From positions 1-57,338 of the forward strand of contig CAMNHY010000006.1 in NCBI GenBank assembly GCA_946540005.1: 57,338 nt of DNA, written 5' to 3'. Shown here piece after piece: positions 1 to 57,338 of this stretch. The notes under the pieces were generated by a model, which saw nothing but the letters and a program-made list of their open reading frames with translations, was not told where the DNA came from and ran no database searches. This stretch comes from an uncultured Clostridium sp. Lineage in GTDB: Bacteria; Bacillota_I; Bacilli_A; Acholeplasmatales; Anaeroplasmataceae. Each line of letters starts with the position of its first letter. Position 1 is the stretch's first letter. The translations under genes and the position numbers were made by a program.

Positions 1-66
1 TAATGATGGTGAAATGGGTGGAAGTTCAACTCCATCCGAAAGTGGGTCACCATTTAGTAAATTCAA
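1..66 (+). other. 3' end of a structured RNA (or a CDS tail), cut by the window edge
   Basis: Two nested helices can be drawn just upstream of a terminator. ATGGTGA at 6-12 pairs with TCACCAT at 47-53, and it encloses a 7-bp stem between 16-22 and 31-37. This looks like the 3' domain of a non-coding RNA or leader. A frame from base 2 to a TGA at 80-82 is open, but it uses codons that are rare here (GGG, TCC, CAG) and its stop falls inside the terminator stem, so coding is less likely. I could not match it to tmRNA, RNase P, SRP RNA or a riboswitch. Confidence 0.35.
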
Positions 67-90
67 GTCTCAGATTATCTGAGGCTTTTT
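67..90 (+). terminator. Rho-independent terminator
   Basis: GTCTCAGA (67-74) pairs over a TTA loop with TCTGAGGC (78-85, one G-T pair). A run of five T follows, then more T-rich sequence. It ends the transcript entering from the left edge. Confidence 0.8.
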
Positions 91-159
91 ATTTTAAACT
101 ATACTTGCTGATTTCCTCCAAAAACTACTGTATAATGGTAGTAACAGGAGGGAATTTTT

Positions 160-420
160 ATGATTAAGACTATTGATATGCTTTTATATGAATATAGAGA
201 CTATTCTAATATTTATAATAAAATTGAAATAGATGGAACAAAAGTAATGATTTCTTCTCGTGAAAAAGCATTACTTGATATGCTATCTATAATATCTCCA
301 AGAAATAACAAAAATGAATTGTTAGACAAAACTTTTATTAAAATATATGATGATTTAAAAAGTCTTTTAAAAAAAATTACTAATATAGTCATAAAAATTA
401 AAAAAGTATTTAATATTTAA
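160..420 (+). CDS. Small protein resembling a fragment of an AbiEi-type antitoxin/regulator
   Basis: This is an 86-residue ORF with a good ribosome binding site (AGGAGGG) ahead of the ATG and a TATAAT at 131-136. The central stretch, roughly residues 22-42, with a short beta-like segment followed by SREKALLDML, recalls the 'EKTLLD' signature in AbiEi-family antitoxins of type IV toxin-antitoxin systems. Such proteins are normally about 200-280 residues with an N-terminal winged helix, which is absent here. No AbiEii nucleotidyltransferase toxin lies next to it. The C-terminal half is a lysine-rich helix. It may be a remnant of a larger gene or an unrelated small protein. Confidence 0.5.
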   Translation: MIKTIDMLLYEYRDYSNIYNKIEIDGTKVMISSREKALLDMLSIISPRNNKNELLDKTFIKIYDDLKSLLKKITNIVIKIKKVFNI

Positions 421-555
421 TTGTTGTATATATTTCTAGTTAGAAATATTTAATGGAATATATTTATATTATATTGTAAAATATAGTTAAATAGTGAAGT
501 TAAATATTTTTTTATTTAATATATTTTCTTTATAAGGATTAAAAAGGTGATTTAT
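421..555. other. AT-rich intergenic region with a short hairpin
   Basis: ATATTTCTA (430-438) and TAGAAATAT (441-449) form a perfect hairpin just after the preceding stop codon. It lacks a proper T-run, so it is at best a weak terminator. The rest is extremely AT-rich and presumably holds the promoter of the lipid kinase gene, but no clear -35/-10 pair stands out. Confidence 0.4.
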
Positions 556-1473
556 ATGAAAGCTTTGATTGTTTATAATCCGTATGCTAAGAAAAATAGG
601 GTTATTAAGAAATTAAAATACATAAAAGAAACTTTAAGTAAAGAATATGAAACAATTGATTTATATGCATCCCAAGGAATAAGAAGTATTACAAGCTATG
701 TAATGAATAATGTTAATAATTATGATTTATTAATTATTTCTGGTGGAGATGGAACTGTTAATGAAGCTATAAGTGGTGTTGTTTTAGCTAAATCAAAAGT
801 TCCATTAGCTATTATTCCTTCTGGTACGGTTAATGACTTAGCTAAATTGCTTGGCTATTCTAAAAATATAAAGAGAAACTTAAGAATTATTATGTATGGA
901 ACAAATGAGGCAATGGATGTATGTAAAATAAATGATAGATATTTTACATATGCTTGTGCATGTGGTAAATATACGGATGTATCATATACCGCAAGAAGAG
1001 GATTTAAAAGAATATTAGGAAGATTAGCATATTTCTTTGAAGGTGTTCATGAATTTGTTAAATACACTAAGATGGATTTAAAAATTACATTTGATGAACA
1101 ATTCATTCAAGATAGATTTTATGTTATATTTGGTTTAAATACTAATAGAGTTGCAGGATTTAAAATTGATAAAAAATCAAGAATTAAATTAAATGATGGC
1201 TTAATTGATTTAACCTTAATAGATAAGAGTCGTGTCTCTTGGCCTAAATTATTAAAATTCTTTTTATTTGGTAATCATACTAGAAAAGGTATTAGAACAT
1301 TTAAAGCTAGCAATATTGAAATTGAATCAAAAGAATTAATTAATGTAAATACTGATGGAGAATTAGCCTTTACATCTGATTATATTAAAATAAATGTTTT
1401 AAAAGAAGCTATTAATGTTCGTATATCAAGAAGAATAAAAAGAGAATTGTTTATAAAAAATAATACAAAATGA
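556..1473 (+). CDS. Diacylglycerol/lipid kinase, DgkB/YegS family
   Basis: This is a cytoplasmic or peripheral-membrane kinase that phosphorylates diacylglycerol or a related lipid using ATP. In Gram-positive bacteria DgkB recycles the diacylglycerol released during lipoteichoic acid synthesis. The family signature GGDGTVNEA lies about 65 residues in, preceded by the typical N-terminal KALIVYNPYAKKN and followed by PSGTVNDLAK, which shapes the nucleotide site. The length of 305 residues is normal. I chose ATG 556 because AAGGTGA sits seven bases upstream. The in-frame GTG at 547 lies within that ribosome binding site. The exact lipid substrate cannot be told from sequence. Confidence 0.88.
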   Translation: MKALIVYNPYAKKNRVIKKLKYIKETLSKEYETIDLYASQGIRSITSYVMNNVNNYDLLIISGGDGTVNEAISGVVLAKSKVPLAIIPSGTVNDLAKLLGYSKNIKRNLRIIMYGTNEAMDVCKINDRYFTYACACGKYTDVSYTARRGFKRILGRLAYFFEGVHEFVKYTKMDLKITFDEQFIQDRFYVIFGLNTNRVAGFKIDKKSRIKLNDGLIDLTLIDKSRVSWPKLLKFFLFGNHTRKGIRTFKASNIEIESKELINVNTDGELAFTSDYIKINVLKEAINVRISRRIKRELFIKNNTK

Positions 1474-1537
1474 TTGCGCAACTCAAAGTTGCATAGTGTA
1501 AATTAATATTTATAGTATGCAACCAATCATTTTTGTT
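1467..1537 (+). terminator. Long terminator hairpin with a competing inner hairpin
   Basis: AAAATGATTG (1467-1476) pairs with CAATCATTTT (1524-1533), and GTTGCATA (1488-1495) with TATGCAAC (1516-1523), giving a long stem ending in T-rich sequence. An alternative hairpin, GCAACT-CAA-AGTTGC (1478-1492), uses part of the same bases, so the two folds exclude each other. It separates the lipid kinase gene from the XRE regulator gene. Confidence 0.6.
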
Positions 1538-1566
1538 AAACTGAAAGTAGAAAAGGAGACGTTATT

Positions 1567-2172
1567 ATGACTATCGAAGTAGCAAATAAATTAGTAGAAT
1601 TAAGAAAGAAAAGTGGATTATCTCAAGATGCATTAGCTGATAAACTTGGGGTATCTAGACAAGCTGTATCTAAATGGGAGCGTGCAGAGAGCAGTCCTGA
1701 TACAGATAATTTAATATGTTTAGCAAAGATTTATGGAGTATCATTAGATGAATTATTAAAAACTGATGATTCTGTTGAAGAGATTGCTGAGGATGTTAAA
1801 TTAAGAAATGAAGAAGATGATGAATTTAAAAATATGTCTAAGGATGATAAAAAGTTTTTAAAGAAGATAGAAGTTATTTCTGGTCTAATTTCATTAATTG
1901 GTTTAGTTAGTTACATTATTTTTGGATTTATTCAACCATATGCATGGAGTTATGGTTGGGTTCTAATTTTACTTGGACCAATTGTTGGTGGTATTATCAA
2001 TATGATTCATTTCCGTAATTTAAATAAATTTCCAATTTCATTAATATGTGTTGTTGCATATATTTTATTAGGATTTTTATCTTATCATAAATATTGGCAT
2101 CCAGGCTGGATTATTTTCCTATTAATTCCAATTTATTATTCAATCGTTAAAATAATTACTAATAATGATTAA
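1567..2172 (+). CDS. XRE-family transcriptional regulator with membrane-anchored C-terminus
   Basis: Residues 7-62 form a Cro/C1-type helix-turn-helix (LRKKSGLSQDALADKLGVSR, then QAVSKWERAESSPD), a DNA-binding domain. After an acidic linker, residues about 95-195 are hydrophobic with about four predicted membrane helices. This architecture is common in Bacilli, where such proteins may sense the membrane or envelope, but no ligand can be inferred. The start is set by AAAAGGAG ahead of ATG 1567. It appears to be a single-gene unit, with a hairpin on each side. Confidence 0.85.
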   Translation: MTIEVANKLVELRKKSGLSQDALADKLGVSRQAVSKWERAESSPDTDNLICLAKIYGVSLDELLKTDDSVEEIAEDVKLRNEEDDEFKNMSKDDKKFLKKIEVISGLISLIGLVSYIIFGFIQPYAWSYGWVLILLGPIVGGIINMIHFRNLNKFPISLICVVAYILLGFLSYHKYWHPGWIIFLLIPIYYSIVKIITNND

Positions 2173-2224
2173 AAAAAGAGCTTCAATAAAAATGTTTTAT
2201 AACATAATTATTGAAGCCTTTTTT
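2171..2224. terminator. Bidirectional terminator between convergent genes
   Basis: GCTTCAATAA (2180-2189) pairs with TTATTGAAGC (2208-2217). T-runs follow on the + strand (2219-2224) and, as A-runs, on the - strand side (2171-2177), so it can serve both the XRE gene and the leftward S41 peptidase gene. Confidence 0.8.
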
Positions 2225-3968
2225 AGTCTAGATAATAATTTATAAAATTATATGAATAGAATAAACTTGGAGATAATGTAATATCAGGAGTAACTCCATT
2301 TTCATTTAATTCAAAATTTGTAGTATTATTCTTTTCAGCTTTTGTAATATTTCTAGTAGAAATAGAAGAAGTATTAAATCTTAATCCGTCAGGTAAAGTA
2401 ACTGAACCTACAACGCACATACCTCCGCCTGAAGTTTGACCTATAATTTTTGCATAACCATTTTCTTTTGCAATCATAGGTACAAGGTTGGCACATGAGA
2501 ATGAACATAAACTAGTCTCTATATACCAATTATATTGTGTATATGCATCGTTATCATTAAAGTTTCCATCTAAATTATTATCTACTTTAATACTTGTAGA
2601 TGAAAATATATTTCTATTACCAAAATCATAATTCCATGTTATTGGATCATTTGTCATAAATGATAATAATTCAAGACCTGCAACTACAACACCACCAAGA
2701 TTTTGAGTTAAATCTACTACGATATTCTTAATGGTCTTATTATTAACTTTTTGATATAAATCAATAAATTGAAGAGAATAATACATTAAACTAAATGTAT
2801 CGGAATCAATATTTGATTCTGATTTTTCTTCAGTTAAATTGAATTCTTTTAAGAATATATATGCAGTATCATCAACTATTACTCCGTAAGTATTACTTTG
2901 TCTTGAGAAGAAAGAATTTTTTCCAAATGTGATAGGAGTATAGGATGATGTAGATAATGAAAATTTTTGTTTGGTAGTATATTCTTCTAATGCATCTTTA
3001 ATCTTAAGCATTCTTGTACCGTATGTAGGTTTTACATCTGAGAATGAATTATGATAAATTGAATAAAAACTATTACCTAGTGAATCTGTATATAATGAAG
3101 TATGAGGATCATTTAAGGCTTTATACAATATATCTAATTCAGCTTGTTCAAATGTTGCTGTTGTTGTTGATAAAAGGTTATCTTTATATAGTGATAAGAA
3201 TGTTTCAATTTCTGATACAGTATTTAAGCCTAAATAAGAACTAAGGCCATAATATTGACCTAAAAATAATTTAAAGAAATTATAAGTTAGTTCTCTTTGT
3301 GCACTTGTAGGAGAAGATGTAGATATTCCTGAGAAGTTTTGATTACATACATCACCATATATTGCATGATTTATATAATAAAAATTATATGATGCTGAAT
3401 TACAGAATATTAAATTAAAGACTTGAAGTGGTAATGTAATTTTATTATCAATTACGTTTGCTTCAAGCGAATAATCGCTTAAAGTATATGTAATTGGTTT
3501 GATTTCATATTTATCTTTTGTTATTTCAAATTCTTTACTTGAGGTAACATTTTCATTAACTCCAATATATTGATAGAAATTAGGACTTGAAACCGTTACT
3601 TCATTTGTTTTTGAATTAATTGTTAAATATTCTTTGCCAGAAAATGAATCATAGGATACTTTAACACTATCTCCTTCACAAACGATATCAAAAGGTAATC
3701 CGTATAAATCACCTAAATACAGTGCCATAGTTTTAACATCAACATAACAAATATCTTCACTATCCTTAAAATAAGCTGTAACATTTACATATTCATTTGC
3801 GGATGTTGCATTTTCATTGTTGTAATAATAATGAATAGATTCTCTTTGATATTCCTTACCAAATTTATCAGTAACTTTTGAGTTGAAGAAACAACTACTT
3901 ATACCAAATGATAGAATACCAACTGCTAGTGTTGATAGTCCAAATGTAATAATTTTTTTATTTTTCAT
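2223..3968 (-). CDS. S41-family (tail-specific/C-terminal processing) peptidase, lipoprotein
   Basis: This is a 581-residue extracellular serine protease anchored as a lipoprotein: a lysine-rich N-terminus, a hydrophobic segment and the lipobox ISSC with Cys26. The C-terminal part has the S41 catalytic fold. A Ser in the segment SFSCANLVPMIAKENG (near residue 490) fits the nucleophile position and is followed by IIGQTSGGG, the family's conserved glycine turn. An upstream strand-loop, NIVVDLTQNLGG, matches the usual 'DLRxNxGG' motif. The Lys typical of CtpA-type enzymes is not evident. About 300 residues before the catalytic domain are unassigned. It overlaps the upstream HD-domain gene by 11 bases and is likely cotranscribed with it. 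Confidence 0.8.
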   Translation of the reverse strand: MKNKKIITFGLSTLAVGILSFGISSCFFNSKVTDKFGKEYQRESIHYYYNNENATSANEYVNVTAYFKDSEDICYVDVKTMALYLGDLYGLPFDIVCEGDSVKVSYDSFSGKEYLTINSKTNEVTVSSPNFYQYIGVNENVTSSKEFEITKDKYEIKPITYTLSDYSLEANVIDNKITLPLQVFNLIFCNSASYNFYYINHAIYGDVCNQNFSGISTSSPTSAQRELTYNFFKLFLGQYYGLSSYLGLNTVSEIETFLSLYKDNLLSTTTATFEQAELDILYKALNDPHTSLYTDSLGNSFYSIYHNSFSDVKPTYGTRMLKIKDALEEYTTKQKFSLSTSSYTPITFGKNSFFSRQSNTYGVIVDDTAYIFLKEFNLTEEKSESNIDSDTFSLMYYSLQFIDLYQKVNNKTIKNIVVDLTQNLGGVVVAGLELLSFMTNDPITWNYDFGNRNIFSSTSIKVDNNLDGNFNDNDAYTQYNWYIETSLCSFSCANLVPMIAKENGYAKIIGQTSGGGMCVVGSVTLPDGLRFNTSSISTRNITKAEKNNTTNFELNENGVTPDITLSPSLFYSYNFINYYLD

Positions 3969-4482
3969 ATTTTAACCTACTTTTCTTTAGTAATTTATCT
4001 TTTATTTTTTTACTTTTTTTAATCATTCTATCTATACTATATTCATAGTGAGCAGATAATTTATCTGCAATACATATAATCCAGGCAATTCTTGATGTTG
4101 GAATATGAAATAAAGTCAAAGGCCACATATGGCTTCTTATGGCTTTCATTTCTAATTTTGTAAGACCAAAATCTCTTGCAGCATTAAGCATCGCAGTTTT
4201 AGGATGGGTAAATCCATGTGGTCTTTTATGATCTTTATTATGCCAATCATACAAATAATAATCATGTAATAAAGCTACTTTAATTAATGATTTTAAATCG
4301 ATGTTCTTTTTTCTCTTACCAATTTTATATGCGATATACGCAACACTTATTGCGTGTCTATATATAGTGTGTTTAGAGTGATGTATATATTTTTTTAATT
4401 GTTTAAATTTTTCATCTCTAATTATAGGACTTGCATATTCCATGAATTCTTTCATGGTAGGTGCGTCTTTTTTCTTTTTCAC
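3958..4482 (-). CDS. HD-domain protein (putative metal-dependent phosphohydrolase)
   Basis: This 174-residue cytoplasmic protein has the full set of HD-superfamily metal ligands in order: His43, His73-Asp74 (in LLHDYYLYDW), His118 and Asp140 (in ICIADKLSAH). Family members hydrolyse nucleotides or other phosphate esters; the substrate is unknown. The start is GTG 4482, preceded by GGAAGTGA. An ATG nine codons in is an alternative. It is the first gene of a leftward pair with the S41 peptidase. A 0A-box-like heptamer lies in its promoter region. Confidence 0.82.
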   Translation of the reverse strand: MKKKKDAPTMKEFMEYASPIIRDEKFKQLKKYIHHSKHTIYRHAISVAYIAYKIGKRKKNIDLKSLIKVALLHDYYLYDWHNKDHKRPHGFTHPKTAMLNAARDFGLTKLEMKAIRSHMWPLTLFHIPTSRIAWIICIADKLSAHYEYSIDRMIKKSKKIKDKLLKKSRLKYEK

Positions 4483-4507
4483 AAAAAATCACTTCCGTAA
4501 CAACTTT

Positions 4508-4529
4508 ATTATAAATTAAAAGTGTCGAA
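4508..4529 (-). promoter_or_regulatory. Promoter region of the HD/S41 operon with a 0A-box-like heptamer
   Basis: On the minus strand a TATAAT (complement of 4508-4513) sits about 25 bases before the GTG start. TTCGACA (complement of TGTCGAA, 4523-4529), the Spo0A box consensus, lies just upstream between the expected -35 and -10. One heptamer is expected several times by chance in a window this size, so the operator call is tentative. Confidence 0.35.
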
Positions 4530-4584
4530 TATTAAAGAAATTAATAACTTAAATTATGTTAAATGATGTGTCTAATGTAGTAAA

Positions 4585-4606
4585 TAAAAAAACGGCATAA
4601 AGCCGT
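4585..4606 (-). terminator. Terminator of tRNA-Trp transcript
   Basis: Read leftward, ACGGC-loop-GCCGT (4592-4606) is followed by a run of seven T (4585-4591 complement), directly downstream of the tRNA-Trp gene. Confidence 0.8.
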
Positions 4607-4620
4607 AGATGTTATATTAA

Positions 4621-4695
4621 TGGCAGGGGCAGTAGGATTCGAACCCACACGAACGGTTTTGGAGACCGTCATGCTACCGTTGACATCATGCCCCT
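4621..4695 (-). tRNA. tRNA-Trp (anticodon CCA)
   Basis: The full cloverleaf can be drawn on the minus strand: acceptor AGGGGCA/TGCCCCT, anticodon loop CTCCAAA giving CCA, T-arm GTGGG-TTCGAAT-CCTAC, discriminator G and an encoded CCA tail. The anticodon reads UGG only. There is no UCA-anticodon tRNA here, which argues that UGA is not a normal Trp codon in this genome. Confidence 0.95.
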
Positions 4696-4803
4696 AGAAC
4701 GATATCAAGTTTACCATAAAAAAAGTATAAAATCAAGAAATATTATTAAAACATTCGTATGAAAAAATTGTGAAAAGCTATTTTTTAATCAAAACAGATA
4801 AAG

Positions 4804-4809
4804 TATAAT
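4804..4809 (+). promoter_or_regulatory. -10 element (TATAAT) for the CvpA-like gene
   Basis: A TATAAT lies 31 bases before the start codon. A T-rich stretch at about 4781-4786 is in place for a weak -35. A GAGGATGAG ribosome binding site follows. Confidence 0.5.
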
Positions 4810-4839
4810 ATTTATAGCCAGAAAGAGGATGAGTTAGCT

Positions 4840-7800
4840 ATGTCAGATTTTGTGTATAAATTATTAACGGATGTATTACCGTGGTTACCTACAATTATAT
4901 TTGGGATATGTATTTTATTTGCGTTTTTCTCAGGTCTTAGAAGAGGTTTTTCAAAATCATTAAAATTATTTATAACATTTTTATTAGCTATATTAATTTC
5001 GTTTATTTTCTTCATTGTTATAAAAAATAATTTTGATACAATCTCTGTAAGATTTGCTGATTGGATTTTATCTTTTAGTGGTAGTAGTTTACAACAAAAG
5101 CTAAATACTACTGGCACATATTCTACATTGACTCAATATTTAGAAGAATACCTTTCTAAAAATGAAAAAATTAAAGAATATGTTCAAAGTAATAATTTAA
5201 CAATTCAAGAAGTAACAAAATTAATTTATTCATTCGCATTAATCATTGTAAATATTTGTTTAGCAATTACATGTATTGTTGTATTCTTTATCGCAAAAGC
5301 TATTTTATATATTTTCTATCTAATTTTTGCACGTGAAGGTAGAAAAAAGAAAAAAATTAATAGAGCTTTTGCAGAAAAAAGAAGAGATAAACCATATAAA
5401 CCTCATAGAATAGCTGGATCATTTGTTGGTCTTTTGAGAGGAATTATTGTTGGTATATTCTTAATGATACCATTTGGTACACTTAATTTAATAGTAGCTA
5501 ATAACGTTTCAAATATTGAATATAATACAGATAAAAGAGATAGTACTGCAGCAATTGCTGAAGTAGTAGATGCAATTAACCAATATTCAACAAAAGGTGT
5601 TGGTAAGATATTAACTTCAGTTAAAAATCCTGAGGGAATGCCAATTTATTTGATAGTTGCAGATAAATTATTATCTACTGAATACGTATATAAGGATGAA
5701 AATGGTCAAGATGTTAAACTTGATTTAACTTTATCAAAAGATATTGCGCCTTTAACTGGATTTATTTGTAATGTTAGTTTCCAATTCTTACAATATGGAT
5801 ATGATATTAATAAACAATATACATCAGATGAATTAATTGAGTTTATCACATCAGATAAAGAAATTGATGGATTAACTTTAGAAGAAAAGATTAAATCATT
5901 AATTGAATCTGTTGGTGTGGAAGAAAAATCTTTAATAGGTTATGTATCAGATGTATTTGTAATTAGCTTTGTAGACAAATATGTTGGCGAAGACGTAAAT
6001 GATGAAAATATTTCTAATCAAGAAATATCTAAGAAAATGTTATATCATTTGTTCTTAGGTCAAAATTCTTTAAAATCAACTGAAATACTTGCAAAAGGTA
6101 ATTTATCACAAGTATTTGATATAATGGTTACAGTTTTAAAGAATAAAGATACATTTGTAGCTATTAATAATACTTTTAATAATAACAACAAAGTTAACAA
6201 ATCTTTAGCATTTGGTGTTGAAGAAGCTTCTAGCGAAAATATTTCAAAAGGAAAAGAATTGATGAAAGAGATTAATGAAGATTTAGCTCATTTATCATTT
6301 TATAATTCAACAAAATTTAATAATTTAATTAGTGATCTAGTTAAAGATACTTTAGAAGAAGCTGTTCCACAATTTGATTTAACTACTACAACAGGTCAAG
6401 ATATGTATGATGTTATGTGGACAAATTCTATTGAAGAAGTATTTAGTTTTGTTGGTAAATGTATTGATATCATTGTTGATAATCAATTCAATAATTCAGC
6501 TGATTTTATGTCACATTGTTTAACAGAACTAGGTGATACTAATTCAGAATTATATGATGGATTTAAGAAAATTTTAGATTCTGAAGGTGTTTCTATTGTA
6601 TTAAACACAGTTGGATTTAATTCATTAGTTGAAAATACAATTAATGACTCATTATCTTCATTTATTGGAGATGAAAAGATTACATTTGTTGATACAAATT
6701 GGGCAACTTATAAAGATAGTAATGGTAATGTTATAAAAGGTGAAATATCTAAGATATTAGATACAATTATGCCATCTGTTGCAAAATTGTACACAATATT
6801 TATTTCGTCAGATAATGGAAATTTAGTAGAAAATGATTATAAAGAAATTATTGATATTTTAACAGATAAAAATTCAAGTATTTTTGATTTGCTTGAAACA
6901 AATAATGAAAATCACTCTAATTTAATTCATGCATTCTTATCAGATGTATTTAAAGCTAAATTTATAACATATGAAGATCAAAGATTTGGTCTATATGTAC
7001 CAAGTAATTGTTTAGAAGAAATAGATGTTAGAACAGGTAATTATGATGTAATATCATCTGATTCATTTAAAGAAATATTTGATTTCTTGAATCAAATTTC
7101 AGATGATGCATTTGATATTAAGAACGGAAATGCAGATGCAATTAATTTGATTGAAAAATACTCAAATAGTATTAAAGAAAGTGATTTAATTCTTGCTAAT
7201 ATATCTAATATATTATATAGATTTGGTCAAAAATATTTAACTATTCCGCAAAAGCTTTCATTAGATGATGATGTAATTGATGATAATATTTCACAATGGA
7301 CAAAAGAAAATGGAGAAATGTCAAAGCTTATTGATATAGTTAAAAATTTCTCACAAATTATACATTCAATCCAAAATCAATCAGATACTTCTAAATTGAT
7401 GGCATTAGTTGTTAAAGATGGTGGTGCTACTATTAATTCACTATCAGATTCTTTAATTGTAAATGCTACAATAACTGCAAAGATTAAAGAAGTAACAAAT
7501 AATACAGATTTAAAGATTTATATTCCTGATGAGGCATATAATGATTCTAATCATGATACAATTAAGAAGAATGAATTTGTACAAACTGTTAGATACATCA
7601 AAAAAATTTATGATGTAGATGATAGTGCTACTTCATTAGATTTAAAAGATTTTAAATATCAAAGATTACTTGATAAAGATGCAATCGAAATTTTATTAGA
7701 TAGTACTATTATGGTATCTACAATTGCATATTTTGTGCGAGATCATATTGTATCAAATCCAAATGTAAGCAAATATTTAGTTATACCAAATGATTTATTA

Positions 7801-9729
7801 GCTGATTTAAATGAAGAAACAATCTTATCAAATTATAGTAATACTAATTGGGATAATGAATTAAGTGCTTTATTAACTAATTTAAGTTTAATTGGTCTTA
7901 ATATTAATCCTCAAAATGAGGTTGTTGTTGATACTAGACGTATATTATACTTAGGTGAACCAAATGAGACTGATAATACAAGAACTAATATTTCATTATT
8001 ATATGAATCAAGTATTTTATCTCATTCATTAAGTAAGACAATTAGCAATATCAATACAATATATGTTCCTTTATCTTCATATGATGGTGAAATCATTAAA
8101 GAAACTGAATTAGGTAATACAATACATGCATTCTTTGAATTAATAGGATTAGAAAATATCTCAAGTCAACAATTTGATATAGATAGTATAAAAGATTTTA
8201 TTGATTTAACTCGAATTGGAAATATTCAAACATTAGAAAATCTAGTAAAACCAAATATAGTTAATGCTACTATTGCCAATATGATTATTACTAAGACAGA
8301 TAGCAGTAACATTATTACTCCAAATGAATTTGTATTTAACAAGAATGATGAAACAAATCTAATTAAGTGGTTATATCAAGATGATTCAAATAAGGGTGAA
8401 ACAATTAAACTTATTGATTCAATCAATTCACTTAATTTATTAAATAATATAACAAGTGGAGATGTAGTTGTTAATATATCTGATGTATTAGATTTAAGTG
8501 ATTCAAATATTGATATTTTAACAAATAGTTCAATAATGGAAGCTACAATTATTGATTATATTGTTAATAATAAATCAAATGCTATCTATATTCCTACTGA
8601 TTATCAAATTAGTACTGATCTTTTAATTGCAAATTATAGTTCGTGCAAGTTCGTTACTGAAAACGAAATTAATAAGATGATTAAAGGTCTTGCACGTATT
8701 GGAAATGCATTCAGTAATCTAGCATTTAATTTCAATTTGATAGAAGGATTCTTAGAAAATGATTCTAATAATGTTAAGAAATTAGATACTATACTTAACA
8801 GTTATGTATTATGGTATTCAATTAGTAATTATTGTATGCAAGTAAATGATATTAATATTTCTAAATCAACAATTACTAGCATTTTAGATAATAATTATAT
8901 TACTAAGGAAGAAATTGAATTATTAATTGAATCTTTAAATATGCTAAATATATCTGATTTCAATGATATTAATTATAATTCAATATTATCAATTGATAAT
9001 GTTAATAACTTCCTAAATTCAACAACTATTTGGTATACAATATCAAATAAAATGTTTAATGTTTCAACAATTACATTAACTGAAAATGAAATTGAGATTA
9101 AAAACGAAGATGAATTATTCATTTATAAAGATGAATTATTAGCCTTTGTGCAAGGTGTAAAATTATTAACTACATCAAATGATTTAGATAATATTTCAAT
9201 TGAACCTAACAATGTTGTAGCTAATATAGATTCATTAATTGATAGTTCTATTATAAGAACATTAATTACAAAAGAAATTATTAATTCTAATAATGATATT
9301 GTAATAGAAAGAACTAATTTATCTACAAATGAAACAGAAACATTTGCATCTTTATTTAGAAAGTTTGAAAATAATAATTTATCAAATGATACTGTATGTC
9401 AATTAACTAAAGAAGAAATAATTGAATTTAAGAATGCAATTGTATTAATTTTTGGCACTAATAGTGTATCATTTGAGATTGATTATCAATCAATTAATTT
9501 CACTACAATTAATCAATCAATCTTAGATTCAACAATTATCCTAGCAGGTCTTCAAACAAATCTTAGAAAAGGTATTACTTACTATAATGCAGGTAGAAGT
9601 GAAGAAGACAAGGTTAAATTAACAAATGATTATTCTTATAGAGTATATAATTTGAATAGTGATACGACATATGAAGATTATATTTCTAAAGAAGAAGCAC
9701 ATAACTTTATTACAAAAATACATAATTAA
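4840..9729 (+). CDS. Very large CvpA-like membrane protein with a repetitive extracytoplasmic tail
   Basis: The protein has 1629 residues. The N-terminal 220 residues resemble the CvpA (colicin V production) membrane family: helices at about 14-33, 42-62, 129-151 and 195-219, the early GLRRGFSKS turn, and HRIAGSFVGLLRGIIVGIF before helix four. A lysine/arginine-rich loop (165-190) should be cytoplasmic. The remaining 1400 residues are hydrophilic, Asn/Ser/Asp-rich and contain at least nine, perhaps eleven, degenerate units of the form [DN]S-[ST]-I-x-x-x-x-I-x(3)-I followed some 10-15 residues later by a short strand, often ending I-P. Clear copies begin near residues 873, 950, 1057, 1140, 1229, 1320, 1392, 1467 and 1563. 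CvpA proteins are normally about 160-250 residues, so the tail is the unusual part. Its function is unknown; a surface or septal scaffold role is only a guess. Confidence 0.75.
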   Translation: MSDFVYKLLTDVLPWLPTIIFGICILFAFFSGLRRGFSKSLKLFITFLLAILISFIFFIVIKNNFDTISVRFADWILSFSGSSLQQKLNTTGTYSTLTQYLEEYLSKNEKIKEYVQSNNLTIQEVTKLIYSFALIIVNICLAITCIVVFFIAKAILYIFYLIFAREGRKKKKINRAFAEKRRDKPYKPHRIAGSFVGLLRGIIVGIFLMIPFGTLNLIVANNVSNIEYNTDKRDSTAAIAEVVDAINQYSTKGVGKILTSVKNPEGMPIYLIVADKLLSTEYVYKDENGQDVKLDLTLSKDIAPLTGFICNVSFQFLQYGYDINKQYTSDELIEFITSDKEIDGLTLEEKIKSLIESVGVEEKSLIGYVSDVFVISFVDKYVGEDVNDENISNQEISKKMLYHLFLGQNSLKSTEILAKGNLSQVFDIMVTVLKNKDTFVAINNTFNNNNKVNKSLAFGVEEASSENISKGKELMKEINEDLAHLSFYNSTKFNNLISDLVKDTLEEAVPQFDLTTTTGQDMYDVMWTNSIEEVFSFVGKCIDIIVDNQFNNSADFMSHCLTELGDTNSELYDGFKKILDSEGVSIVLNTVGFNSLVENTINDSLSSFIGDEKITFVDTNWATYKDSNGNVIKGEISKILDTIMPSVAKLYTIFISSDNGNLVENDYKEIIDILTDKNSSIFDLLETNNENHSNLIHAFLSDVFKAKFITYEDQRFGLYVPSNCLEEIDVRTGNYDVISSDSFKEIFDFLNQISDDAFDIKNGNADAINLIEKYSNSIKESDLILANISNILYRFGQKYLTIPQKLSLDDDVIDDNISQWTKENGEMSKLIDIVKNFSQIIHSIQNQSDTSKLMALVVKDGGATINSLSDSLIVNATITAKIKEVTNNTDLKIYIPDEAYNDSNHDTIKKNEFVQTVRYIKKIYDVDDSATSLDLKDFKYQRLLDKDAIEILLDSTIMVSTIAYFVRDHIVSNPNVSKYLVIPNDLLADLNEETILSNYSNTNWDNELSALLTNLSLIGLNINPQNEVVVDTRRILYLGEPNETDNTRTNISLLYESSILSHSLSKTISNINTIYVPLSSYDGEIIKETELGNTIHAFFELIGLENISSQQFDIDSIKDFIDLTRIGNIQTLENLVKPNIVNATIANMIITKTDSSNIITPNEFVFNKNDETNLIKWLYQDDSNKGETIKLIDSINSLNLLNNITSGDVVVNISDVLDLSDSNIDILTNSSIMEATIIDYIVNNKSNAIYIPTDYQISTDLLIANYSSCKFVTENEINKMIKGLARIGNAFSNLAFNFNLIEGFLENDSNNVKKLDTILNSYVLWYSISNYCMQVNDINISKSTITSILDNNYITKEEIELLIESLNMLNISDFNDINYNSILSIDNVNNFLNSTTIWYTISNKMFNVSTITLTENEIEIKNEDELFIYKDELLAFVQGVKLLTTSNDLDNISIEPNNVVANIDSLIDSSIIRTLITKEIINSNNDIVIERTNLSTNETETFASLFRKFENNNLSNDTVCQLTKEEIIEFKNAIVLIFGTNSVSFEIDYQSINFTTINQSILDSTIILAGLQTNLRKGITYYNAGRSEEDKVKLTNDYSYRVYNLNSDTTYEDYISKEEAHNFITKIHN

Positions 9730-9740
9730 TAATAAAAATT

Positions 9741-9772
9741 GGCAATTCCTAAAATTTGGAATTGCCATTTTT
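9741..9772. terminator. Bidirectional terminator
   Basis: GGCAATTCC (9741-9749) pairs with GGAATTGCC (9758-9766). T-rich sequence lies on the right and A-rich (T-run for the minus strand) on the left, so it can stop both the CvpA-like gene and the leftward asparaginase gene. Confidence 0.85.
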
Positions 9773-9775
9773 ATA

Positions 9776-10759
9776 TCAATTTTTTTCGCCTGCAATGTTT
9801 TGGTTGAATATATGTCTTATTTCTTTAATATCGTTTGTTTGACCTAATGCCCACATTAATTTTGTAATGCAAGATTCATTTGTCATATCATTGGCGGTTA
9901 TAACACCATTTTCTAGACTTTTCTTTCCTACTTCATATATATTTAGATTAACACCGTCGTATAAGCATTGACTAGATACAACAATTGGAATATTTAATTT
10001 TAAAGCTTTTTTTAAATATGGAGTAAAATCACGTCTTATAAACTGTATACCACCTTGACCAAAAGCCTCAATAACGATACCTTTAACATTAGAATTAATT
10101 AATATATCTATAATTTTAGGATCTGTTGCAGGTGTTAGTTTTAATAAGAATACATTTGTTTCTATATTAGGACTAAATATAACTTCATCTTGATAAGCTG
10201 GTAATTTGTCTGAATTAATAAATAGACCTTTTGAATCGATTTTTCCTATCGGAGTTGTATTTATTGATTCGAACGCATGGAAAGATGATGTTGCAACTTT
10301 TACACAACGAGTTGCAAGTATAATTTCCTTATCAAATGCTACAAATATTCCTCTATAACCTGATAAAGCCATTTTAAAAGCTTGCCTTAAATTTGATATG
10401 GCATCAGTCATTTCGTTATCAATTGGTAATTGTGAACCTGTGAACACAATAGGAATATTTGGATTTTGAATCATAAATGACATCATACTTGCAGTATAAG
10501 CCATTGTATCTGTTCCATGTGTGATAACTATACCATCATAATTATTTAAATTTTCATAAATCGCAGTCGCAATAATTTTCCATTCTTCTGGTTGTATATT
10601 AGTTGAATCTAAGACCATTAATTCTCTTGTATCTAACTCGAAACCTTTAATTACTCCAAGAAAGCTTAATACATGATTTAAATTAGAGGGAATTAATCCA
10701 TTATTAGATTCAATTGATGATATTGTACCACCAGTAGATAATAATAGAATTTTTTTCAT
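9776..10759 (-). CDS. ansA: L-asparaginase, type I (AnsA-like)
   Basis: This cytoplasmic enzyme hydrolyses L-asparagine to aspartate and ammonia. The N-terminal nucleophile motif STGGTISS is at residues 8-15 and the second active-site motif ITHGTDTMAYTASM near residue 83. A later TPATDP segment and an IEAFGQGGI segment are also typical. The 327-residue length and the absence of a signal peptide fit the type I cytosolic form. An RBS (CGAGGT) precedes ATG 10759. It is a single-gene unit between a shared terminator and the tRNA-His gene. Confidence 0.93.
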   Translation of the reverse strand: MKKILLLSTGGTISSIESNNGLIPSNLNHVLSFLGVIKGFELDTRELMVLDSTNIQPEEWKIIATAIYENLNNYDGIVITHGTDTMAYTASMMSFMIQNPNIPIVFTGSQLPIDNEMTDAISNLRQAFKMALSGYRGIFVAFDKEIILATRCVKVATSSFHAFESINTTPIGKIDSKGLFINSDKLPAYQDEVIFSPNIETNVFLLKLTPATDPKIIDILINSNVKGIVIEAFGQGGIQFIRRDFTPYLKKALKLNIPIVVSSQCLYDGVNLNIYEVGKKSLENGVITANDMTNESCITKLMWALGQTNDIKEIRHIFNQNIAGEKN

Positions 10760-10795
10760 AAATTTATACCTCGATATAATTATACTATGAAAAAA

Positions 10796-10822
10796 GAAAA
10801 AAACGAGTTTAAAAACTCGTTT
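10796..10822 (-). terminator. Terminator of tRNA-His transcript
   Basis: Read leftward, AAACGAGTTT and AAACTCGTTT pair across a short loop (10801-10821), followed by a T-rich run. It lies immediately after the tRNA-His gene. Confidence 0.8.
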
Positions 10823-10836
10823 ATATGCTTATTAAA

Positions 10837-10913
10837 TGGGGCGTCATACAGGGATCGAACCTGCGCGTAACGGTGCCACAAACCGCCGTGTTAACCACTT
10901 CACCAATGACGCC
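10837..10913 (-). tRNA. tRNA-His (anticodon GTG)
   Basis: A complete cloverleaf is on the minus strand. The anticodon loop TTGTGGC gives GTG. The acceptor GCGTCAT/ATGACGC has the extra G at -1 opposite C73 that marks tRNA-His. The T-arm has GCAGG-TTCGATC-CCTGT, and a CCA tail is encoded. Confidence 0.95.
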
Positions 10914-11024
10914 ATATCACGTTAAGCAAGAATAATTATAACATAACTTTAACTTTTGTAAAGCGCAAATTTGAAAATTTTGTGTATTATTTCCAAAATG
11001 CTTTAAAATTTAGAAAAAATAAAG

Positions 11025-11030
11025 TATAAT
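11025..11030 (+). promoter_or_regulatory. -10 element (TATAAT) upstream of the membrane-protein pair
   Basis: TATAAT sits 28 bases before the GGAGGT/ATG of the next gene, in a T-rich context. No strong -35 is seen. Confidence 0.5.
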
Positions 11031-11058
11031 ACGACTAGATTTTATATGGAGGTATAAG

Positions 11059-12318
11059 ATGAAAAGGATTCCTATTATTTCAATTTTATATTATGGATTT
11101 ACTGTTATTTTTGGTATAGTACTTACATTCTTCTGGTTCTTATCAGCTCAAAGCTTAAAAATTAATAATGCTTTAGTTGATAGTTCAAAAAATGGTGATG
11201 CATTTAAAATTACACAAATTTTAACTGTTTATCAAAATAAAGATGTAGTTGCACAAGATACTTTAGCTGATGGATCTAAGTTTGTTATATATGAAGTAGA
11301 TGCTACTTATTCAGAAACCATAGATTCTAAGACTGTTGTTAAATTAGATAAGAACTATGTTGGTATTGTTACTAATTTAGGCGATGGTTGGCAAAAAGAA
11401 AAGACAAATAATAAAGATGGTTTAGTAACTAACCAATTTGGTATAAGATTTAATGGTAAGGATATCAATGGTTCAGATAAATCTATTGATTATCGTATTG
11501 GTTATGCTGAAGGTGAATCATTAAAAGAGGATGAGAAGAATATCTATATTAGTAGATATACTCAATATACTTTAACAAATTCAGTTATTTTCTCAATTTC
11601 TGAACATGAATTTGAAAAAAATGAAGTTGAAGAAATCAATTCAATTAGCTTTATTAATAATGATTCATCAACATATGAAACTAAAGAAGTTGGCAATTTA
11701 TCATTTGAATCATCATTCTTTGACATGGTTGAAGAATTTAATAATAAGTATAATGCTTCAACTGATAATAACGAAAAGAATACTTTAGCTGAACAATCTA
11801 GACAAGAATTCATTGATGCTGGATATTCTGTATCAATCTATGCTGATTTAGTTAAATATGTATATGTTGAAAGTACATTCAAAGTAATTCTTTATTTTGT
11901 AATTATATTAATTATTGGTGATTTCTTAGTTGGTAAGCATTATATTCTTGAATTAATTAAGAAAATATTCAAATTTAAAAAGAAAGAAAAAGAATATGAA
12001 TTACCAGACTATATGAAGGAATATGAGGTAAATGTAGAATTTATAGCTAATGTTCCTGATCATTATTCTAAAGATATTACTATTAGATATAATAATGAAA
12101 ATGGTGATGTAATTGAATTAGTTTTAACTAAGGCTAATGGTTATAAAGCTTCAAAGAGATATAAGAATGGTGTTTATAATGAATTAGATATTATATCTGC
12201 TGGAGCTAAGTGCGTAGATGTTCCATCACAAATTAATGTTAGTGGATTAAAATATAGCCAAGTGTTTGTGTTTGAAAGAGTAAAAGAAGAAAATAGTAAT
12301 GAAAAAGAAAATAATTAA
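11059..12318 (+). CDS. Uncharacterised two-helix membrane protein
   Basis: I do not recognise this 419-residue protein. It has an N-terminal helix (about residues 7-30), an extracytoplasmic region of about 240 residues rich in Thr, Ser and Asp, a second helix (about 272-291), then a strongly basic stretch (FKFKKKEKEYEL) and a beta-rich domain of about 120 residues that should be cytoplasmic. No catalytic motif is evident. An RBS (GGAGGT) precedes ATG 11059. It overlaps the VanZ-like gene by 20 bases, so the two are translated from one message and may act together. Confidence 0.7.
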   Translation: MKRIPIISILYYGFTVIFGIVLTFFWFLSAQSLKINNALVDSSKNGDAFKITQILTVYQNKDVVAQDTLADGSKFVIYEVDATYSETIDSKTVVKLDKNYVGIVTNLGDGWQKEKTNNKDGLVTNQFGIRFNGKDINGSDKSIDYRIGYAEGESLKEDEKNIYISRYTQYTLTNSVIFSISEHEFEKNEVEEINSISFINNDSSTYETKEVGNLSFESSFFDMVEEFNNKYNASTDNNEKNTLAEQSRQEFIDAGYSVSIYADLVKYVYVESTFKVILYFVIILIIGDFLVGKHYILELIKKIFKFKKKEKEYELPDYMKEYEVNVEFIANVPDHYSKDITIRYNNENGDVIELVLTKANGYKASKRYKNGVYNELDIISAGAKCVDVPSQINVSGLKYSQVFVFERVKEENSNEKENN

Positions 12319-12754
12319 TATTATATTTTTAATAATTTATATTTCTTTAATAATAATTTTCTTTGTTAAATCGGGTGAAAATGGTACTAATTCAAGTAAT
12401 TCAAGTGAAATAGTAGTCAATATTATTTCTAATGTGTTTCATGTTGAAAAAAATGATAATTTAAGGCTTATAGTTAGAAAATTATTAGGACATTTCTTAT
12501 ATAATGGATTAATTGGTATAAGTTCTATTATATTTTATTTAACATTTAATCATTTTAAATTTAGAACTAAAATAATGATTCATTATATTGTTGGTTTCTT
12601 TGTAGCATTTATTAGTGAATTTGTATTCGAATTAAATGCCTCAGGCAGAAATGCTACATTTAACGATGTTTTAATTGATTATTCTGGATTTATATTATTT
12701 TCAACAATCATATTAATTATTTATATTATTAAAAATACTAAGAAAGAAATTTAA
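12299..12754 (+). CDS. VanZ-like membrane protein
   Basis: This 151-residue protein has four predicted membrane helices and the VanZ-family pattern: a VRKLLGHFLYNGLIG segment before helix two and, near the C-terminus, ISEFVFELNASGRNATF followed by NDVLIDYSG, corresponding to the usual 'E.Q.F.pgR.g...D...N..G'. VanZ is known for low-level teicoplanin resistance, but most homologues have no proven role; an envelope function is likely. It starts within the end of the preceding gene (20-base overlap), and its stop codon lies in the loop of a shared terminator. Confidence 0.75.
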   Translation: MKKKIINIIFLIIYISLIIIFFVKSGENGTNSSNSSEIVVNIISNVFHVEKNDNLRLIVRKLLGHFLYNGLIGISSIIFYLTFNHFKFRTKIMIHYIVGFFVAFISEFVFELNASGRNATFNDVLIDYSGFILFSTIILIIYIIKNTKKEI

Positions 12755-12773
12755 ATCTTTCTTAGTATTTTTT
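12734..12773. terminator. Bidirectional terminator overlapping two stop codons
   Basis: AATACTAAGAAAGA (12734-12747) pairs perfectly over 14 bp with TCTTTCTTAGTATT (12756-12769). A T-run follows on the right and an A-run precedes on the left. The two convergent genes overlap by four bases inside its loop. Confidence 0.85.
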
Positions 12774-14091
12774 TAATCTTTTCAAGCGCGACTATTAAAT
12801 TTGTCTCATTAATATTTGAAAATCCAATTATTAAAATATCATCATATATATTTGTTTTACAAAAATTAGATAAAAAATTTATTTTTATTTTTTCTTTTTC
12901 CAATTCTTTTTTAAACAATTGAATATTAATATCCTTTTTAATTTTAACTAAAATAGATGAATAATTTAAATCTGAATATATTTCAAATAAATCATTATCT
13001 AAATTCTTTTCAATTAATTTTTTCCTATTTAAAAAACTTGTACGTAATTTATTAATATGTCTAGTATAATAACCTTTATCTATATATTCTGTAGCTAATT
13101 GTTGATCAAATGTAGAAATAGAAGATGATATATCTTTAAAATGATTATAAAAATCATTTATTAACCAATTTGGTAACACCATAAATGATATGCAAAGTCC
13201 TGGATAAATTGTTCTTGAAAATGATTCTAGATATATAACTTTATCTGACATATTGAATAATGGTGTTGTTTGATAACCATTATTTCTAAAAGAAGAATCA
13301 AATGAATCTTCTATTATTATTTTATTTTTATTATTTAATATGTTAACTAGTTCTAATTTTCTTTCAAGAGGCATTTTTATGCCTAGAGGAAACTCAGAAA
13401 AAGATGTGATAAGTCCAATTTTAGCACTTGAATTTTCAAATTCCTTAGCGCTAAATCCTTGTTTATCAACATTTATATAATCACAATCTATGAATAAACT
13501 TTTTGAATTATAATAACCAGGTGTTTCAACAGCTATTTTTTTAATATTTAATAATTCAATTATCATCTTTATTAAATTATTAGAACTATTTGAAATTATA
13601 ATTTGATTTGGATGTGCGATTATATCTTTTTGATCATATAATAACTTTGATATAGATTCTTTAAGCTTTAAATATCCAAATGAATCAACTCTTTGAAAAT
13701 AATTACCATCAGTTAATATATTTCTTGCGAGTTTATTTATTATATTTTTAGAAATTTCTAAATCTAATATATTTGATGTAGTTAAGTCATAGATAGGTTT
13801 TTCTAATATTTTTATTTCTTTTTGAACATTTATATCTTTCTTTTCTTTGAAGAATATATTATTTACAAAATAACCTTTTTTATATTTTGAATATATATAA
13901 CCTTCTTCAAGTAAAATGTTATATGCAGATTGTATAGAATTAATTGAAACATTTAAAATAGTTGCATATTTTCTTTTTGATGGTAATTTATCATCTTTTT
14001 TAAGAAGAGATGAAATAATATCATTTTTAATTTTTTCATAGATTTGAATGTATATCTTTTTATCCTTGTTTATTTCAAATTCTAAATTCAT
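12751..14091 (-). CDS. MocR/PdxR-type GntR-aminotransferase regulator lacking the PLP lysine
   Basis: Residues 1-75 form a GntR winged helix (LPSKRKYATILNVSINSIQS region). Residues about 100-446 form a fold-type I aminotransferase domain. Such regulators normally hold pyridoxal phosphate on a Lys in a T/S-F-S-K motif and often control vitamin B6 genes. Here the motif reads YLESFSRTIYPGL, so the lysine is Arg293. The usual downstream Arg is Cys300, and the conserved D-x-Y reads D262-S-F264. The aspartate that contacts the PLP ring is kept. The protein may bind PLP non-covalently or sense something else. It is divergent from an ECF S-component gene, which suggests that gene is its target. Confidence 0.85.
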   Translation of the reverse strand: MNLEFEINKDKKIYIQIYEKIKNDIISSLLKKDDKLPSKRKYATILNVSINSIQSAYNILLEEGYIYSKYKKGYFVNNIFFKEKKDINVQKEIKILEKPIYDLTTSNILDLEISKNIINKLARNILTDGNYFQRVDSFGYLKLKESISKLLYDQKDIIAHPNQIIISNSSNNLIKMIIELLNIKKIAVETPGYYNSKSLFIDCDYINVDKQGFSAKEFENSSAKIGLITSFSEFPLGIKMPLERKLELVNILNNKNKIIIEDSFDSSFRNNGYQTTPLFNMSDKVIYLESFSRTIYPGLCISFMVLPNWLINDFYNHFKDISSSISTFDQQLATEYIDKGYYTRHINKLRTSFLNRKKLIEKNLDNDLFEIYSDLNYSSILVKIKKDINIQLFKKELEKEKIKINFLSNFCKTNIYDDILIIGFSNINETNLIVALEKIKKILRKI

Positions 14092-14115
14092 ATCTGGTAC
14101 CTCAAAATATTTAAA

Positions 14116-14141
14116 AACTGGTTATTTAAAAAGAACCAACT
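14116..14141. promoter_or_regulatory. Inverted repeat, candidate operator of the MocR-type regulator
   Basis: AACTGGTT (14116-14123) and AACCAACT (14134-14141) form an imperfect inverted repeat spaced by 10 bases in the 103-base divergent gap. A further CTAGTT half-site follows at 14142-14147. TATTAT (14153-14158) could be the -10 for the rightward gene. The position between a MocR regulator and a transporter fits an operator. Confidence 0.4.
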
Positions 14142-14194
14142 CTAGTTAATAATATTATAGAAGAAAAATTAAAAAATTTAAATGGAGAATTTAT

Positions 14195-15001
14195 ATGTCT
14201 AAAAAGAATACGCTTTTATTTAAAATTATTATTACTGCTATATTTATAGCCCTATCTTACTCTCTTACATTTGTAAGTATACCACTTCCTACAGGAGCTA
14301 AGGTTCATTTAGGTAATTTTGTACTTGTATTAGCATCATTATTATTTGGTGGATTTATTGGTGGAATAAGTGGATCTATTGGTATGATGCTAAATGATAT
14401 TGTATCAGGTTATACATGGGATACTTTTGTAAGAACGCTTATAGTTAAATTTATATTTGGATTAGTAGTTGGAATATTATTTAGATTATTAATTAATAAA
14501 AAGAAGAATTTAAAGATAGTTTTATATTCTACAACTTTTATATTTTTAATTGGCTTTATAATTAGTTTAATACTATATTTTAATGCTAGTTCATATGATA
14601 ATGGAAATGCTATTATTAATGCGGTTATTTTTAATAATAGAAAAACTATAAAATTATCTATTTTAGTTCCTATTTTCCTATCTATTATTTCTATATTTTT
14701 AATCATTCTATCAGCTTTATCTTTTAAACTAGATAATGTAACATTATCAGTTGCAACAGTTACAACTTTAGGTGTATTAGTAAACACAATCCTAGAATTT
14801 GTATCAAGATGGATTATTAAAGGTATTATTAATTCTAATTTTAATATAGGTTTAGTTGAATCTATATCTAAATTACCATCAAATTTAATTACAGGTGTTG
14901 TAACAATTATATTTGCGTCAGCTTTATTTTTACCTCTTTATAAAGCTTTAAAGGATGAAAAAAGATTTGTTGAAATTTCAAATATTAAGATTGATGAATA
15001 G
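14195..15001 (+). CDS. ECF transporter S component (substrate-binding membrane subunit)
   Basis: This 268-residue integral membrane protein has six or more helices. The N-terminal region, with ALSYSLTFVSIPLPTGAKVH then LGNFVLVLASLLFGG and SGSIGMMLNDI, is typical of S components of energy-coupling factor transporters, which bind a vitamin and dock onto a shared EcfAAT module encoded elsewhere. Next to a MocR/PdxR-type regulator, a vitamin B6-type substrate is plausible, but other vitamins cannot be excluded. Helices four and five carry a longer-than-usual loop region (about residues 105-165). An RBS (GGAGAA) precedes ATG 14195. Confidence 0.75.
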   Translation: MSKKNTLLFKIIITAIFIALSYSLTFVSIPLPTGAKVHLGNFVLVLASLLFGGFIGGISGSIGMMLNDIVSGYTWDTFVRTLIVKFIFGLVVGILFRLLINKKKNLKIVLYSTTFIFLIGFIISLILYFNASSYDNGNAIINAVIFNNRKTIKLSILVPIFLSIISIFLIILSALSFKLDNVTLSVATVTTLGVLVNTILEFVSRWIIKGIINSNFNIGLVESISKLPSNLITGVVTIIFASALFLPLYKALKDEKRFVEISNIKIDE

Positions 15002-15059
15002 ATTGAAGCTTATCTTTTTTAAATCCTTAATTTATGATATACTTTCATTAGGTGATTTT

Positions 15060-16652
15060 ATGTCAAAAACTAGTTTATCAATTCAAATGCTAAATTATTT
15101 ATATGGCAGAAATAAAGTATCTAAAGCTGAATTATCTCAAGTTTTAGAGACTAATGAAAGAAATATTATAGAATATAAAAAAGAACTTATTGATGCAGGT
15201 TATGATATATCTTATACACCAGGAAGATATGGTGGATATTCACTTGATAAGAATTCTTTATTTCATTCCATAAATTTAACTGATTTTGAGAAGAAAATAT
15301 TATTAGAAGCTAGTAATTATTTAGCTAATAATAAAGAATTCTTACATGGTGAAGAATTTAGTTTAGCAATAGGAAAAATTTTATCTAATTCAAGACAAGT
15401 TGATTCTTTTGAAAAGATTAATATTGAAAGATTTCCACTTATTATGCCTAAAAAAGATTTAAAAGATAGATATGACGCATTAGATAATGCGATAAATTTA
15501 AATCTTAAGGTATATTTAAAATACCGTTCTTTAAAAAATGTTGTAAGAGAATCATTATTTAATCCTTATGCCTTATATTCTTACAATGATTCATGGTATG
15601 TAATTGGATTTTATGAAGATCCAATAAGACATACATTATCATATGAACCTTATTATTTAAAATTAAATAGAATTGTAGACTATAAAGTAACTAAAGATAA
15701 ATTTAGACCAATTATAACATTTGACTTAAATAAATATTTAGATAAGATGGGTATGAGTAAAAACGGTAAGTTATATCATATTAAATTATTATTAAGAAGT
15801 CCTCAATCATTTTTAGCAAGTGAAAGAGTTTTTGGTGAAAATCAACAAATAACAGAATTAGATTCAAGTCATATTATTTTAGAATGTGATATGAGAAATT
15901 TAGATAATATTATATCCTTTATTAATTATTTTGGTGATTCTGTTAAGGTCCTAGAACCTAAGGAGATTAGAAATATGGTAATAGATACACAAAAGAAGAT
16001 GCTAGTTAATGAAGGGGTTTATAAGAAAACTGTTTTCTTTGATTTTAATGGGACAATTATTGATGATTTAGATTTATGTCTAAATATTTTAAATGAAATG
16101 TTAGCTAAAAAGGGATTAAATCCTATAAGTAAGGAAAGATATAGAGATATATTTACTTTCCCAATTAAAGATTATTATATTGAAGCTGGATTTGATTTTT
16201 CAAAATATTCTTTTGAAGATTTATCAAAAGAATTTATTGTTAAATATCAAAAACCATCCCTATCTTGTCCGCTACATGAAGGTATTGTTGATATATTAAA
16301 GAAATTAAGAGAAGATGGATATAATGTTGTATTACTTACTGCAAGTAAGAAAAGTAACGTTATTGAACAACTTCAAAGCTTTGATATATTAAAATATTTT
16401 AATGAGGTTTTAGGTATTGATGATATTTACGCATCTAGCAAAGTTCAAATTGGATTAGATTATATGAAAAATTATGAAATCAATCCTAAAGATGCGATTA
16501 TGGTAGGTGACACATTACATGATGCAAAAGTTGCATCTGAAATGGGTATTGATGTTTTATTATATTCAAAAGGTCATCAGTCAAGAAAAAGATTAGAAAC
16601 TAGTAATAAAAAAGTTATTGATAATTTATCTGAAATATTCAAATATATTTAA
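15060..16652 (+). CDS. WYL-domain HTH regulator fused to a HAD-family phosphatase
   Basis: Residues 1-65 form a DeoR/HTH_11-like winged helix (YGRNKVSKAELSQVLETNER). Residues about 140-215 form a WYL domain (NPYALYSYNDSWYVIGF, with W179-Y180), and a WCX-like region runs to about 310. From residue 324 a complete haloacid dehalogenase domain follows: motif I FFDFNGTIIDD (Asp328, Asn330), motif II LLTASKK, motif III Lys in SSKVQIG, and motif IV MVGDTLHDAK. WYL domains bind nucleic acid or nucleotides; HAD enzymes of this subfamily resemble phosphoglycolate phosphatase. The second motif I residue is Asn, not Asp. I chose ATG 15060 because AGGTGA precedes it; upstream sequence overlaps the previous gene. 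Confidence 0.85.
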   Translation: MSKTSLSIQMLNYLYGRNKVSKAELSQVLETNERNIIEYKKELIDAGYDISYTPGRYGGYSLDKNSLFHSINLTDFEKKILLEASNYLANNKEFLHGEEFSLAIGKILSNSRQVDSFEKINIERFPLIMPKKDLKDRYDALDNAINLNLKVYLKYRSLKNVVRESLFNPYALYSYNDSWYVIGFYEDPIRHTLSYEPYYLKLNRIVDYKVTKDKFRPIITFDLNKYLDKMGMSKNGKLYHIKLLLRSPQSFLASERVFGENQQITELDSSHIILECDMRNLDNIISFINYFGDSVKVLEPKEIRNMVIDTQKKMLVNEGVYKKTVFFDFNGTIIDDLDLCLNILNEMLAKKGLNPISKERYRDIFTFPIKDYYIEAGFDFSKYSFEDLSKEFIVKYQKPSLSCPLHEGIVDILKKLREDGYNVVLLTASKKSNVIEQLQSFDILKYFNEVLGIDDIYASSKVQIGLDYMKNYEINPKDAIMVGDTLHDAKVASEMGIDVLLYSKGHQSRKRLETSNKKVIDNLSEIFKYI

Positions 16653-16680
16653 ATTTAGTATGATTTTAATTTAGTATACC

Positions 16681-16709
16681 TTGTAAATAAAAATAAATTT
16701 AGTTATAAT
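16681..16709 (+). promoter_or_regulatory. Promoter of the thioredoxin-like lipoprotein gene
   Basis: TTGTAA (16681-16686) and TATAAT (16704-16709) are separated by 17 bases and lie 31 bases before the start codon. Confidence 0.65.
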
Positions 16710-16739
16710 TAAAAATAGTCAAGCCTTAAGGAGGACTGT

Positions 16740-17288
16740 ATGAGAAAAAGTATTTTTAAATTAATTGCAGTTTTATTCGCTTTATTTACTATTGTTGGAT
16801 TATCTTCATGTGCAATGTCAAAAGCTAATGTATATAATAACTGGAAGAATGGTTCAAGCGAATATTTATCAAAAGATCATATTGTTGAAAAAATTAGTGT
16901 TAATGACTTAATTAATAAAGTTAATAAACAAACTAAAGATGATAAGAATATTTATGTATTCTTTGGCCAAACAAATGATGATTCTTCAAGATCTGCAATA
17001 AAGATTTACAATGAACAAGCAATTCAATATGAAATTGATACTCTTTATTGGGTAGATTCAGAACCTGTAACTAAATCTACATCTGATAAAAATAAGATGT
17101 TAGAAAAATTAGGTGTTTCAAAAACTGATATAATTCCTTCAATTTTTGTATTTAGCAATGGAACAATCGCTTTTGATTCTAGCCGTCCTAATATTCAAAA
17201 TAATGAAAAATTATCTAATAGTAATGTTTATTTAGCAGAAGTAGCATTTAAAGGATTATATGACGAAAATGGCTATTATGCCGCATAA
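16740..17288 (+). CDS. Thioredoxin-fold-like lipoprotein without a CXXC motif
   Basis: This 182-residue exported lipoprotein has a signal peptide with lipobox LSSC (Cys24). The mature part shows a strand NIYVFFGQTNDDSSRSA, then a helix, and later DIIPSIFVFSNGTIAF, which matches the cis-proline strand of thioredoxin folds. The redox pair is replaced by Asn-Asp-Asp-Ser, so no disulfide chemistry is expected. It may bind a partner outside the membrane. A strong RBS (AAGGAGGA) precedes it, and it has its own promoter and terminator. Confidence 0.65.
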   Translation: MRKSIFKLIAVLFALFTIVGLSSCAMSKANVYNNWKNGSSEYLSKDHIVEKISVNDLINKVNKQTKDDKNIYVFFGQTNDDSSRSAIKIYNEQAIQYEIDTLYWVDSEPVTKSTSDKNKMLEKLGVSKTDIIPSIFVFSNGTIAFDSSRPNIQNNEKLSNSNVYLAEVAFKGLYDENGYYAA

Positions 17289-17310
17289 ATTAGATTAAAA
17301 AGTCAAAGAA

Positions 17311-17336
17311 AGTCACATTTTAGATGTGGCTTTTTC
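17311..17336 (+). terminator. Rho-independent terminator
   Basis: AGTCACAT (17311-17318) pairs with ATGTGGCT (17324-17331, one G-T pair) and is followed by a T-run. It lies just after the thioredoxin-like gene. Confidence 0.8.
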
Positions 17337-17348
17337 TTATGAAAAATG

Positions 17349-17362
17349 TGTAAACGTTTTCT
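17349..17362 (+). promoter_or_regulatory. cre site (CcpA operator), full consensus match
   Basis: TGTAAACGTTTTCT matches the catabolite-responsive element consensus TGWAARCGYTWWCW at every position. It ends 23 bases before the -35 of the promoter at 17386, a position from which CcpA often activates rather than represses. The nearest downstream transcript is the small RNA candidate. Confidence 0.7.
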
Positions 17363-17385
17363 TTAAATATATTATAAAAAAATGC

Positions 17386-17413
17386 TTGCATTAATATTTT
17401 AAATGTATATAAT
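17386..17413 (+). promoter_or_regulatory. Strong promoter of the small RNA candidate
   Basis: TTGCAT (17386-17391) and TATAAT (17408-17413) have a 16-base spacer, giving an expected start near 17420. No ORF with a ribosome binding site lies between it and the terminator at 17478-17507. Confidence 0.75.
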
Positions 17414-17420
17414 AGTTAAC

Positions 17421-17507
17421 GTATTCACTTTTTAAATTGTGAATACTTCCTGTAAATCTTTTCTTTTTCTTTTTCTTTGCTAGTCGTTTAACGATTAGCA
17501 TTTTTTT
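17421..17507 (+). ncRNA. Candidate small regulatory RNA of about 87 nt
   Basis: The unit is self-contained. A strong promoter fires near 17420. The transcript would open with a perfect 8-bp hairpin, GTATTCAC/GTGAATAC (17421-17446), then a pyrimidine-rich single-stranded stretch (about 17447-17478, with CTTCC and repeated CTTTTT), and end in a 10-bp terminator stem, TGCTAGTCGT/ACGATTAGCA, with a run of seven T (17501-17507). Polypyrimidine segments in Gram-positive sRNAs typically pair with purine-rich ribosome binding sites. A full-consensus cre lies upstream, so carbon-source control through CcpA is likely. RoxS/RsaE and RsaI are comparable in concept, but I see no sequence match to them. 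Confidence 0.65.
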
Positions 17508-17542
17508 ATTTCTTAAGCTTTGTTATGAGTATAAATTAAAAC

Positions 17543-17571
17543 TTGATACATTATGATAAATGTTTTATAAT
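17543..17571 (+). promoter_or_regulatory. Promoter of the small membrane protein gene
   Basis: TTGATA (17543-17548) and TATAAT (17566-17571) have a 17-base spacer and sit 25 bases before the start codon. Confidence 0.75.
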
Positions 17572-17596
17572 AACTTTATAGGAGTGTGGAAGTAAT

Positions 17597-17800
17597 ATGA
17601 TTTTTCAAATTCTTAAAACAACAGATATAATATTATTCTCTGTATTAGCAGGTCTTATAATTGCAGCTGTTGCATTATACTTCTTAATACCATTACTAAA
17701 TCAAAAGAAATATAAAAGATCAAGAGAAGATTTAGCTAGAAGAGAAGAAGCTTATTATAAGAACAAAGGTATTGTTCTTGATAATAATGAGACTAAATAA
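17597..17800 (+). CDS. Small single-pass membrane protein
   Basis: This 67-residue protein has one membrane helix at about residues 10-33 (DIILFSVLAGLIIAAVALYF) and a charged C-terminal tail, KKYKRSREDLARREEAYYKN, probably cytoplasmic and helical. It has its own consensus promoter, an RBS (AGGAGTG) and a terminator, so it is a genuine small gene. I do not recognise a family. It resembles in size and topology many small Bacilli membrane proteins that modulate larger partners. Confidence 0.7.
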   Translation: MIFQILKTTDIILFSVLAGLIIAAVALYFLIPLLNQKKYKRSREDLARREEAYYKNKGIVLDNNETK

Positions 17801-17826
17801 GTATTAAATTTTTTAGAAGCATAAAT

Positions 17827-17863
17827 AAAAAAGCAAAGTTCAATTTGAAACTTTGCTTTTTTT
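17827..17863. terminator. Bidirectional terminator
   Basis: GCAAAGTT (17833-17840) pairs with AACTTTGC (17849-17856), flanked by an A-run on the left and a T-run on the right. It serves the small membrane protein gene and the leftward spo0A gene. Confidence 0.85.
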
Positions 17864-17865
17864 AT

Positions 17866-18648
17866 TTACTTATCGAATCTATGATATCTTAATAAATCTG
17901 TTAGACTTGCGATAAATTCTGAATTTGTAGGTTTTTTCTCGAAATTAATCATTGGTCCTAAATGAGAATTTATAAAGTCTTCATTGCTTGGATTTTTCCA
18001 TGCAACTTCAATCGCATGTCTAATTGCTCTTTCTACTCTTGATGCTGTAGTGTTGTATTGTTCTGCAATTGTTGGGTATAAAAGCTTAGTGATTGAATCT
18101 AGCATATTGAAATCACCATAGACTAATACAACAGCTGATACTAAAAATTTATAGCCTTTAATGTGAGAAGGTACACCAATATTATGAAGATAATCAGTAA
18201 TACGTGCTGATAATTCTTCAGCATCTTGAGCCTTAAACTTATTATAAGTTTCACCTAATACTTTATCATCCTTTTGAGCCATAATACCTTCTACCGAGCT
18301 TAATAGATTATTCAAGTCAATTGGTTTAATTATGAAATAGTCTGCACCTAAATCAGATGCTCTTGCAATAAGTCCTTCATTATTGAATGCTGATAGCATA
18401 ATAATTTTCTTAGGTCTCTTATAAGATTGAGACTTACTGAATTGTTCAAGAACACTAATTCCATCTCTTTCAGGCATAAAGATGTCTAATAATAATAAGT
18501 CAACTTCATTATCTTTTAAGAAATCTAGTAATTCAGTACCAGAATAGAATTGACCTACTACTTCATAATTATGCATTTTTAAGAATTCACTAATCATAAG
18601 TACAAGCTCTCTATTGTCATCTGCGACAACAACTTTTGTCTGTGCCAT
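17866..18648 (-). CDS. spo0A: Stage 0 sporulation protein A, Spo0A
   Basis: Spo0A is the master response regulator of sporulation entry. Residues 1-125 are the receiver domain, with the acidic pair Asp10-Asp11, the phosphorylation site Asp55 in [13 protein letters not shown], Ser86 and Lys108. Residues about 145-260 form the Spo0A-specific DNA-binding domain; [18 protein letters not shown] is nearly invariant in the family's recognition helix. The 260-residue length is standard. The RBS AAGGAGGAA precedes ATG 18648. It implies a sporulating ancestor, and probably a sporulating organism. Two 0A-box-like sites in its leader suggest autoregulation. Confidence 0.97.
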
Positions 18649-18668
18649 ATTTGTTCCTCCTTATAACT

Positions 18669-18685
18669 TGTCGGTAAATGTCGAA
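18669..18685. promoter_or_regulatory. Tandem 0A-box-like sites in the spo0A leader
   Basis: TGTCGGT (18669-18675) and TGTCGAA (18679-18685) lie ten bases apart, one helical turn, in the same orientation. The second is the exact Spo0A box consensus. They sit between the spo0A ribosome binding site and TATA-like sequences at about 18696-18705, so a bound dimer would cover the start of the transcript. Confidence 0.55.
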
Positions 18686-18817
18686 CGAGTTCTTTTATAT
18701 AATACATTACTTTTGATTTAAAAACAATACCTTTTTTGTAAAAAAATAATAAAATAGTTATTTTTTCCAAAAAAATATTTTTTAAAGTTATACTATTAAT
18801 AATATAGAGGTATGATT

Positions 18818-20788
18818 ATGGAACAATTAATTTATAAAGAGGATTTTTCTAAATTTGAAAATAATGAATTCCCATATGATCATGAGCATTCTGCAATAGG
18901 TGAATATCATTATTTTGAACAAAAAGGATATAAAGGTGATTTTTATGATCCTATTCCATTACACCAATGGAGGAGCCAAGGTGGATCATGGATGATTGTT
19001 GAAGAAAACAATATTAAATATCTTGAACAAAATCGAGGAGATTATACTAAAGGACATTTTATAAATGTAATGCCTATATTAGTATTAAATAAAACATTCT
19101 ATGCTCCATATCACATAAGATTTAATTTACGCTGTTTTGAAACTACTAAAATGGTAGGTTATTCATTTAATTATATAGATAATAGAAAATATGACGCATT
19201 TATCTTTGAAAAAGATTTAGTTAAATTAATAAATGTAGATGGAGATAAAATTAGTGTTTATCAAGAAAAAGAGTTTTTGAGATCTGATTTAGAAACTTAT
19301 AAGATTGATATTTATGTTTCTGATTGTGTTGAAGTTTATATTTTTGATAAATTAATTTTAAAAACAAATATTAAATTTATTAGTGCCAAATCAGGATTTG
19401 TAGCTAAATGTAGTTCAAGATATTCAAATCTAGAGATTTTTATGGATATAAATAATATTAAGTTAAATGATAAACTTGAAAAAGAGGAAGAAGAAAGAAT
19501 TAATAATCTCCAAAAACAGTATCCACCTCTTAAATGTATCAACAAAATAAATTTAAAAAATTTTGGTTCAGGTAGACAATTAAGATTTATTAATTATAAA
19601 GGCAATATGATATTTCTTTTAGCTCAGCATCAAAAAAGAATTATGAGAGATTCTTTTGCAAGACTTTCATGTTTAACAGCTTTTGATATTAATGGAAATG
19701 TGTTATGACAAAAGGGATTACCTAATAATGATTTTGAACATACAGTTATTTCATGCGATTTACCATTTCAAATTGCTGATATAAATGGAGATGGAATTCC
19801 TGAAGTAATTTATGCAATGGATTTTTATGTATATTTTGTTGAATTATTAACAGGTAATATTATTAAAAAAATGCCTACACCTTTAGTTAAAGGGGATATT
19901 TTAGTACCAGATTATCCATTTGATAGACTTAATCCTGATGGATTAAGAGTTGCAGATTTTGAAGGTTTAGGATATAAAGGTGATTTTATATTAAAAGATA
20001 GATACAAGAATTTATTTGTATATAGATATAGCGATTTTAAATTATTATGGAGATATAACCATAATAATACAGGACATTTCCCATATGTATATGATTTTAA
20101 TAAAGATGGTAAAGATGAATTATATGTTGGTTATGATTTATTAGATTCAAATGGAAAAATTAAATGGAGTTTACCAATAAATAGTGATCATACAGATGAA
20201 ATAATATATTTACCTTATAAAAAAGGAGTAGAACCTTTATTCTATTTAGCATCAGGTAATGAAGGATTTAATATTGTTGATATAAATGGCAACATCTTAA
20301 AGAATAATTATATAGGACATGCACAACGTATAAGTGCTGCAAACTTTAATCCTAACAAAAATGAATTAGATATAGCAGTTACTTCGTTTTGGGGTGCTGC
20401 CCAAATAATATATTTATTTGATGGAAAAGGAAACAAATTAAAAGAAAGAGAATTACTTGGTAATGGTAATTTAGCATCATGTGTATCTTATGATGGCACT
20501 AATTTTTTAATTTTAACTAATGCTAATCCTAAATGTGGTGGCCTTCTTAATCATAATTTAGATACAGTTGTAAGATTTCCTGATGATGGACACCCTGATT
20601 TATGCCAAGAAGCATTAGATATAGATAATGATGGAATAACTGAAATTATTTGTTGGGATCAACATGAGATGTGGATTTATAAAGCAAGTAATTATAAACC
20701 TGGATTAAGTTTAATAAGTTATCCATCCGAAGGTTTTTCAAATTATAGGGGTGAATTTTTAATTAAAAAAGAAGTTTTAGAATCCTAA
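18818..20788 (+). pseudogene. VCBS/FG-GAP-type beta-propeller protein of the pectin island, interrupted by an in-frame TGA
   Basis: One continuous frame of 657 codons is broken only by TGA at codon 297 (19706-19708), giving apparent ORFs 18818-19708 and 19817-20788. The first 215 residues look like a beta-sandwich domain. The rest is a beta-propeller with calcium-type D-x-N-x-D-G loops (DINGDGIPEV, DFNKDGKDEL, DIDNDGITEI), an arrangement seen in rhamnogalacturonan lyase-like proteins. The exact activity is unproven. The TGA falls where Trp is expected: DINGNVL-stop-QKG compared with DSNGKIKWSLP in a later blade. Either the gene is freshly inactivated, or some read-through occurs (the following base is C, a weak context). 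There is no signal peptide, so it would be cytoplasmic. Start ATG 18818 is seven bases after AGAGG; ATG 18812 is too close. Confidence 0.75.
19706..19708 (+). other. In-frame TGA at an expected Trp codon
   Basis: A single G-to-A change from TGG would produce it. Reading frame, codon usage and protein pattern continue unchanged on both sides, so there is no frameshift. The next codon is CAA. Confidence 0.85.
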
Positions 20789-20798
20789 AACTTCTTTT
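20767..20798. terminator. Bidirectional terminator inside overlapping 3' ends
   Basis: AAAAGAAGTTTTAG (20767-20780) pairs perfectly with CTAAAACTTCTTTT (20785-20798) over a four-base loop. The two convergent coding regions overlap by 12 bases within it, so both stop codons are built into the hairpin. Confidence 0.8.
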
Positions 20799-21682
20799 CT
20801 AGTTATTTTATCAGCTTCATCTTTAGTTAATTCTTTAGCAAATTTAACCATAGATTTTGTGTCTAGTGAATTATAAATGCTAAGTCTTGTTGTCTTTTCT
20901 CTATCTTTATTCCAATTGTGGAAGATTTCTTTATTTATAAAGTCACCTATTACTTTACAATTAATAAATGTAGCTGTACCATAATCTCTCCATGGTCTTG
21001 CAAAATATACAGAATTATTTTTTGTATTTTCTGAATCGATTAAACAATCTTTAAATACGAATCCATATTTATATTCTTGTGGATGGCTTGGAGCAGATAT
21101 ATATCCTTTACCAATTGAATGAAGATGACAATTTGAAAAATATGCAATTCCACATCCAAATATATAATCAACATCACCTTCAATATAACAATTCTCATAT
21201 AACTGATGACTTAAAGCTGTCTCTAATTCATCTTTAGGTAATAAATCCTTATATCTAATTGTTAAATCATATGGTAGAGGCCCTGCAAGAAGTGTATCTT
21301 GAGCACCTAATAATGATACATTTTGGCATATGAAGTTATCTCCCAATACTTCAAGGGCTACAGCTTGACCATAAATTGAATTAGGTACTGATTCATTTCT
21401 TATTGTTAAATTTTTAATTGTTACATTATTACCTTTAACAAGCATTGTATAAGTTCTTACAGTAAGATATTCTTTATTATCAGAGTGAATCTTATTATAA
21501 TAATCTTTATTTGTAATAATTGTATTTTTACCACTGCCTATAATTGTAATATTTGATTTTGTTATTTTTATTTTTTCAAAAAAGACACCTTCTGGAAGAA
21601 TTAATGTGTCTCCTTCTGACATCTTAGAAATAGTTTCATTTAGTAAAGCATTTTGCTTGACATTCCATATCATTTTTTTCAC
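20777..21682 (-). CDS. Pectin methylesterase (carbohydrate esterase family 8), cytoplasmic
   Basis: The enzyme removes methyl groups from galacturonate residues. All five family active-site positions are present: Gln106 (YGQAVAL), Gln128-Asp129 (GAQDTL), the nucleophile Asp172 (EGDVDYIFG), and Arg229 and Trp231 (ARPWRDYGTA). The body is a right-handed beta helix of 301 residues. There is no signal peptide, unlike secreted plant-pathogen enzymes, so it should act inside the cell on imported methylated oligogalacturonides. It stands alone on the minus strand, beside the transport operon it presumably serves. Confidence 0.93.
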   Translation of the reverse strand: MKKMIWNVKQNALLNETISKMSEGDTLILPEGVFFEKIKITKSNITIIGSGKNTIITNKDYYNKIHSDNKEYLTVRTYTMLVKGNNVTIKNLTIRNESVPNSIYGQAVALEVLGDNFICQNVSLLGAQDTLLAGPLPYDLTIRYKDLLPKDELETALSHQLYENCYIEGDVDYIFGCGIAYFSNCHLHSIGKGYISAPSHPQEYKYGFVFKDCLIDSENTKNNSVYFARPWRDYGTATFINCKVIGDFINKEIFHNWNKDREKTTRLSIYNSLDTKSMVKFAKELTKDEADKITRKEVLGF

Positions 21683-21752
21683 CTCAAAAAGTCAAATTAT
21701 GCCTTAATTATAACATAATTTGTAGTTTTTTAGTAGCGTTTGTGATACATTA

Positions 21753-21787
21753 TGAAAGCCTTTGCAACAATTGTGAAAAAGTTTTCA
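21753..21787 (+). promoter_or_regulatory. Two cre-like operators upstream of the pectin transport operon
   Basis: TGAAAGCCTTTGCA (21753-21766, two mismatches to cre) and TGAAAAAGTTTTCA (21774-21787, one mismatch, at the central C) precede the promoter at 21796. They could bind CcpA or a local LacI-family regulator, since both recognise this kind of near-palindrome. No such regulator gene is in the window. Confidence 0.4.
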
Positions 21788-21795
21788 TAAATTAC

Positions 21796-21824
21796 TTGAT
21801 TTACTTAATATCTAGTGTTAAAAT
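21796..21824 (+). promoter_or_regulatory. Promoter of the pectin transport operon
   Basis: TTGATT (21796-21801) and TAAAAT (21819-21824) are spaced by 17 bases. The leader then holds a short hairpin, TTTAGG (21841-21846) with CCTAAA (21860-21865), before the GGAAAGGAA ribosome binding site. Confidence 0.6.
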
Positions 21825-21884
21825 GTAGGAGAATTAGGAGTTTAGGCCATTGTTGTCGTCCTAAAGTAGGAAAGGAATAGAAAT

Positions 21885-22619
21885 ATGAGTTTTAAAAAAT
21901 ATAGATTCATAGATTTAACTACTCTCATTATTTTAGGTATTATAACAGAAGCCTTAGGAACATACTTTAGCACTAGAGCTATTGCATATTACAATCCATA
22001 TGGTATTGTAAGTTTAGCATTAATTTGCTTAGCAATAACAAGATATGGTGCATGGGGCAGTGTATGTATACCTGTGTTTGCATTAACAAACTCACTAACT
22101 TACTCCATAACCTCAATTAATGATCCGTCGTTAGCAAGTCAATATGCTAGCAATAGTTATTATGTAATTAGAGGAATCGGTGTTTTATTAATAATGTGTA
22201 GTCCTCTTATATTATTATATTTATATAAAGATGGCACAAATTTATACCTTAGTTCAATAAATAAGGTTTTTAAATTAACATCAATTGTTAGCGCTATCTC
22301 TTTTATAGTAAGCGTTACCTTTACAATTATGGGGGCAATCATATTTAAAAAAACACAAATTAGCCCATCAATGCTCGGTTATACATTCTTACAATCAATT
22401 GGTTATTTAGCAATTGGATTAATATCTATGTATTTAATTAATCCAATTCTTTATCGTCAAGGTTCATTTGCTAATGCATATGAAACATTTGTTGAAAGAG
22501 AATATGAAAAAAAGAATGAATATGAATATTATAACGTGCGTAATTTAGAGGAGTCCGAGGAGAAAATGGACTCAGAAATAAAAAAATCTGATGAAGAATC
22601 AGATACGAAAGGATTGTGA
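21885..22619 (+). CDS. Uncharacterised six-helix membrane protein, first gene of the transport operon
   Basis: The 244-residue protein has about six predicted membrane helices, then a highly charged cytoplasmic tail (from about residue 200) rich in Glu, Lys and Ser. The length, helix count and the ITRYGAWGSV turn are reminiscent of ECF S components, but I cannot assign it. It is followed by the permease genes, with its TGA stop about six bases before the next ATG, so it is cotranscribed and translationally linked. A role as a transporter accessory or sensor is inferred from position only. Confidence 0.7.
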   Translation: MSFKKYRFIDLTTLIILGIITEALGTYFSTRAIAYYNPYGIVSLALICLAITRYGAWGSVCIPVFALTNSLTYSITSINDPSLASQYASNSYYVIRGIGVLLIMCSPLILLYLYKDGTNLYLSSINKVFKLTSIVSAISFIVSVTFTIMGAIIFKKTQISPSMLGYTFLQSIGYLAIGLISMYLINPILYRQGSFANAYETFVEREYEKKNEYEYYNVRNLEESEEKMDSEIKKSDEESDTKGL

Positions 22620-22624
22620 TCATC

Positions 22625-23638
22625 ATGACTATAATTAACGGACAAGAAGTCAACGAACAAGTCTTAGATGAAATGGAAAGAACTAAGTGGTCACGTACTT
22701 GGAAAACTTTCTTAAAAGACTGGAGACTATATGCATTATTAGTACCACTATTAGTGTTTATGTTTCTTTTCAAATATTTACCACTAAAAGGTTTATTGAT
22801 GGCATTTAAGTCATATAATTCATCAGTTGACGTTTTAGATATGGATTGGCAAGGATACTTCTTCATGAAGAACTTGTTTAATGACGCTACATTCTGGCGT
22901 GCATTCAGAAATACATTCGTAAACTCAATGTATGGACTTATTTTTGGTTTCCCAATTCCAATTATGTTAGCCTTGATGTTTAGTGAAATAAACTCAAATG
23001 GTTATAGATCTGTACTTCAAGTTTGTTCTTACTTACCTAAGTTCATGTCAACAGTTGTTATTACTACAGTTTTAACAATTTGGAGTAGAAATGTTATTGG
23101 TTCAACTTCAACTATTCAAGGTCTATTAACTAAAGTTTATATAAATTTAGGATGGATGAGCGAAACAGAGAAAATACTTGAAGAAGTACGTTTCTTTAGA
23201 CCATTATATCAAGTATCAGGTGTATGGGAAGGTGCAGGTTACGGTTCAATCGTATACTTTGCAGCTGTATTAGCTATTTCACCTACTAGCTACGAAGCAG
23301 CTAGAATGGATGGAGCTAATAAGTTACAACAAATTAGATATGTAACAATCCCTGGTATGGCTCCAACATTAAGTATTATGTTAATTACTCGTATCGGTCA
23401 TGCTTTAAATATCGGTTATGAAAAGGTTATGTTATTATATACACCAGCTAACTACGAAACAGCAGACGTTATTTCAACATTCGTTACTCGTATGCGTAGT
23501 GGTGAAAATGGTGGTGCAGTAACAACAAACTATCCACTTGGTATTGCAGCAGACTTAATGAACTCTATTATTGCAATGGCTCTAGTGTTAGGTGCTAATA
23601 CAATTTCTAGAAAAGTTTCTGATACATCATTATTCTAA
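22625..23638 (+). CDS. Sugar ABC transporter permease, LplB-type
   Basis: This is one of two membrane subunits of a carbohydrate ABC importer of the LplB/YteP type, which handles complex glycans and uronic acid oligosaccharides in Firmicutes. It has six helices, a cytosolic N-terminus of about 35 residues, and the ATPase-docking EAA loop EAARMDGANKLQQIRYVTIP near residue 228. I chose ATG 22625 because AAAGGA lies upstream at a workable distance; the in-frame GTG at 22616 abuts that site. Confidence 0.9.
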   Translation: MTIINGQEVNEQVLDEMERTKWSRTWKTFLKDWRLYALLVPLLVFMFLFKYLPLKGLLMAFKSYNSSVDVLDMDWQGYFFMKNLFNDATFWRAFRNTFVNSMYGLIFGFPIPIMLALMFSEINSNGYRSVLQVCSYLPKFMSTVVITTVLTIWSRNVIGSTSTIQGLLTKVYINLGWMSETEKILEEVRFFRPLYQVSGVWEGAGYGSIVYFAAVLAISPTSYEAARMDGANKLQQIRYVTIPGMAPTLSIMLITRIGHALNIGYEKVMLLYTPANYETADVISTFVTRMRSGENGGAVTTNYPLGIAADLMNSIIAMALVLGANTISRKVSDTSLF

Positions 23639-23655
23639 TAGGAGGATATTTTTAT

Positions 23656-24561
23656 ATGAAAGGTTTAGACAGAACAGAAGTAATATTTAGAATATTCTCA
23701 TACGTATTCTTAACATTATTTGCAATAGTTTGTTTATATCCAATGATTTATGTTTTATCTGTAGCTTTATCAGATACAGCTGGATATACATCAAATAATA
23801 TTTGGTTATTACCATTAGTAAGTGATGGTAATGGTGGAACTAGAGTTGGTATTTCACCATTTGATTCAGCAAATAGTGCATTCGCATATGTTGTTTCAGA
23901 AAAAACATTCTGGTTCTCATATTGTAATACTATTTTCTATGCATTCTATGGTACTGCAGTTTCAATGATTATTGGTATTACTGGTGGTTATGCTTTATCT
24001 AAAACACGTTTAATGTTTGGTAGAGGATTCAATTTCTTATTATCATTCACAATGTGGTTCTCAGCAGGTATTATCGCTACTTACCAAAATTTCGTTAACT
24101 TAGGTATTAAAAATAAATATGGATTTATTATAGGTCTTGGTTTCAACGCATTTAATATCATTTTATTAAGAAATGGTTTTAAAGGTGTTCCAACTGAAAT
24201 TGAAGAAGCTGCTACAATTGACGGTGCTTCAGAATTCCAATTATTAACTAAGATTTATATTCCAATGTCAAAATCTACAATAGCAACAGTAACAATGTTC
24301 TATGCATTGTCACGTTGGAATGGTTACTACTGGGCAAGTATATTACTTAGCGAAGAAGATCAACCATTACAAGTTCATATGCGTACTATGCTACAAGATA
24401 TTGAGAATTCAGAAATTGACTGGTCAGTTTCACACAATTATTCTCAAGATTCAGCTATGTTCGCAATGGTAATTTGTTCTATCATCCCTATCATCATCCT
24501 TTACCCATTAATGCAACGTTATTTCGCTGCTGGTGTAAATGTCGGTGGAGTTAAGGAATAG
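23656..24561 (+). CDS. Sugar ABC transporter permease, LplC-type
   Basis: This is the second membrane subunit of the importer (LplC/YtcP type), 301 residues with six helices. Its EAA loop EEAATIDGASEFQLLTKIYI near residue 190 contacts the ATPase. Helix one, YVFLTLFAIVCLYPMIYVL, and the C-terminal PLMQRYFAAGVNVGGVK are typical. An RBS (AGGAGGA) precedes ATG 23656, 17 bases after the partner permease. Its neighbours and the pectin enzymes suggest oligogalacturonide or rhamnogalacturonide uptake. Confidence 0.92.
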   Translation: MKGLDRTEVIFRIFSYVFLTLFAIVCLYPMIYVLSVALSDTAGYTSNNIWLLPLVSDGNGGTRVGISPFDSANSAFAYVVSEKTFWFSYCNTIFYAFYGTAVSMIIGITGGYALSKTRLMFGRGFNFLLSFTMWFSAGIIATYQNFVNLGIKNKYGFIIGLGFNAFNIILLRNGFKGVPTEIEEAATIDGASEFQLLTKIYIPMSKSTIATVTMFYALSRWNGYYWASILLSEEDQPLQVHMRTMLQDIENSEIDWSVSHNYSQDSAMFAMVICSIIPIIILYPLMQRYFAAGVNVGGVKE

Positions 24562-24601
24562 AAATATAAAAACAAAAAGACAAAAGGAGAAAAAAGAAAT
24601 A

Positions 24602-26938
24602 ATGAAAAAAAATTTAAAAGTTGCTCTTCTTTCTACTCTAGCTGTTGCAGGTGTTGCAACAATTGCTTCATGTAGTAAACCAGCAACAACATCAACAACT
24701 GGTTCACAACCAGCATCACAACCAACATCACAACCAACATCTACTTCTAGATATGATGGTAAAGGTGCAACTCTTCGTGTAGCTATTGACTACCAATCAG
24801 GTTCTAAAGTTTCAGGTGTATCATATCAAATGAAGGACTCTGTAACATTAGCTTATGGTGATAACACTGTTTTAACAAAGGATGTTACATTACCTACTTG
24901 GAAAGCATTTGGTTCTAAGTTAAACTTAGATATTAAAGATGGTCAAGATTATTCTAAAGAAATGAAAGACATATGGCAACAATATGATTCAGATGGTTAC
25001 AAAGATGCTAATGGTAATCTATTAGACCTTGTTATGGGTGATTCAAAGACTTATAACACTGCTATTGCTAACAATAAGCTTGAAGCAATTTCAGATCATA
25101 TTAATGAAATGCCTAACTTCAAGAGATGGACAGAAGAAAATGCATCAATTTACTCTTCAATGAGAGCTACTGATGGTAAAGTTTACTATACTCCATATTT
25201 TGATGGTTTAGATGACATCGAAAAGATGAATTTAATGAACATTGATTATATTGAAAAGTTATTAGATTCTGATGAAAATCAATTATCAACAGATAAGACT
25301 CCTTCATCAAAACAAGCATTTGCTTATCAACCAACTGTAGCTGATCAAGCTAGTGCTAAAGTAACTATTTCTTATAAGGGTGGTCGTACTAACTTCAATG
25401 CTAATTTCAGTGCTGATAACAATGCTGTTAAGAAGCAAAATGAATTAGATGTTAAGAATGGTAAGACATTAGTTCAAGCTTTAAAGGCTGCTTTAAAGGC
25501 TGAATATGCTGCTGCATTACCTCAATCTTTAGGTGGTACTGCTAGTGCTGCAGATGCTAAATTCACTAAGTTATCTGAAATTTTCACAAGCGAAAGTGCT
25601 TGCTATAATGTTGACGATTTAGTTGCATTATTACGTGCAGTTAAATATAATTCAACATTCTTAACAGGAGATGCTACTAAGAATATTACTCCAGTTGTTC
25701 CTCGTACAGCTCAAAATAACCGTACTTATCAAATTGCTGAAATGGCAGCATGGTGGGGTGTAAGAGGTCTTTCTGGTGAAAACGGAAAGTTATACTTCGA
25801 TACAAATGAAGAATTACAAGATGCTTGTGGTCAAGTAAAGACATATACTGTATTAGAATACTTAAATACTTTATACAATGAAGGATTAATCCAAGAAAAC
25901 CTATATACTAATGGTGGTTCTGACATGTCATCAACTGAATTCCGTAAAGCAGGTATTCAAAATGGTACTGTATTCATGGTATATGATTATAATGCTACAA
26001 CAACTCAATATAACAAAGACGTTGTATCAGCAAATAAGATTAATTTAACAGCTGTTTTACCTCCAGTACAAAATTGGACAGGAACTAAGAAGTTAGATTA
26101 TCATACAGAAGATTCAGCTAAAGGTTGGTCTGTAGATGGTTATGTTCACTTTACAGAAGATAACCGTGCATTAAAGTCAGGTGGATGGGCTATTCCTAAG
26201 ACTTCACAAAATAAGGCTAGTGCTTTAGCATTAATGGATTACTTATTCTCTGAAGAAGGTGCTAGAATCCAAGACTATGGTCCAGATTCAACTTATGCAG
26301 CTAACGCTACAGTTTCTATTAAGGATAGTAAATCAAAAGAAGTTGTAAAGACTTTCAATGTTAAAGCAGGTGACAGAGTTTATTGGAATGTTCCAAATGG
26401 TTCTGTAATTCAAGGTGGAGAAGACTGCCCAGTAATTTCAGATGTAATTAAGGCAGCTGTTCAATATTCTGGTTATACTTGGAACGATTATTATAGAATT
26501 TTCATTGGTTCAACACAAGGTATTGGACACGTTCGTTCATCAGGTCTAGATTATCAATGTACATTCTCTCAACAAGGTAGAGATGGTTTAAACAAGCTTG
26601 AAACTGCTATTGCTAATGGTTCATTCTTATTAGCTTGTACTACATTTGAAGATGATACAAATAAGTTCTTCAACTCAGTTCCTAGCCAAATCAATATTGA
26701 TGCTACAACTCAAACTCAACTTGACAAAGATACAGTTGTAAAAACAGTTAATAATTTCTGGAATAACGGTCAATCAAAGGTTGTTTGGACAGGTGCAAGA
26801 TTCATTTGTGGAGGATGGACTGAAAGCAACGTTGTTGCAGTTGTAACTTCAAAAGATGCATATCTATCTTCTTTAAGCACTTATAACGAAGTATATGTTA
26901 CTGCTTATAGAACTGGATTAAGAAACATGGGTATTTAA
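24602..26938 (+). CDS. Extracellular solute-binding lipoprotein of the pectin ABC importer
   Basis: This 778-residue lipoprotein has lipobox IASC (Cys24) followed by a low-complexity Ser/Thr/Gln/Pro linker (residues about 28-50). The mature part resembles LplA-type binding proteins, which deliver large oligosaccharides to LplB/LplC permeases. It is longer than the usual 430-560 residues, with an Ala/Lys-rich insertion near residues 230-320. I chose ATG 24602, where the signal peptide begins; the frame extends upstream into the permease gene but without a signal. AAAGGAG lies upstream. A strong hairpin follows the gene inside the operon. Confidence 0.88.
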   Translation: MKKNLKVALLSTLAVAGVATIASCSKPATTSTTGSQPASQPTSQPTSTSRYDGKGATLRVAIDYQSGSKVSGVSYQMKDSVTLAYGDNTVLTKDVTLPTWKAFGSKLNLDIKDGQDYSKEMKDIWQQYDSDGYKDANGNLLDLVMGDSKTYNTAIANNKLEAISDHINEMPNFKRWTEENASIYSSMRATDGKVYYTPYFDGLDDIEKMNLMNIDYIEKLLDSDENQLSTDKTPSSKQAFAYQPTVADQASAKVTISYKGGRTNFNANFSADNNAVKKQNELDVKNGKTLVQALKAALKAEYAAALPQSLGGTASAADAKFTKLSEIFTSESACYNVDDLVALLRAVKYNSTFLTGDATKNITPVVPRTAQNNRTYQIAEMAAWWGVRGLSGENGKLYFDTNEELQDACGQVKTYTVLEYLNTLYNEGLIQENLYTNGGSDMSSTEFRKAGIQNGTVFMVYDYNATTTQYNKDVVSANKINLTAVLPPVQNWTGTKKLDYHTEDSAKGWSVDGYVHFTEDNRALKSGGWAIPKTSQNKASALALMDYLFSEEGARIQDYGPDSTYAANATVSIKDSKSKEVVKTFNVKAGDRVYWNVPNGSVIQGGEDCPVISDVIKAAVQYSGYTWNDYYRIFIGSTQGIGHVRSSGLDYQCTFSQQGRDGLNKLETAIANGSFLLACTTFEDDTNKFFNSVPSQINIDATTQTQLDKDTVVKTVNNFWNNGQSKVVWTGARFICGGWTESNVVAVVTSKDAYLSSLSTYNEVYVTAYRTGLRNMGI

Positions 26939-26965
26939 TTACCTTAATATAATTCTATTTTTATA

Positions 26966-27010
26966 AATATTATATAGCTCTGGGGTGAATCCCCAGAGTG
27001 ATATAATATT
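26966..27010 (+). other. Strong intra-operon hairpin
   Basis: AATATTATAT (26966-26975) pairs with ATATAATATT (27001-27010), and CTCTGGGG (26978-26985) pairs with CCCCAGAG (26991-26998), nearly 20 bp around the five-base loop TGAAT. Only a weak T-stretch follows (AAATTTTTG). Its GC-rich core stands out in this AT-rich genome. It could protect the binding-protein mRNA from 3' decay or act as a partial terminator, reducing expression of the downstream genes. Confidence 0.75.
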
Positions 27011-27039
27011 AAATTTTTGAAATGTAATTGGAGGCAATT

Positions 27040-27735
27040 ATGATGAAAAAAAATATTATACAAAAGGTGGCTATTATTACAATCTTAGTTGCAACCTTTG
27101 CATTATTTGTTTTAAGTTTATGCTATGTTCATGAAGCATGGAGATCTTTAACTTATTATGGAACTTCAGAAAACATTCCTAATTTCTATAAGAATTATGC
27201 TTATCTTGGTTGGGTTTCATTAGTATTCTCAAATTCAAATGAAGCTTATCAATTCTATTTCACAATTTGGAATGATATTAATGCTGCAAATAACATGATT
27301 TTTAATACTTCAATTGTAACATTTGTGTTAATTGCAATTGCAGCAATTGCAGGTAATGTATCAAGAAGAAAATTCTACATTTCTAATTTAGTAACAGGAT
27401 TATTAATTAGTGTTGTTGGAATTATTATGTCAATTATTACTATTACAAAGTGTGTTACTGTACAAAATGATTTTGCTATTGTACAACCAGATTTAGACTA
27501 TTACACTACATATATTAATAATAAATCTATGGCAATCAATGGACAACCTGGTGTATTTGCAATCGTTTATATGGTAATATTTATCTTATTATTAATTGGA
27601 TTTGCATTTGTAACAGTATATAAATTTATTAAAACTTATCCAAACTTTAAAAAGGAAAGTTCAATTGAATTAGAAAAAGAAGAGGCTGAAAAGTCAGCTG
27701 ATTTAGATAGAACTATTACAACTAAGGAGGCTTAA
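27040..27735 (+). CDS. Uncharacterised four-helix membrane protein
   Basis: I do not recognise this 231-residue protein. Predicted helices lie at about residues 9-30, 85-106, 116-138 and 176-200. The loop between helices one and two (about 55 residues, Trp/Tyr/Asn-rich) and that between three and four are extracytoplasmic. The C-terminal tail is acidic and lysine-rich. Start ATG 27040 follows GGAGGC; ATG 27043 is adjacent. It stands between the binding protein and the next membrane protein, five bases apart, so it is part of the transport operon. Confidence 0.7.
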   Translation: MMKKNIIQKVAIITILVATFALFVLSLCYVHEAWRSLTYYGTSENIPNFYKNYAYLGWVSLVFSNSNEAYQFYFTIWNDINAANNMIFNTSIVTFVLIAIAAIAGNVSRRKFYISNLVTGLLISVVGIIMSIITITKCVTVQNDFAIVQPDLDYYTTYINNKSMAINGQPGVFAIVYMVIFILLLIGFAFVTVYKFIKTYPNFKKESSIELEKEEAEKSADLDRTITTKEA

Positions 27736-27739
27736 GCAT

Positions 27740-28543
27740 ATGAGTAATCTAGAAGATATTCAAGCTCAAAAAGATGAAGTTGCAAGATTAGAAGCAGAAC
27801 GTTTAGCCCAAATTAAAGCTAAAAAATTAGAAGCTAAAGGCCCTAGTCGTAAGGAACTTAAAGAATTAAGATATCAACAAAAACAAGCAATCAAAAATTC
27901 TATGTCAGAAGTTGAATATAGTGATATGCAACTTGAAAAGATGCGTTATTTCAATAATACACTTGCATATGGTTTAGGTTATGTAGGTATTGCATTCTCA
28001 TTTACCGCTGCATTAATTGCATTAAACACTTTATCACCTATTTACTTCTTATCAGGATTTGGTTGTGTAATTGCAATCTTAATGAATATTGTTATTCTTT
28101 TAGCAGGATTCTTATCTGCTGAAAAAGTAAAGACTTATTCTGAAGGTTATTCTAAAGTAGAATTAGTTTTAGGTGGTCTTTCAGTTTTACGTATTTTCTG
28201 GTATCCATTATCAACATGGATGCTATATTCTGATATGGTTAAAGACATAAAGAATGGCGCAAGTGCAGAAACAATTGTTAAATTATATACTAACAAATTA
28301 GGTCATTCTTTAATTGGTGGTACTCCAGTTGATAAAAATGGTATTGCTATTACTGAAAATGGTGCTGGTGCATTTGATCATTTCATCACATCAGGATTTT
28401 TAACTGCTAATGGACATATTCGTGCAATTATTATGATTGTATGTTTATTAATTGGAGCAGCTGGATTTATAGGATCTGGTATTGTAGGTTATACAAGAGC
28501 GCGTAAACTTCACAAATATCTAGAAAGAATTAACAACAAGTAG
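27740..28543 (+). CDS. Uncharacterised membrane protein with N-terminal coiled coil
   Basis: The 267-residue protein begins with about 75 charged residues forming a likely coiled coil (DIQAQKDEVARLEAERLAQI), then four membrane helices at about 80-104, 108-132, 143-160 and 233-253. A long loop (about 165-230) lies outside the membrane. A strong RBS (AAGGAGG) precedes it, and it ends 11 bases before the ABC ATPase gene. It belongs to no family I recognise. The design resembles that of the protein at 29879-30985, suggesting a shared role at the cytoplasmic face. Confidence 0.7.
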   Translation: MSNLEDIQAQKDEVARLEAERLAQIKAKKLEAKGPSRKELKELRYQQKQAIKNSMSEVEYSDMQLEKMRYFNNTLAYGLGYVGIAFSFTAALIALNTLSPIYFLSGFGCVIAILMNIVILLAGFLSAEKVKTYSEGYSKVELVLGGLSVLRIFWYPLSTWMLYSDMVKDIKNGASAETIVKLYTNKLGHSLIGGTPVDKNGIAITENGAGAFDHFITSGFLTANGHIRAIIMIVCLLIGAAGFIGSGIVGYTRARKLHKYLERINNK

Positions 28544-28554
28544 GAGGATAAAAT

Positions 28555-29862
28555 ATGGCTACAGTAGTAACTTTAAGAAATGTAAACAAAATTTATCCTA
28601 GCGGTGTTCATGCTGTTCATGATTTCAATATTGAAATTGAACAAGGTGAATTCATTGTTATGTGTGGACCTTCTGGATGTGGTAAATCAACTACTTTACG
28701 TATGATTGCTGGTCTTGAAGAAATTTCAAGTGGAGATTTAATTATTAATGGTAAAAGAGTTAATGATGTAGCTCCAAGAGATAGAAATATTGCAATGGTA
28801 TTCCAAAACTATGCGTTATATGCGCATATGACTGTATATCATAACTTAGCATTCTCAATGATGATTAGAAAAATGGATTCTGATGAAATTCATAAACGTG
28901 TTATGAGTGCTGCTAAGATGTTAGGTTTGTTACCTTATTTAAATAGAAAGCCTAAGCAATTATCAGGTGGACAACGTCAAAGAGTTGCAGTAGGTCGTGC
29001 AATTGTACGTAACCCTATTGTTTACTTATTAGATGAACCATTATCAAATCTTGATGCTAAATTACGTGCATCAATGCGTAAAGATTTAGCTCAATTACAT
29101 CATAGTTTAAATTCAACATTTATCTATGTAACACATGACCAAATCGAAGCTTTAACATTAGCTGATAGAATTGTTGTTATGTCTGATGGTTATGTTCAAC
29201 AAATTGCATCACCAAAAGAAATGTTTGATAATCCTGAAAATGTATTCGTTGCAGGTTTCATCGGAACACCTCCAATGAATTTCTATCATGGTTATTTAAA
29301 TGAAAACGGTAAATTTGTTCAATTTGATGGTAACTTTAATTATAAGTTAACTGGTGATAATTTAGAAAAAGCTAAGGGATTTAAAAAATCAATTAAGCAT
29401 GCTAAATTAAGTAATAACGTTTTAACTGTTGAAAACGTTGAATTCTTCTTTGCTAATAGTTCTGAAAAGTATGGTAGTGATGCTGAATTTGATGTTTACT
29501 TTACTGAAAATGATTATGTTGGTAAAGTTACAGATGAAGTATTAGCACCAGCTGAAAAGCAAAATGATGAATTAAAACCATATATCTTTAAAGAAGTTAT
29601 TATGGCAAGTAGACCTGATTATGTTTATATGGATGAAGCTTCACTAGTTAAATTTGCAGATTCAAAGATTAATTTACGTGTTGAATATTCAGAACACCTT
29701 GGTGCATATAACTTAATTTATGGTGATATTAATAACGAGCGTTGTACTGCAAAAGTTTCTGGAAGAGATGAAGCTAAGTCTGAATTTATTCAAATTGCAT
29801 TTGATATGAATAAAGTTCATTTCTTTGACGCAGAAACAACAAAGAGAATTACTGGTAGATAA
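28555..29862 (+). CDS. Sugar ABC transporter ATP-binding protein, MsmX/UgpC type
   Basis: This is the ATPase that powers carbohydrate importers of the LplBC type. Walker A is GPSGCGKST (near residue 39), the Q-loop is in MVFQNYALYAHM, the signature is LSGGQRQRVAVGRA, Walker B is VYLLDEPLSNLDA, and the switch His is in YVTHDQIEAL. Residues from about 240 form TOBE-like regulatory domains. The length of 435 exceeds the usual 360-375, with extra sequence in the C-terminal region. In Bacillus one shared MsmX serves many importers; here it is encoded inside the operon, so it may be dedicated. Confidence 0.95.
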   Translation: MATVVTLRNVNKIYPSGVHAVHDFNIEIEQGEFIVMCGPSGCGKSTTLRMIAGLEEISSGDLIINGKRVNDVAPRDRNIAMVFQNYALYAHMTVYHNLAFSMMIRKMDSDEIHKRVMSAAKMLGLLPYLNRKPKQLSGGQRQRVAVGRAIVRNPIVYLLDEPLSNLDAKLRASMRKDLAQLHHSLNSTFIYVTHDQIEALTLADRIVVMSDGYVQQIASPKEMFDNPENVFVAGFIGTPPMNFYHGYLNENGKFVQFDGNFNYKLTGDNLEKAKGFKKSIKHAKLSNNVLTVENVEFFFANSSEKYGSDAEFDVYFTENDYVGKVTDEVLAPAEKQNDELKPYIFKEVIMASRPDYVYMDEASLVKFADSKINLRVEYSEHLGAYNLIYGDINNERCTAKVSGRDEAKSEFIQIAFDMNKVHFFDAETTKRITGR

Positions 29863-29878
29863 TAGAAGGAGTGATAAT

Positions 29879-30985
29879 ATGGAAAACAATTTTAATCAAG
29901 AAATTACTCCAAATGATTTAAAATCTAAGATTAAAGAATTAAAATTAGAACAAAAAGCTATGCTTCGTGATATGATTGCTGATCACGATGTTGAATTAAA
30001 GAAAATTCGTGATGAACAAAAGGTTGAATTACAAAGATTTAAAGAAGCACAAGTTGGTCAAAAAGAAATAGCTAAAAAGACTAAAGAAGAAGTTAAAATT
30101 CAAAATAAAGAATTCTATGCTAATCTAAAGAATGAGTATGAAACATTCCTTCAAAATCAAGCTGCTGATAAGGCTGAATTTGAAGCTAGTCATACAAATT
30201 TAGTTGATATTTATAAATTTGACTTAGCCCAAAAAGAAGCATTAGATATTTTTGCAATAAAGCAAAGAAATGCAAAAATGATTTTTGATTCTCAACAAAA
30301 AAATAAAGTTAATAAAGTTGATTTAGACTGGAAGAACGAAATTGTTAAGTTTAGACTTGAACAATTTGAAAAATTCCACAGACGTGAAGATGTTCTTAGA
30401 TATGATGAATATTTACTAGAACAAAAGCAAAAAGCTGAAATTGAAGCTTTAATGCCAAAAACTGAAAAAACAGATAGTAATAATTCACTAAAGGATGCTG
30501 ACAAAGAAAGTGGTAATGCAGTTACATTATTCTTCAAGCATCTTTGGAGAGACATTAAAGTTGCTATTAAATCAAAGCCAAGTATTATTTTTGGTTTATT
30601 AGTAATGTTAACTGGTTTCATTTTTGGATTCACTATTAATAACTTTATTAAATTAGCATATAACTTCACAGCTGAATATGCCTATGTTGGTTTATTAATA
30701 TTCATATATGAGCTTGCTGGTGTATTTAATATGGTAAATGGTTTTGGTATGTGTACTTCAAGAAGATTAAAATCTGTTGTAAGTGCAACAATTGCCACAG
30801 TATTAATGTTAATCACAGGTATTTTATGGATTTATGCAACTGGTCATTATTTAACTGGTTCAGAAAATCTTGAATTAGTTCCTTTAACATCAAGTATTAT
30901 TATAGTCTCATTAATTACTTCAATTATTGGTGTAGTTGGTGGATATTTCACATATGATAGAGAAGCTTTAAAGGTTCGTAGATAA
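29879..30985 (+). CDS. Uncharacterised membrane protein with long N-terminal coiled coil
   Basis: In this 368-residue protein, residues about 10-190 are almost entirely charged helix (Lys/Glu/Gln-rich, for example KIKELKLEQKAMLRDMIADH), a long coiled coil expected in the cytoplasm. It is followed by four membrane helices from about residue 225 to 355. I find no family match. Start ATG 29879 follows GAAGGAG and lies 16 bases after the ATPase stop. Position right after the ATPase and the coiled-coil head suggest it could tether or couple operon products at the membrane; that is inference. Confidence 0.7.
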   Translation: MENNFNQEITPNDLKSKIKELKLEQKAMLRDMIADHDVELKKIRDEQKVELQRFKEAQVGQKEIAKKTKEEVKIQNKEFYANLKNEYETFLQNQAADKAEFEASHTNLVDIYKFDLAQKEALDIFAIKQRNAKMIFDSQQKNKVNKVDLDWKNEIVKFRLEQFEKFHRREDVLRYDEYLLEQKQKAEIEALMPKTEKTDSNNSLKDADKESGNAVTLFFKHLWRDIKVAIKSKPSIIFGLLVMLTGFIFGFTINNFIKLAYNFTAEYAYVGLLIFIYELAGVFNMVNGFGMCTSRRLKSVVSATIATVLMLITGILWIYATGHYLTGSENLELVPLTSSIIIVSLITSIIGVVGGYFTYDREALKVRR

Positions 30986-30989
30986 TTTT

Positions 30990-31643
30990 ATGAAAAAAGA
31001 TAAGAATAAGAACGAATTTAACCCTTATGCTACAGATAAATTAGCGAAGATTCCTTCATGGATTAAAGTCTTATTCCTAAAATATTGGGTAGCAGCAGCT
31101 ACCCTTTTCTTTTTTGGAATTGGAAATCCATTAATTATTAGTGAAGGTATGAAGTTAACTGCAAATGCAATACTTCCTATTTACATATTTTTAGCATTAG
31201 GTTTAGGATTATTAAGTGAATATATAACTAAACAGTTTATAAGACTGATGAAAACTTCAACAGATAATACATATAGATTTAATTTAGTTAATGGAAAAGG
31301 AATTAAATCTTTAGTATTAAATATTATATATGCGTTTATAATTTTAATACCTATGTTATCTATTTTAGTTTTCTTAGCTAGACATAATTTAGTATTTGAT
31401 GTTTTTGCTGAAAATGGACAGAAAGCTGCAATTGAACCTTTTACTGGTGGATTTGTATATATATTTTTAGATGCAGTATTTGTATCAATAAAGAATTTTA
31501 TTGTATATCAATATAAAAATCATAAGTATAACGTTATTAATAAACAAAATGAAGAACTTGTTAAAAAGTTAGAAGAATTATCTGATGAAGATTTAATTTA
31601 TCTTGATAATATACAAAAAGGAGTTAAGCCAAATGAACTTTAA
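30990..31643 (+). CDS. Uncharacterised membrane protein (four helices)
   Basis: The 217-residue protein has predicted helices at about residues 24-45, 52-74, 100-125 and 148-170, a polar C-terminal tail with a short coiled-coil-like end (NKQNEELVKKLEELSDEDLI), and a basic N-terminus. It starts four bases after the preceding gene without a clear ribosome binding site, so it is probably translated by coupling. It overlaps the polygalacturonase gene by 11 bases. No family is recognised. Confidence 0.65.
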   Translation: MKKDKNKNEFNPYATDKLAKIPSWIKVLFLKYWVAAATLFFFGIGNPLIISEGMKLTANAILPIYIFLALGLGLLSEYITKQFIRLMKTSTDNTYRFNLVNGKGIKSLVLNIIYAFIILIPMLSILVFLARHNLVFDVFAENGQKAAIEPFTGGFVYIFLDAVFVSIKNFIVYQYKNHKYNVINKQNEELVKKLEELSDEDLIYLDNIQKGVKPNEL

Positions 31644-33183
31644 TATAATCTATATTTCAAATAGTTCTGTGACTATTGAAATTGAGAATAATAATCCTTA
31701 TTTTTCAGAAAAAAATTATGATGTATTGATTAATGGTGAAGTATATCAACAAGGAATTAATACTAATATATTCTCTGTATTTGGATTAGAATCAAATAAA
31801 GAATATGAAATTAGTGTTATTTGTGATGATATTGTTAAGAAAACATTTAAGACAAATTATGAATATGTTGCATTAAATGTTAGAAGATTTGGTGCTAAGG
31901 GTGATGGAATTAGTGATGACACTAATTTTGTTCAAGCATGTATCAATGCTTGTCCAAAAGATGGAACTGTTATTATCCCAAAAGGTACATATTTGGTAAG
32001 ACCTATCTTTTTAAAGAGTGATATTACTATCAAACTTGAAAAAGATGCAAAATTATTAGGTGACATAGATAGAAATAATTATCCAATTTTACCTGGTATG
32101 ACTTTATTAACAGATGAAACTGATGAGTATAATTTAGGTTCATGGGAAGGTAATCCACTTGATTGCTTTGCTAGTATTATTACAGGTATTGAAGTTAATA
32201 ACGTTAATATTATTGGTGAAGGTATTATTGATGGTAACGCCTCAAATTCTGATTGGTGGGAAAATGTTAGAGAAAAAAGAATAGCATGGAGACCAAGAGG
32301 TATGTTCCTTGTTAGATGTAACAATATTAATTGCCAAGGTATTACAGTTACAAATACTCCATCTTGGAATTTACATCCTTATTTTTCTAATAATATTAGA
32401 TTCATTGATATGAAGATTATAAACCCAAAGATTAGTCCAAATACTGACGGATGTGACCCTGAATCTTGTGATAAAGTTGATATTATAGGTGTTCATTTCT
32501 CTGTTGGTGATGACTGTATTGCTGTTAAATCTGGAAAGATTTATATGGGTAGAAAATATAAAAAACCAAGTTCTAATTTTAATATTAGAAATTGTTCAAT
32601 GAATTTTGGACATGGAGCTATTGTATTAGGTAGTGAAATGGCCGGTGGAATTAAAGATTTTGTTATTTCAAAATGTATATTTAATGAAACAGATAGAGGA
32701 CTTCGTATAAAGACAAGAAGAGGTAGAGGTAAAGATGCGATAATCGATGGTATTGTATTTGATAATATCAAGATGAATAAAGTATTAACTCCTCTTGTAA
32801 TTAATATGTTCTATTACTGTGATCCTGATGGTAAGACTGAATATGTTTGGTCAAAAGAAAAACTTCCAGTTGACGACAGAACTCCATATCTAGGTAAGTT
32901 TATATTTAAGAATATGGTATGTGAGAATGTTAATGTAGCAGCAGGTACATTCTATGGTTTACCTGAACAACCAATTGAATCTGTAGAATTAGAAAATATA
33001 TCATTTACATATGATAAAGATGCAAAGGAAGGAATTCCTGCGATGATGACTGGACTTGATCCAATGAAGAATCGTGGTTTAATATTTAATAACGTTAAAC
33101 ATGTATCTATGAAAAATGTATCGTTACCTGATTTTGTAAAGGATGATATTGAGTGTGTAAACGTTGAATCTTTTAGTAAATAA
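31633..33183 (+). CDS. GH28 polygalacturonase, cytoplasmic
   Basis: This glycoside hydrolase cleaves alpha-1,4-galacturonan. All four GH28 signatures are intact: N270-T-D272, D293-D294 in VGDDC, G-H327-G, and R358-I-K360. Residues 1-78 form an extra small beta domain (Ig/FnIII-like), and a beta helix of about 435 residues follows. No signal peptide is present, so it probably trims imported oligogalacturonides to galacturonate, like intracellular exo-acting homologues. I chose ATG 31633 because AAAAAGGAG is well placed upstream. It is the last gene of the operon and is followed by a terminator. Confidence 0.95.
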   Translation: MNFNIIYISNSSVTIEIENNNPYFSEKNYDVLINGEVYQQGINTNIFSVFGLESNKEYEISVICDDIVKKTFKTNYEYVALNVRRFGAKGDGISDDTNFVQACINACPKDGTVIIPKGTYLVRPIFLKSDITIKLEKDAKLLGDIDRNNYPILPGMTLLTDETDEYNLGSWEGNPLDCFASIITGIEVNNVNIIGEGIIDGNASNSDWWENVREKRIAWRPRGMFLVRCNNINCQGITVTNTPSWNLHPYFSNNIRFIDMKIINPKISPNTDGCDPESCDKVDIIGVHFSVGDDCIAVKSGKIYMGRKYKKPSSNFNIRNCSMNFGHGAIVLGSEMAGGIKDFVISKCIFNETDRGLRIKTRRGRGKDAIIDGIVFDNIKMNKVLTPLVINMFYYCDPDGKTEYVWSKEKLPVDDRTPYLGKFIFKNMVCENVNVAAGTFYGLPEQPIESVELENISFTYDKDAKEGIPAMMTGLDPMKNRGLIFNNVKHVSMKNVSLPDFVKDDIECVNVESFSK

Positions 33184-33194
33184 TTAAATTAAGA

Positions 33195-33219
33195 AGCGCT
33201 AGTTTATAGCGCTCTTTTA
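33195..33219 (+). terminator. Terminator of the pectin operon
   Basis: AGCGCTA (33195-33201) pairs with TAGCGCT (33207-33213) over a five-base loop, followed by CTTTTAATTT. Confidence 0.75.
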
Positions 33220-33242
33220 ATTTGCTGTGGTACTTAATTTTC

Positions 33243-33271
33243 TTGAAGATTAGTGAAAAGTGTTTTATAAT
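33243..33271 (+). promoter_or_regulatory. Promoter of the rpiB-upp-atp operon
   Basis: TTGAAG (33243-33248) and TATAAT (33266-33271) are separated by 17 bases, 37 bases ahead of the rpiB start. No other clear terminator is seen until after atpC. Confidence 0.7.
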
Positions 33272-33307
33272 AAAATTGGTTTATTATGCCAGAAAGAGGT
33301 AGTTATT

Positions 33308-33739
33308 ATGAAAATTGCACTTGGCTGTGATCATGGTGGACTAGATCTTAAGAATAAGATTATTGAATTCTTAAAATCAGAAGGTCATGAAATTATTGAT
33401 GAAGGAACATATACTTATGAATCATGTGATTATCCTATTTATGCTAGAAAGGCTGCTTTAGACGTTGCAGAAGGAAGAGCAGATAGAGGTATAGTTGTTT
33501 GCTCAACTGGTATTGGTGTATCTATTGTAGCTAATAAAGTTAAAGGTATTCGTTGCGCGTTAGTCACTGATGTTACATCAGCACGTTTAACACGTGAACA
33601 TAATAACACTAATGTTTTAGCTTTAGGTCAAAAGAATGTTTCTTTTGAAAGAGGTCTTGAAATCGTTAAGATATGGATTGACACTCCTTTTTCTAATGCA
33701 GAACGTCACATTAGACGTATTAATATGATCGAGGATTAA
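33308..33739 (+). CDS. rpiB: Ribose-5-phosphate isomerase B
   Basis: RpiB interconverts ribose 5-phosphate and ribulose 5-phosphate in the cytoplasmic pentose phosphate pathway. The phosphate and substrate site [10 protein letters not shown] is at residues 6-15 and the catalytic Cys65 lies in [26 protein letters not shown] is also conserved. The length of 143 is standard for RpiB; the family also includes LacA/LacB subunits, but the upp-atp context fits RpiB. ATG 33308 follows GAAAGAGGT. Confidence 0.93.
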
Positions 33740-33744
33740 TTATT

Positions 33745-34371
33745 ATGGGAAAATTTATTGTTGTAGATCATCCATTAATTAAACATAAACTAACTAATAT
33801 TCGTAAAAAAGAAACTAGTACTGTTGTTTTCTATCAAAATGTACAAGAAATTGGTAGTCTAATGGCATACGAAATTTCAAGAGATTTCCCACTAAAGGAT
33901 GTTGAAATTGAAACACCTATTTGTAAAACTGTACAAAAAGTTTTAGCTCAAGAAATAGTTATTGTACCAATTCTTAGAGCTGGTCTTGGTATGGTTGATG
34001 GTATAAGAGAAATTATGCCAATGGCAAAAGTTGGTTTTATCGGAATGTATCGTGATGAAAAAACACTTTTACCACATGAATATTACGCAAAATTTCCAGA
34101 AGATATTACAACATCTATTGTTCTTTTAGTAGATCCAATGCTTGCCACAGGTGGATCTGCAATTGCTGCTGTTGATGCGCTTAAGAAAAGAGGAGTTACT
34201 AACATCAAATATGTTGGTTTAGTAGCAGCACCAGAAGGTGTTAAAGCTTTACAAAAAGCTCATCCAGATATTGATATTTATACAGCAGCTTTAGACGAGA
34301 AACTAAATGAAAATGGTTATATAGTTCCTGGTCTTGGAGATTGCGGAGATAGATTATTTGGAACCAAATAA
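33745..34371 (+). CDS. upp: Uracil phosphoribosyltransferase
   Basis: Upp makes UMP from uracil and PRPP in pyrimidine salvage. The PRPP-binding loop reads [13 protein letters not shown], the hood region [12 protein letters not shown], and the uracil-binding end [17 protein letters not shown]. The 208-residue length is normal. It lies five bases after rpiB, and its end overlaps the first atp gene by 14 bases, in the same order as in Bacillus (upp just before atp). Confidence 0.97.
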
Positions 34372-34636
34372 CGATAATAAAAAGAACAATATTAAAAAAG
34401 TTTCTGAATTTGCACAAATTTATGCCGTTGTAACACAAGGCTTCTTTATGATGCTTGTTGTTGCTGGTTGTGGATTTGCAATTGGAAAATGGGGAATTAA
34501 AGAGGATAAGTGGGCAGCTATCCTTGGTGTAATAGGTGGCTTAATAGGATTAGTAATATTTATTACTTTATTATTAAAACTAAAGATTGGAGGAATTGGT
34601 ACCAATGGAAAATCAAAATCAGATGGTGATGAATGA
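34358..34636 (+). CDS. AtpI/AtpZ-like ATP synthase accessory protein
   Basis: This small protein of about 92 residues has two membrane helices ([18 protein letters not shown] and [20 protein letters not shown]) in a Gly-rich hairpin, the pattern of AtpZ/AtpI proteins that assist c-ring assembly or Mg2+ supply. There is no ATG. I favour TTG 34358, nine bases after GGAGAT; TTG 34334 is an alternative that extends further into upp. It overlaps upp upstream and the next gene downstream, as expected in a tightly packed operon. Confidence 0.7.
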
Positions 34637-35066
34637 TTTACATAAAATGGCTCTATTTGTGTCTCCAATTAGTCTTTTAATTGGAATTATTCTAGCACTT
34701 GTATTTAATTTTTCTTTAACAAAAGAGAATAATATGAATCATGTGTGGATGATTTCAACATTCTTAGGTTTGTTTACTGGACTTATGAATTTTGGATTCC
34801 AATTAAGAGGTAGTAGACCTAGTTATACTGATTCGTATTCAGGTAAAAATAATTTGATGAAAAGAAATGTTATGTATTTTTTTATCAGAATATTAGTATT
34901 TGGTTCAATATTAAGTCTTGTTGTTATTAATCAATTAACAGCAACAGCTGATAATCCAGCTAGATTTAATATTATACCTACAGCTATAGGTTATTTTATT
35001 CATCTAATAATATTATTAGTGGTATTTTTAATCTTTAATCTTAAAAGAGAGAAGGTGAATGAATAA
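34605..35066 (+). CDS. ATP synthase subunit I-like membrane protein
   Basis: This 153-residue protein has four predicted membrane helices (about residues 13-34, 46-64, 88-108 and 123-146), standing at the place of the AtpI (subunit I) gene ahead of subunit a. AtpI proteins help assemble the c-ring and vary widely in sequence, so the call rests on position and topology. ATG 34605 follows GGAGG within the end of the previous gene; its stop overlaps the atpB start by one base (TAATG). Confidence 0.65.
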   Translation: MENQNQMVMNDLHKMALFVSPISLLIGIILALVFNFSLTKENNMNHVWMISTFLGLFTGLMNFGFQLRGSRPSYTDSYSGKNNLMKRNVMYFFIRILVFGSILSLVVINQLTATADNPARFNIIPTAIGYFIHLIILLVVFLIFNLKREKVNE

Positions 35067-35749
35067 TGTTCCTACTATTACCAGGAACAGGAGACCAAAT
35101 GGTTTCGCTTCTTATCATTGTATTTGCATTAGTTTTAATGCTATTAGTGATAGGAATTGCGTTAAAGCGTGTTGACCCATTAGGAGATGTTCCTAAGTGG
35201 TTAATACCATGGCTTGCCATCGTTGAGATAATTAATAATTTTACAAAGACAAATATTGGTCGTCGTTGGAAACATTATGCACCATATTTCTTAGCTTTGG
35301 CACTGTCTTTATTATTCCAAAATATATGTTCTATATTTGGATTAGTAAACCCAACATCATATATGATAACAAATGCAGCTTTGGCTATAATAACATTCTT
35401 TATAGTTCAAATAACAGGTATTAGATCTTTAGGCGTTAAAGGATATTTAAAAAGCTTTATAGGACCAGTTCCTGCACTTGCATTTATTATGATACCTATT
35501 AATATAATTTCTGAGTTTGCACTTCCTGTAAGCTTAACTTTACGTTTAACAGGTAATATTGTTGCAGGTAATGTTATATCAATGCTTGTTAAGAGTTTTG
35601 GTCCTGCAACTGTAGTGGTTATGCCACTTATTAACGTTTACTTTGACTTAATGTCTGGTGTTATTCAAACATTTGTATTCGTTATTTTAACAATTATCTT
35701 TACTTCTATGAAAATAGATGATAATGAAAAAATTTATAACAATGATTAA
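35066..35749 (+). CDS. atpB: F-type ATP synthase subunit a
   Basis: Subunit a is the membrane stator channel of the FoF1 ATP synthase. The essential arginine lies in [17 protein letters not shown] near residue 168. [11 protein letters not shown] and the C-terminal amphipathic helices are conserved. The N-terminal helix ([20 protein letters not shown]) is typical of short Gram-positive forms. Its 227 residues are within the family range. Translation is coupled to the preceding gene through the overlapping TAATG. Confidence 0.93.
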
Positions 35750-35769
35750 TTGAAAGGAAGTTATTTATT

Positions 35770-36039
35770 ATGACAATTTTAACACAAGTTTTAACTCAAA
35801 TTTTATCAGTTTTAATTATTCTTGAAGGTATGGGTCCTATCGGTGCTGGTATCGCTGTATTTACAGGTGTAGGTTCAGGTATTGGTGAAGGTATGGCTGC
35901 TGCTAAGGGTGTTGAAGCTGTAGGTCGTCAACCAGAAGCATCAGGTAAGATTACAGTTACTATGCTTATCGGTCAAGCTGTTGCTGAAACAACAGGTCTT
36001 TATGGTCTAATCATTGCCATTCTTTGCTACAATAAGTAA
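35770..36039 (+). CDS. atpE: F-type ATP synthase subunit c, with sodium-type two-carboxylate motif
   Basis: Subunit c forms the rotor ring. In this 89-residue hairpin protein, helix two carries the ion-binding Glu73 in [12 protein letters not shown]. Helix one carries Glu40 in [10 protein letters not shown] where sodium rings of Ilyobacter have Gln32; the RQPEA polar loop lies between. Val71, Glu73, Thr74, Thr75 and Tyr78 line up with the sodium-binding set V63, E65, S66, T67 and Y70. The Glu/Glu pair, 33 residues apart, matches the two-carboxylate type described in Fusobacterium nucleatum. Sodium coupling is therefore likely but not proven by sequence. GAAAGGAAG precedes ATG 35770. Confidence 0.95.
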
Positions 36040-36077
36040 TTTAAAAAATTTATTATTGAAAGAATGGAGGCAAGTTT

Positions 36078-36665
36078 ATGATTCTAGATATTACTGAGAC
36101 ATTAAATGGAATCGGAGATTTCGTAAATTCTTGTCTTGCAATGCTAGGAGTAGGTGACTTTGCATCTATTACTGGTGAACAATGGGCTCAATGGGGAATA
36201 GATTTTGCTATCCAAATAGTAGCGACATTAGTTCTTTTCTTATTAGTACGTTTCTTATTATGGAAGCCTTTAACTAAAATGATAGAAGCAAGAAAAGAAA
36301 AAATTGATTCTGAACTTAATCAAGCTGAAGAAGCAAACGCAAAAGCTCAAGAATTAAAATTAAGTTTAGAAGATCAACTAGCTGATGCTCAAGAACATGT
36401 AAAAGGCATTATTGCTAAAGCTGAAAAAGAAGGAAATGAACGTAGAGAAAAAATCATTTCTGAAGCTAAAGCTGAGGCTCAAAGAAGAATTGATGAATCA
36501 GTTGCTCAAGTTGATAAAGAAATTGCAAATAAACAAAAAGAAATTAAAGATACTATAGTTAGTGTCGCATTTGATGCTGCGTCTAAGATTCTTGAAAAAG
36601 AAGTAGACAAGGATAAATACTTAGATTTAGTAAATCAAATAATTGAGGGGGCAAATATCAAATGA
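36078..36665 (+). CDS. atpF: F-type ATP synthase subunit b
   Basis: Subunit b is the peripheral stalk. A 30-residue N-terminal extension precedes one membrane helix (about residues 34-55, FAIQIVATLVLFLLVRFLLW), then KPLTKMIEARKEKIDSEL opens the long Ala/Glu/Lys coiled coil to the end. The 195-residue length is slightly above the usual 155-180 because of the extension. It starts after AATGGAGG and overlaps atpH by four bases (ATGA). Confidence 0.93.
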   Translation: MILDITETLNGIGDFVNSCLAMLGVGDFASITGEQWAQWGIDFAIQIVATLVLFLLVRFLLWKPLTKMIEARKEKIDSELNQAEEANAKAQELKLSLEDQLADAQEHVKGIIAKAEKEGNERREKIISEAKAEAQRRIDESVAQVDKEIANKQKEIKDTIVSVAFDAASKILEKEVDKDKYLDLVNQIIEGANIK

Positions 36666-37180
36666 TAGCTTTTGAATATGCTAAAGCGATATTTGAACTT
36701 GCCTCTCAATATAATAAACATGAGATTATTAATGATAATTTTTCTGTATTTTTAAAATTATTAAAGGATAATCCTGATTATGTAAAAGTTCTTACTTTCC
36801 CTAATATATCAAATGATAGTAAAAAGGAAAGTTTAAAGAACACTTTAATTGGATTTGATGATTTATTTTTAGATTTCTTATATGTTTTAGTTGATAAGAG
36901 AAGAATTTCTATTATTGAAGAAATTGGACAAGAATATGCTCGTATGGAACGTGAAATTAATAACGTTACAAAAGTAGATGTATATAGTGCTCAAGAATTA
37001 ACAAAAGAAGAAACTAAGGAAATATTATCAAAATTAGAAAAACTAATTAAAGGACAAGAAATATTAATAAACAATATAGTGGATTCTTCATTAATTGGTG
37101 GTATAAAAGCTGTCTATAATGGTAAAGAAATTGACTTCTCATTAAGTAAGAAGTTAACTGATTTAAAGAAATCACTATAA
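36662..37180 (+). CDS. atpH: F-type ATP synthase subunit delta
   Basis: Delta links the peripheral stalk to the F1 head. The N-terminal YAKAIFELASQYNK helix, the FLYVLVDKRRISII segment and the C-terminal VDSSLIGGIKAVYNGKEIDF are family hallmarks. It has 172 residues. Its start overlaps the atpF stop, so it is translationally coupled. Confidence 0.93.
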   Translation: MIAFEYAKAIFELASQYNKHEIINDNFSVFLKLLKDNPDYVKVLTFPNISNDSKKESLKNTLIGFDDLFLDFLYVLVDKRRISIIEEIGQEYARMEREINNVTKVDVYSAQELTKEETKEILSKLEKLIKGQEILINNIVDSSLIGGIKAVYNGKEIDFSLSKKLTDLKKSL

Positions 37181-37192
37181 GAAAGGAATATT

Positions 37193-38704
37193 ATGACTAA
37201 TATCAATTTATCAGAAATCTCAAACTTGATAAAAAAGCAAATTGAAACTTATAAAGATGATATTAAAACCGAAACTGTTGGTACTGTAGTATCAGTTGGT
37301 GATGGTATTGCAATCGTTCATGGTTTAGATAATGCTATGTCAAGTGAACTTTTGATATTCCCTAATGATGTTTATGGAATGGTTCAAAATCTTGAGAAAG
37401 ATGATGTCGGTGTTATCTTATTAGGTGATTCTAGTAAAATCACTGAAGGAGATACAGTAAAATGTACTGGTAAGATTTTACAAGTACCAGTAGGTGAAGC
37501 AGTTATTGGTCGTGTAGTTGATCCACTAGGTCAACCATTAGACGGACTAGGACCAATTACTACAACAGAAACAAGACCTATTGAAGTAAAAGCGCCAGGT
37601 ATTATGGAAAGATCAAGTGTTAATACACCTCTTCAAACAGGTATTAAAGCTCTTGATGCGCTTGTACCAATTGGTCGTGGACAACGTGAATTAATTATAG
37701 GAGACCGTCAAACAGGAAAGACAAGTATTGCAATCGATACAATCTTAAACCAAAAGGGAAAAGATGTAATTTGTATCTATGTTGCAATTGGACAAAAGGA
37801 ATCTACAGTAAGTAATGTATATGAGACATTAAAAGCTCATGGTGCGATGGAATATTCATTTATTGTATCAGCTACTGCATCTGATCCAGCTCCAGTATTA
37901 TATCTTGCACCTTATGCTGGTGTATCAATGGCAGAATACTTCATGCATAAAGGAAAAGATTGCTTAATAATTTATGATGATTTATCAAAGCATGCTGTTG
38001 CATATCGTGAACTTTCCTTATTATTACATAGACCACCAGGTAGAGAAGCTTATCCAGGTGATGTATTCTATCTACACTCAAGACTTCTAGAACGTTCTGC
38101 AAAGCTTTCTGAAGAATTAGGTGGAGGATCAATTACAGCTCTTCCTATTATTGAAACACAAGCTGGAGATATTTCTGCATATATTCCAACAAATGTTATT
38201 TCAATTACAGATGGTCAAATTTTCCTACAAGCTGATTCATTCTATAAGGGTATTAGACCTGCAATTAATGCCGGTTTATCAGTTTCTCGTGTAGGTGGTG
38301 CAGCTCAAACAAAGGCTATTAAGAAAGTTTCAGGTACACTACGTCTTGATTTAGCAAGTTATAGAGAACTTGAAGCATTTACTCAATTTGGTTCAGATCT
38401 TGATCAAGCAACAAAAGCAAGACTTGACAGAGGTGAAAGAACCGTTGAAGTTCTAAAACAAGGCCTACATGAAACCTTATCTTTTGAAAAAGAAACAATT
38501 ATACTATATGCACTAGTAAATGGTTACCTAGATCGTATAGAAGTAAAAGATATTAATAGATATGAACATGAGTTATATCGTGATTTAGACATTAGTGAAG
38601 TTGGTAAAAATATTATTAATGAAATTTCTAATACCAAGGCTTTACCAAAGGAATTAGATTCATTAAATGACTATCTTTCAAACTTTAATAAGAGATTCTT
38701 CTAA
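37193..38704 (+). CDS. atpA: F-type ATP synthase subunit alpha
   Basis: Alpha is the non-catalytic nucleotide-binding subunit of F1. Walker A is [11 protein letters not shown] near residue 168. [29 protein letters not shown] and [10 protein letters not shown] are conserved signatures. Its 503 residues are standard. AAAGGAAT precedes ATG 37193. It is complete, with no unusual insertions. Confidence 0.98.
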
Positions 38705-38716
38705 TAGGAGGCTATT

Positions 38717-41012
<2,296 letters not shown>

Positions 41013-41013
41013 T

Positions 41014-41403
41014 ATGAGAATTATAGTTTCTACCCACCAAGGACAATTAGTAAATGATGAATTTGATTACATTATTTGTAAGAATGAAAATGGTGAATTT
41101 GCTATTTTAAAAAATCATATTCCAACAGTATCTGTAATAGGTAAAGGAATTGTTAGATTATATTTAAATAAACAAGTACTATTTTTAGCAGTTGAAAATG
41201 GAATTCTTGAATTTAAGAATGAAATTGTAACAATAGTTGCACAAGGTGCATTTATTGGACGTTCTGAAGAAAATGTATTAAATAATCTTGAAAAAATTAA
41301 AAATCAAAGACTTGAAGCTAATAGAAAAGAACAAGTCGATTTCCTTACAAAAGAACAAGATCTTATTAATGAGATTAAAAAAGCTAAACCAGGAAATCTA
41401 TAA
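41014..41403 (+). CDS. atpC: F-type ATP synthase subunit epsilon
   Basis: Epsilon regulates F1 and completes the rotor stalk. The N-terminal beta sandwich shows GEFAILKNHIPTVSVIGKG and LAVENGILEFKNEIVTIVAQ, followed by a C-terminal helical hairpin. The 129-residue length is usual. It starts one base after the atpD stop and is the last gene of the operon. Confidence 0.92.
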   Translation: MRIIVSTHQGQLVNDEFDYIICKNENGEFAILKNHIPTVSVIGKGIVRLYLNKQVLFLAVENGILEFKNEIVTIVAQGAFIGRSEENVLNNLEKIKNQRLEANRKEQVDFLTKEQDLINEIKKAKPGNL

Positions 41404-41409
41404 AATATA

Positions 41410-41439
41410 GGACTACACAGCTGTGTAGTCCTTATTTTA
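41410..41439. terminator. Terminator of the atp operon, probably bidirectional
   Basis: GGACTACACAGCTGTGTAGTCC (41410-41431) is a perfect palindrome, folding as a 9-bp stem with an AGCT loop. CTTATTTTA follows on the right, and TAAAATATA on the left gives a T-rich tail for the minus strand. Confidence 0.8.
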
Positions 41440-41447
41440 ATAATGCA

Positions 41448-42062
41448 TTATTTTTTTATTATTCCGTAATAAATATTATCTTTAATTAAGATACCTTTAC
41501 CTCTAGTAACATTTCTAAATTCTGTTTCAAAATATTCTAACGAATTTAGAGGAATACCAAGTGATATATCAACTGATTGAGAGAATCTTGAATTAATGAC
41601 ATCAAATTGATTTATTGATTCTTCTAATAATGAATATTCAGGATAAGAGATAGATATTAATATTTTTTGTAATTCTTGAATTTGATATAATTCAATTTTA
41701 TCTAAGACAGAAGATACTGCTTGAGAATAAGCTCGTACAAGTCCACCAGCACCTAATAGTATTCCACCAAAATATCTTGTGACAATAACCAACACATTAG
41801 TCATATTATTCTTTTTTAATACATCCATCATAGGACTACCGGCAGTTTGACTTGGTTCACCATCATCGCTACATTTTTGTATCTCTTGGTTATTACCAAT
41901 AATGTATGCATAACAATTATGAGTAGCATCATAATATTTTTTCCTTGTATCTTCTAGATATTTTTCAACATCTAATATATTTTTAACTGGAAAAATAGAT
42001 GTAATAAAACGAGATTTATTAATAATTATTTCATTTTGCTCGAATTCTTTTATAGTATTCAT
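41448..42062 (-). CDS. YigZ/IMPACT family protein
   Basis: This 204-residue cytoplasmic protein of the UPF0029/IMPACT family is related to ribosome- and translation-associated proteins, but its precise role is unclear. Characteristic segments are KSRFITSIFPV near the start, YYDATHNCYAYIIG, the CSDDGEPSQTAGSPM motif and VTRYFGGILLGAGGLVRAYS. The C-terminal domain is a short ferredoxin-like fold. It stands alone on the minus strand, sharing the terminator with atpC. Confidence 0.92.
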   Translation of the reverse strand: MNTIKEFEQNEIIINKSRFITSIFPVKNILDVEKYLEDTRKKYYDATHNCYAYIIGNNQEIQKCSDDGEPSQTAGSPMMDVLKKNNMTNVLVIVTRYFGGILLGAGGLVRAYSQAVSSVLDKIELYQIQELQKILISISYPEYSLLEESINQFDVINSRFSQSVDISLGIPLNSLEYFETEFRNVTRGKGILIKDNIYYGIIKK

Positions 42063-42205
42063 ATTAATTAATCACCTGAAAATATTATAACATATTTTAC
42101 TAATTGTATAATTAGATATTAATTAGTATAATACAATAGTTGCAAAAATTATAAATATTGATAAAAATATAAATAAATGTTAAAATATTTGCAAAAGAGA
42201 GTGAT

Positions 42206-43063
42206 ATGAAGATGAAACGATTAGTCGCAACTACTTCCACAAGTTGTTTAGATTACTATAAACATGATTATGACATTAGAACTATAAGAATAAAAATAGA
42301 TATGGGTGACCATGTTTTCAAAGACGATGGTACAGAAATTAAAGCTGATGAATTCTATAAAGCTATGGAAGAAGATAAACATCTTGTTCCTAAGACAAGT
42401 CAACCTTCCTTAGGAGAATTAATTGAATTCTTTGAAGGTATAGCTGACGAAGGATATGAAGAAGTTATTGTTACAACAATCTCATCTAAATTATCTGGTA
42501 CATATAATGGTATTTGTCAAGCTAAAGAAATGCTTGCGGATAGAATAAATATTATTCCATTTGATACAAAGACAGTATGCTTTAACGAAGGATATTTTGC
42601 CCTAAATGCTGCTAAGATGATTGAAGAAGGTGTAGATACTAAGGATATTCTTGCAAAACTAGAATATTTAAAGAGTCATGTATCTATCTTCTTTGCTGTA
42701 GATTCATTAGAATGTTTAGTTAAGAATGGTAGATTATCAGGCGCAGCTGGATTAATTGGTAAATATTTAAAAATTAAACCTATTTTAAGAGTTGAACCAG
42801 ATGGTACAATCCAAGCTATTGAAAAGATTCGTACCACAAAGAAAGCGTTAGAAGAAGTTGGTAATTATTTACTAGAATATACTAAAGGCCATGATTATGA
42901 GGCATTCATAGTATATACTGGTACTGAATTAAAAGAATTCTTAGTTAATACTCTTAAAGAAAAGTTTAATATTGAAGGTTTAGCTGAATATCCATGTTCA
43001 CCAGTAGTAGGATGTCATGTAGGTCCTAATGCTATTGGTCTTGGTGTGTTCTTAAAGGATTAA
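42206..43063 (+). CDS. DegV family fatty-acid-binding protein
   Basis: DegV proteins (FakB-like) bind a fatty acid and present it to the kinase FakA. Here residues 7-14 read VATTSTSC, the usual 'I.TDS..' strand in slightly altered form, followed by KTSQPSLGEL (the T-S-Q-P motif), TISSKLSGTYNG and a C-terminal GCHVGPNAIGLG that closes the fatty-acid site. Its 285 residues are standard. An RBS (GAGAGTGAT) precedes the start; ATG 42212 is an alternative. It is a single gene with its own terminator. Confidence 0.9.
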   Translation: MKMKRLVATTSTSCLDYYKHDYDIRTIRIKIDMGDHVFKDDGTEIKADEFYKAMEEDKHLVPKTSQPSLGELIEFFEGIADEGYEEVIVTTISSKLSGTYNGICQAKEMLADRINIIPFDTKTVCFNEGYFALNAAKMIEEGVDTKDILAKLEYLKSHVSIFFAVDSLECLVKNGRLSGAAGLIGKYLKIKPILRVEPDGTIQAIEKIRTTKKALEEVGNYLLEYTKGHDYEAFIVYTGTELKEFLVNTLKEKFNIEGLAEYPCSPVVGCHVGPNAIGLGVFLKD

Positions 43064-43065
43064 TT

Positions 43066-43090
43066 GGGAAGTTTATAACTTCCCTTTTTT
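43066..43090 (+). terminator. Rho-independent terminator
   Basis: GGGAAGTT (43066-43073) pairs with AACTTCCC (43077-43084), followed by six T. It lies just after the DegV gene and 12 bases before the cca start. Confidence 0.88.
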
Positions 43091-43101
43091 AGGTATTAAT
43101 A

Positions 43102-44214
43102 ATGACATATTTAGAAACAGCAATAGAAATATTAAAGACAATTGAATCAAATAATTTTGAAGCTTATATTGTAGGTGGTTTTGTTAGAGACTATTTATTA
43201 AATATAGAATCTAATGATATTGATATTACTACAAGTGCTATGCCTGAAGATATTGAAAAAATGTTTGAAAAAGTAATACCTACAGGAATTAAATATGAAG
43301 GTGTTACAGTTATTTTAAATAATTATAAATTTGAAATAACAACATTTAGAAAAGACATATCTTATTATGATCATCGTCATCCTGAAATAAGATATGCTTC
43401 TTCATTAGCTGAAGATTTAGCTAGAAGAGATTTTACAATTAATGCTATGGCATTTGATAAAGATTTAAATCTTATTGATATATATAAAGGTAAAGAAGAT
43501 TTAAATAACAAGGTAATTAGAGCGGTAGGTAATCCTAGTATTAGATTTAATGAAGATGCACTAAGAATACTTAGAGGTTATTATTTTGCAGCTAAATTAA
43601 ATTTTGAAATTGATTTAAATACAATAATAGGAATGGATGAAAATAGTGAATATATAAGTTCTATTTCTAGTGAAAGAGTAACTAGAGAACTTATTAAATT
43701 ATTTAGTCAAAAGAATCAACATAAAGGAATATTTTATTTATTAAATTCAAAAACTATCAATTATTTACCATCATTAAAAAATGCGTTAATTAAAATATAT
43801 AATATAGGAAGAAATGTACCATTTATTGAAGTATTATGCCTAGGTTTTTATTTGGATGGTAAAACTGATAGATATATATTAAAAAAATCTGAGAAGAAAC
43901 AAATAGATAAAGTATTAGATTTAATTGATGTAGAATTCGATTCATATATTTTATTTAATAATCAATTAGAAGATTTATTAATCGCTAATGATATTAAAAA
44001 AATTTTAAATATGTCTTATTTAGATGATTTAATTGATATGAAAAATCAATTAGTAATCAAAAAAATTAATGACTTAAATATTAAACCTAAAGACTTAATT
44101 AATGCCGGTTTTAAAGATAAAGAAATTGGTGAAAAAATTAAAGAAGCTTTAAGGCTTGTACTTGATAAGAAAATAAATAATAATAAAGAAGAAATATTAA
44201 ACTCACTTAAATAA
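43102..44214 (+). CDS. cca: CCA-adding enzyme / tRNA nucleotidyltransferase
   Basis: This enzyme adds or repairs the 3' CCA of tRNAs. Class II signatures run in order: YIVGGFVRDYLL near residue 23, the metal-binding DIDITT, RRDFTINAMAFD, and EDALRILRGYYFAAKL near residue 153. The C-terminal half is helical and divergent. The 370-residue length is in range. Both tRNA genes in the window encode CCA, so repair may be its main duty here. No strong ribosome binding site is visible (TTTTAGGTATTAATA), so expression may be low or coupled. Confidence 0.9.
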   Translation: MTYLETAIEILKTIESNNFEAYIVGGFVRDYLLNIESNDIDITTSAMPEDIEKMFEKVIPTGIKYEGVTVILNNYKFEITTFRKDISYYDHRHPEIRYASSLAEDLARRDFTINAMAFDKDLNLIDIYKGKEDLNNKVIRAVGNPSIRFNEDALRILRGYYFAAKLNFEIDLNTIIGMDENSEYISSISSERVTRELIKLFSQKNQHKGIFYLLNSKTINYLPSLKNALIKIYNIGRNVPFIEVLCLGFYLDGKTDRYILKKSEKKQIDKVLDLIDVEFDSYILFNNQLEDLLIANDIKKILNMSYLDDLIDMKNQLVIKKINDLNIKPKDLINAGFKDKEIGEKIKEALRLVLDKKINNNKEEILNSLK

Positions 44215-44264
44215 TTATTGTTAAGGATTAATATTTTTCTTATAATATGCGTGAGGTGAATTAA

Positions 44265-45173
44265 ATGAGTGAAATTATAAAAAAATTCATATATGGAAGA
44301 GTTAAAGGAATAAATACCTCAGATAATATGTTAAATATTACAATTGAACAAGATGACAATAGTATTATGAATTTAAAAACTAATGATAAAAATTGTTCAG
44401 TTTTACAAGGATATATTTACAAGTTTGAAGTAGCTCAAAATGATAATTCTGAACGCCCTGTGGCATATTTATTAAATGCTACAAAAATTTCAGATTTAAC
44501 AGATTTAGAGGAAGTTAATGATATATACCGTAGATTTGATAAAAGAAATCCACTACCTTTATCAAATTTATTAGAATCAATTTATTCATATATTGAAAAA
44601 ATTGATAATAAAGTTTTACATGATATAACAAAAGGATTAATCAAGAAATATGAGAATGATTTCTTTATTTATCCAGCTGCAACTAAATTACATCATGCAT
44701 ATGTTGGTGGTCTTGCATATCATACATATGGTATGTTACAACTTGTAGATACATTTGCGAATAACTACTCATATTTAAATAAAGATTATTTATATAGTGG
44801 TGTTATTTTACATGACTTAGGTAAAATAATTGAATTTACAGGTGTGGAAAATACTGAATATGCGTTAGAAGGGCAATTGTTAGGACATTTAGTTATAGGT
44901 TCTTATTTTGTGAAAGACATGGCTCATGAATTAGGATATGAGGATAAAGAAGAAACATTATTACTTGAACATATGATTTTATCTCATCATGGACAACCTA
45001 ATTTTGGTGCAGCTAAAAGACCTCAAACTGCAGAAGCTTTAGTATTATGGTATTTAGACACAATGGATTCTAAATTAAGAGTACTTGGAGAACAATTCGA
45101 ACATACAGAAGATAATTCGTTCACAGATATGATTGGTGTGCTCGATAAAGTAAAATTTTATAAACATAAATAA
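44265..45173 (+). CDS. yhaM: YhaM-type 3'-5' exoribonuclease (OB fold plus HD domain)
   Basis: The 302-residue cytoplasmic protein has an N-terminal OB-like nucleic-acid-binding domain (residues about 10-85) and a C-terminal HD domain. The metal ligands appear in LHHAYVGGLAYHTYGM, GVILHDLGKIIEF, HMILSHHGQP and LDTMDSK. Both the architecture and motifs match YhaM, which degrades RNA and single-stranded DNA from the 3' end in Firmicutes. GAGGTGAA precedes ATG 44265. Confidence 0.9.
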   Translation: MSEIIKKFIYGRVKGINTSDNMLNITIEQDDNSIMNLKTNDKNCSVLQGYIYKFEVAQNDNSERPVAYLLNATKISDLTDLEEVNDIYRRFDKRNPLPLSNLLESIYSYIEKIDNKVLHDITKGLIKKYENDFFIYPAATKLHHAYVGGLAYHTYGMLQLVDTFANNYSYLNKDYLYSGVILHDLGKIIEFTGVENTEYALEGQLLGHLVIGSYFVKDMAHELGYEDKEETLLLEHMILSHHGQPNFGAAKRPQTAEALVLWYLDTMDSKLRVLGEQFEHTEDNSFTDMIGVLDKVKFYKHK

Positions 45174-45175
45174 AT

Positions 45176-45203
45176 GGAGAATTATTTATTCTCCCTTTAT
45201 TTT
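45176..45203 (+). terminator. Rho-independent terminator
   Basis: GGAGAAT (45176-45182) pairs with ATTCTCC (45188-45194) over a five-base loop, followed by CTTTATTTTT. Confidence 0.82.
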
Positions 45204-45271
45204 TAAATCGAATTAAAAGTAAAATTTATACATATTTAATTAAGTGTTTTTAGACTTGAGAATATTGCAAT

Positions 45272-45299
45272 TTGACAAATAAAATGATATGATTATATT
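45272..45299 (+). promoter_or_regulatory. Promoter of the tandem lipoprotein genes
   Basis: A perfect -35, TTGACA (45272-45277), and TATATT (45294-45299) with a 16-base spacer precede the AAAGGAG and ATG of the first large lipoprotein. Confidence 0.8.
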
Positions 45300-45340
45300 T
45301 GCTATGGTTTATACCAAAAAAGGAATAAAGGAGACTTAAT

Positions 45341-48300
45341 ATGAGTAAAGTCTATAAGAAAATTTATAAGAAAAGAAATATATTAAAAACTGTTGGACTT
45401 ACTCTATCTACACTTGTGGCAGTCTCTACTTTAGCTTCATGTAGAGCTAGTGGGAATGTATATAGTGATATTGATAGTGATGGAATTTACAGTAAAATTG
45501 GAAATCATAATGTTACTAACAAAGAATTATTCAATGAACTTTCTTGGAGTGGCGCAGATGATTTAGATAAATATGTTGCTAAATCAATTGTTAACAAATA
45601 TTATAAGCAAGTCGTTAGTGCATTAGAAGATCCAAATTCAGAAGAATATTCAAAATATCATACTGAATATGTTGAAGATCTTCGTGAATATTTTGTAACA
45701 GAAGCTTATGCAGTTGATAATTTTGATGCATATTTTGATATCAATAACCCAGACATTTATAGAGAGAAGAGAGCTAAGGCAATTGATACTTTATATACAA
45801 ATGGAATTTCTTTATCAAAGACTGAATTTGACGCATTAGTTGAAATTGAATCTAAAGATGAAAAGACTTTAAAGGAATTAACATGGGAGAAGATGAGCAA
45901 TGGACAAAAAGAAGCTCTAAAGCAATATTATAGTTCTCTTGCTCAAAAATTATTTGCACTAAATTATTTAAATGATGAAATTGCTGATTATGAAAAAGAT
46001 AATAATGATAGTAAATTAGCTAAGACTGATGCTAATTATGTTCATTATTATAATGATAGTAAATTAATTTCATATTGGAAATCAAATTACTATTATAAGC
46101 AAACATATGCAAATGCTATCATGATTCGTTTTGTATCAAATGAAGAAGTTACAAGAACTTTAAAAACATTTGGTGTAAAACTTTATAAGTCAAAATTCTA
46201 TTTCATTAAACAAGAAGGTGTAACTTCAGATACTGGTACAATTAAGAATTTATCAGATGCTGAATATAGTTCTTGGTATGATGATTTTGATTTCACAAGC
46301 GCAGTAAATTCACAAGGAAACTTCCGTGTTTTAAGTGATGAAGAAGTACTTCAATTATATGTTGAAATGTATAATTACATTTATCCATATAGAGAGGCTT
46401 TAAATAGTCGTGAAGATGTAAAAGAAGTTAGCGATAATAATAAGACTTCAGCTAGAAGAGATGTTACTAATGTAATTATTAACTCTTCTGAAGACCAAAT
46501 TTCATGTGAAGAATTCTTTGAAACATATATTAAGACTAGTGCTGGTTATGATGAATATGTTAAGCATAAAGGTACAGATCTTGAAAAAGTAAATGCTTCA
46601 TTAAGAAATATGGTATATGATGATTTAGATGATTATTCATATTCAACAAGCGGTACTTCTAATAGTAATTATTATTACATGGCATTTAAGTTTAATGTTG
46701 ATACAACTGCTCTAGATGAATCAGAAGAAAATCTTTATTTCAAAGCTGATGACAATGGTGATAAGACACAAAAGGATTCAGAAGGAAAAGAAGTTAAGGT
46801 TGATTCTACAAAGGTTGATAGAGAACGTTCTGCAAGTATTATTTCAAAACTTGAAGAAGGTTTAAAAGATGATGATTTAACTGATACTTATATTGAAAAT
46901 GCAATTAAAGATAAGAAGAAAGATGCTAAGATTTCTATTTATAATGAAAACTTATCAATTGCATATGCTGTAGGATATGCTGATTACTATTCAAAGACAT
47001 ATGGTGGAGCACCTGAAAATGACGTTTTAGCTAAAGTTGAATATGATGGTGATACAACATATGTAAGTACTAAAGAATTCTATAAGAGTTTAGAGAGTAC
47101 AAGTGGTATTTCTACTGCAATTGATTTATTAACTAAAAAGATTGTAAAGACTACTGAAGCTTATAAGAAGACAGAAAGTCATACTGATGAATACTATACT
47201 TCATTAAATAATTTATTAACATCATTCTCAAACAATGGATTAACATCATATGGATATGATTCATCAATTGGTAAATACAATTTCTTAATGATGTATTTCC
47301 ATGCATCTGATGTAGAAACTATTATCAATGAAGTTTATAGAGTTAATGATGCAAGTGCTGGTATTTTAAATAATTATGCTTCTGACAATGAATTAATTAA
47401 TTTATTCGTTAAATATACAAAAGAAGCTTATGAGAATACATTCACAATTACAGCAACTAATTTATTAGTTTATGTAGATCTTGATGAAGATGGTGAACCT
47501 GATTCTACATTAGGATTTGTTGAAAACCCTAATGGTACAGTTTCTGGTGAAGGATTTGATTGGAATCAAGAAATTGAATTTGAAGGTAATATGGTTAAGT
47601 ATAGCGATATTGCTAAACAATTAATTAATGATATTATCAAGGTCGTAAAGAATGGTTCTGATGCATATAATACTGCAATTACTAATATCGTAAATGAATA
47701 TAATGCATGTACAAGATTCACTAATGGTTACGATAAAGAAGAAGCTAATGGTAATTTTGACCCAACAGAGGCTGAAACTTATTGGGCTAAATATAGAAGA
47801 GTTGGTCTATATCTAAAGACTGAGGAATTAAGTGGTGTTACAAATGGTACAGTTTATTCTACTGTTAATTCAACATTAAAAGAAGAATTACAAGCTATTT
47901 ATAATAGAGCTGATTTCTTATTTGATGAAGATGATAAGGTTGCACCAAAAGAATATCTTGATACATTACCATATGAAAATGGTGAAGGATTATTAGCTGA
48001 TAAAGGTTATAATTTATTAGTTGTAACTAGTGCTACAATCAATGCTAGCGCTAAGTTTGAATCTTTAGATGATTTAAATGGAATTTATTCTAATTTATAT
48101 TATTGGTATAATGAAGAATTAACATATATTTCTAATTTATATAATGATTCAAATACATTATCATTCAATCAAATCTTAGCATATATTCTTGAATATGCAG
48201 ATCATAGTACATCAAATACAATTCCATCTGCAGTATCTGATGCAATTTCATCATTCTTTAGTGCTGTATATACAAAATATACTTCAAGCGCTACTCAAAG

Positions 48301-48568
48301 AGAAATTTTAATTTATTGGTGTTTAAATGAAACAAATGCAACTGAATTTGAATTCTTTAACACATTAAATAGCGAAGATACAAAGTACTATGTATTCAAA
48401 GATGGTAGCAAAGTAACTTATGCTCAAAGATTTGAAGAAATTAGAAATATTAACAAGAGAAGTGCAGATAATTATCAATCTGAATTAAAATTCGATGACA
48501 CTTCAATTTACAATGATTTCTGGGGAGACCTTGAAACATATGTATCTAATAGATATAAGAAGAACTAG
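45341..48568 (+). CDS. Giant foldase/parvulin-like lipoprotein, paralogue 1 (parvulin histidines replaced)
   Basis: This 1075-residue exported lipoprotein has lipobox LASC (Cys34). After the Cys comes a SurA/PrsA-like N-terminal pattern (YSKIGNHNVTNKELFNELSW). Near residues 705 and 888 it has ATNLLVYVDLDEDG and KGYNLLVVTSA, which line up with the parvulin strands VNHILISVD and YGYHILNVYA of the next gene, but with Asn in place of both His. Proline isomerase activity is therefore doubtful, though chaperone binding could remain. PrsA is normally about 300 residues. Strong promoter and RBS (AAAGGAG); 17 bases before its paralogue. Confidence 0.7.
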   Translation: MSKVYKKIYKKRNILKTVGLTLSTLVAVSTLASCRASGNVYSDIDSDGIYSKIGNHNVTNKELFNELSWSGADDLDKYVAKSIVNKYYKQVVSALEDPNSEEYSKYHTEYVEDLREYFVTEAYAVDNFDAYFDINNPDIYREKRAKAIDTLYTNGISLSKTEFDALVEIESKDEKTLKELTWEKMSNGQKEALKQYYSSLAQKLFALNYLNDEIADYEKDNNDSKLAKTDANYVHYYNDSKLISYWKSNYYYKQTYANAIMIRFVSNEEVTRTLKTFGVKLYKSKFYFIKQEGVTSDTGTIKNLSDAEYSSWYDDFDFTSAVNSQGNFRVLSDEEVLQLYVEMYNYIYPYREALNSREDVKEVSDNNKTSARRDVTNVIINSSEDQISCEEFFETYIKTSAGYDEYVKHKGTDLEKVNASLRNMVYDDLDDYSYSTSGTSNSNYYYMAFKFNVDTTALDESEENLYFKADDNGDKTQKDSEGKEVKVDSTKVDRERSASIISKLEEGLKDDDLTDTYIENAIKDKKKDAKISIYNENLSIAYAVGYADYYSKTYGGAPENDVLAKVEYDGDTTYVSTKEFYKSLESTSGISTAIDLLTKKIVKTTEAYKKTESHTDEYYTSLNNLLTSFSNNGLTSYGYDSSIGKYNFLMMYFHASDVETIINEVYRVNDASAGILNNYASDNELINLFVKYTKEAYENTFTITATNLLVYVDLDEDGEPDSTLGFVENPNGTVSGEGFDWNQEIEFEGNMVKYSDIAKQLINDIIKVVKNGSDAYNTAITNIVNEYNACTRFTNGYDKEEANGNFDPTEAETYWAKYRRVGLYLKTEELSGVTNGTVYSTVNSTLKEELQAIYNRADFLFDEDDKVAPKEYLDTLPYENGEGLLADKGYNLLVVTSATINASAKFESLDDLNGIYSNLYYWYNEELTYISNLYNDSNTLSFNQILAYILEYADHSTSNTIPSAVSDAISSFFSAVYTKYTSSATQREILIYWCLNETNATEFEFFNTLNSEDTKYYVFKDGSKVTYAQRFEEIRNINKRSADNYQSELKFDDTSIYNDFWGDLETYVSNRYKKN

Positions 48569-48585
48569 GAAGGAAGGTAATAAAT

Positions 48586-51582
48586 ATGAGAAATTATAAA
48601 AAAGTTTTTGGTATTACAGCGCTTTCCCTTCTAGCTGTATCTCTTGCTTCATGTGAAGCAGGTAGAAATCAAAATGTACCTCTTACAAGTTCTACAATTG
48701 ATTTCAAATCTAATTATGCTTCAGTAAGTAATAATGGTAGTGACTATTCTGTTACTTATGAACAAGTTTATAACAAATTTAGAAGCAATGGATATGGTAC
48801 AGTATTATCTCAAATGAAGAAAGCTATCGTTTCTAAAGAAATGAAAGAAGCTACTTATGAGAAGAATGTAAAAGCATATAATGAAGCAATTATTGCTGCA
48901 ATATTTGGTACATCAAGCATTGATACATTCAAAAATCTTCATGAATATGAAATTGAAGATTATGAAGAAAAGGTTGATGACTTCATTACATCAGAATATG
49001 ATTCATATGGTTATGTATTAGACCAATATGCATCACAATTTAAAGCTTTAATTAAAGAATTGGCTACAAAAGATGATTTTAATTATTCTATTTCTTGGCC
49101 AAGTGAATTAATTGAACAAAACAGATATGGTGTAGCTTTACTTAATTTATCAAGAACATATCTAGAAAATGTTGTTGATAAAGAAAAGACATATAGTTAT
49201 TCAGAAAAGAAGAATGTTACTAATTCTTATTATATTGATGATGAGGCTTTAGAATCTGCTTATAAGTCTACATATTATAAATATAATAGAACTAAAGCCA
49301 TTGTAGTAAAATTCAAAACTGAAGCTGAAGCTAATAAATATTTTGAATTAAATAATACTACATTTGGAAATTTAACTAAAGGAAATAGTCGTGAATGGTA
49401 TGTATCTTTATATAATTTATATAATAAAGATAAGAAGAGTATTGACCCTACTGATCCATTCAATGATGATAATGAGGAACAAACTGTATTCTTTACAGAT
49501 GAAAAGAATACACAATTAGTTTCACAAACATCATCTGATATTGCTGAATTTATTTATGATCATCTTGATAATGGTTCATATCTAGAAACTCCACGTAATA
49601 TTGATGGTAACTACGCTATGATTTATAGAGAAGATGTTACATATTATTATGGTGATGGTACTGCAAACGATTGGTCAAGTGTTAAAAATATAACAGTAGA
49701 CGCACTTGGTAATAAGTTAGTTGATTATAAGAATAATGAAGTTTCACTTGCAAATTATATTAAAGGAAAGAAGATTGAAGGACAAGCTTCTCAATCTCTT
49801 GGTGAGTCATTAATCACTGATAAGCTAAAATATAATTCACAAATTGAAATTTATGATCCTATATTTGAAAATCAATTCTATAATTCTTATGAAGATTATT
49901 ACACTTTAACAAAGAATTTTGATGGTAGTAAGATATTTAAGATTACTTATACTGATGATAATTTTACTCCTGAAGATAAGAATGATGATACAGTAAATGA
50001 AGCTGTAACATATTCTGTTGATGAGTTCTTTAATGAAATGGATAAGATTCATGGTATCGATTATGCAACAACATTAATTGAATATGAATACTTATATAGT
50101 AGTGATTTAAAGAATTTATTCACAAAGTCTCAATGGAATACATATGAGGATAATGCTAATTCTCAAATTAATGATTTCAAGAAGAATAATACTGCATATT
50201 CTTCAAAGATGGGATTAAATAATTATTTAGCATTAACTTATGGTATTACTGTTGAAAAAGATGCAAAAGAAAGCTTAACTAAATATTTACGTCAACAAGC
50301 TTTAGCTACATCGCTACAAACATATTATGGTTATTTCATTGGCGAAACTTTATCAACTACAACAGGCTCTAACTTTGTAGATGATAATAATTTATTTACA
50401 AATTTTGCTCAATTTACAAAGAATATTTATAATAAATATTATGATATGTCAGTAAATCATATCTTAATTTCAGTAGACCCTAAGTCTAATGGAACACATG
50501 TTAATCCAATTAACTACATGGAAGATTTAGCTAAGGTTAATACTTCTTTAGTTGATGAATTTAAAGAAGCAGTTTATGTATTAGCTAACTTAATCTATGG
50601 TGAATTAGCAAATATTACTGCTAAATCAACTACTGCAATGTCATTCCTTGCAAAGACATACAATAATGTTGCATATTCATATACATTAACATCTCAATAT
50701 GCTAAGGACAATAATTATACAACTTGGGAAGATTTCAAGAATAAATATAGTGCATTTAATTTCTATTTAACTGCAGAAGATTTAGGACAAATCACTTCAA
50801 GTTCATCTTCAAATTATGTTGAAGAATTTAGAGATTATCTAAAGGATTTAGCTGATGAGATTGAATCTAATCCTGAAGTATTAGATAAAGAAGGTAATGA
50901 AAAGAAGATGCAAGATGTTATTGCTGATGATGGCGCATATCTTGTAAAAGAAGCAAGTTATGATGAATTATGCTTAACTCAATATGGTTACCATATTTTA
51001 AATGTATATGCATATACACAACCTGCTTCAGCTAAATTTAGTGAAACTGATGATTCAATTGTAAATGATTCTCAATGGAAGAGATATCAACACAAGGAAG
51101 TAACAATTAGTGAAAAATCTTCAAAAAATACTAAGGATGATTTAATTGTTTATGCTTCTGGTTATTCAAATGAAGATGCACCTAGTGCTGAACAATTATT
51201 TATTTACTTCTATGAAAGTTCTTCATCAACAGGTGTTAAATCAATGAAGTCTTCACTTGCTACAGCAGTTAAGACTTATTTCACAGATGTTATGAGCCGT
51301 TATAGTAATTCTTCATTCCAAACATATAGATTACTTCAACAAACATTAGGATTTGCTAATTATGATGCAAATAAGAAGACATTTACTTCAATTACATTCT
51401 ATAATACAGATAGAAGTACATCTTCAGAAAAGGCTGATAAGTTTGTAAAGTATGTAAAGAAGATTAGAATTGCATGCGACAATGGTGATGAATTAGAAGA
51501 AACTAGTGAATTCTATGGATGGTTTGATAAGAACTGGACATCAGATTTAACTAAGTGTTCATATTTCCATTATGATGACTAA
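48586..51582 (+). CDS. Giant foldase/parvulin-like lipoprotein, paralogue 2
   Basis: This 998-residue exported lipoprotein has lipobox LASC (Cys23). The parvulin (PpiC) core motifs are visible: SVNHILISVDPK near residue 622 and CLTQYGYHILNVYAYTQP near residue 798, with both expected His residues kept. They are about 175 residues apart, roughly twice the usual parvulin distance, so the domain carries an insertion. The rest is helical, Lys/Asp/Ser/Tyr-rich and not recognised. By analogy with PrsA it would help fold secreted proteins at the outer face of the membrane. A GGAAGG RBS precedes ATG 48586; it is cotranscribed with paralogue 1. Confidence 0.75.
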   Translation: MRNYKKVFGITALSLLAVSLASCEAGRNQNVPLTSSTIDFKSNYASVSNNGSDYSVTYEQVYNKFRSNGYGTVLSQMKKAIVSKEMKEATYEKNVKAYNEAIIAAIFGTSSIDTFKNLHEYEIEDYEEKVDDFITSEYDSYGYVLDQYASQFKALIKELATKDDFNYSISWPSELIEQNRYGVALLNLSRTYLENVVDKEKTYSYSEKKNVTNSYYIDDEALESAYKSTYYKYNRTKAIVVKFKTEAEANKYFELNNTTFGNLTKGNSREWYVSLYNLYNKDKKSIDPTDPFNDDNEEQTVFFTDEKNTQLVSQTSSDIAEFIYDHLDNGSYLETPRNIDGNYAMIYREDVTYYYGDGTANDWSSVKNITVDALGNKLVDYKNNEVSLANYIKGKKIEGQASQSLGESLITDKLKYNSQIEIYDPIFENQFYNSYEDYYTLTKNFDGSKIFKITYTDDNFTPEDKNDDTVNEAVTYSVDEFFNEMDKIHGIDYATTLIEYEYLYSSDLKNLFTKSQWNTYEDNANSQINDFKKNNTAYSSKMGLNNYLALTYGITVEKDAKESLTKYLRQQALATSLQTYYGYFIGETLSTTTGSNFVDDNNLFTNFAQFTKNIYNKYYDMSVNHILISVDPKSNGTHVNPINYMEDLAKVNTSLVDEFKEAVYVLANLIYGELANITAKSTTAMSFLAKTYNNVAYSYTLTSQYAKDNNYTTWEDFKNKYSAFNFYLTAEDLGQITSSSSSNYVEEFRDYLKDLADEIESNPEVLDKEGNEKKMQDVIADDGAYLVKEASYDELCLTQYGYHILNVYAYTQPASAKFSETDDSIVNDSQWKRYQHKEVTISEKSSKNTKDDLIVYASGYSNEDAPSAEQLFIYFYESSSSTGVKSMKSSLATAVKTYFTDVMSRYSNSSFQTYRLLQQTLGFANYDANKKTFTSITFYNTDRSTSSEKADKFVKYVKKIRIACDNGDELEETSEFYGWFDKNWTSDLTKCSYFHYDD

Positions 51583-51585
51583 TAT

Positions 51586-51610
51586 AAAGGAGCCTTCGGG
51601 CTTCTTTTAT
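51586..51610 (+). terminator. Terminator with UUCG tetraloop
   Basis: AAAGGAGCC (51586-51594) and GGCTTCTTT (51599-51607) pair over a TTCG loop, followed by TATTTTT. The downstream gene's AGGAGG starts soon after. Confidence 0.85.
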
Positions 51611-51627
51611 TTTTAGGAGGAACAATT

Positions 51628-52416
51628 ATGAAAATATTACAAATAGCATCAGGTTCAAAAGGTAATTCCACTTATATTGAATCTGGTAATACAAAAATTT
51701 TGATAGATTGCGGCATTTCTAAAAAAAGAATTCATGAATCTTTAAGCGAGTATAATCACAATATTGAAGATTTAGATGCTATTTTGATTACACATGAGCA
51801 TACAGATCATACAAGTGGAATAATTCCAATATTTAATGCTACAAATGCTAAATTTTATATGACAGAAGGAACATATTCTAATTTAAATCAAAAAACACGT
51901 GATGCTATTAGATATGTTGATAGACTTGAATTTATAAATAATCAACAAATATTTAAAATTGGTGATTTAATAATAGAAACTATTCAAATCTTTCATGATG
52001 CAATAGATCCTGTTGGATTTATTATAAGAGATAATAAAACAAAATTAGTATATATAACAGATACAGGCTATATTCATAAGGCGTATGTTCCAAGATTAAT
52101 GGATGCTAATATTTATATTATGGAAAGTAATCATGATCCTGAAATTTTAATGAATAGTAATAGACCATATGAAACAAAGATGAGAATTTTATCAGATCAT
52201 GGACACTTATCTAATGAAGATAGTGCCTATATTATGTCTGAATTATTAGGTCCTAATACAAAATATGTATTATTGGCACATATTTCAGAAGAATGTAATT
52301 TAGAAGAAATTGCATTAGATACTTATAAAAAAGTATTTAATAAAACTAATAAATCTCTTCAAAATGCAAAATTAATTTGTTGTTCACAAAAGCCATTAAA
52401 GGAAATTGAATTATGA
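51628..52416 (+). CDS. walJ: Metallo-beta-lactamase-fold hydrolase, WalJ/YycJ family
   Basis: This 262-residue cytoplasmic protein has the metal-binding THEHTDHTSG motif near residue 54, DTGYIH near residue 148 and a later VLLAHISEECN His. The start MKILQIASGSKGNSTYIESG is characteristic of WalJ (YycJ), a DNA 5'-exonuclease-like protein of the walRK cluster in Firmicutes. The regulators walRK are not in the window, but the rlmH neighbour is the same as in Bacillus. AGGAGG precedes ATG 51628. It overlaps rlmH by four bases. Confidence 0.9.
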   Translation: MKILQIASGSKGNSTYIESGNTKILIDCGISKKRIHESLSEYNHNIEDLDAILITHEHTDHTSGIIPIFNATNAKFYMTEGTYSNLNQKTRDAIRYVDRLEFINNQQIFKIGDLIIETIQIFHDAIDPVGFIIRDNKTKLVYITDTGYIHKAYVPRLMDANIYIMESNHDPEILMNSNRPYETKMRILSDHGHLSNEDSAYIMSELLGPNTKYVLLAHISEECNLEEIALDTYKKVFNKTNKSLQNAKLICCSQKPLKEIEL

Positions 52417-52892
52417 AAATTACAATTATAAGTGTTGGTAAACTTAAAGAAAAATACCTAGTTGATGGTATAGCTGAATATACTAAAAGACTTTCTAAAT
52501 ATTGTGAGATTAATGAAATAGTATTAAAAGATGAACCAATTCCTGATAAATCTAATGAAACTATTGATAACGATATTAAAATTAAAGAAGGTAAAAAGAT
52601 AATTGATGCTATGCCTCAAAACTCATATAAAATAGCATTAGATTTAAGAGGTGAAATGTTAAGTAGTGAAGAATTAGCAAAAAAAATTCTTCAAATACAA
52701 ACATACAATAATTCTCATATATGCTTAATTATAGGTGGTTCACTTGGTATTTCAAAAGAAGTTATAGATAAAGTTGATTATAAATTATGTTTTTCTAAAA
52801 TGACTTTTCCACATCAATTGATGAAGTTGATTTTGGTTGAACAAATATATAGAGCTTTTAAAATTAATCATAATGAAACTTATCATAAATAG
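52413..52892 (+). CDS. rlmH: 23S rRNA (pseudouridine1915-N3)-methyltransferase RlmH
   Basis: RlmH methylates pseudouridine 1915 in helix 69 of 23S rRNA on assembled ribosomes using S-adenosylmethionine. SPOUT-family marks are the IISVGKLKEKYL start, ALDLRGEMLSSEELA, the knot glycines in CLIIGGSLGISKEV, and the C-terminal LVEQIYRAFKINHNETYHK. The 159-residue length is standard. Its ATG overlaps the walJ stop (ATGA), giving translational coupling. Confidence 0.96.
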   Translation: MKITIISVGKLKEKYLVDGIAEYTKRLSKYCEINEIVLKDEPIPDKSNETIDNDIKIKEGKKIIDAMPQNSYKIALDLRGEMLSSEELAKKILQIQTYNNSHICLIIGGSLGISKEVIDKVDYKLCFSKMTFPHQLMKLILVEQIYRAFKINHNETYHK

Positions 52893-52933
52893 AAATATCG
52901 TGAAAGTTTTGCCACAACAAAAGGCTAAAAAAA

Positions 52934-52988
52934 TTGACTAAAAGATTTAAGAGTGATAATATAGAATAGGTATCGGAAAAATGGATAC
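52934..52988 (+). promoter_or_regulatory. Promoter and inverted repeat upstream of uxaBAC
   Basis: TTGACT (52934-52939) and TAATAT (52957-52962) have a 17-base spacer. Just after the expected start point, GTATC (52970-52974) and GATAC (52984-52988) form a short inverted repeat. It could be an operator for a galacturonate-responsive repressor, but the arms are only five bases. Confidence 0.5.
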
Positions 52989-53012
52989 ATTTTAAATATT
53001 TCGGAGGAAAAT

Positions 53013-54500
53013 ATGGAAAACTTAAACGCAGAATTATATGCAAAATTAACTGGTAATAAAAGACCTGAACGTCCAATTAAGGTGTTACAATTTGGTGAAG
53101 GAAACTTCTTACGTGCATTCGTAGATTGGATTATTAATACAATGAACAATAAAGGTGTATTCAATGGTAATGTAGCTGTTGTACAACCTATGCCATTTGG
53201 TCGTGTTGCTGATATGAAAACTCAAGATGGCTTATATACTTTATATCTTCAAGGTAAGCAAGATGGTAAGAAAGTAAGAACTCATGAGATTATCGATTCA
53301 ATTGGTGATTTAATTGATCCATTTGCAGAATATGATAAGTATTTAGCTTATGCTAAGTCAGAAGACTTACAATTCATCATTTCAAACACAACTGAAGCTG
53401 GTATTGCTTATGATGAAACAGATACTGATTTTACTAAGACTCCAAAGAGCTATCCTGGTAAATTACTTGCATTCTTAAAAGCAAGATATGATGCATTCAA
53501 TGGTTCACTTGAAAGTGGTTTATTCATTATGCCATGTGAATTAATTGATCACAATGGAGATACTTTAAAAGAAGTTGTTGTAAAATTAGCTAAGACTTGT
53601 GGTTATGATGAACAATTCATTAACTGGATTACAAAAGCTAATAAGTTCTACAACACATTAGTTGATAGAATTGTTCCTGGTTATCCAAGAGATAATGCTA
53701 AGGAATGCCAAGAAGAATTAGGTTATATTGATAACTCAATGGTAGTTGGAGAAATTTTCCACTTATGGTGCATTGATGGAGACGATATAAAGGCATTAGA
53801 AGAAGCATTCCCTGCTCCTAAGGCTGGATTAAATGTTTTATATGTTAATTCAATCGTTCCTTATAAGCAAAGAAAAGTTAAGATTTTAAATGGTACTCAT
53901 ACAGCAATCGTTCCAGTTGCTTATTTAGCTGGTGTTGATGCAGTTGCAGAAACTATGGCTGATCCTCAACTTGGAAAATATGCTCGTGATTTCATGTTTG
54001 ATGAAGTTATTCCAACTATTGATATTCCACATGATCAAATGGTTGCATATGCTAACTCAGTTATTGAACGTTATGAAAACCCATTCGTTCACCACTTATT
54101 AATGTCAATCGCATTAAATTCTGTAACTAAGTTCAAAACACGTGATCTTCCAACAGCTGTTCAATCAATTGAAGCTGGTAATTTCCCTAAGCATGCATTC
54201 TTCTCATTAGCAGCATTAATGGCATTCTACAAAGGTGAAAGAAATGTTAATGGTAAAGTTGAAACAATCGATTTAAAAGATGATCAATGGGCATTAGATT
54301 TCTTCAAGGCAGAATGGCAAGGATTTGATGGTTCTAAGAGCGCTTGTGAAAAAATCACTAAGGATTTCTTAGGTCTAGAGAAGCATTGGGAAATGGATTT
54401 AAATAAATTAAATGGTGTTACTGAATTTGTAGCAAACGCATTATATGAAATTGAAACAAAGGGTATGCGTGAAGCTATTAAGTCAGTAATCGGTGACTAA
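53013..54500 (+). CDS. uxaB: Tagaturonate reductase (altronate oxidoreductase)
   Basis: UxaB reduces D-tagaturonate to D-altronate with NADH, the second step of galacturonate breakdown. The 495-residue protein shows the mannitol-dehydrogenase-type nucleotide fold start VLQFGEGNFLRAFVDWII, ISNTTEAGIAY, the DRIVPGYP segment with the catalytic region, and VKILNGTHTA. TCGGAGGAA precedes ATG 53013. It is the first gene of the uxaBAC operon and takes over from the pectin island at 18.8-33.2 kb. Confidence 0.94.
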   Translation: MENLNAELYAKLTGNKRPERPIKVLQFGEGNFLRAFVDWIINTMNNKGVFNGNVAVVQPMPFGRVADMKTQDGLYTLYLQGKQDGKKVRTHEIIDSIGDLIDPFAEYDKYLAYAKSEDLQFIISNTTEAGIAYDETDTDFTKTPKSYPGKLLAFLKARYDAFNGSLESGLFIMPCELIDHNGDTLKEVVVKLAKTCGYDEQFINWITKANKFYNTLVDRIVPGYPRDNAKECQEELGYIDNSMVVGEIFHLWCIDGDDIKALEEAFPAPKAGLNVLYVNSIVPYKQRKVKILNGTHTAIVPVAYLAGVDAVAETMADPQLGKYARDFMFDEVIPTIDIPHDQMVAYANSVIERYENPFVHHLLMSIALNSVTKFKTRDLPTAVQSIEAGNFPKHAFFSLAALMAFYKGERNVNGKVETIDLKDDQWALDFFKAEWQGFDGSKSACEKITKDFLGLEKHWEMDLNKLNGVTEFVANALYEIETKGMREAIKSVIGD

Positions 54501-54527
54501 TTACTTTTTTAGGAGATTTAAATTAAC

Positions 54528-56006
54528 ATGATTGATTACATTATTATTAATCCTATTGATAATGTAGCCGTTGTATTAAGACCATATACTAAAGGTGAGG
54601 TTGTTGAGGGTGTTACTCTTCTTGAAGACATCCCTCAAGCTCACAAGGTTGCTTTAAAGGATATTAACAAGGGCGAAGATATTATTAAATATGGTAACCC
54701 AATCGGACATGCAACTTCTGATATTAAGAAGGGTGAACATGTTCATACTCATAATGTTGCAACTAATCTTGATGATATTATTGAGTATAAGTATGAACCA
54801 AAATATCCAGAAGTACGTGGATATAAATCAGACCGTAAGGTTATGGTTTATCCTCGTCAAAATGGTGAATTCGGTGTTCGTAATGAACTTTGGATTATTC
54901 AAACTGTTGGTTGTGTAAGTGGTATTGCTCAAAACATTATCAACAACTTTAAGTCTAAATATGATACATCAGATATTGATGGTATTTATACATTCAATCA
55001 TCCATTTGGATGTTCACAAATGGGTGGAGATTTAGATACTACAAGAATTTTCTTACAAGATATGGTAAAGCATCCAAATGCAGGTGGTGTACTTGTATTA
55101 TCTTTAGGATGTGAAGAAAACCAAGCTGATAAGTTTAGAGAAACTCTTGGAGAATATGATCCAAACCGTGTAAAGTTCTTAACTTTACAAGAAGTTAGTG
55201 ATGAAATTGGTGAAGGAACTAGATTATTAAAAGAACTTTATGACAATATGAAAAATGATAAGAGAGTTGAAGAACCTCTATCAGTACTTCGTATTGGTTT
55301 AAAGTGCGGTGGTAGTGATGGTATGTCAGGTATTACTGCTAATCCATTACTTGGTAGATTTAGTGATTTCTTAACAATTAATAATGGTACAACAGTTTTA
55401 GGTGAAGTACCTGAAATGTTTGGTGCTGAAAAGTTATTAATGGCTCGTGCTAAAGATGAAGAAACATTCAATCAAACTGTTGATTTAATTAATAACTTTA
55501 AATCATATTTTAAAAACCACCATCAAGTTATTTATGATAACCCATCACCAGGTAATAAGGCTGGTGGAATCACAACTCTTGAAGACAAATCATTAGGATG
55601 CGTTCAAAAGGGTGGTGCAGCAAAAGTTATGGGTGTTATTCCTATGGGTGGAAGAATTAAGAATAATGGACTTAATTTAATTTCAACTCCTGGTAATGAC
55701 TTAGTAGCTGTAACTACACTTGCTGCTGCAGGTTGTCAAATGGTATTATTTACTACAGGACGTGGAACACCATTTGGTGGATTCGTTCCTACAATGAAGA
55801 TTGCAACTAATACACAATTAGCTTCAAAGAAAGCAAATTGGATTGATTTCAATGCTGGTCAAGTTGTTGACGGTGCATCTTGGGATTCAACATTAGAGCA
55901 ATTTATTGATTTGATTTGCGATGTTGCAAGTGGTAAGAAACTTGCTAAAAACGAGGAAAATAATTTCCGTGAAATCTCTATCTTTAAAGACGGAGTAACT
56001 TTATAA
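54528..56006 (+). CDS. uxaA: Altronate dehydratase
   Basis: UxaA dehydrates D-altronate to 2-keto-3-deoxy-D-gluconate. The N-terminal SAF domain spans residues 1-90 (with HVHTHNVATNL), and the catalytic domain follows with HPFGCSQMGGD, LKCGGSDGMSGITANP and FTTGRGTPFGG. Cys and His residues in these motifs bind the Fe2+ cofactor in the family. The 492-residue length is normal. AGGAGA lies upstream, and the gene is 28 bases after uxaB. Confidence 0.95.
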   Translation: MIDYIIINPIDNVAVVLRPYTKGEVVEGVTLLEDIPQAHKVALKDINKGEDIIKYGNPIGHATSDIKKGEHVHTHNVATNLDDIIEYKYEPKYPEVRGYKSDRKVMVYPRQNGEFGVRNELWIIQTVGCVSGIAQNIINNFKSKYDTSDIDGIYTFNHPFGCSQMGGDLDTTRIFLQDMVKHPNAGGVLVLSLGCEENQADKFRETLGEYDPNRVKFLTLQEVSDEIGEGTRLLKELYDNMKNDKRVEEPLSVLRIGLKCGGSDGMSGITANPLLGRFSDFLTINNGTTVLGEVPEMFGAEKLLMARAKDEETFNQTVDLINNFKSYFKNHHQVIYDNPSPGNKAGGITTLEDKSLGCVQKGGAAKVMGVIPMGGRIKNNGLNLISTPGNDLVAVTTLAAAGCQMVLFTTGRGTPFGGFVPTMKIATNTQLASKKANWIDFNAGQVVDGASWDSTLEQFIDLICDVASGKKLAKNEENNFREISIFKDGVTL

Positions 56007-56033
56007 TTTTTATGTTTAAGGAGAACTAGAATT

Positions 56034-57338
56034 ATGATTAATTTTATGGACGATGACTTCTTATTAACAACAGAAACTGCTAAGAAGTTATATCATGAAC
56101 ATGCAGAAAAGATGCCTATTATTGACTATCACTGCCATCTTCAACCAAAAGAAATTTATGAAGATAAGAAATTCAGAAATTTAGCTGAAGCATGGTTAGG
56201 TGCTGGTGATAGATATGGTGATCACTATAAATGGAGAGCATTACGTGCTAGAGGTTATTCTGAAGATTCAATTTCAGGTAATGTTCCAGGTAAGTCTTTA
56301 GAAGAAAGTGATTATCAAAAATATTGCCAATTTGCTGAATCTATGCCTTATTTTGTTGGTAACCCATTATACCATTGGTCTCATCTTGAAATGAGAAGAT
56401 ACTTTGGTATTTATGATATTATCAATAAGAAGAATGAAAAGAAGATTTGGGATGAAGCTAATGCTAAACTTGAAACATTAACTGCACGTCAAATGATGTA
56501 TAAGTTCAATGTTGATACAGTTTGTACAACAGATGACCCAGTAGATGATCTTCATTATCATAAATTAATGGCTGAAGATAAGACTTTAAAAGTTAAAGTT
56601 AGACCTGCATTCCGTCCAGACAAGGCTATTAATGTAGAACTTGATTGGTTTGGTGAGTGGGTTAATAAGCTAGCTTCTGTAGTTGGTTATGAAATCAAAG
56701 AATTATCAGATTTAACTAAGGCTCTTGCAGAAAGAATTGATTTCTTCCATGAAATGGGTTCTCGTTTATCTGACCATGCATTAGATGTTGTTCACTATTG
56801 CCCAGCAACTTATGAAGAAGCTAATGCTGTATTCCACAAGGGTATGAAGAATGAACCAGTAAGCGACCATGAACAAGACCAATATAAGGGTTATATTATG
56901 GTATTCTTAGGAAAAGAATATTATAAGCATGGTTGGACTCAACAATATCATATTGGTGCACTTCGTAATAACTCTAAATCAATGTTAAAGAAGATTGGAC
57001 CAGATACTGGTTTTGATGCAATTGAAGACCAAGTTTATATGGAAAAGTTATCTCAATTACTAGGTGCTCTAGATGAGGCTGATGCTCTTCCAAAGACTAT
57101 TTTATATGATCTAAATCCACGTGATAACTATGCATTAATGGTTCTTGCTGGATGCTTCCAAAAGGAAGGTGTTAAGAACAGAGTTCAAGTAGGTACTGCT
57201 TGGTGGTTCTTAGATCAATTAGATGGTATGAAGCAAAATATGGAAGCTATGATGCAAGTTACAGTTATGAGCCAAGCTGTTGGTATGTTAACTGATTCTC
57301 GTTCATTCTTAGCTTATCCACGTCATGAATATTATAGA
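56034..57338 (+). CDS. uxaC: Uronate (glucuronate/galacturonate) isomerase, C-terminus outside the window
   Basis: UxaC converts D-galacturonate to D-tagaturonate (and glucuronate to fructuronate), the first step of the pathway. 435 codons are present and the frame is open to the last base. Family marks are the metal-binding DYHCHLQPKE near residue 31, NPLYHWSHLEMRRYFGI, CTTDDPVDDL, the LSDHALD region and GTAWWFLDQLDG. The complete protein is normally about 465-475 residues, so roughly 30-40 are missing. AAGGAGAA precedes ATG 56034. Confidence 0.95.
   Translation, partial: MINFMDDDFLLTTETAKKLYHEHAEKMPIIDYHCHLQPKEIYEDKKFRNLAEAWLGAGDRYGDHYKWRALRARGYSEDSISGNVPGKSLEESDYQKYCQFAESMPYFVGNPLYHWSHLEMRRYFGIYDIINKKNEKKIWDEANAKLETLTARQMMYKFNVDTVCTTDDPVDDLHYHKLMAEDKTLKVKVRPAFRPDKAINVELDWFGEWVNKLASVVGYEIKELSDLTKALAERIDFFHEMGSRLSDHALDVVHYCPATYEEANAVFHKGMKNEPVSDHEQDQYKGYIMVFLGKEYYKHGWTQQYHIGALRNNSKSMLKKIGPDTGFDAIEDQVYMEKLSQLLGALDEADALPKTILYDLNPRDNYALMVLAGCFQKEGVKNRVQVGTAWWFLDQLDGMKQNMEAMMQVTVMSQAVGMLTDSRSFLAYPRHEYYR

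Follow-up and report, generated by a model that had tools for sequence, protein, structure and literature searches.

What are the two giant lipoproteins encoded side by side in this stretch of DNA, and why does only one of them carry the paired histidines of a parvulin domain? In the window (the whole stretch of 57,338 nt that was analysed, from a genome of 0.93 Mb that is 76% complete), the plus strand holds, in this order, yhaM, the genes for paralogues A and B and an MBL-fold gene (Table 1); beyond them lies a further gene that we take, from its sequence only, to be rlmH-like. A sequence-only reading had described A and B as tandem parvulin-like lipoproteins of about 1000 residues, three times the size of a usual PrsA, and the description holds: the proteins have 1075 and 998 residues, both carry the lipobox LASC, their genes are separated by 17 nt, and the size ratio agrees with the length of PrsA. 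The motifs quoted in that reading are likewise in place, NHILISVD at residues 624-631 and GYHILNVYA at residues 801-809 of B, and TNLLVYVD at residues 706-713 and GYNLLVV at residues 889-895 of A. Its suggestion that the two proteins are homologous was confirmed by pairwise comparison, with a BLASTP E-value of 3e-8 between A and B and, between the family profiles (30 relatives of A, 29 of B), an E-value of 5.8e-64 over 844 aligned columns; the pair is therefore the product of a duplication.

Decay of A into a pseudogene was considered and rejected, because A is intact, conserved and near-universal: it has no internal stop codons, it is present in 52 of the 55 family genomes, and with a mean column identity of 40%, against 35% for B, it is if anything the better conserved of the two, strongly conserving residues of its own that differ from those of B. 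A phage origin of the pair was also rejected, as no match was found among phage records. Three terminator-like sites were found in the A-B region, against 1.0 expected from shuffles. The promoter-like site upstream of A counts as weak evidence, since the total of such sites in the region equals chance.

Table 1. Features of the pair and its flanks (window coordinates; a dot marks a feature without assigned strand).
Feature	Position	Strand	Basis or remark
yhaM-like 3'-5' exoribonuclease gene	44265..45173	+	NF010007 E 7e-64, below curated cut-off; context gene
Terminator-like stem-loop between yhaM and A	45176..45194	.	Readable on both strands
Promoter-like site upstream of A	45272..45299	+	TTGACA-16-TATATT, 11/12; best site of the region
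Paralogue A, 1075-aa lipoprotein, His-less (pseudo-)parvulin member	45341..48568	+	ORF, family profiles, column counts
A lipoprotein signal peptide, ending at lipobox Cys34	45341..45442	+	LASC; Cys34 at least 90% conserved in A relatives
A N1 module, PrsA-N-like, about residues 40-260	45458..46120	+	32.6 without signal peptide, at most 23.0 in controls; weak when A is taken by itself
A N2 module, PrsA-N-like, about residues 550-705, directly before the parvulin-like domain	46988..47455	+	A 545-1075 against PrsA, 56.3
A degenerate parvulin-like domain, about residues 694-903	47420..48049	+	Alignment to the B domain
A Asn707 codon, at the first parvulin His position	47459..47461	+	A column R16, N8, K3 and others, never His
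A Asn891 codon, at the second parvulin His position	48011..48013	+	A column N27, S2, R1
Paralogue B, 998-aa lipoprotein, His-retaining member	48586..51582	+	ORF, family profiles, column counts
B lipoprotein signal peptide, ending at lipobox Cys23	48586..48654	+	LASC; Cys23 invariant in B relatives
B N1 module, PrsA-N-like, about residues 30-235	48673..49290	+	35.6, control maximum 19.0
B N2 module, PrsA-N-like, about residues 440-612, beginning the PrsA-like unit	49903..50421	+	B 440-998 against PrsA, 99.7
B parvulin-like domain, about residues 612-815	50419..51030	+	Profile match 68.6, localised to 601-804
B His625 codon	50458..50460	+	Motif alignment places it at S. aureus PrsA H146; His in all 29 B and all 19 single-copy relatives
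B Phe748 codon, probable proline-pocket Phe (pocket role inferred)	50827..50829	+	Invariant in B and single-copy relatives
B His803 codon	50992..50994	+	Motif alignment places it at S. aureus PrsA H239; His in all 29 B and all 19 single-copy relatives
Terminator-like hairpin, 4 bases 3' of the B stop	51586..51607	+	Terminator scan
MBL-fold hydrolase gene	51628..52416	+	In many genomes of the order, lies beside the pair or the single-copy gene

Relationship to PrsA

The parvulin assignment of the sequence-only reading drew no support from a library profile search for PpiC/Rotamase: neither A nor B gave a meaningful match, or any PrsA model, in Pfam and NCBIfam scans, a Pfam scan of 59 family members returned no Rotamase match, and across 114 genomes of the order no protein matched Pfam Rotamase, the same model giving matches in 8 of 14 control genomes, B. 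subtilis included. PDB sequence and profile searches with A and B likewise found no significant match, SurA appearing at an E-value of 1.2.

Direct comparison of profiles gives a different picture. Since hhalign E-values refer to a single comparison only, we judged the parvulin match by shuffled controls. A profile of the B domain scored 68.6 against 19 canonical parvulin domains, with at most 22.6 for 100 column-shuffled controls and 14.3 for the reversed profile; among windows of B the match is best at residues 601-804, and it still scores 47.1 when both histidines are masked. A alone is marginal against canonical parvulins (25.7; controls at most 18.7). Extending the comparison to 14 canonical PrsA proteins, residues 440-998 of B scored 99.7 (column-shuffled controls at most 18.6) and residues 545-1075 of A scored 56.3 (controls at most 20.6), and the single-copy relatives found in other families of the order scored 125.9 (controls at most 17.9). 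An alignment of these relatives that spans PrsA columns 34-340 of 354 scored 124 (controls at most 21.5), and the matches of A and B themselves stop short of the C-terminal part.

Next to yhaM, other families of the class have bridging orthologues. They are 540-790 aa long, carry a Pfam Rotamase domain (E-values down to 1e-21) and are detected by the profile of the order at best E-values of 4e-20 to 3.5e-26; in the one example inspected, L155, the Rotamase core sits between the SHILF and GFHV strands. Gene neighbourhood points the same way: yhaM adjoins prsA in Listeria, Staphylococcus and B. subtilis (PMC3921577), and the A-B pair or the single-copy relatives occupy this yhaM-adjoining slot.

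The resemblance could in principle be one of chance, or of convergence on two short motifs in unrelated large lipoproteins, as the silence of the library profiles, the E-value of SurA in the PDB profile search and the structure predictions would allow. AlphaFold models built from 4-row alignments, with rows from the window and one related locus, are of low confidence (pLDDT 56.6 for the B domain and 45.6 for the A domain), with an order of elements in B that is compatible with that of a parvulin (beta-alpha3-beta-alpha-beta2), and Foldseek found no significant match for the low-confidence B model. Such a coincidence is very improbable against the shuffled, reversed and other-window controls, the alignment of single-copy relatives to the whole of PrsA, the bridging proteins with real Rotamase domains and the common yhaM neighbourhood. 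Parvulin homology at about residues 620-810 of B, as the sequence-only reading had it, is thus supported by controlled profile comparison together with the bridging orthologues, and it is almost certain that A and B both derive from PrsA. Their failure to reach the library models for PrsA and PpiC reflects a sensitivity threshold rather than biology, and they are therefore filed, on sequence comparison, as highly divergent relatives of this secretion chaperone and not as recognised members. A search confined to a library of open-access papers found no paper describing the family of A and B.

Domain layout

Paralogue B consists of an N-terminal module N1 (about residues 30-235), a middle region (about 235-440) and a unit made up of N2, the parvulin-like domain and a C-terminal part (about 440-998). 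The extra length of B arises in part because the N-module has been duplicated, leaving a second PrsA-N-like module at the N-terminus, and the N-terminus of the single-copy relatives likewise gives a second alignment to the PrsA N-domain, with a score of 96 with the signal peptide and 61.9 without it (control maximum 22.3). No convincing relative was found for the middle region of B, which is only marginal against PrsA. A hidden second parvulin domain was looked for at residues 205-380 of B and 200-400 of the single-copy relatives and rejected, as the signal was not clearly above controls.

The PrsA proteins of Bacillus, Listeria and Staphylococcus share with A and B the lipoprotein signal, the combination of N-domain and parvulin domain, the yhaM neighbour and, in the case of B, the paired histidines (PMC3921577). 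A and B differ from them in being about three times longer, with one more PrsA-N-like module at the N-terminus and a middle region without known relative, in a parvulin domain of about 200 residues rather than 95-120 that falls below every library threshold, and in forming an asymmetric tandem pair. SurA offers another comparison, as a multi-module extracytoplasmic chaperone with two parvulin domains and as the sole parvulin among the two sub-threshold PDB profile matches, with collinear pieces; in A and B, however, the two parvulin states sit in two separate proteins, and no second parvulin domain was detected in either.

As a separate observation, most A, B and single-copy proteins have a DxDxDG-like acidic loop after the first parvulin strand (window positions 47477-47503 in A and 50476-50505 in B). 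To judge from its motif the loop may bind calcium, and it is degenerate in the window's own B.

Active-site residues

The paired parvulin histidines of S. aureus PrsA are H146 and H239 (PMC2678132). Equivalents of H625, F748 and H803 of B occur in all 29 B relatives and in all 19 single-copy relatives, drawn from two other families of the order, and in none of the 30 A relatives; the 30 losses represent one inherited event and not 30 independent ones. Six residues are strictly invariant among the B relatives (H625, H803, G801, T798, L733 and F748), four of which (H625, G801, F748 and H803) are also invariant in the single-copy relatives, and the column of Phe748 in A holds L in 19, I in 7, V in 2 and A in 2 relatives. 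Replacement of the histidines of A by asparagine, as claimed from the window, applies throughout the family to the second site (27/30 Asn); the first site is mostly Arg (16/30), and both sites are Asn only in the window's own sub-clade.

The further suggestion of an active and an inactive partner agrees with the age and conservation of this asymmetry (29/29 for B versus 0/30 for A), and with a similar pair that arose independently elsewhere (below). Against it, the catalytic Cys/Asp expected before the GGDLG motif is not recognisable in B, A or the single-copy relatives, in a part of the alignment that is weak. The two histidines of human Pin1 are reported to be structural and not essential (PMC6983177), and Asn or Ser at these sites supports yeast viability (PMC6983177, PMC2678132), so that A could retain activity and the loss of its histidines alone is no proof of inactivity.

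These observations leave room for a reading in which both proteins are holdases built of PrsA/SurA-type modules, with a parvulin fold that serves for binding only and histidines that B keeps for the stability of the domain. There is a precedent in E. coli PpiD, whose parvulin domain is devoid of activity and which works as a chaperone (PMC2956729), and both the structural role of the Pin1 histidines (PMC6983177) and the lack of a recognisable Cys/Asp signature in B and the single-copy relatives would fit. We consider this reading unlikely, because the strict invariance of six residues in 29 of 29 B relatives, four of them also in the 19 single-copy relatives, suggests more than stability, and because A demonstrates that the rest of the domain can persist without the histidine pair.

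Distribution and history

The pairing, which the sequence-only reading had proposed to check, is conserved in related genomes. A and B are each present in 52 of the 55 family genomes, the exceptions being mostly incomplete genomes, and in one genome (G007) A runs off the contig end. In the loci examined A stands directly before B; the gap, measured in 17 plus-strand loci, runs from -1 to 17 nt and is often a 1-nt overlap. In most genera the pair is convergent with yhaM, as the single-copy gene usually is. The window's sub-clade carries the A-B segment the other way round with respect to yhaM and the MBL gene, A still preceding B. No relatives were found in the small genomes (0.5-0.9 Mb) of genus g17.

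In a tree, A, B and the single-copy proteins form three clades, each supported at 99, and the deepest genus of the family (G054) has both A and B, each basal in its own clade; the duplication therefore predates the radiation of the family. It may have taken place in the ancestor of the family, or earlier with loss elsewhere, the three clades meeting in a three-way fork. From the pattern of residues across the clades, A lost its active-site residues before its family diversified.

Recurrence in other families

Another family of the class, f7, has likewise a tandem duplication of the giant gene beside yhaM (genomes G181, G196 and G202; L190:2999-8594, L191:458-5637 and L192:2753-8845). The first copy of these pairs keeps the second histidine and has Asn at the first site, and the second copy has lost both. 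The six f7 proteins form one clade (99), so these genes were duplicated separately from those of the window's family.

In genomes of families f15 and f20, a PrsA of canonical size (331-363 aa) is followed by a shorter paralogue near yhaM (L164:3293-5163, L165:2200-4049 and L166:1212-3172). The two are related at a profile E-value of 3e-14, with three rows in each profile, and the one shorter paralogue scanned, that of L165, has no Rotamase match. Taken with the f7 pairs, these show that asymmetric PrsA pairs at the yhaM locus are not unique to the window. At loci L159-L163, a lipoprotein of about 600 aa that matches Rotamase weakly precedes, near yhaM, another lipoprotein of about 520-610 aa; outside the signal peptide no homology between the two was detected. 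The second lipoprotein near yhaM in families f9 and f19 was rejected as a pair member, as it has no clear homology beyond the signal peptide.

Gene order and recurrence bear on whether A and B work together. They could instead be two independent PrsA-type chaperones that divide clients between them without forming a complex, the loss of histidines altering the client preference of A. Listeria PrsA1 and PrsA2, the products of duplicated PrsA genes, have separate roles (PMC3921577), and the strong conservation in A of its own, different residues would fit. We regard this as rather unlikely, since both the near-invariable adjacency, order and tight spacing of the genes and the separate origin, in another family, of a tandem pair with asymmetric loss fit joint work more easily.

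Proposed role of the pair

We favour, at a probability of roughly 0.5, a membrane-attached, PrsA-derived chaperone pair for newly exported proteins, in which B has a possibly active parvulin domain and A is its pseudo-parvulin partner. A giant, divergent secretion foldase of PrsA type would have been duplicated in place to give the tandem A and B, both of which, to judge from their lipoboxes, would be lipoproteins on the outer face of the membrane. B probably binds prolines of newly exported proteins and may isomerise them. A has the same layout and has lost the histidine pair and the pocket Phe, and it is most likely a non-catalytic chaperone or scaffold subunit. PrsA forms dimers (PMC3921577), and a heteromer would thus arise naturally if the gene of a homodimer were duplicated and the copies then specialised. 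Given this homodimer, and two genes that almost always lie side by side with little space between them, A and B most likely form a heteromer of one catalytic and one structural subunit, which we infer from adjacency, order and co-occurrence. An ordinary folding enzyme seems to have turned into a specialised two-part one. A known parallel is the PpiD-YfgM heterodimer of the E. coli inner membrane, in which a chaperone with a catalytically dead parvulin domain works at the translocon (PMC2956729, PMC9643414); YfgM, however, is a TPR protein and no paralogue of PpiD, whereas the proposed A-B heteromer would join two paralogous PrsA-type lipoproteins.

The PrsA assignment explains a pair of giant unannotated lipoproteins and supplies a probable PrsA foldase for an entire order, in which the standard parvulin model detects none. 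The pairs also offer a natural experiment on parvulin domains, with one scaffold present side by side with and without the active site, and make it testable whether the PPIase activity of PrsA or only its chaperoning matters. More tentatively, and on balance somewhat unlikely, homodimeric PrsA may have become, repeatedly in several lineages of the class and at the same locus, an obligate heteromer in which one giant subunit bears the histidines and the other is a pseudo-enzyme.

Other features of the window

Two long ORFs elsewhere in the window, of 1629 aa (4840-9729) and 799 aa (24539-26938), are without any Pfam match. Downstream of the pair, positions 53013-57338 hold a likely hexuronate catabolism cluster, with a mannitol-dehydrogenase-type reductase and an altronate/galactarate dehydratase-type protein; an open ORF in the cluster resembles, by look only, a uronate isomerase.
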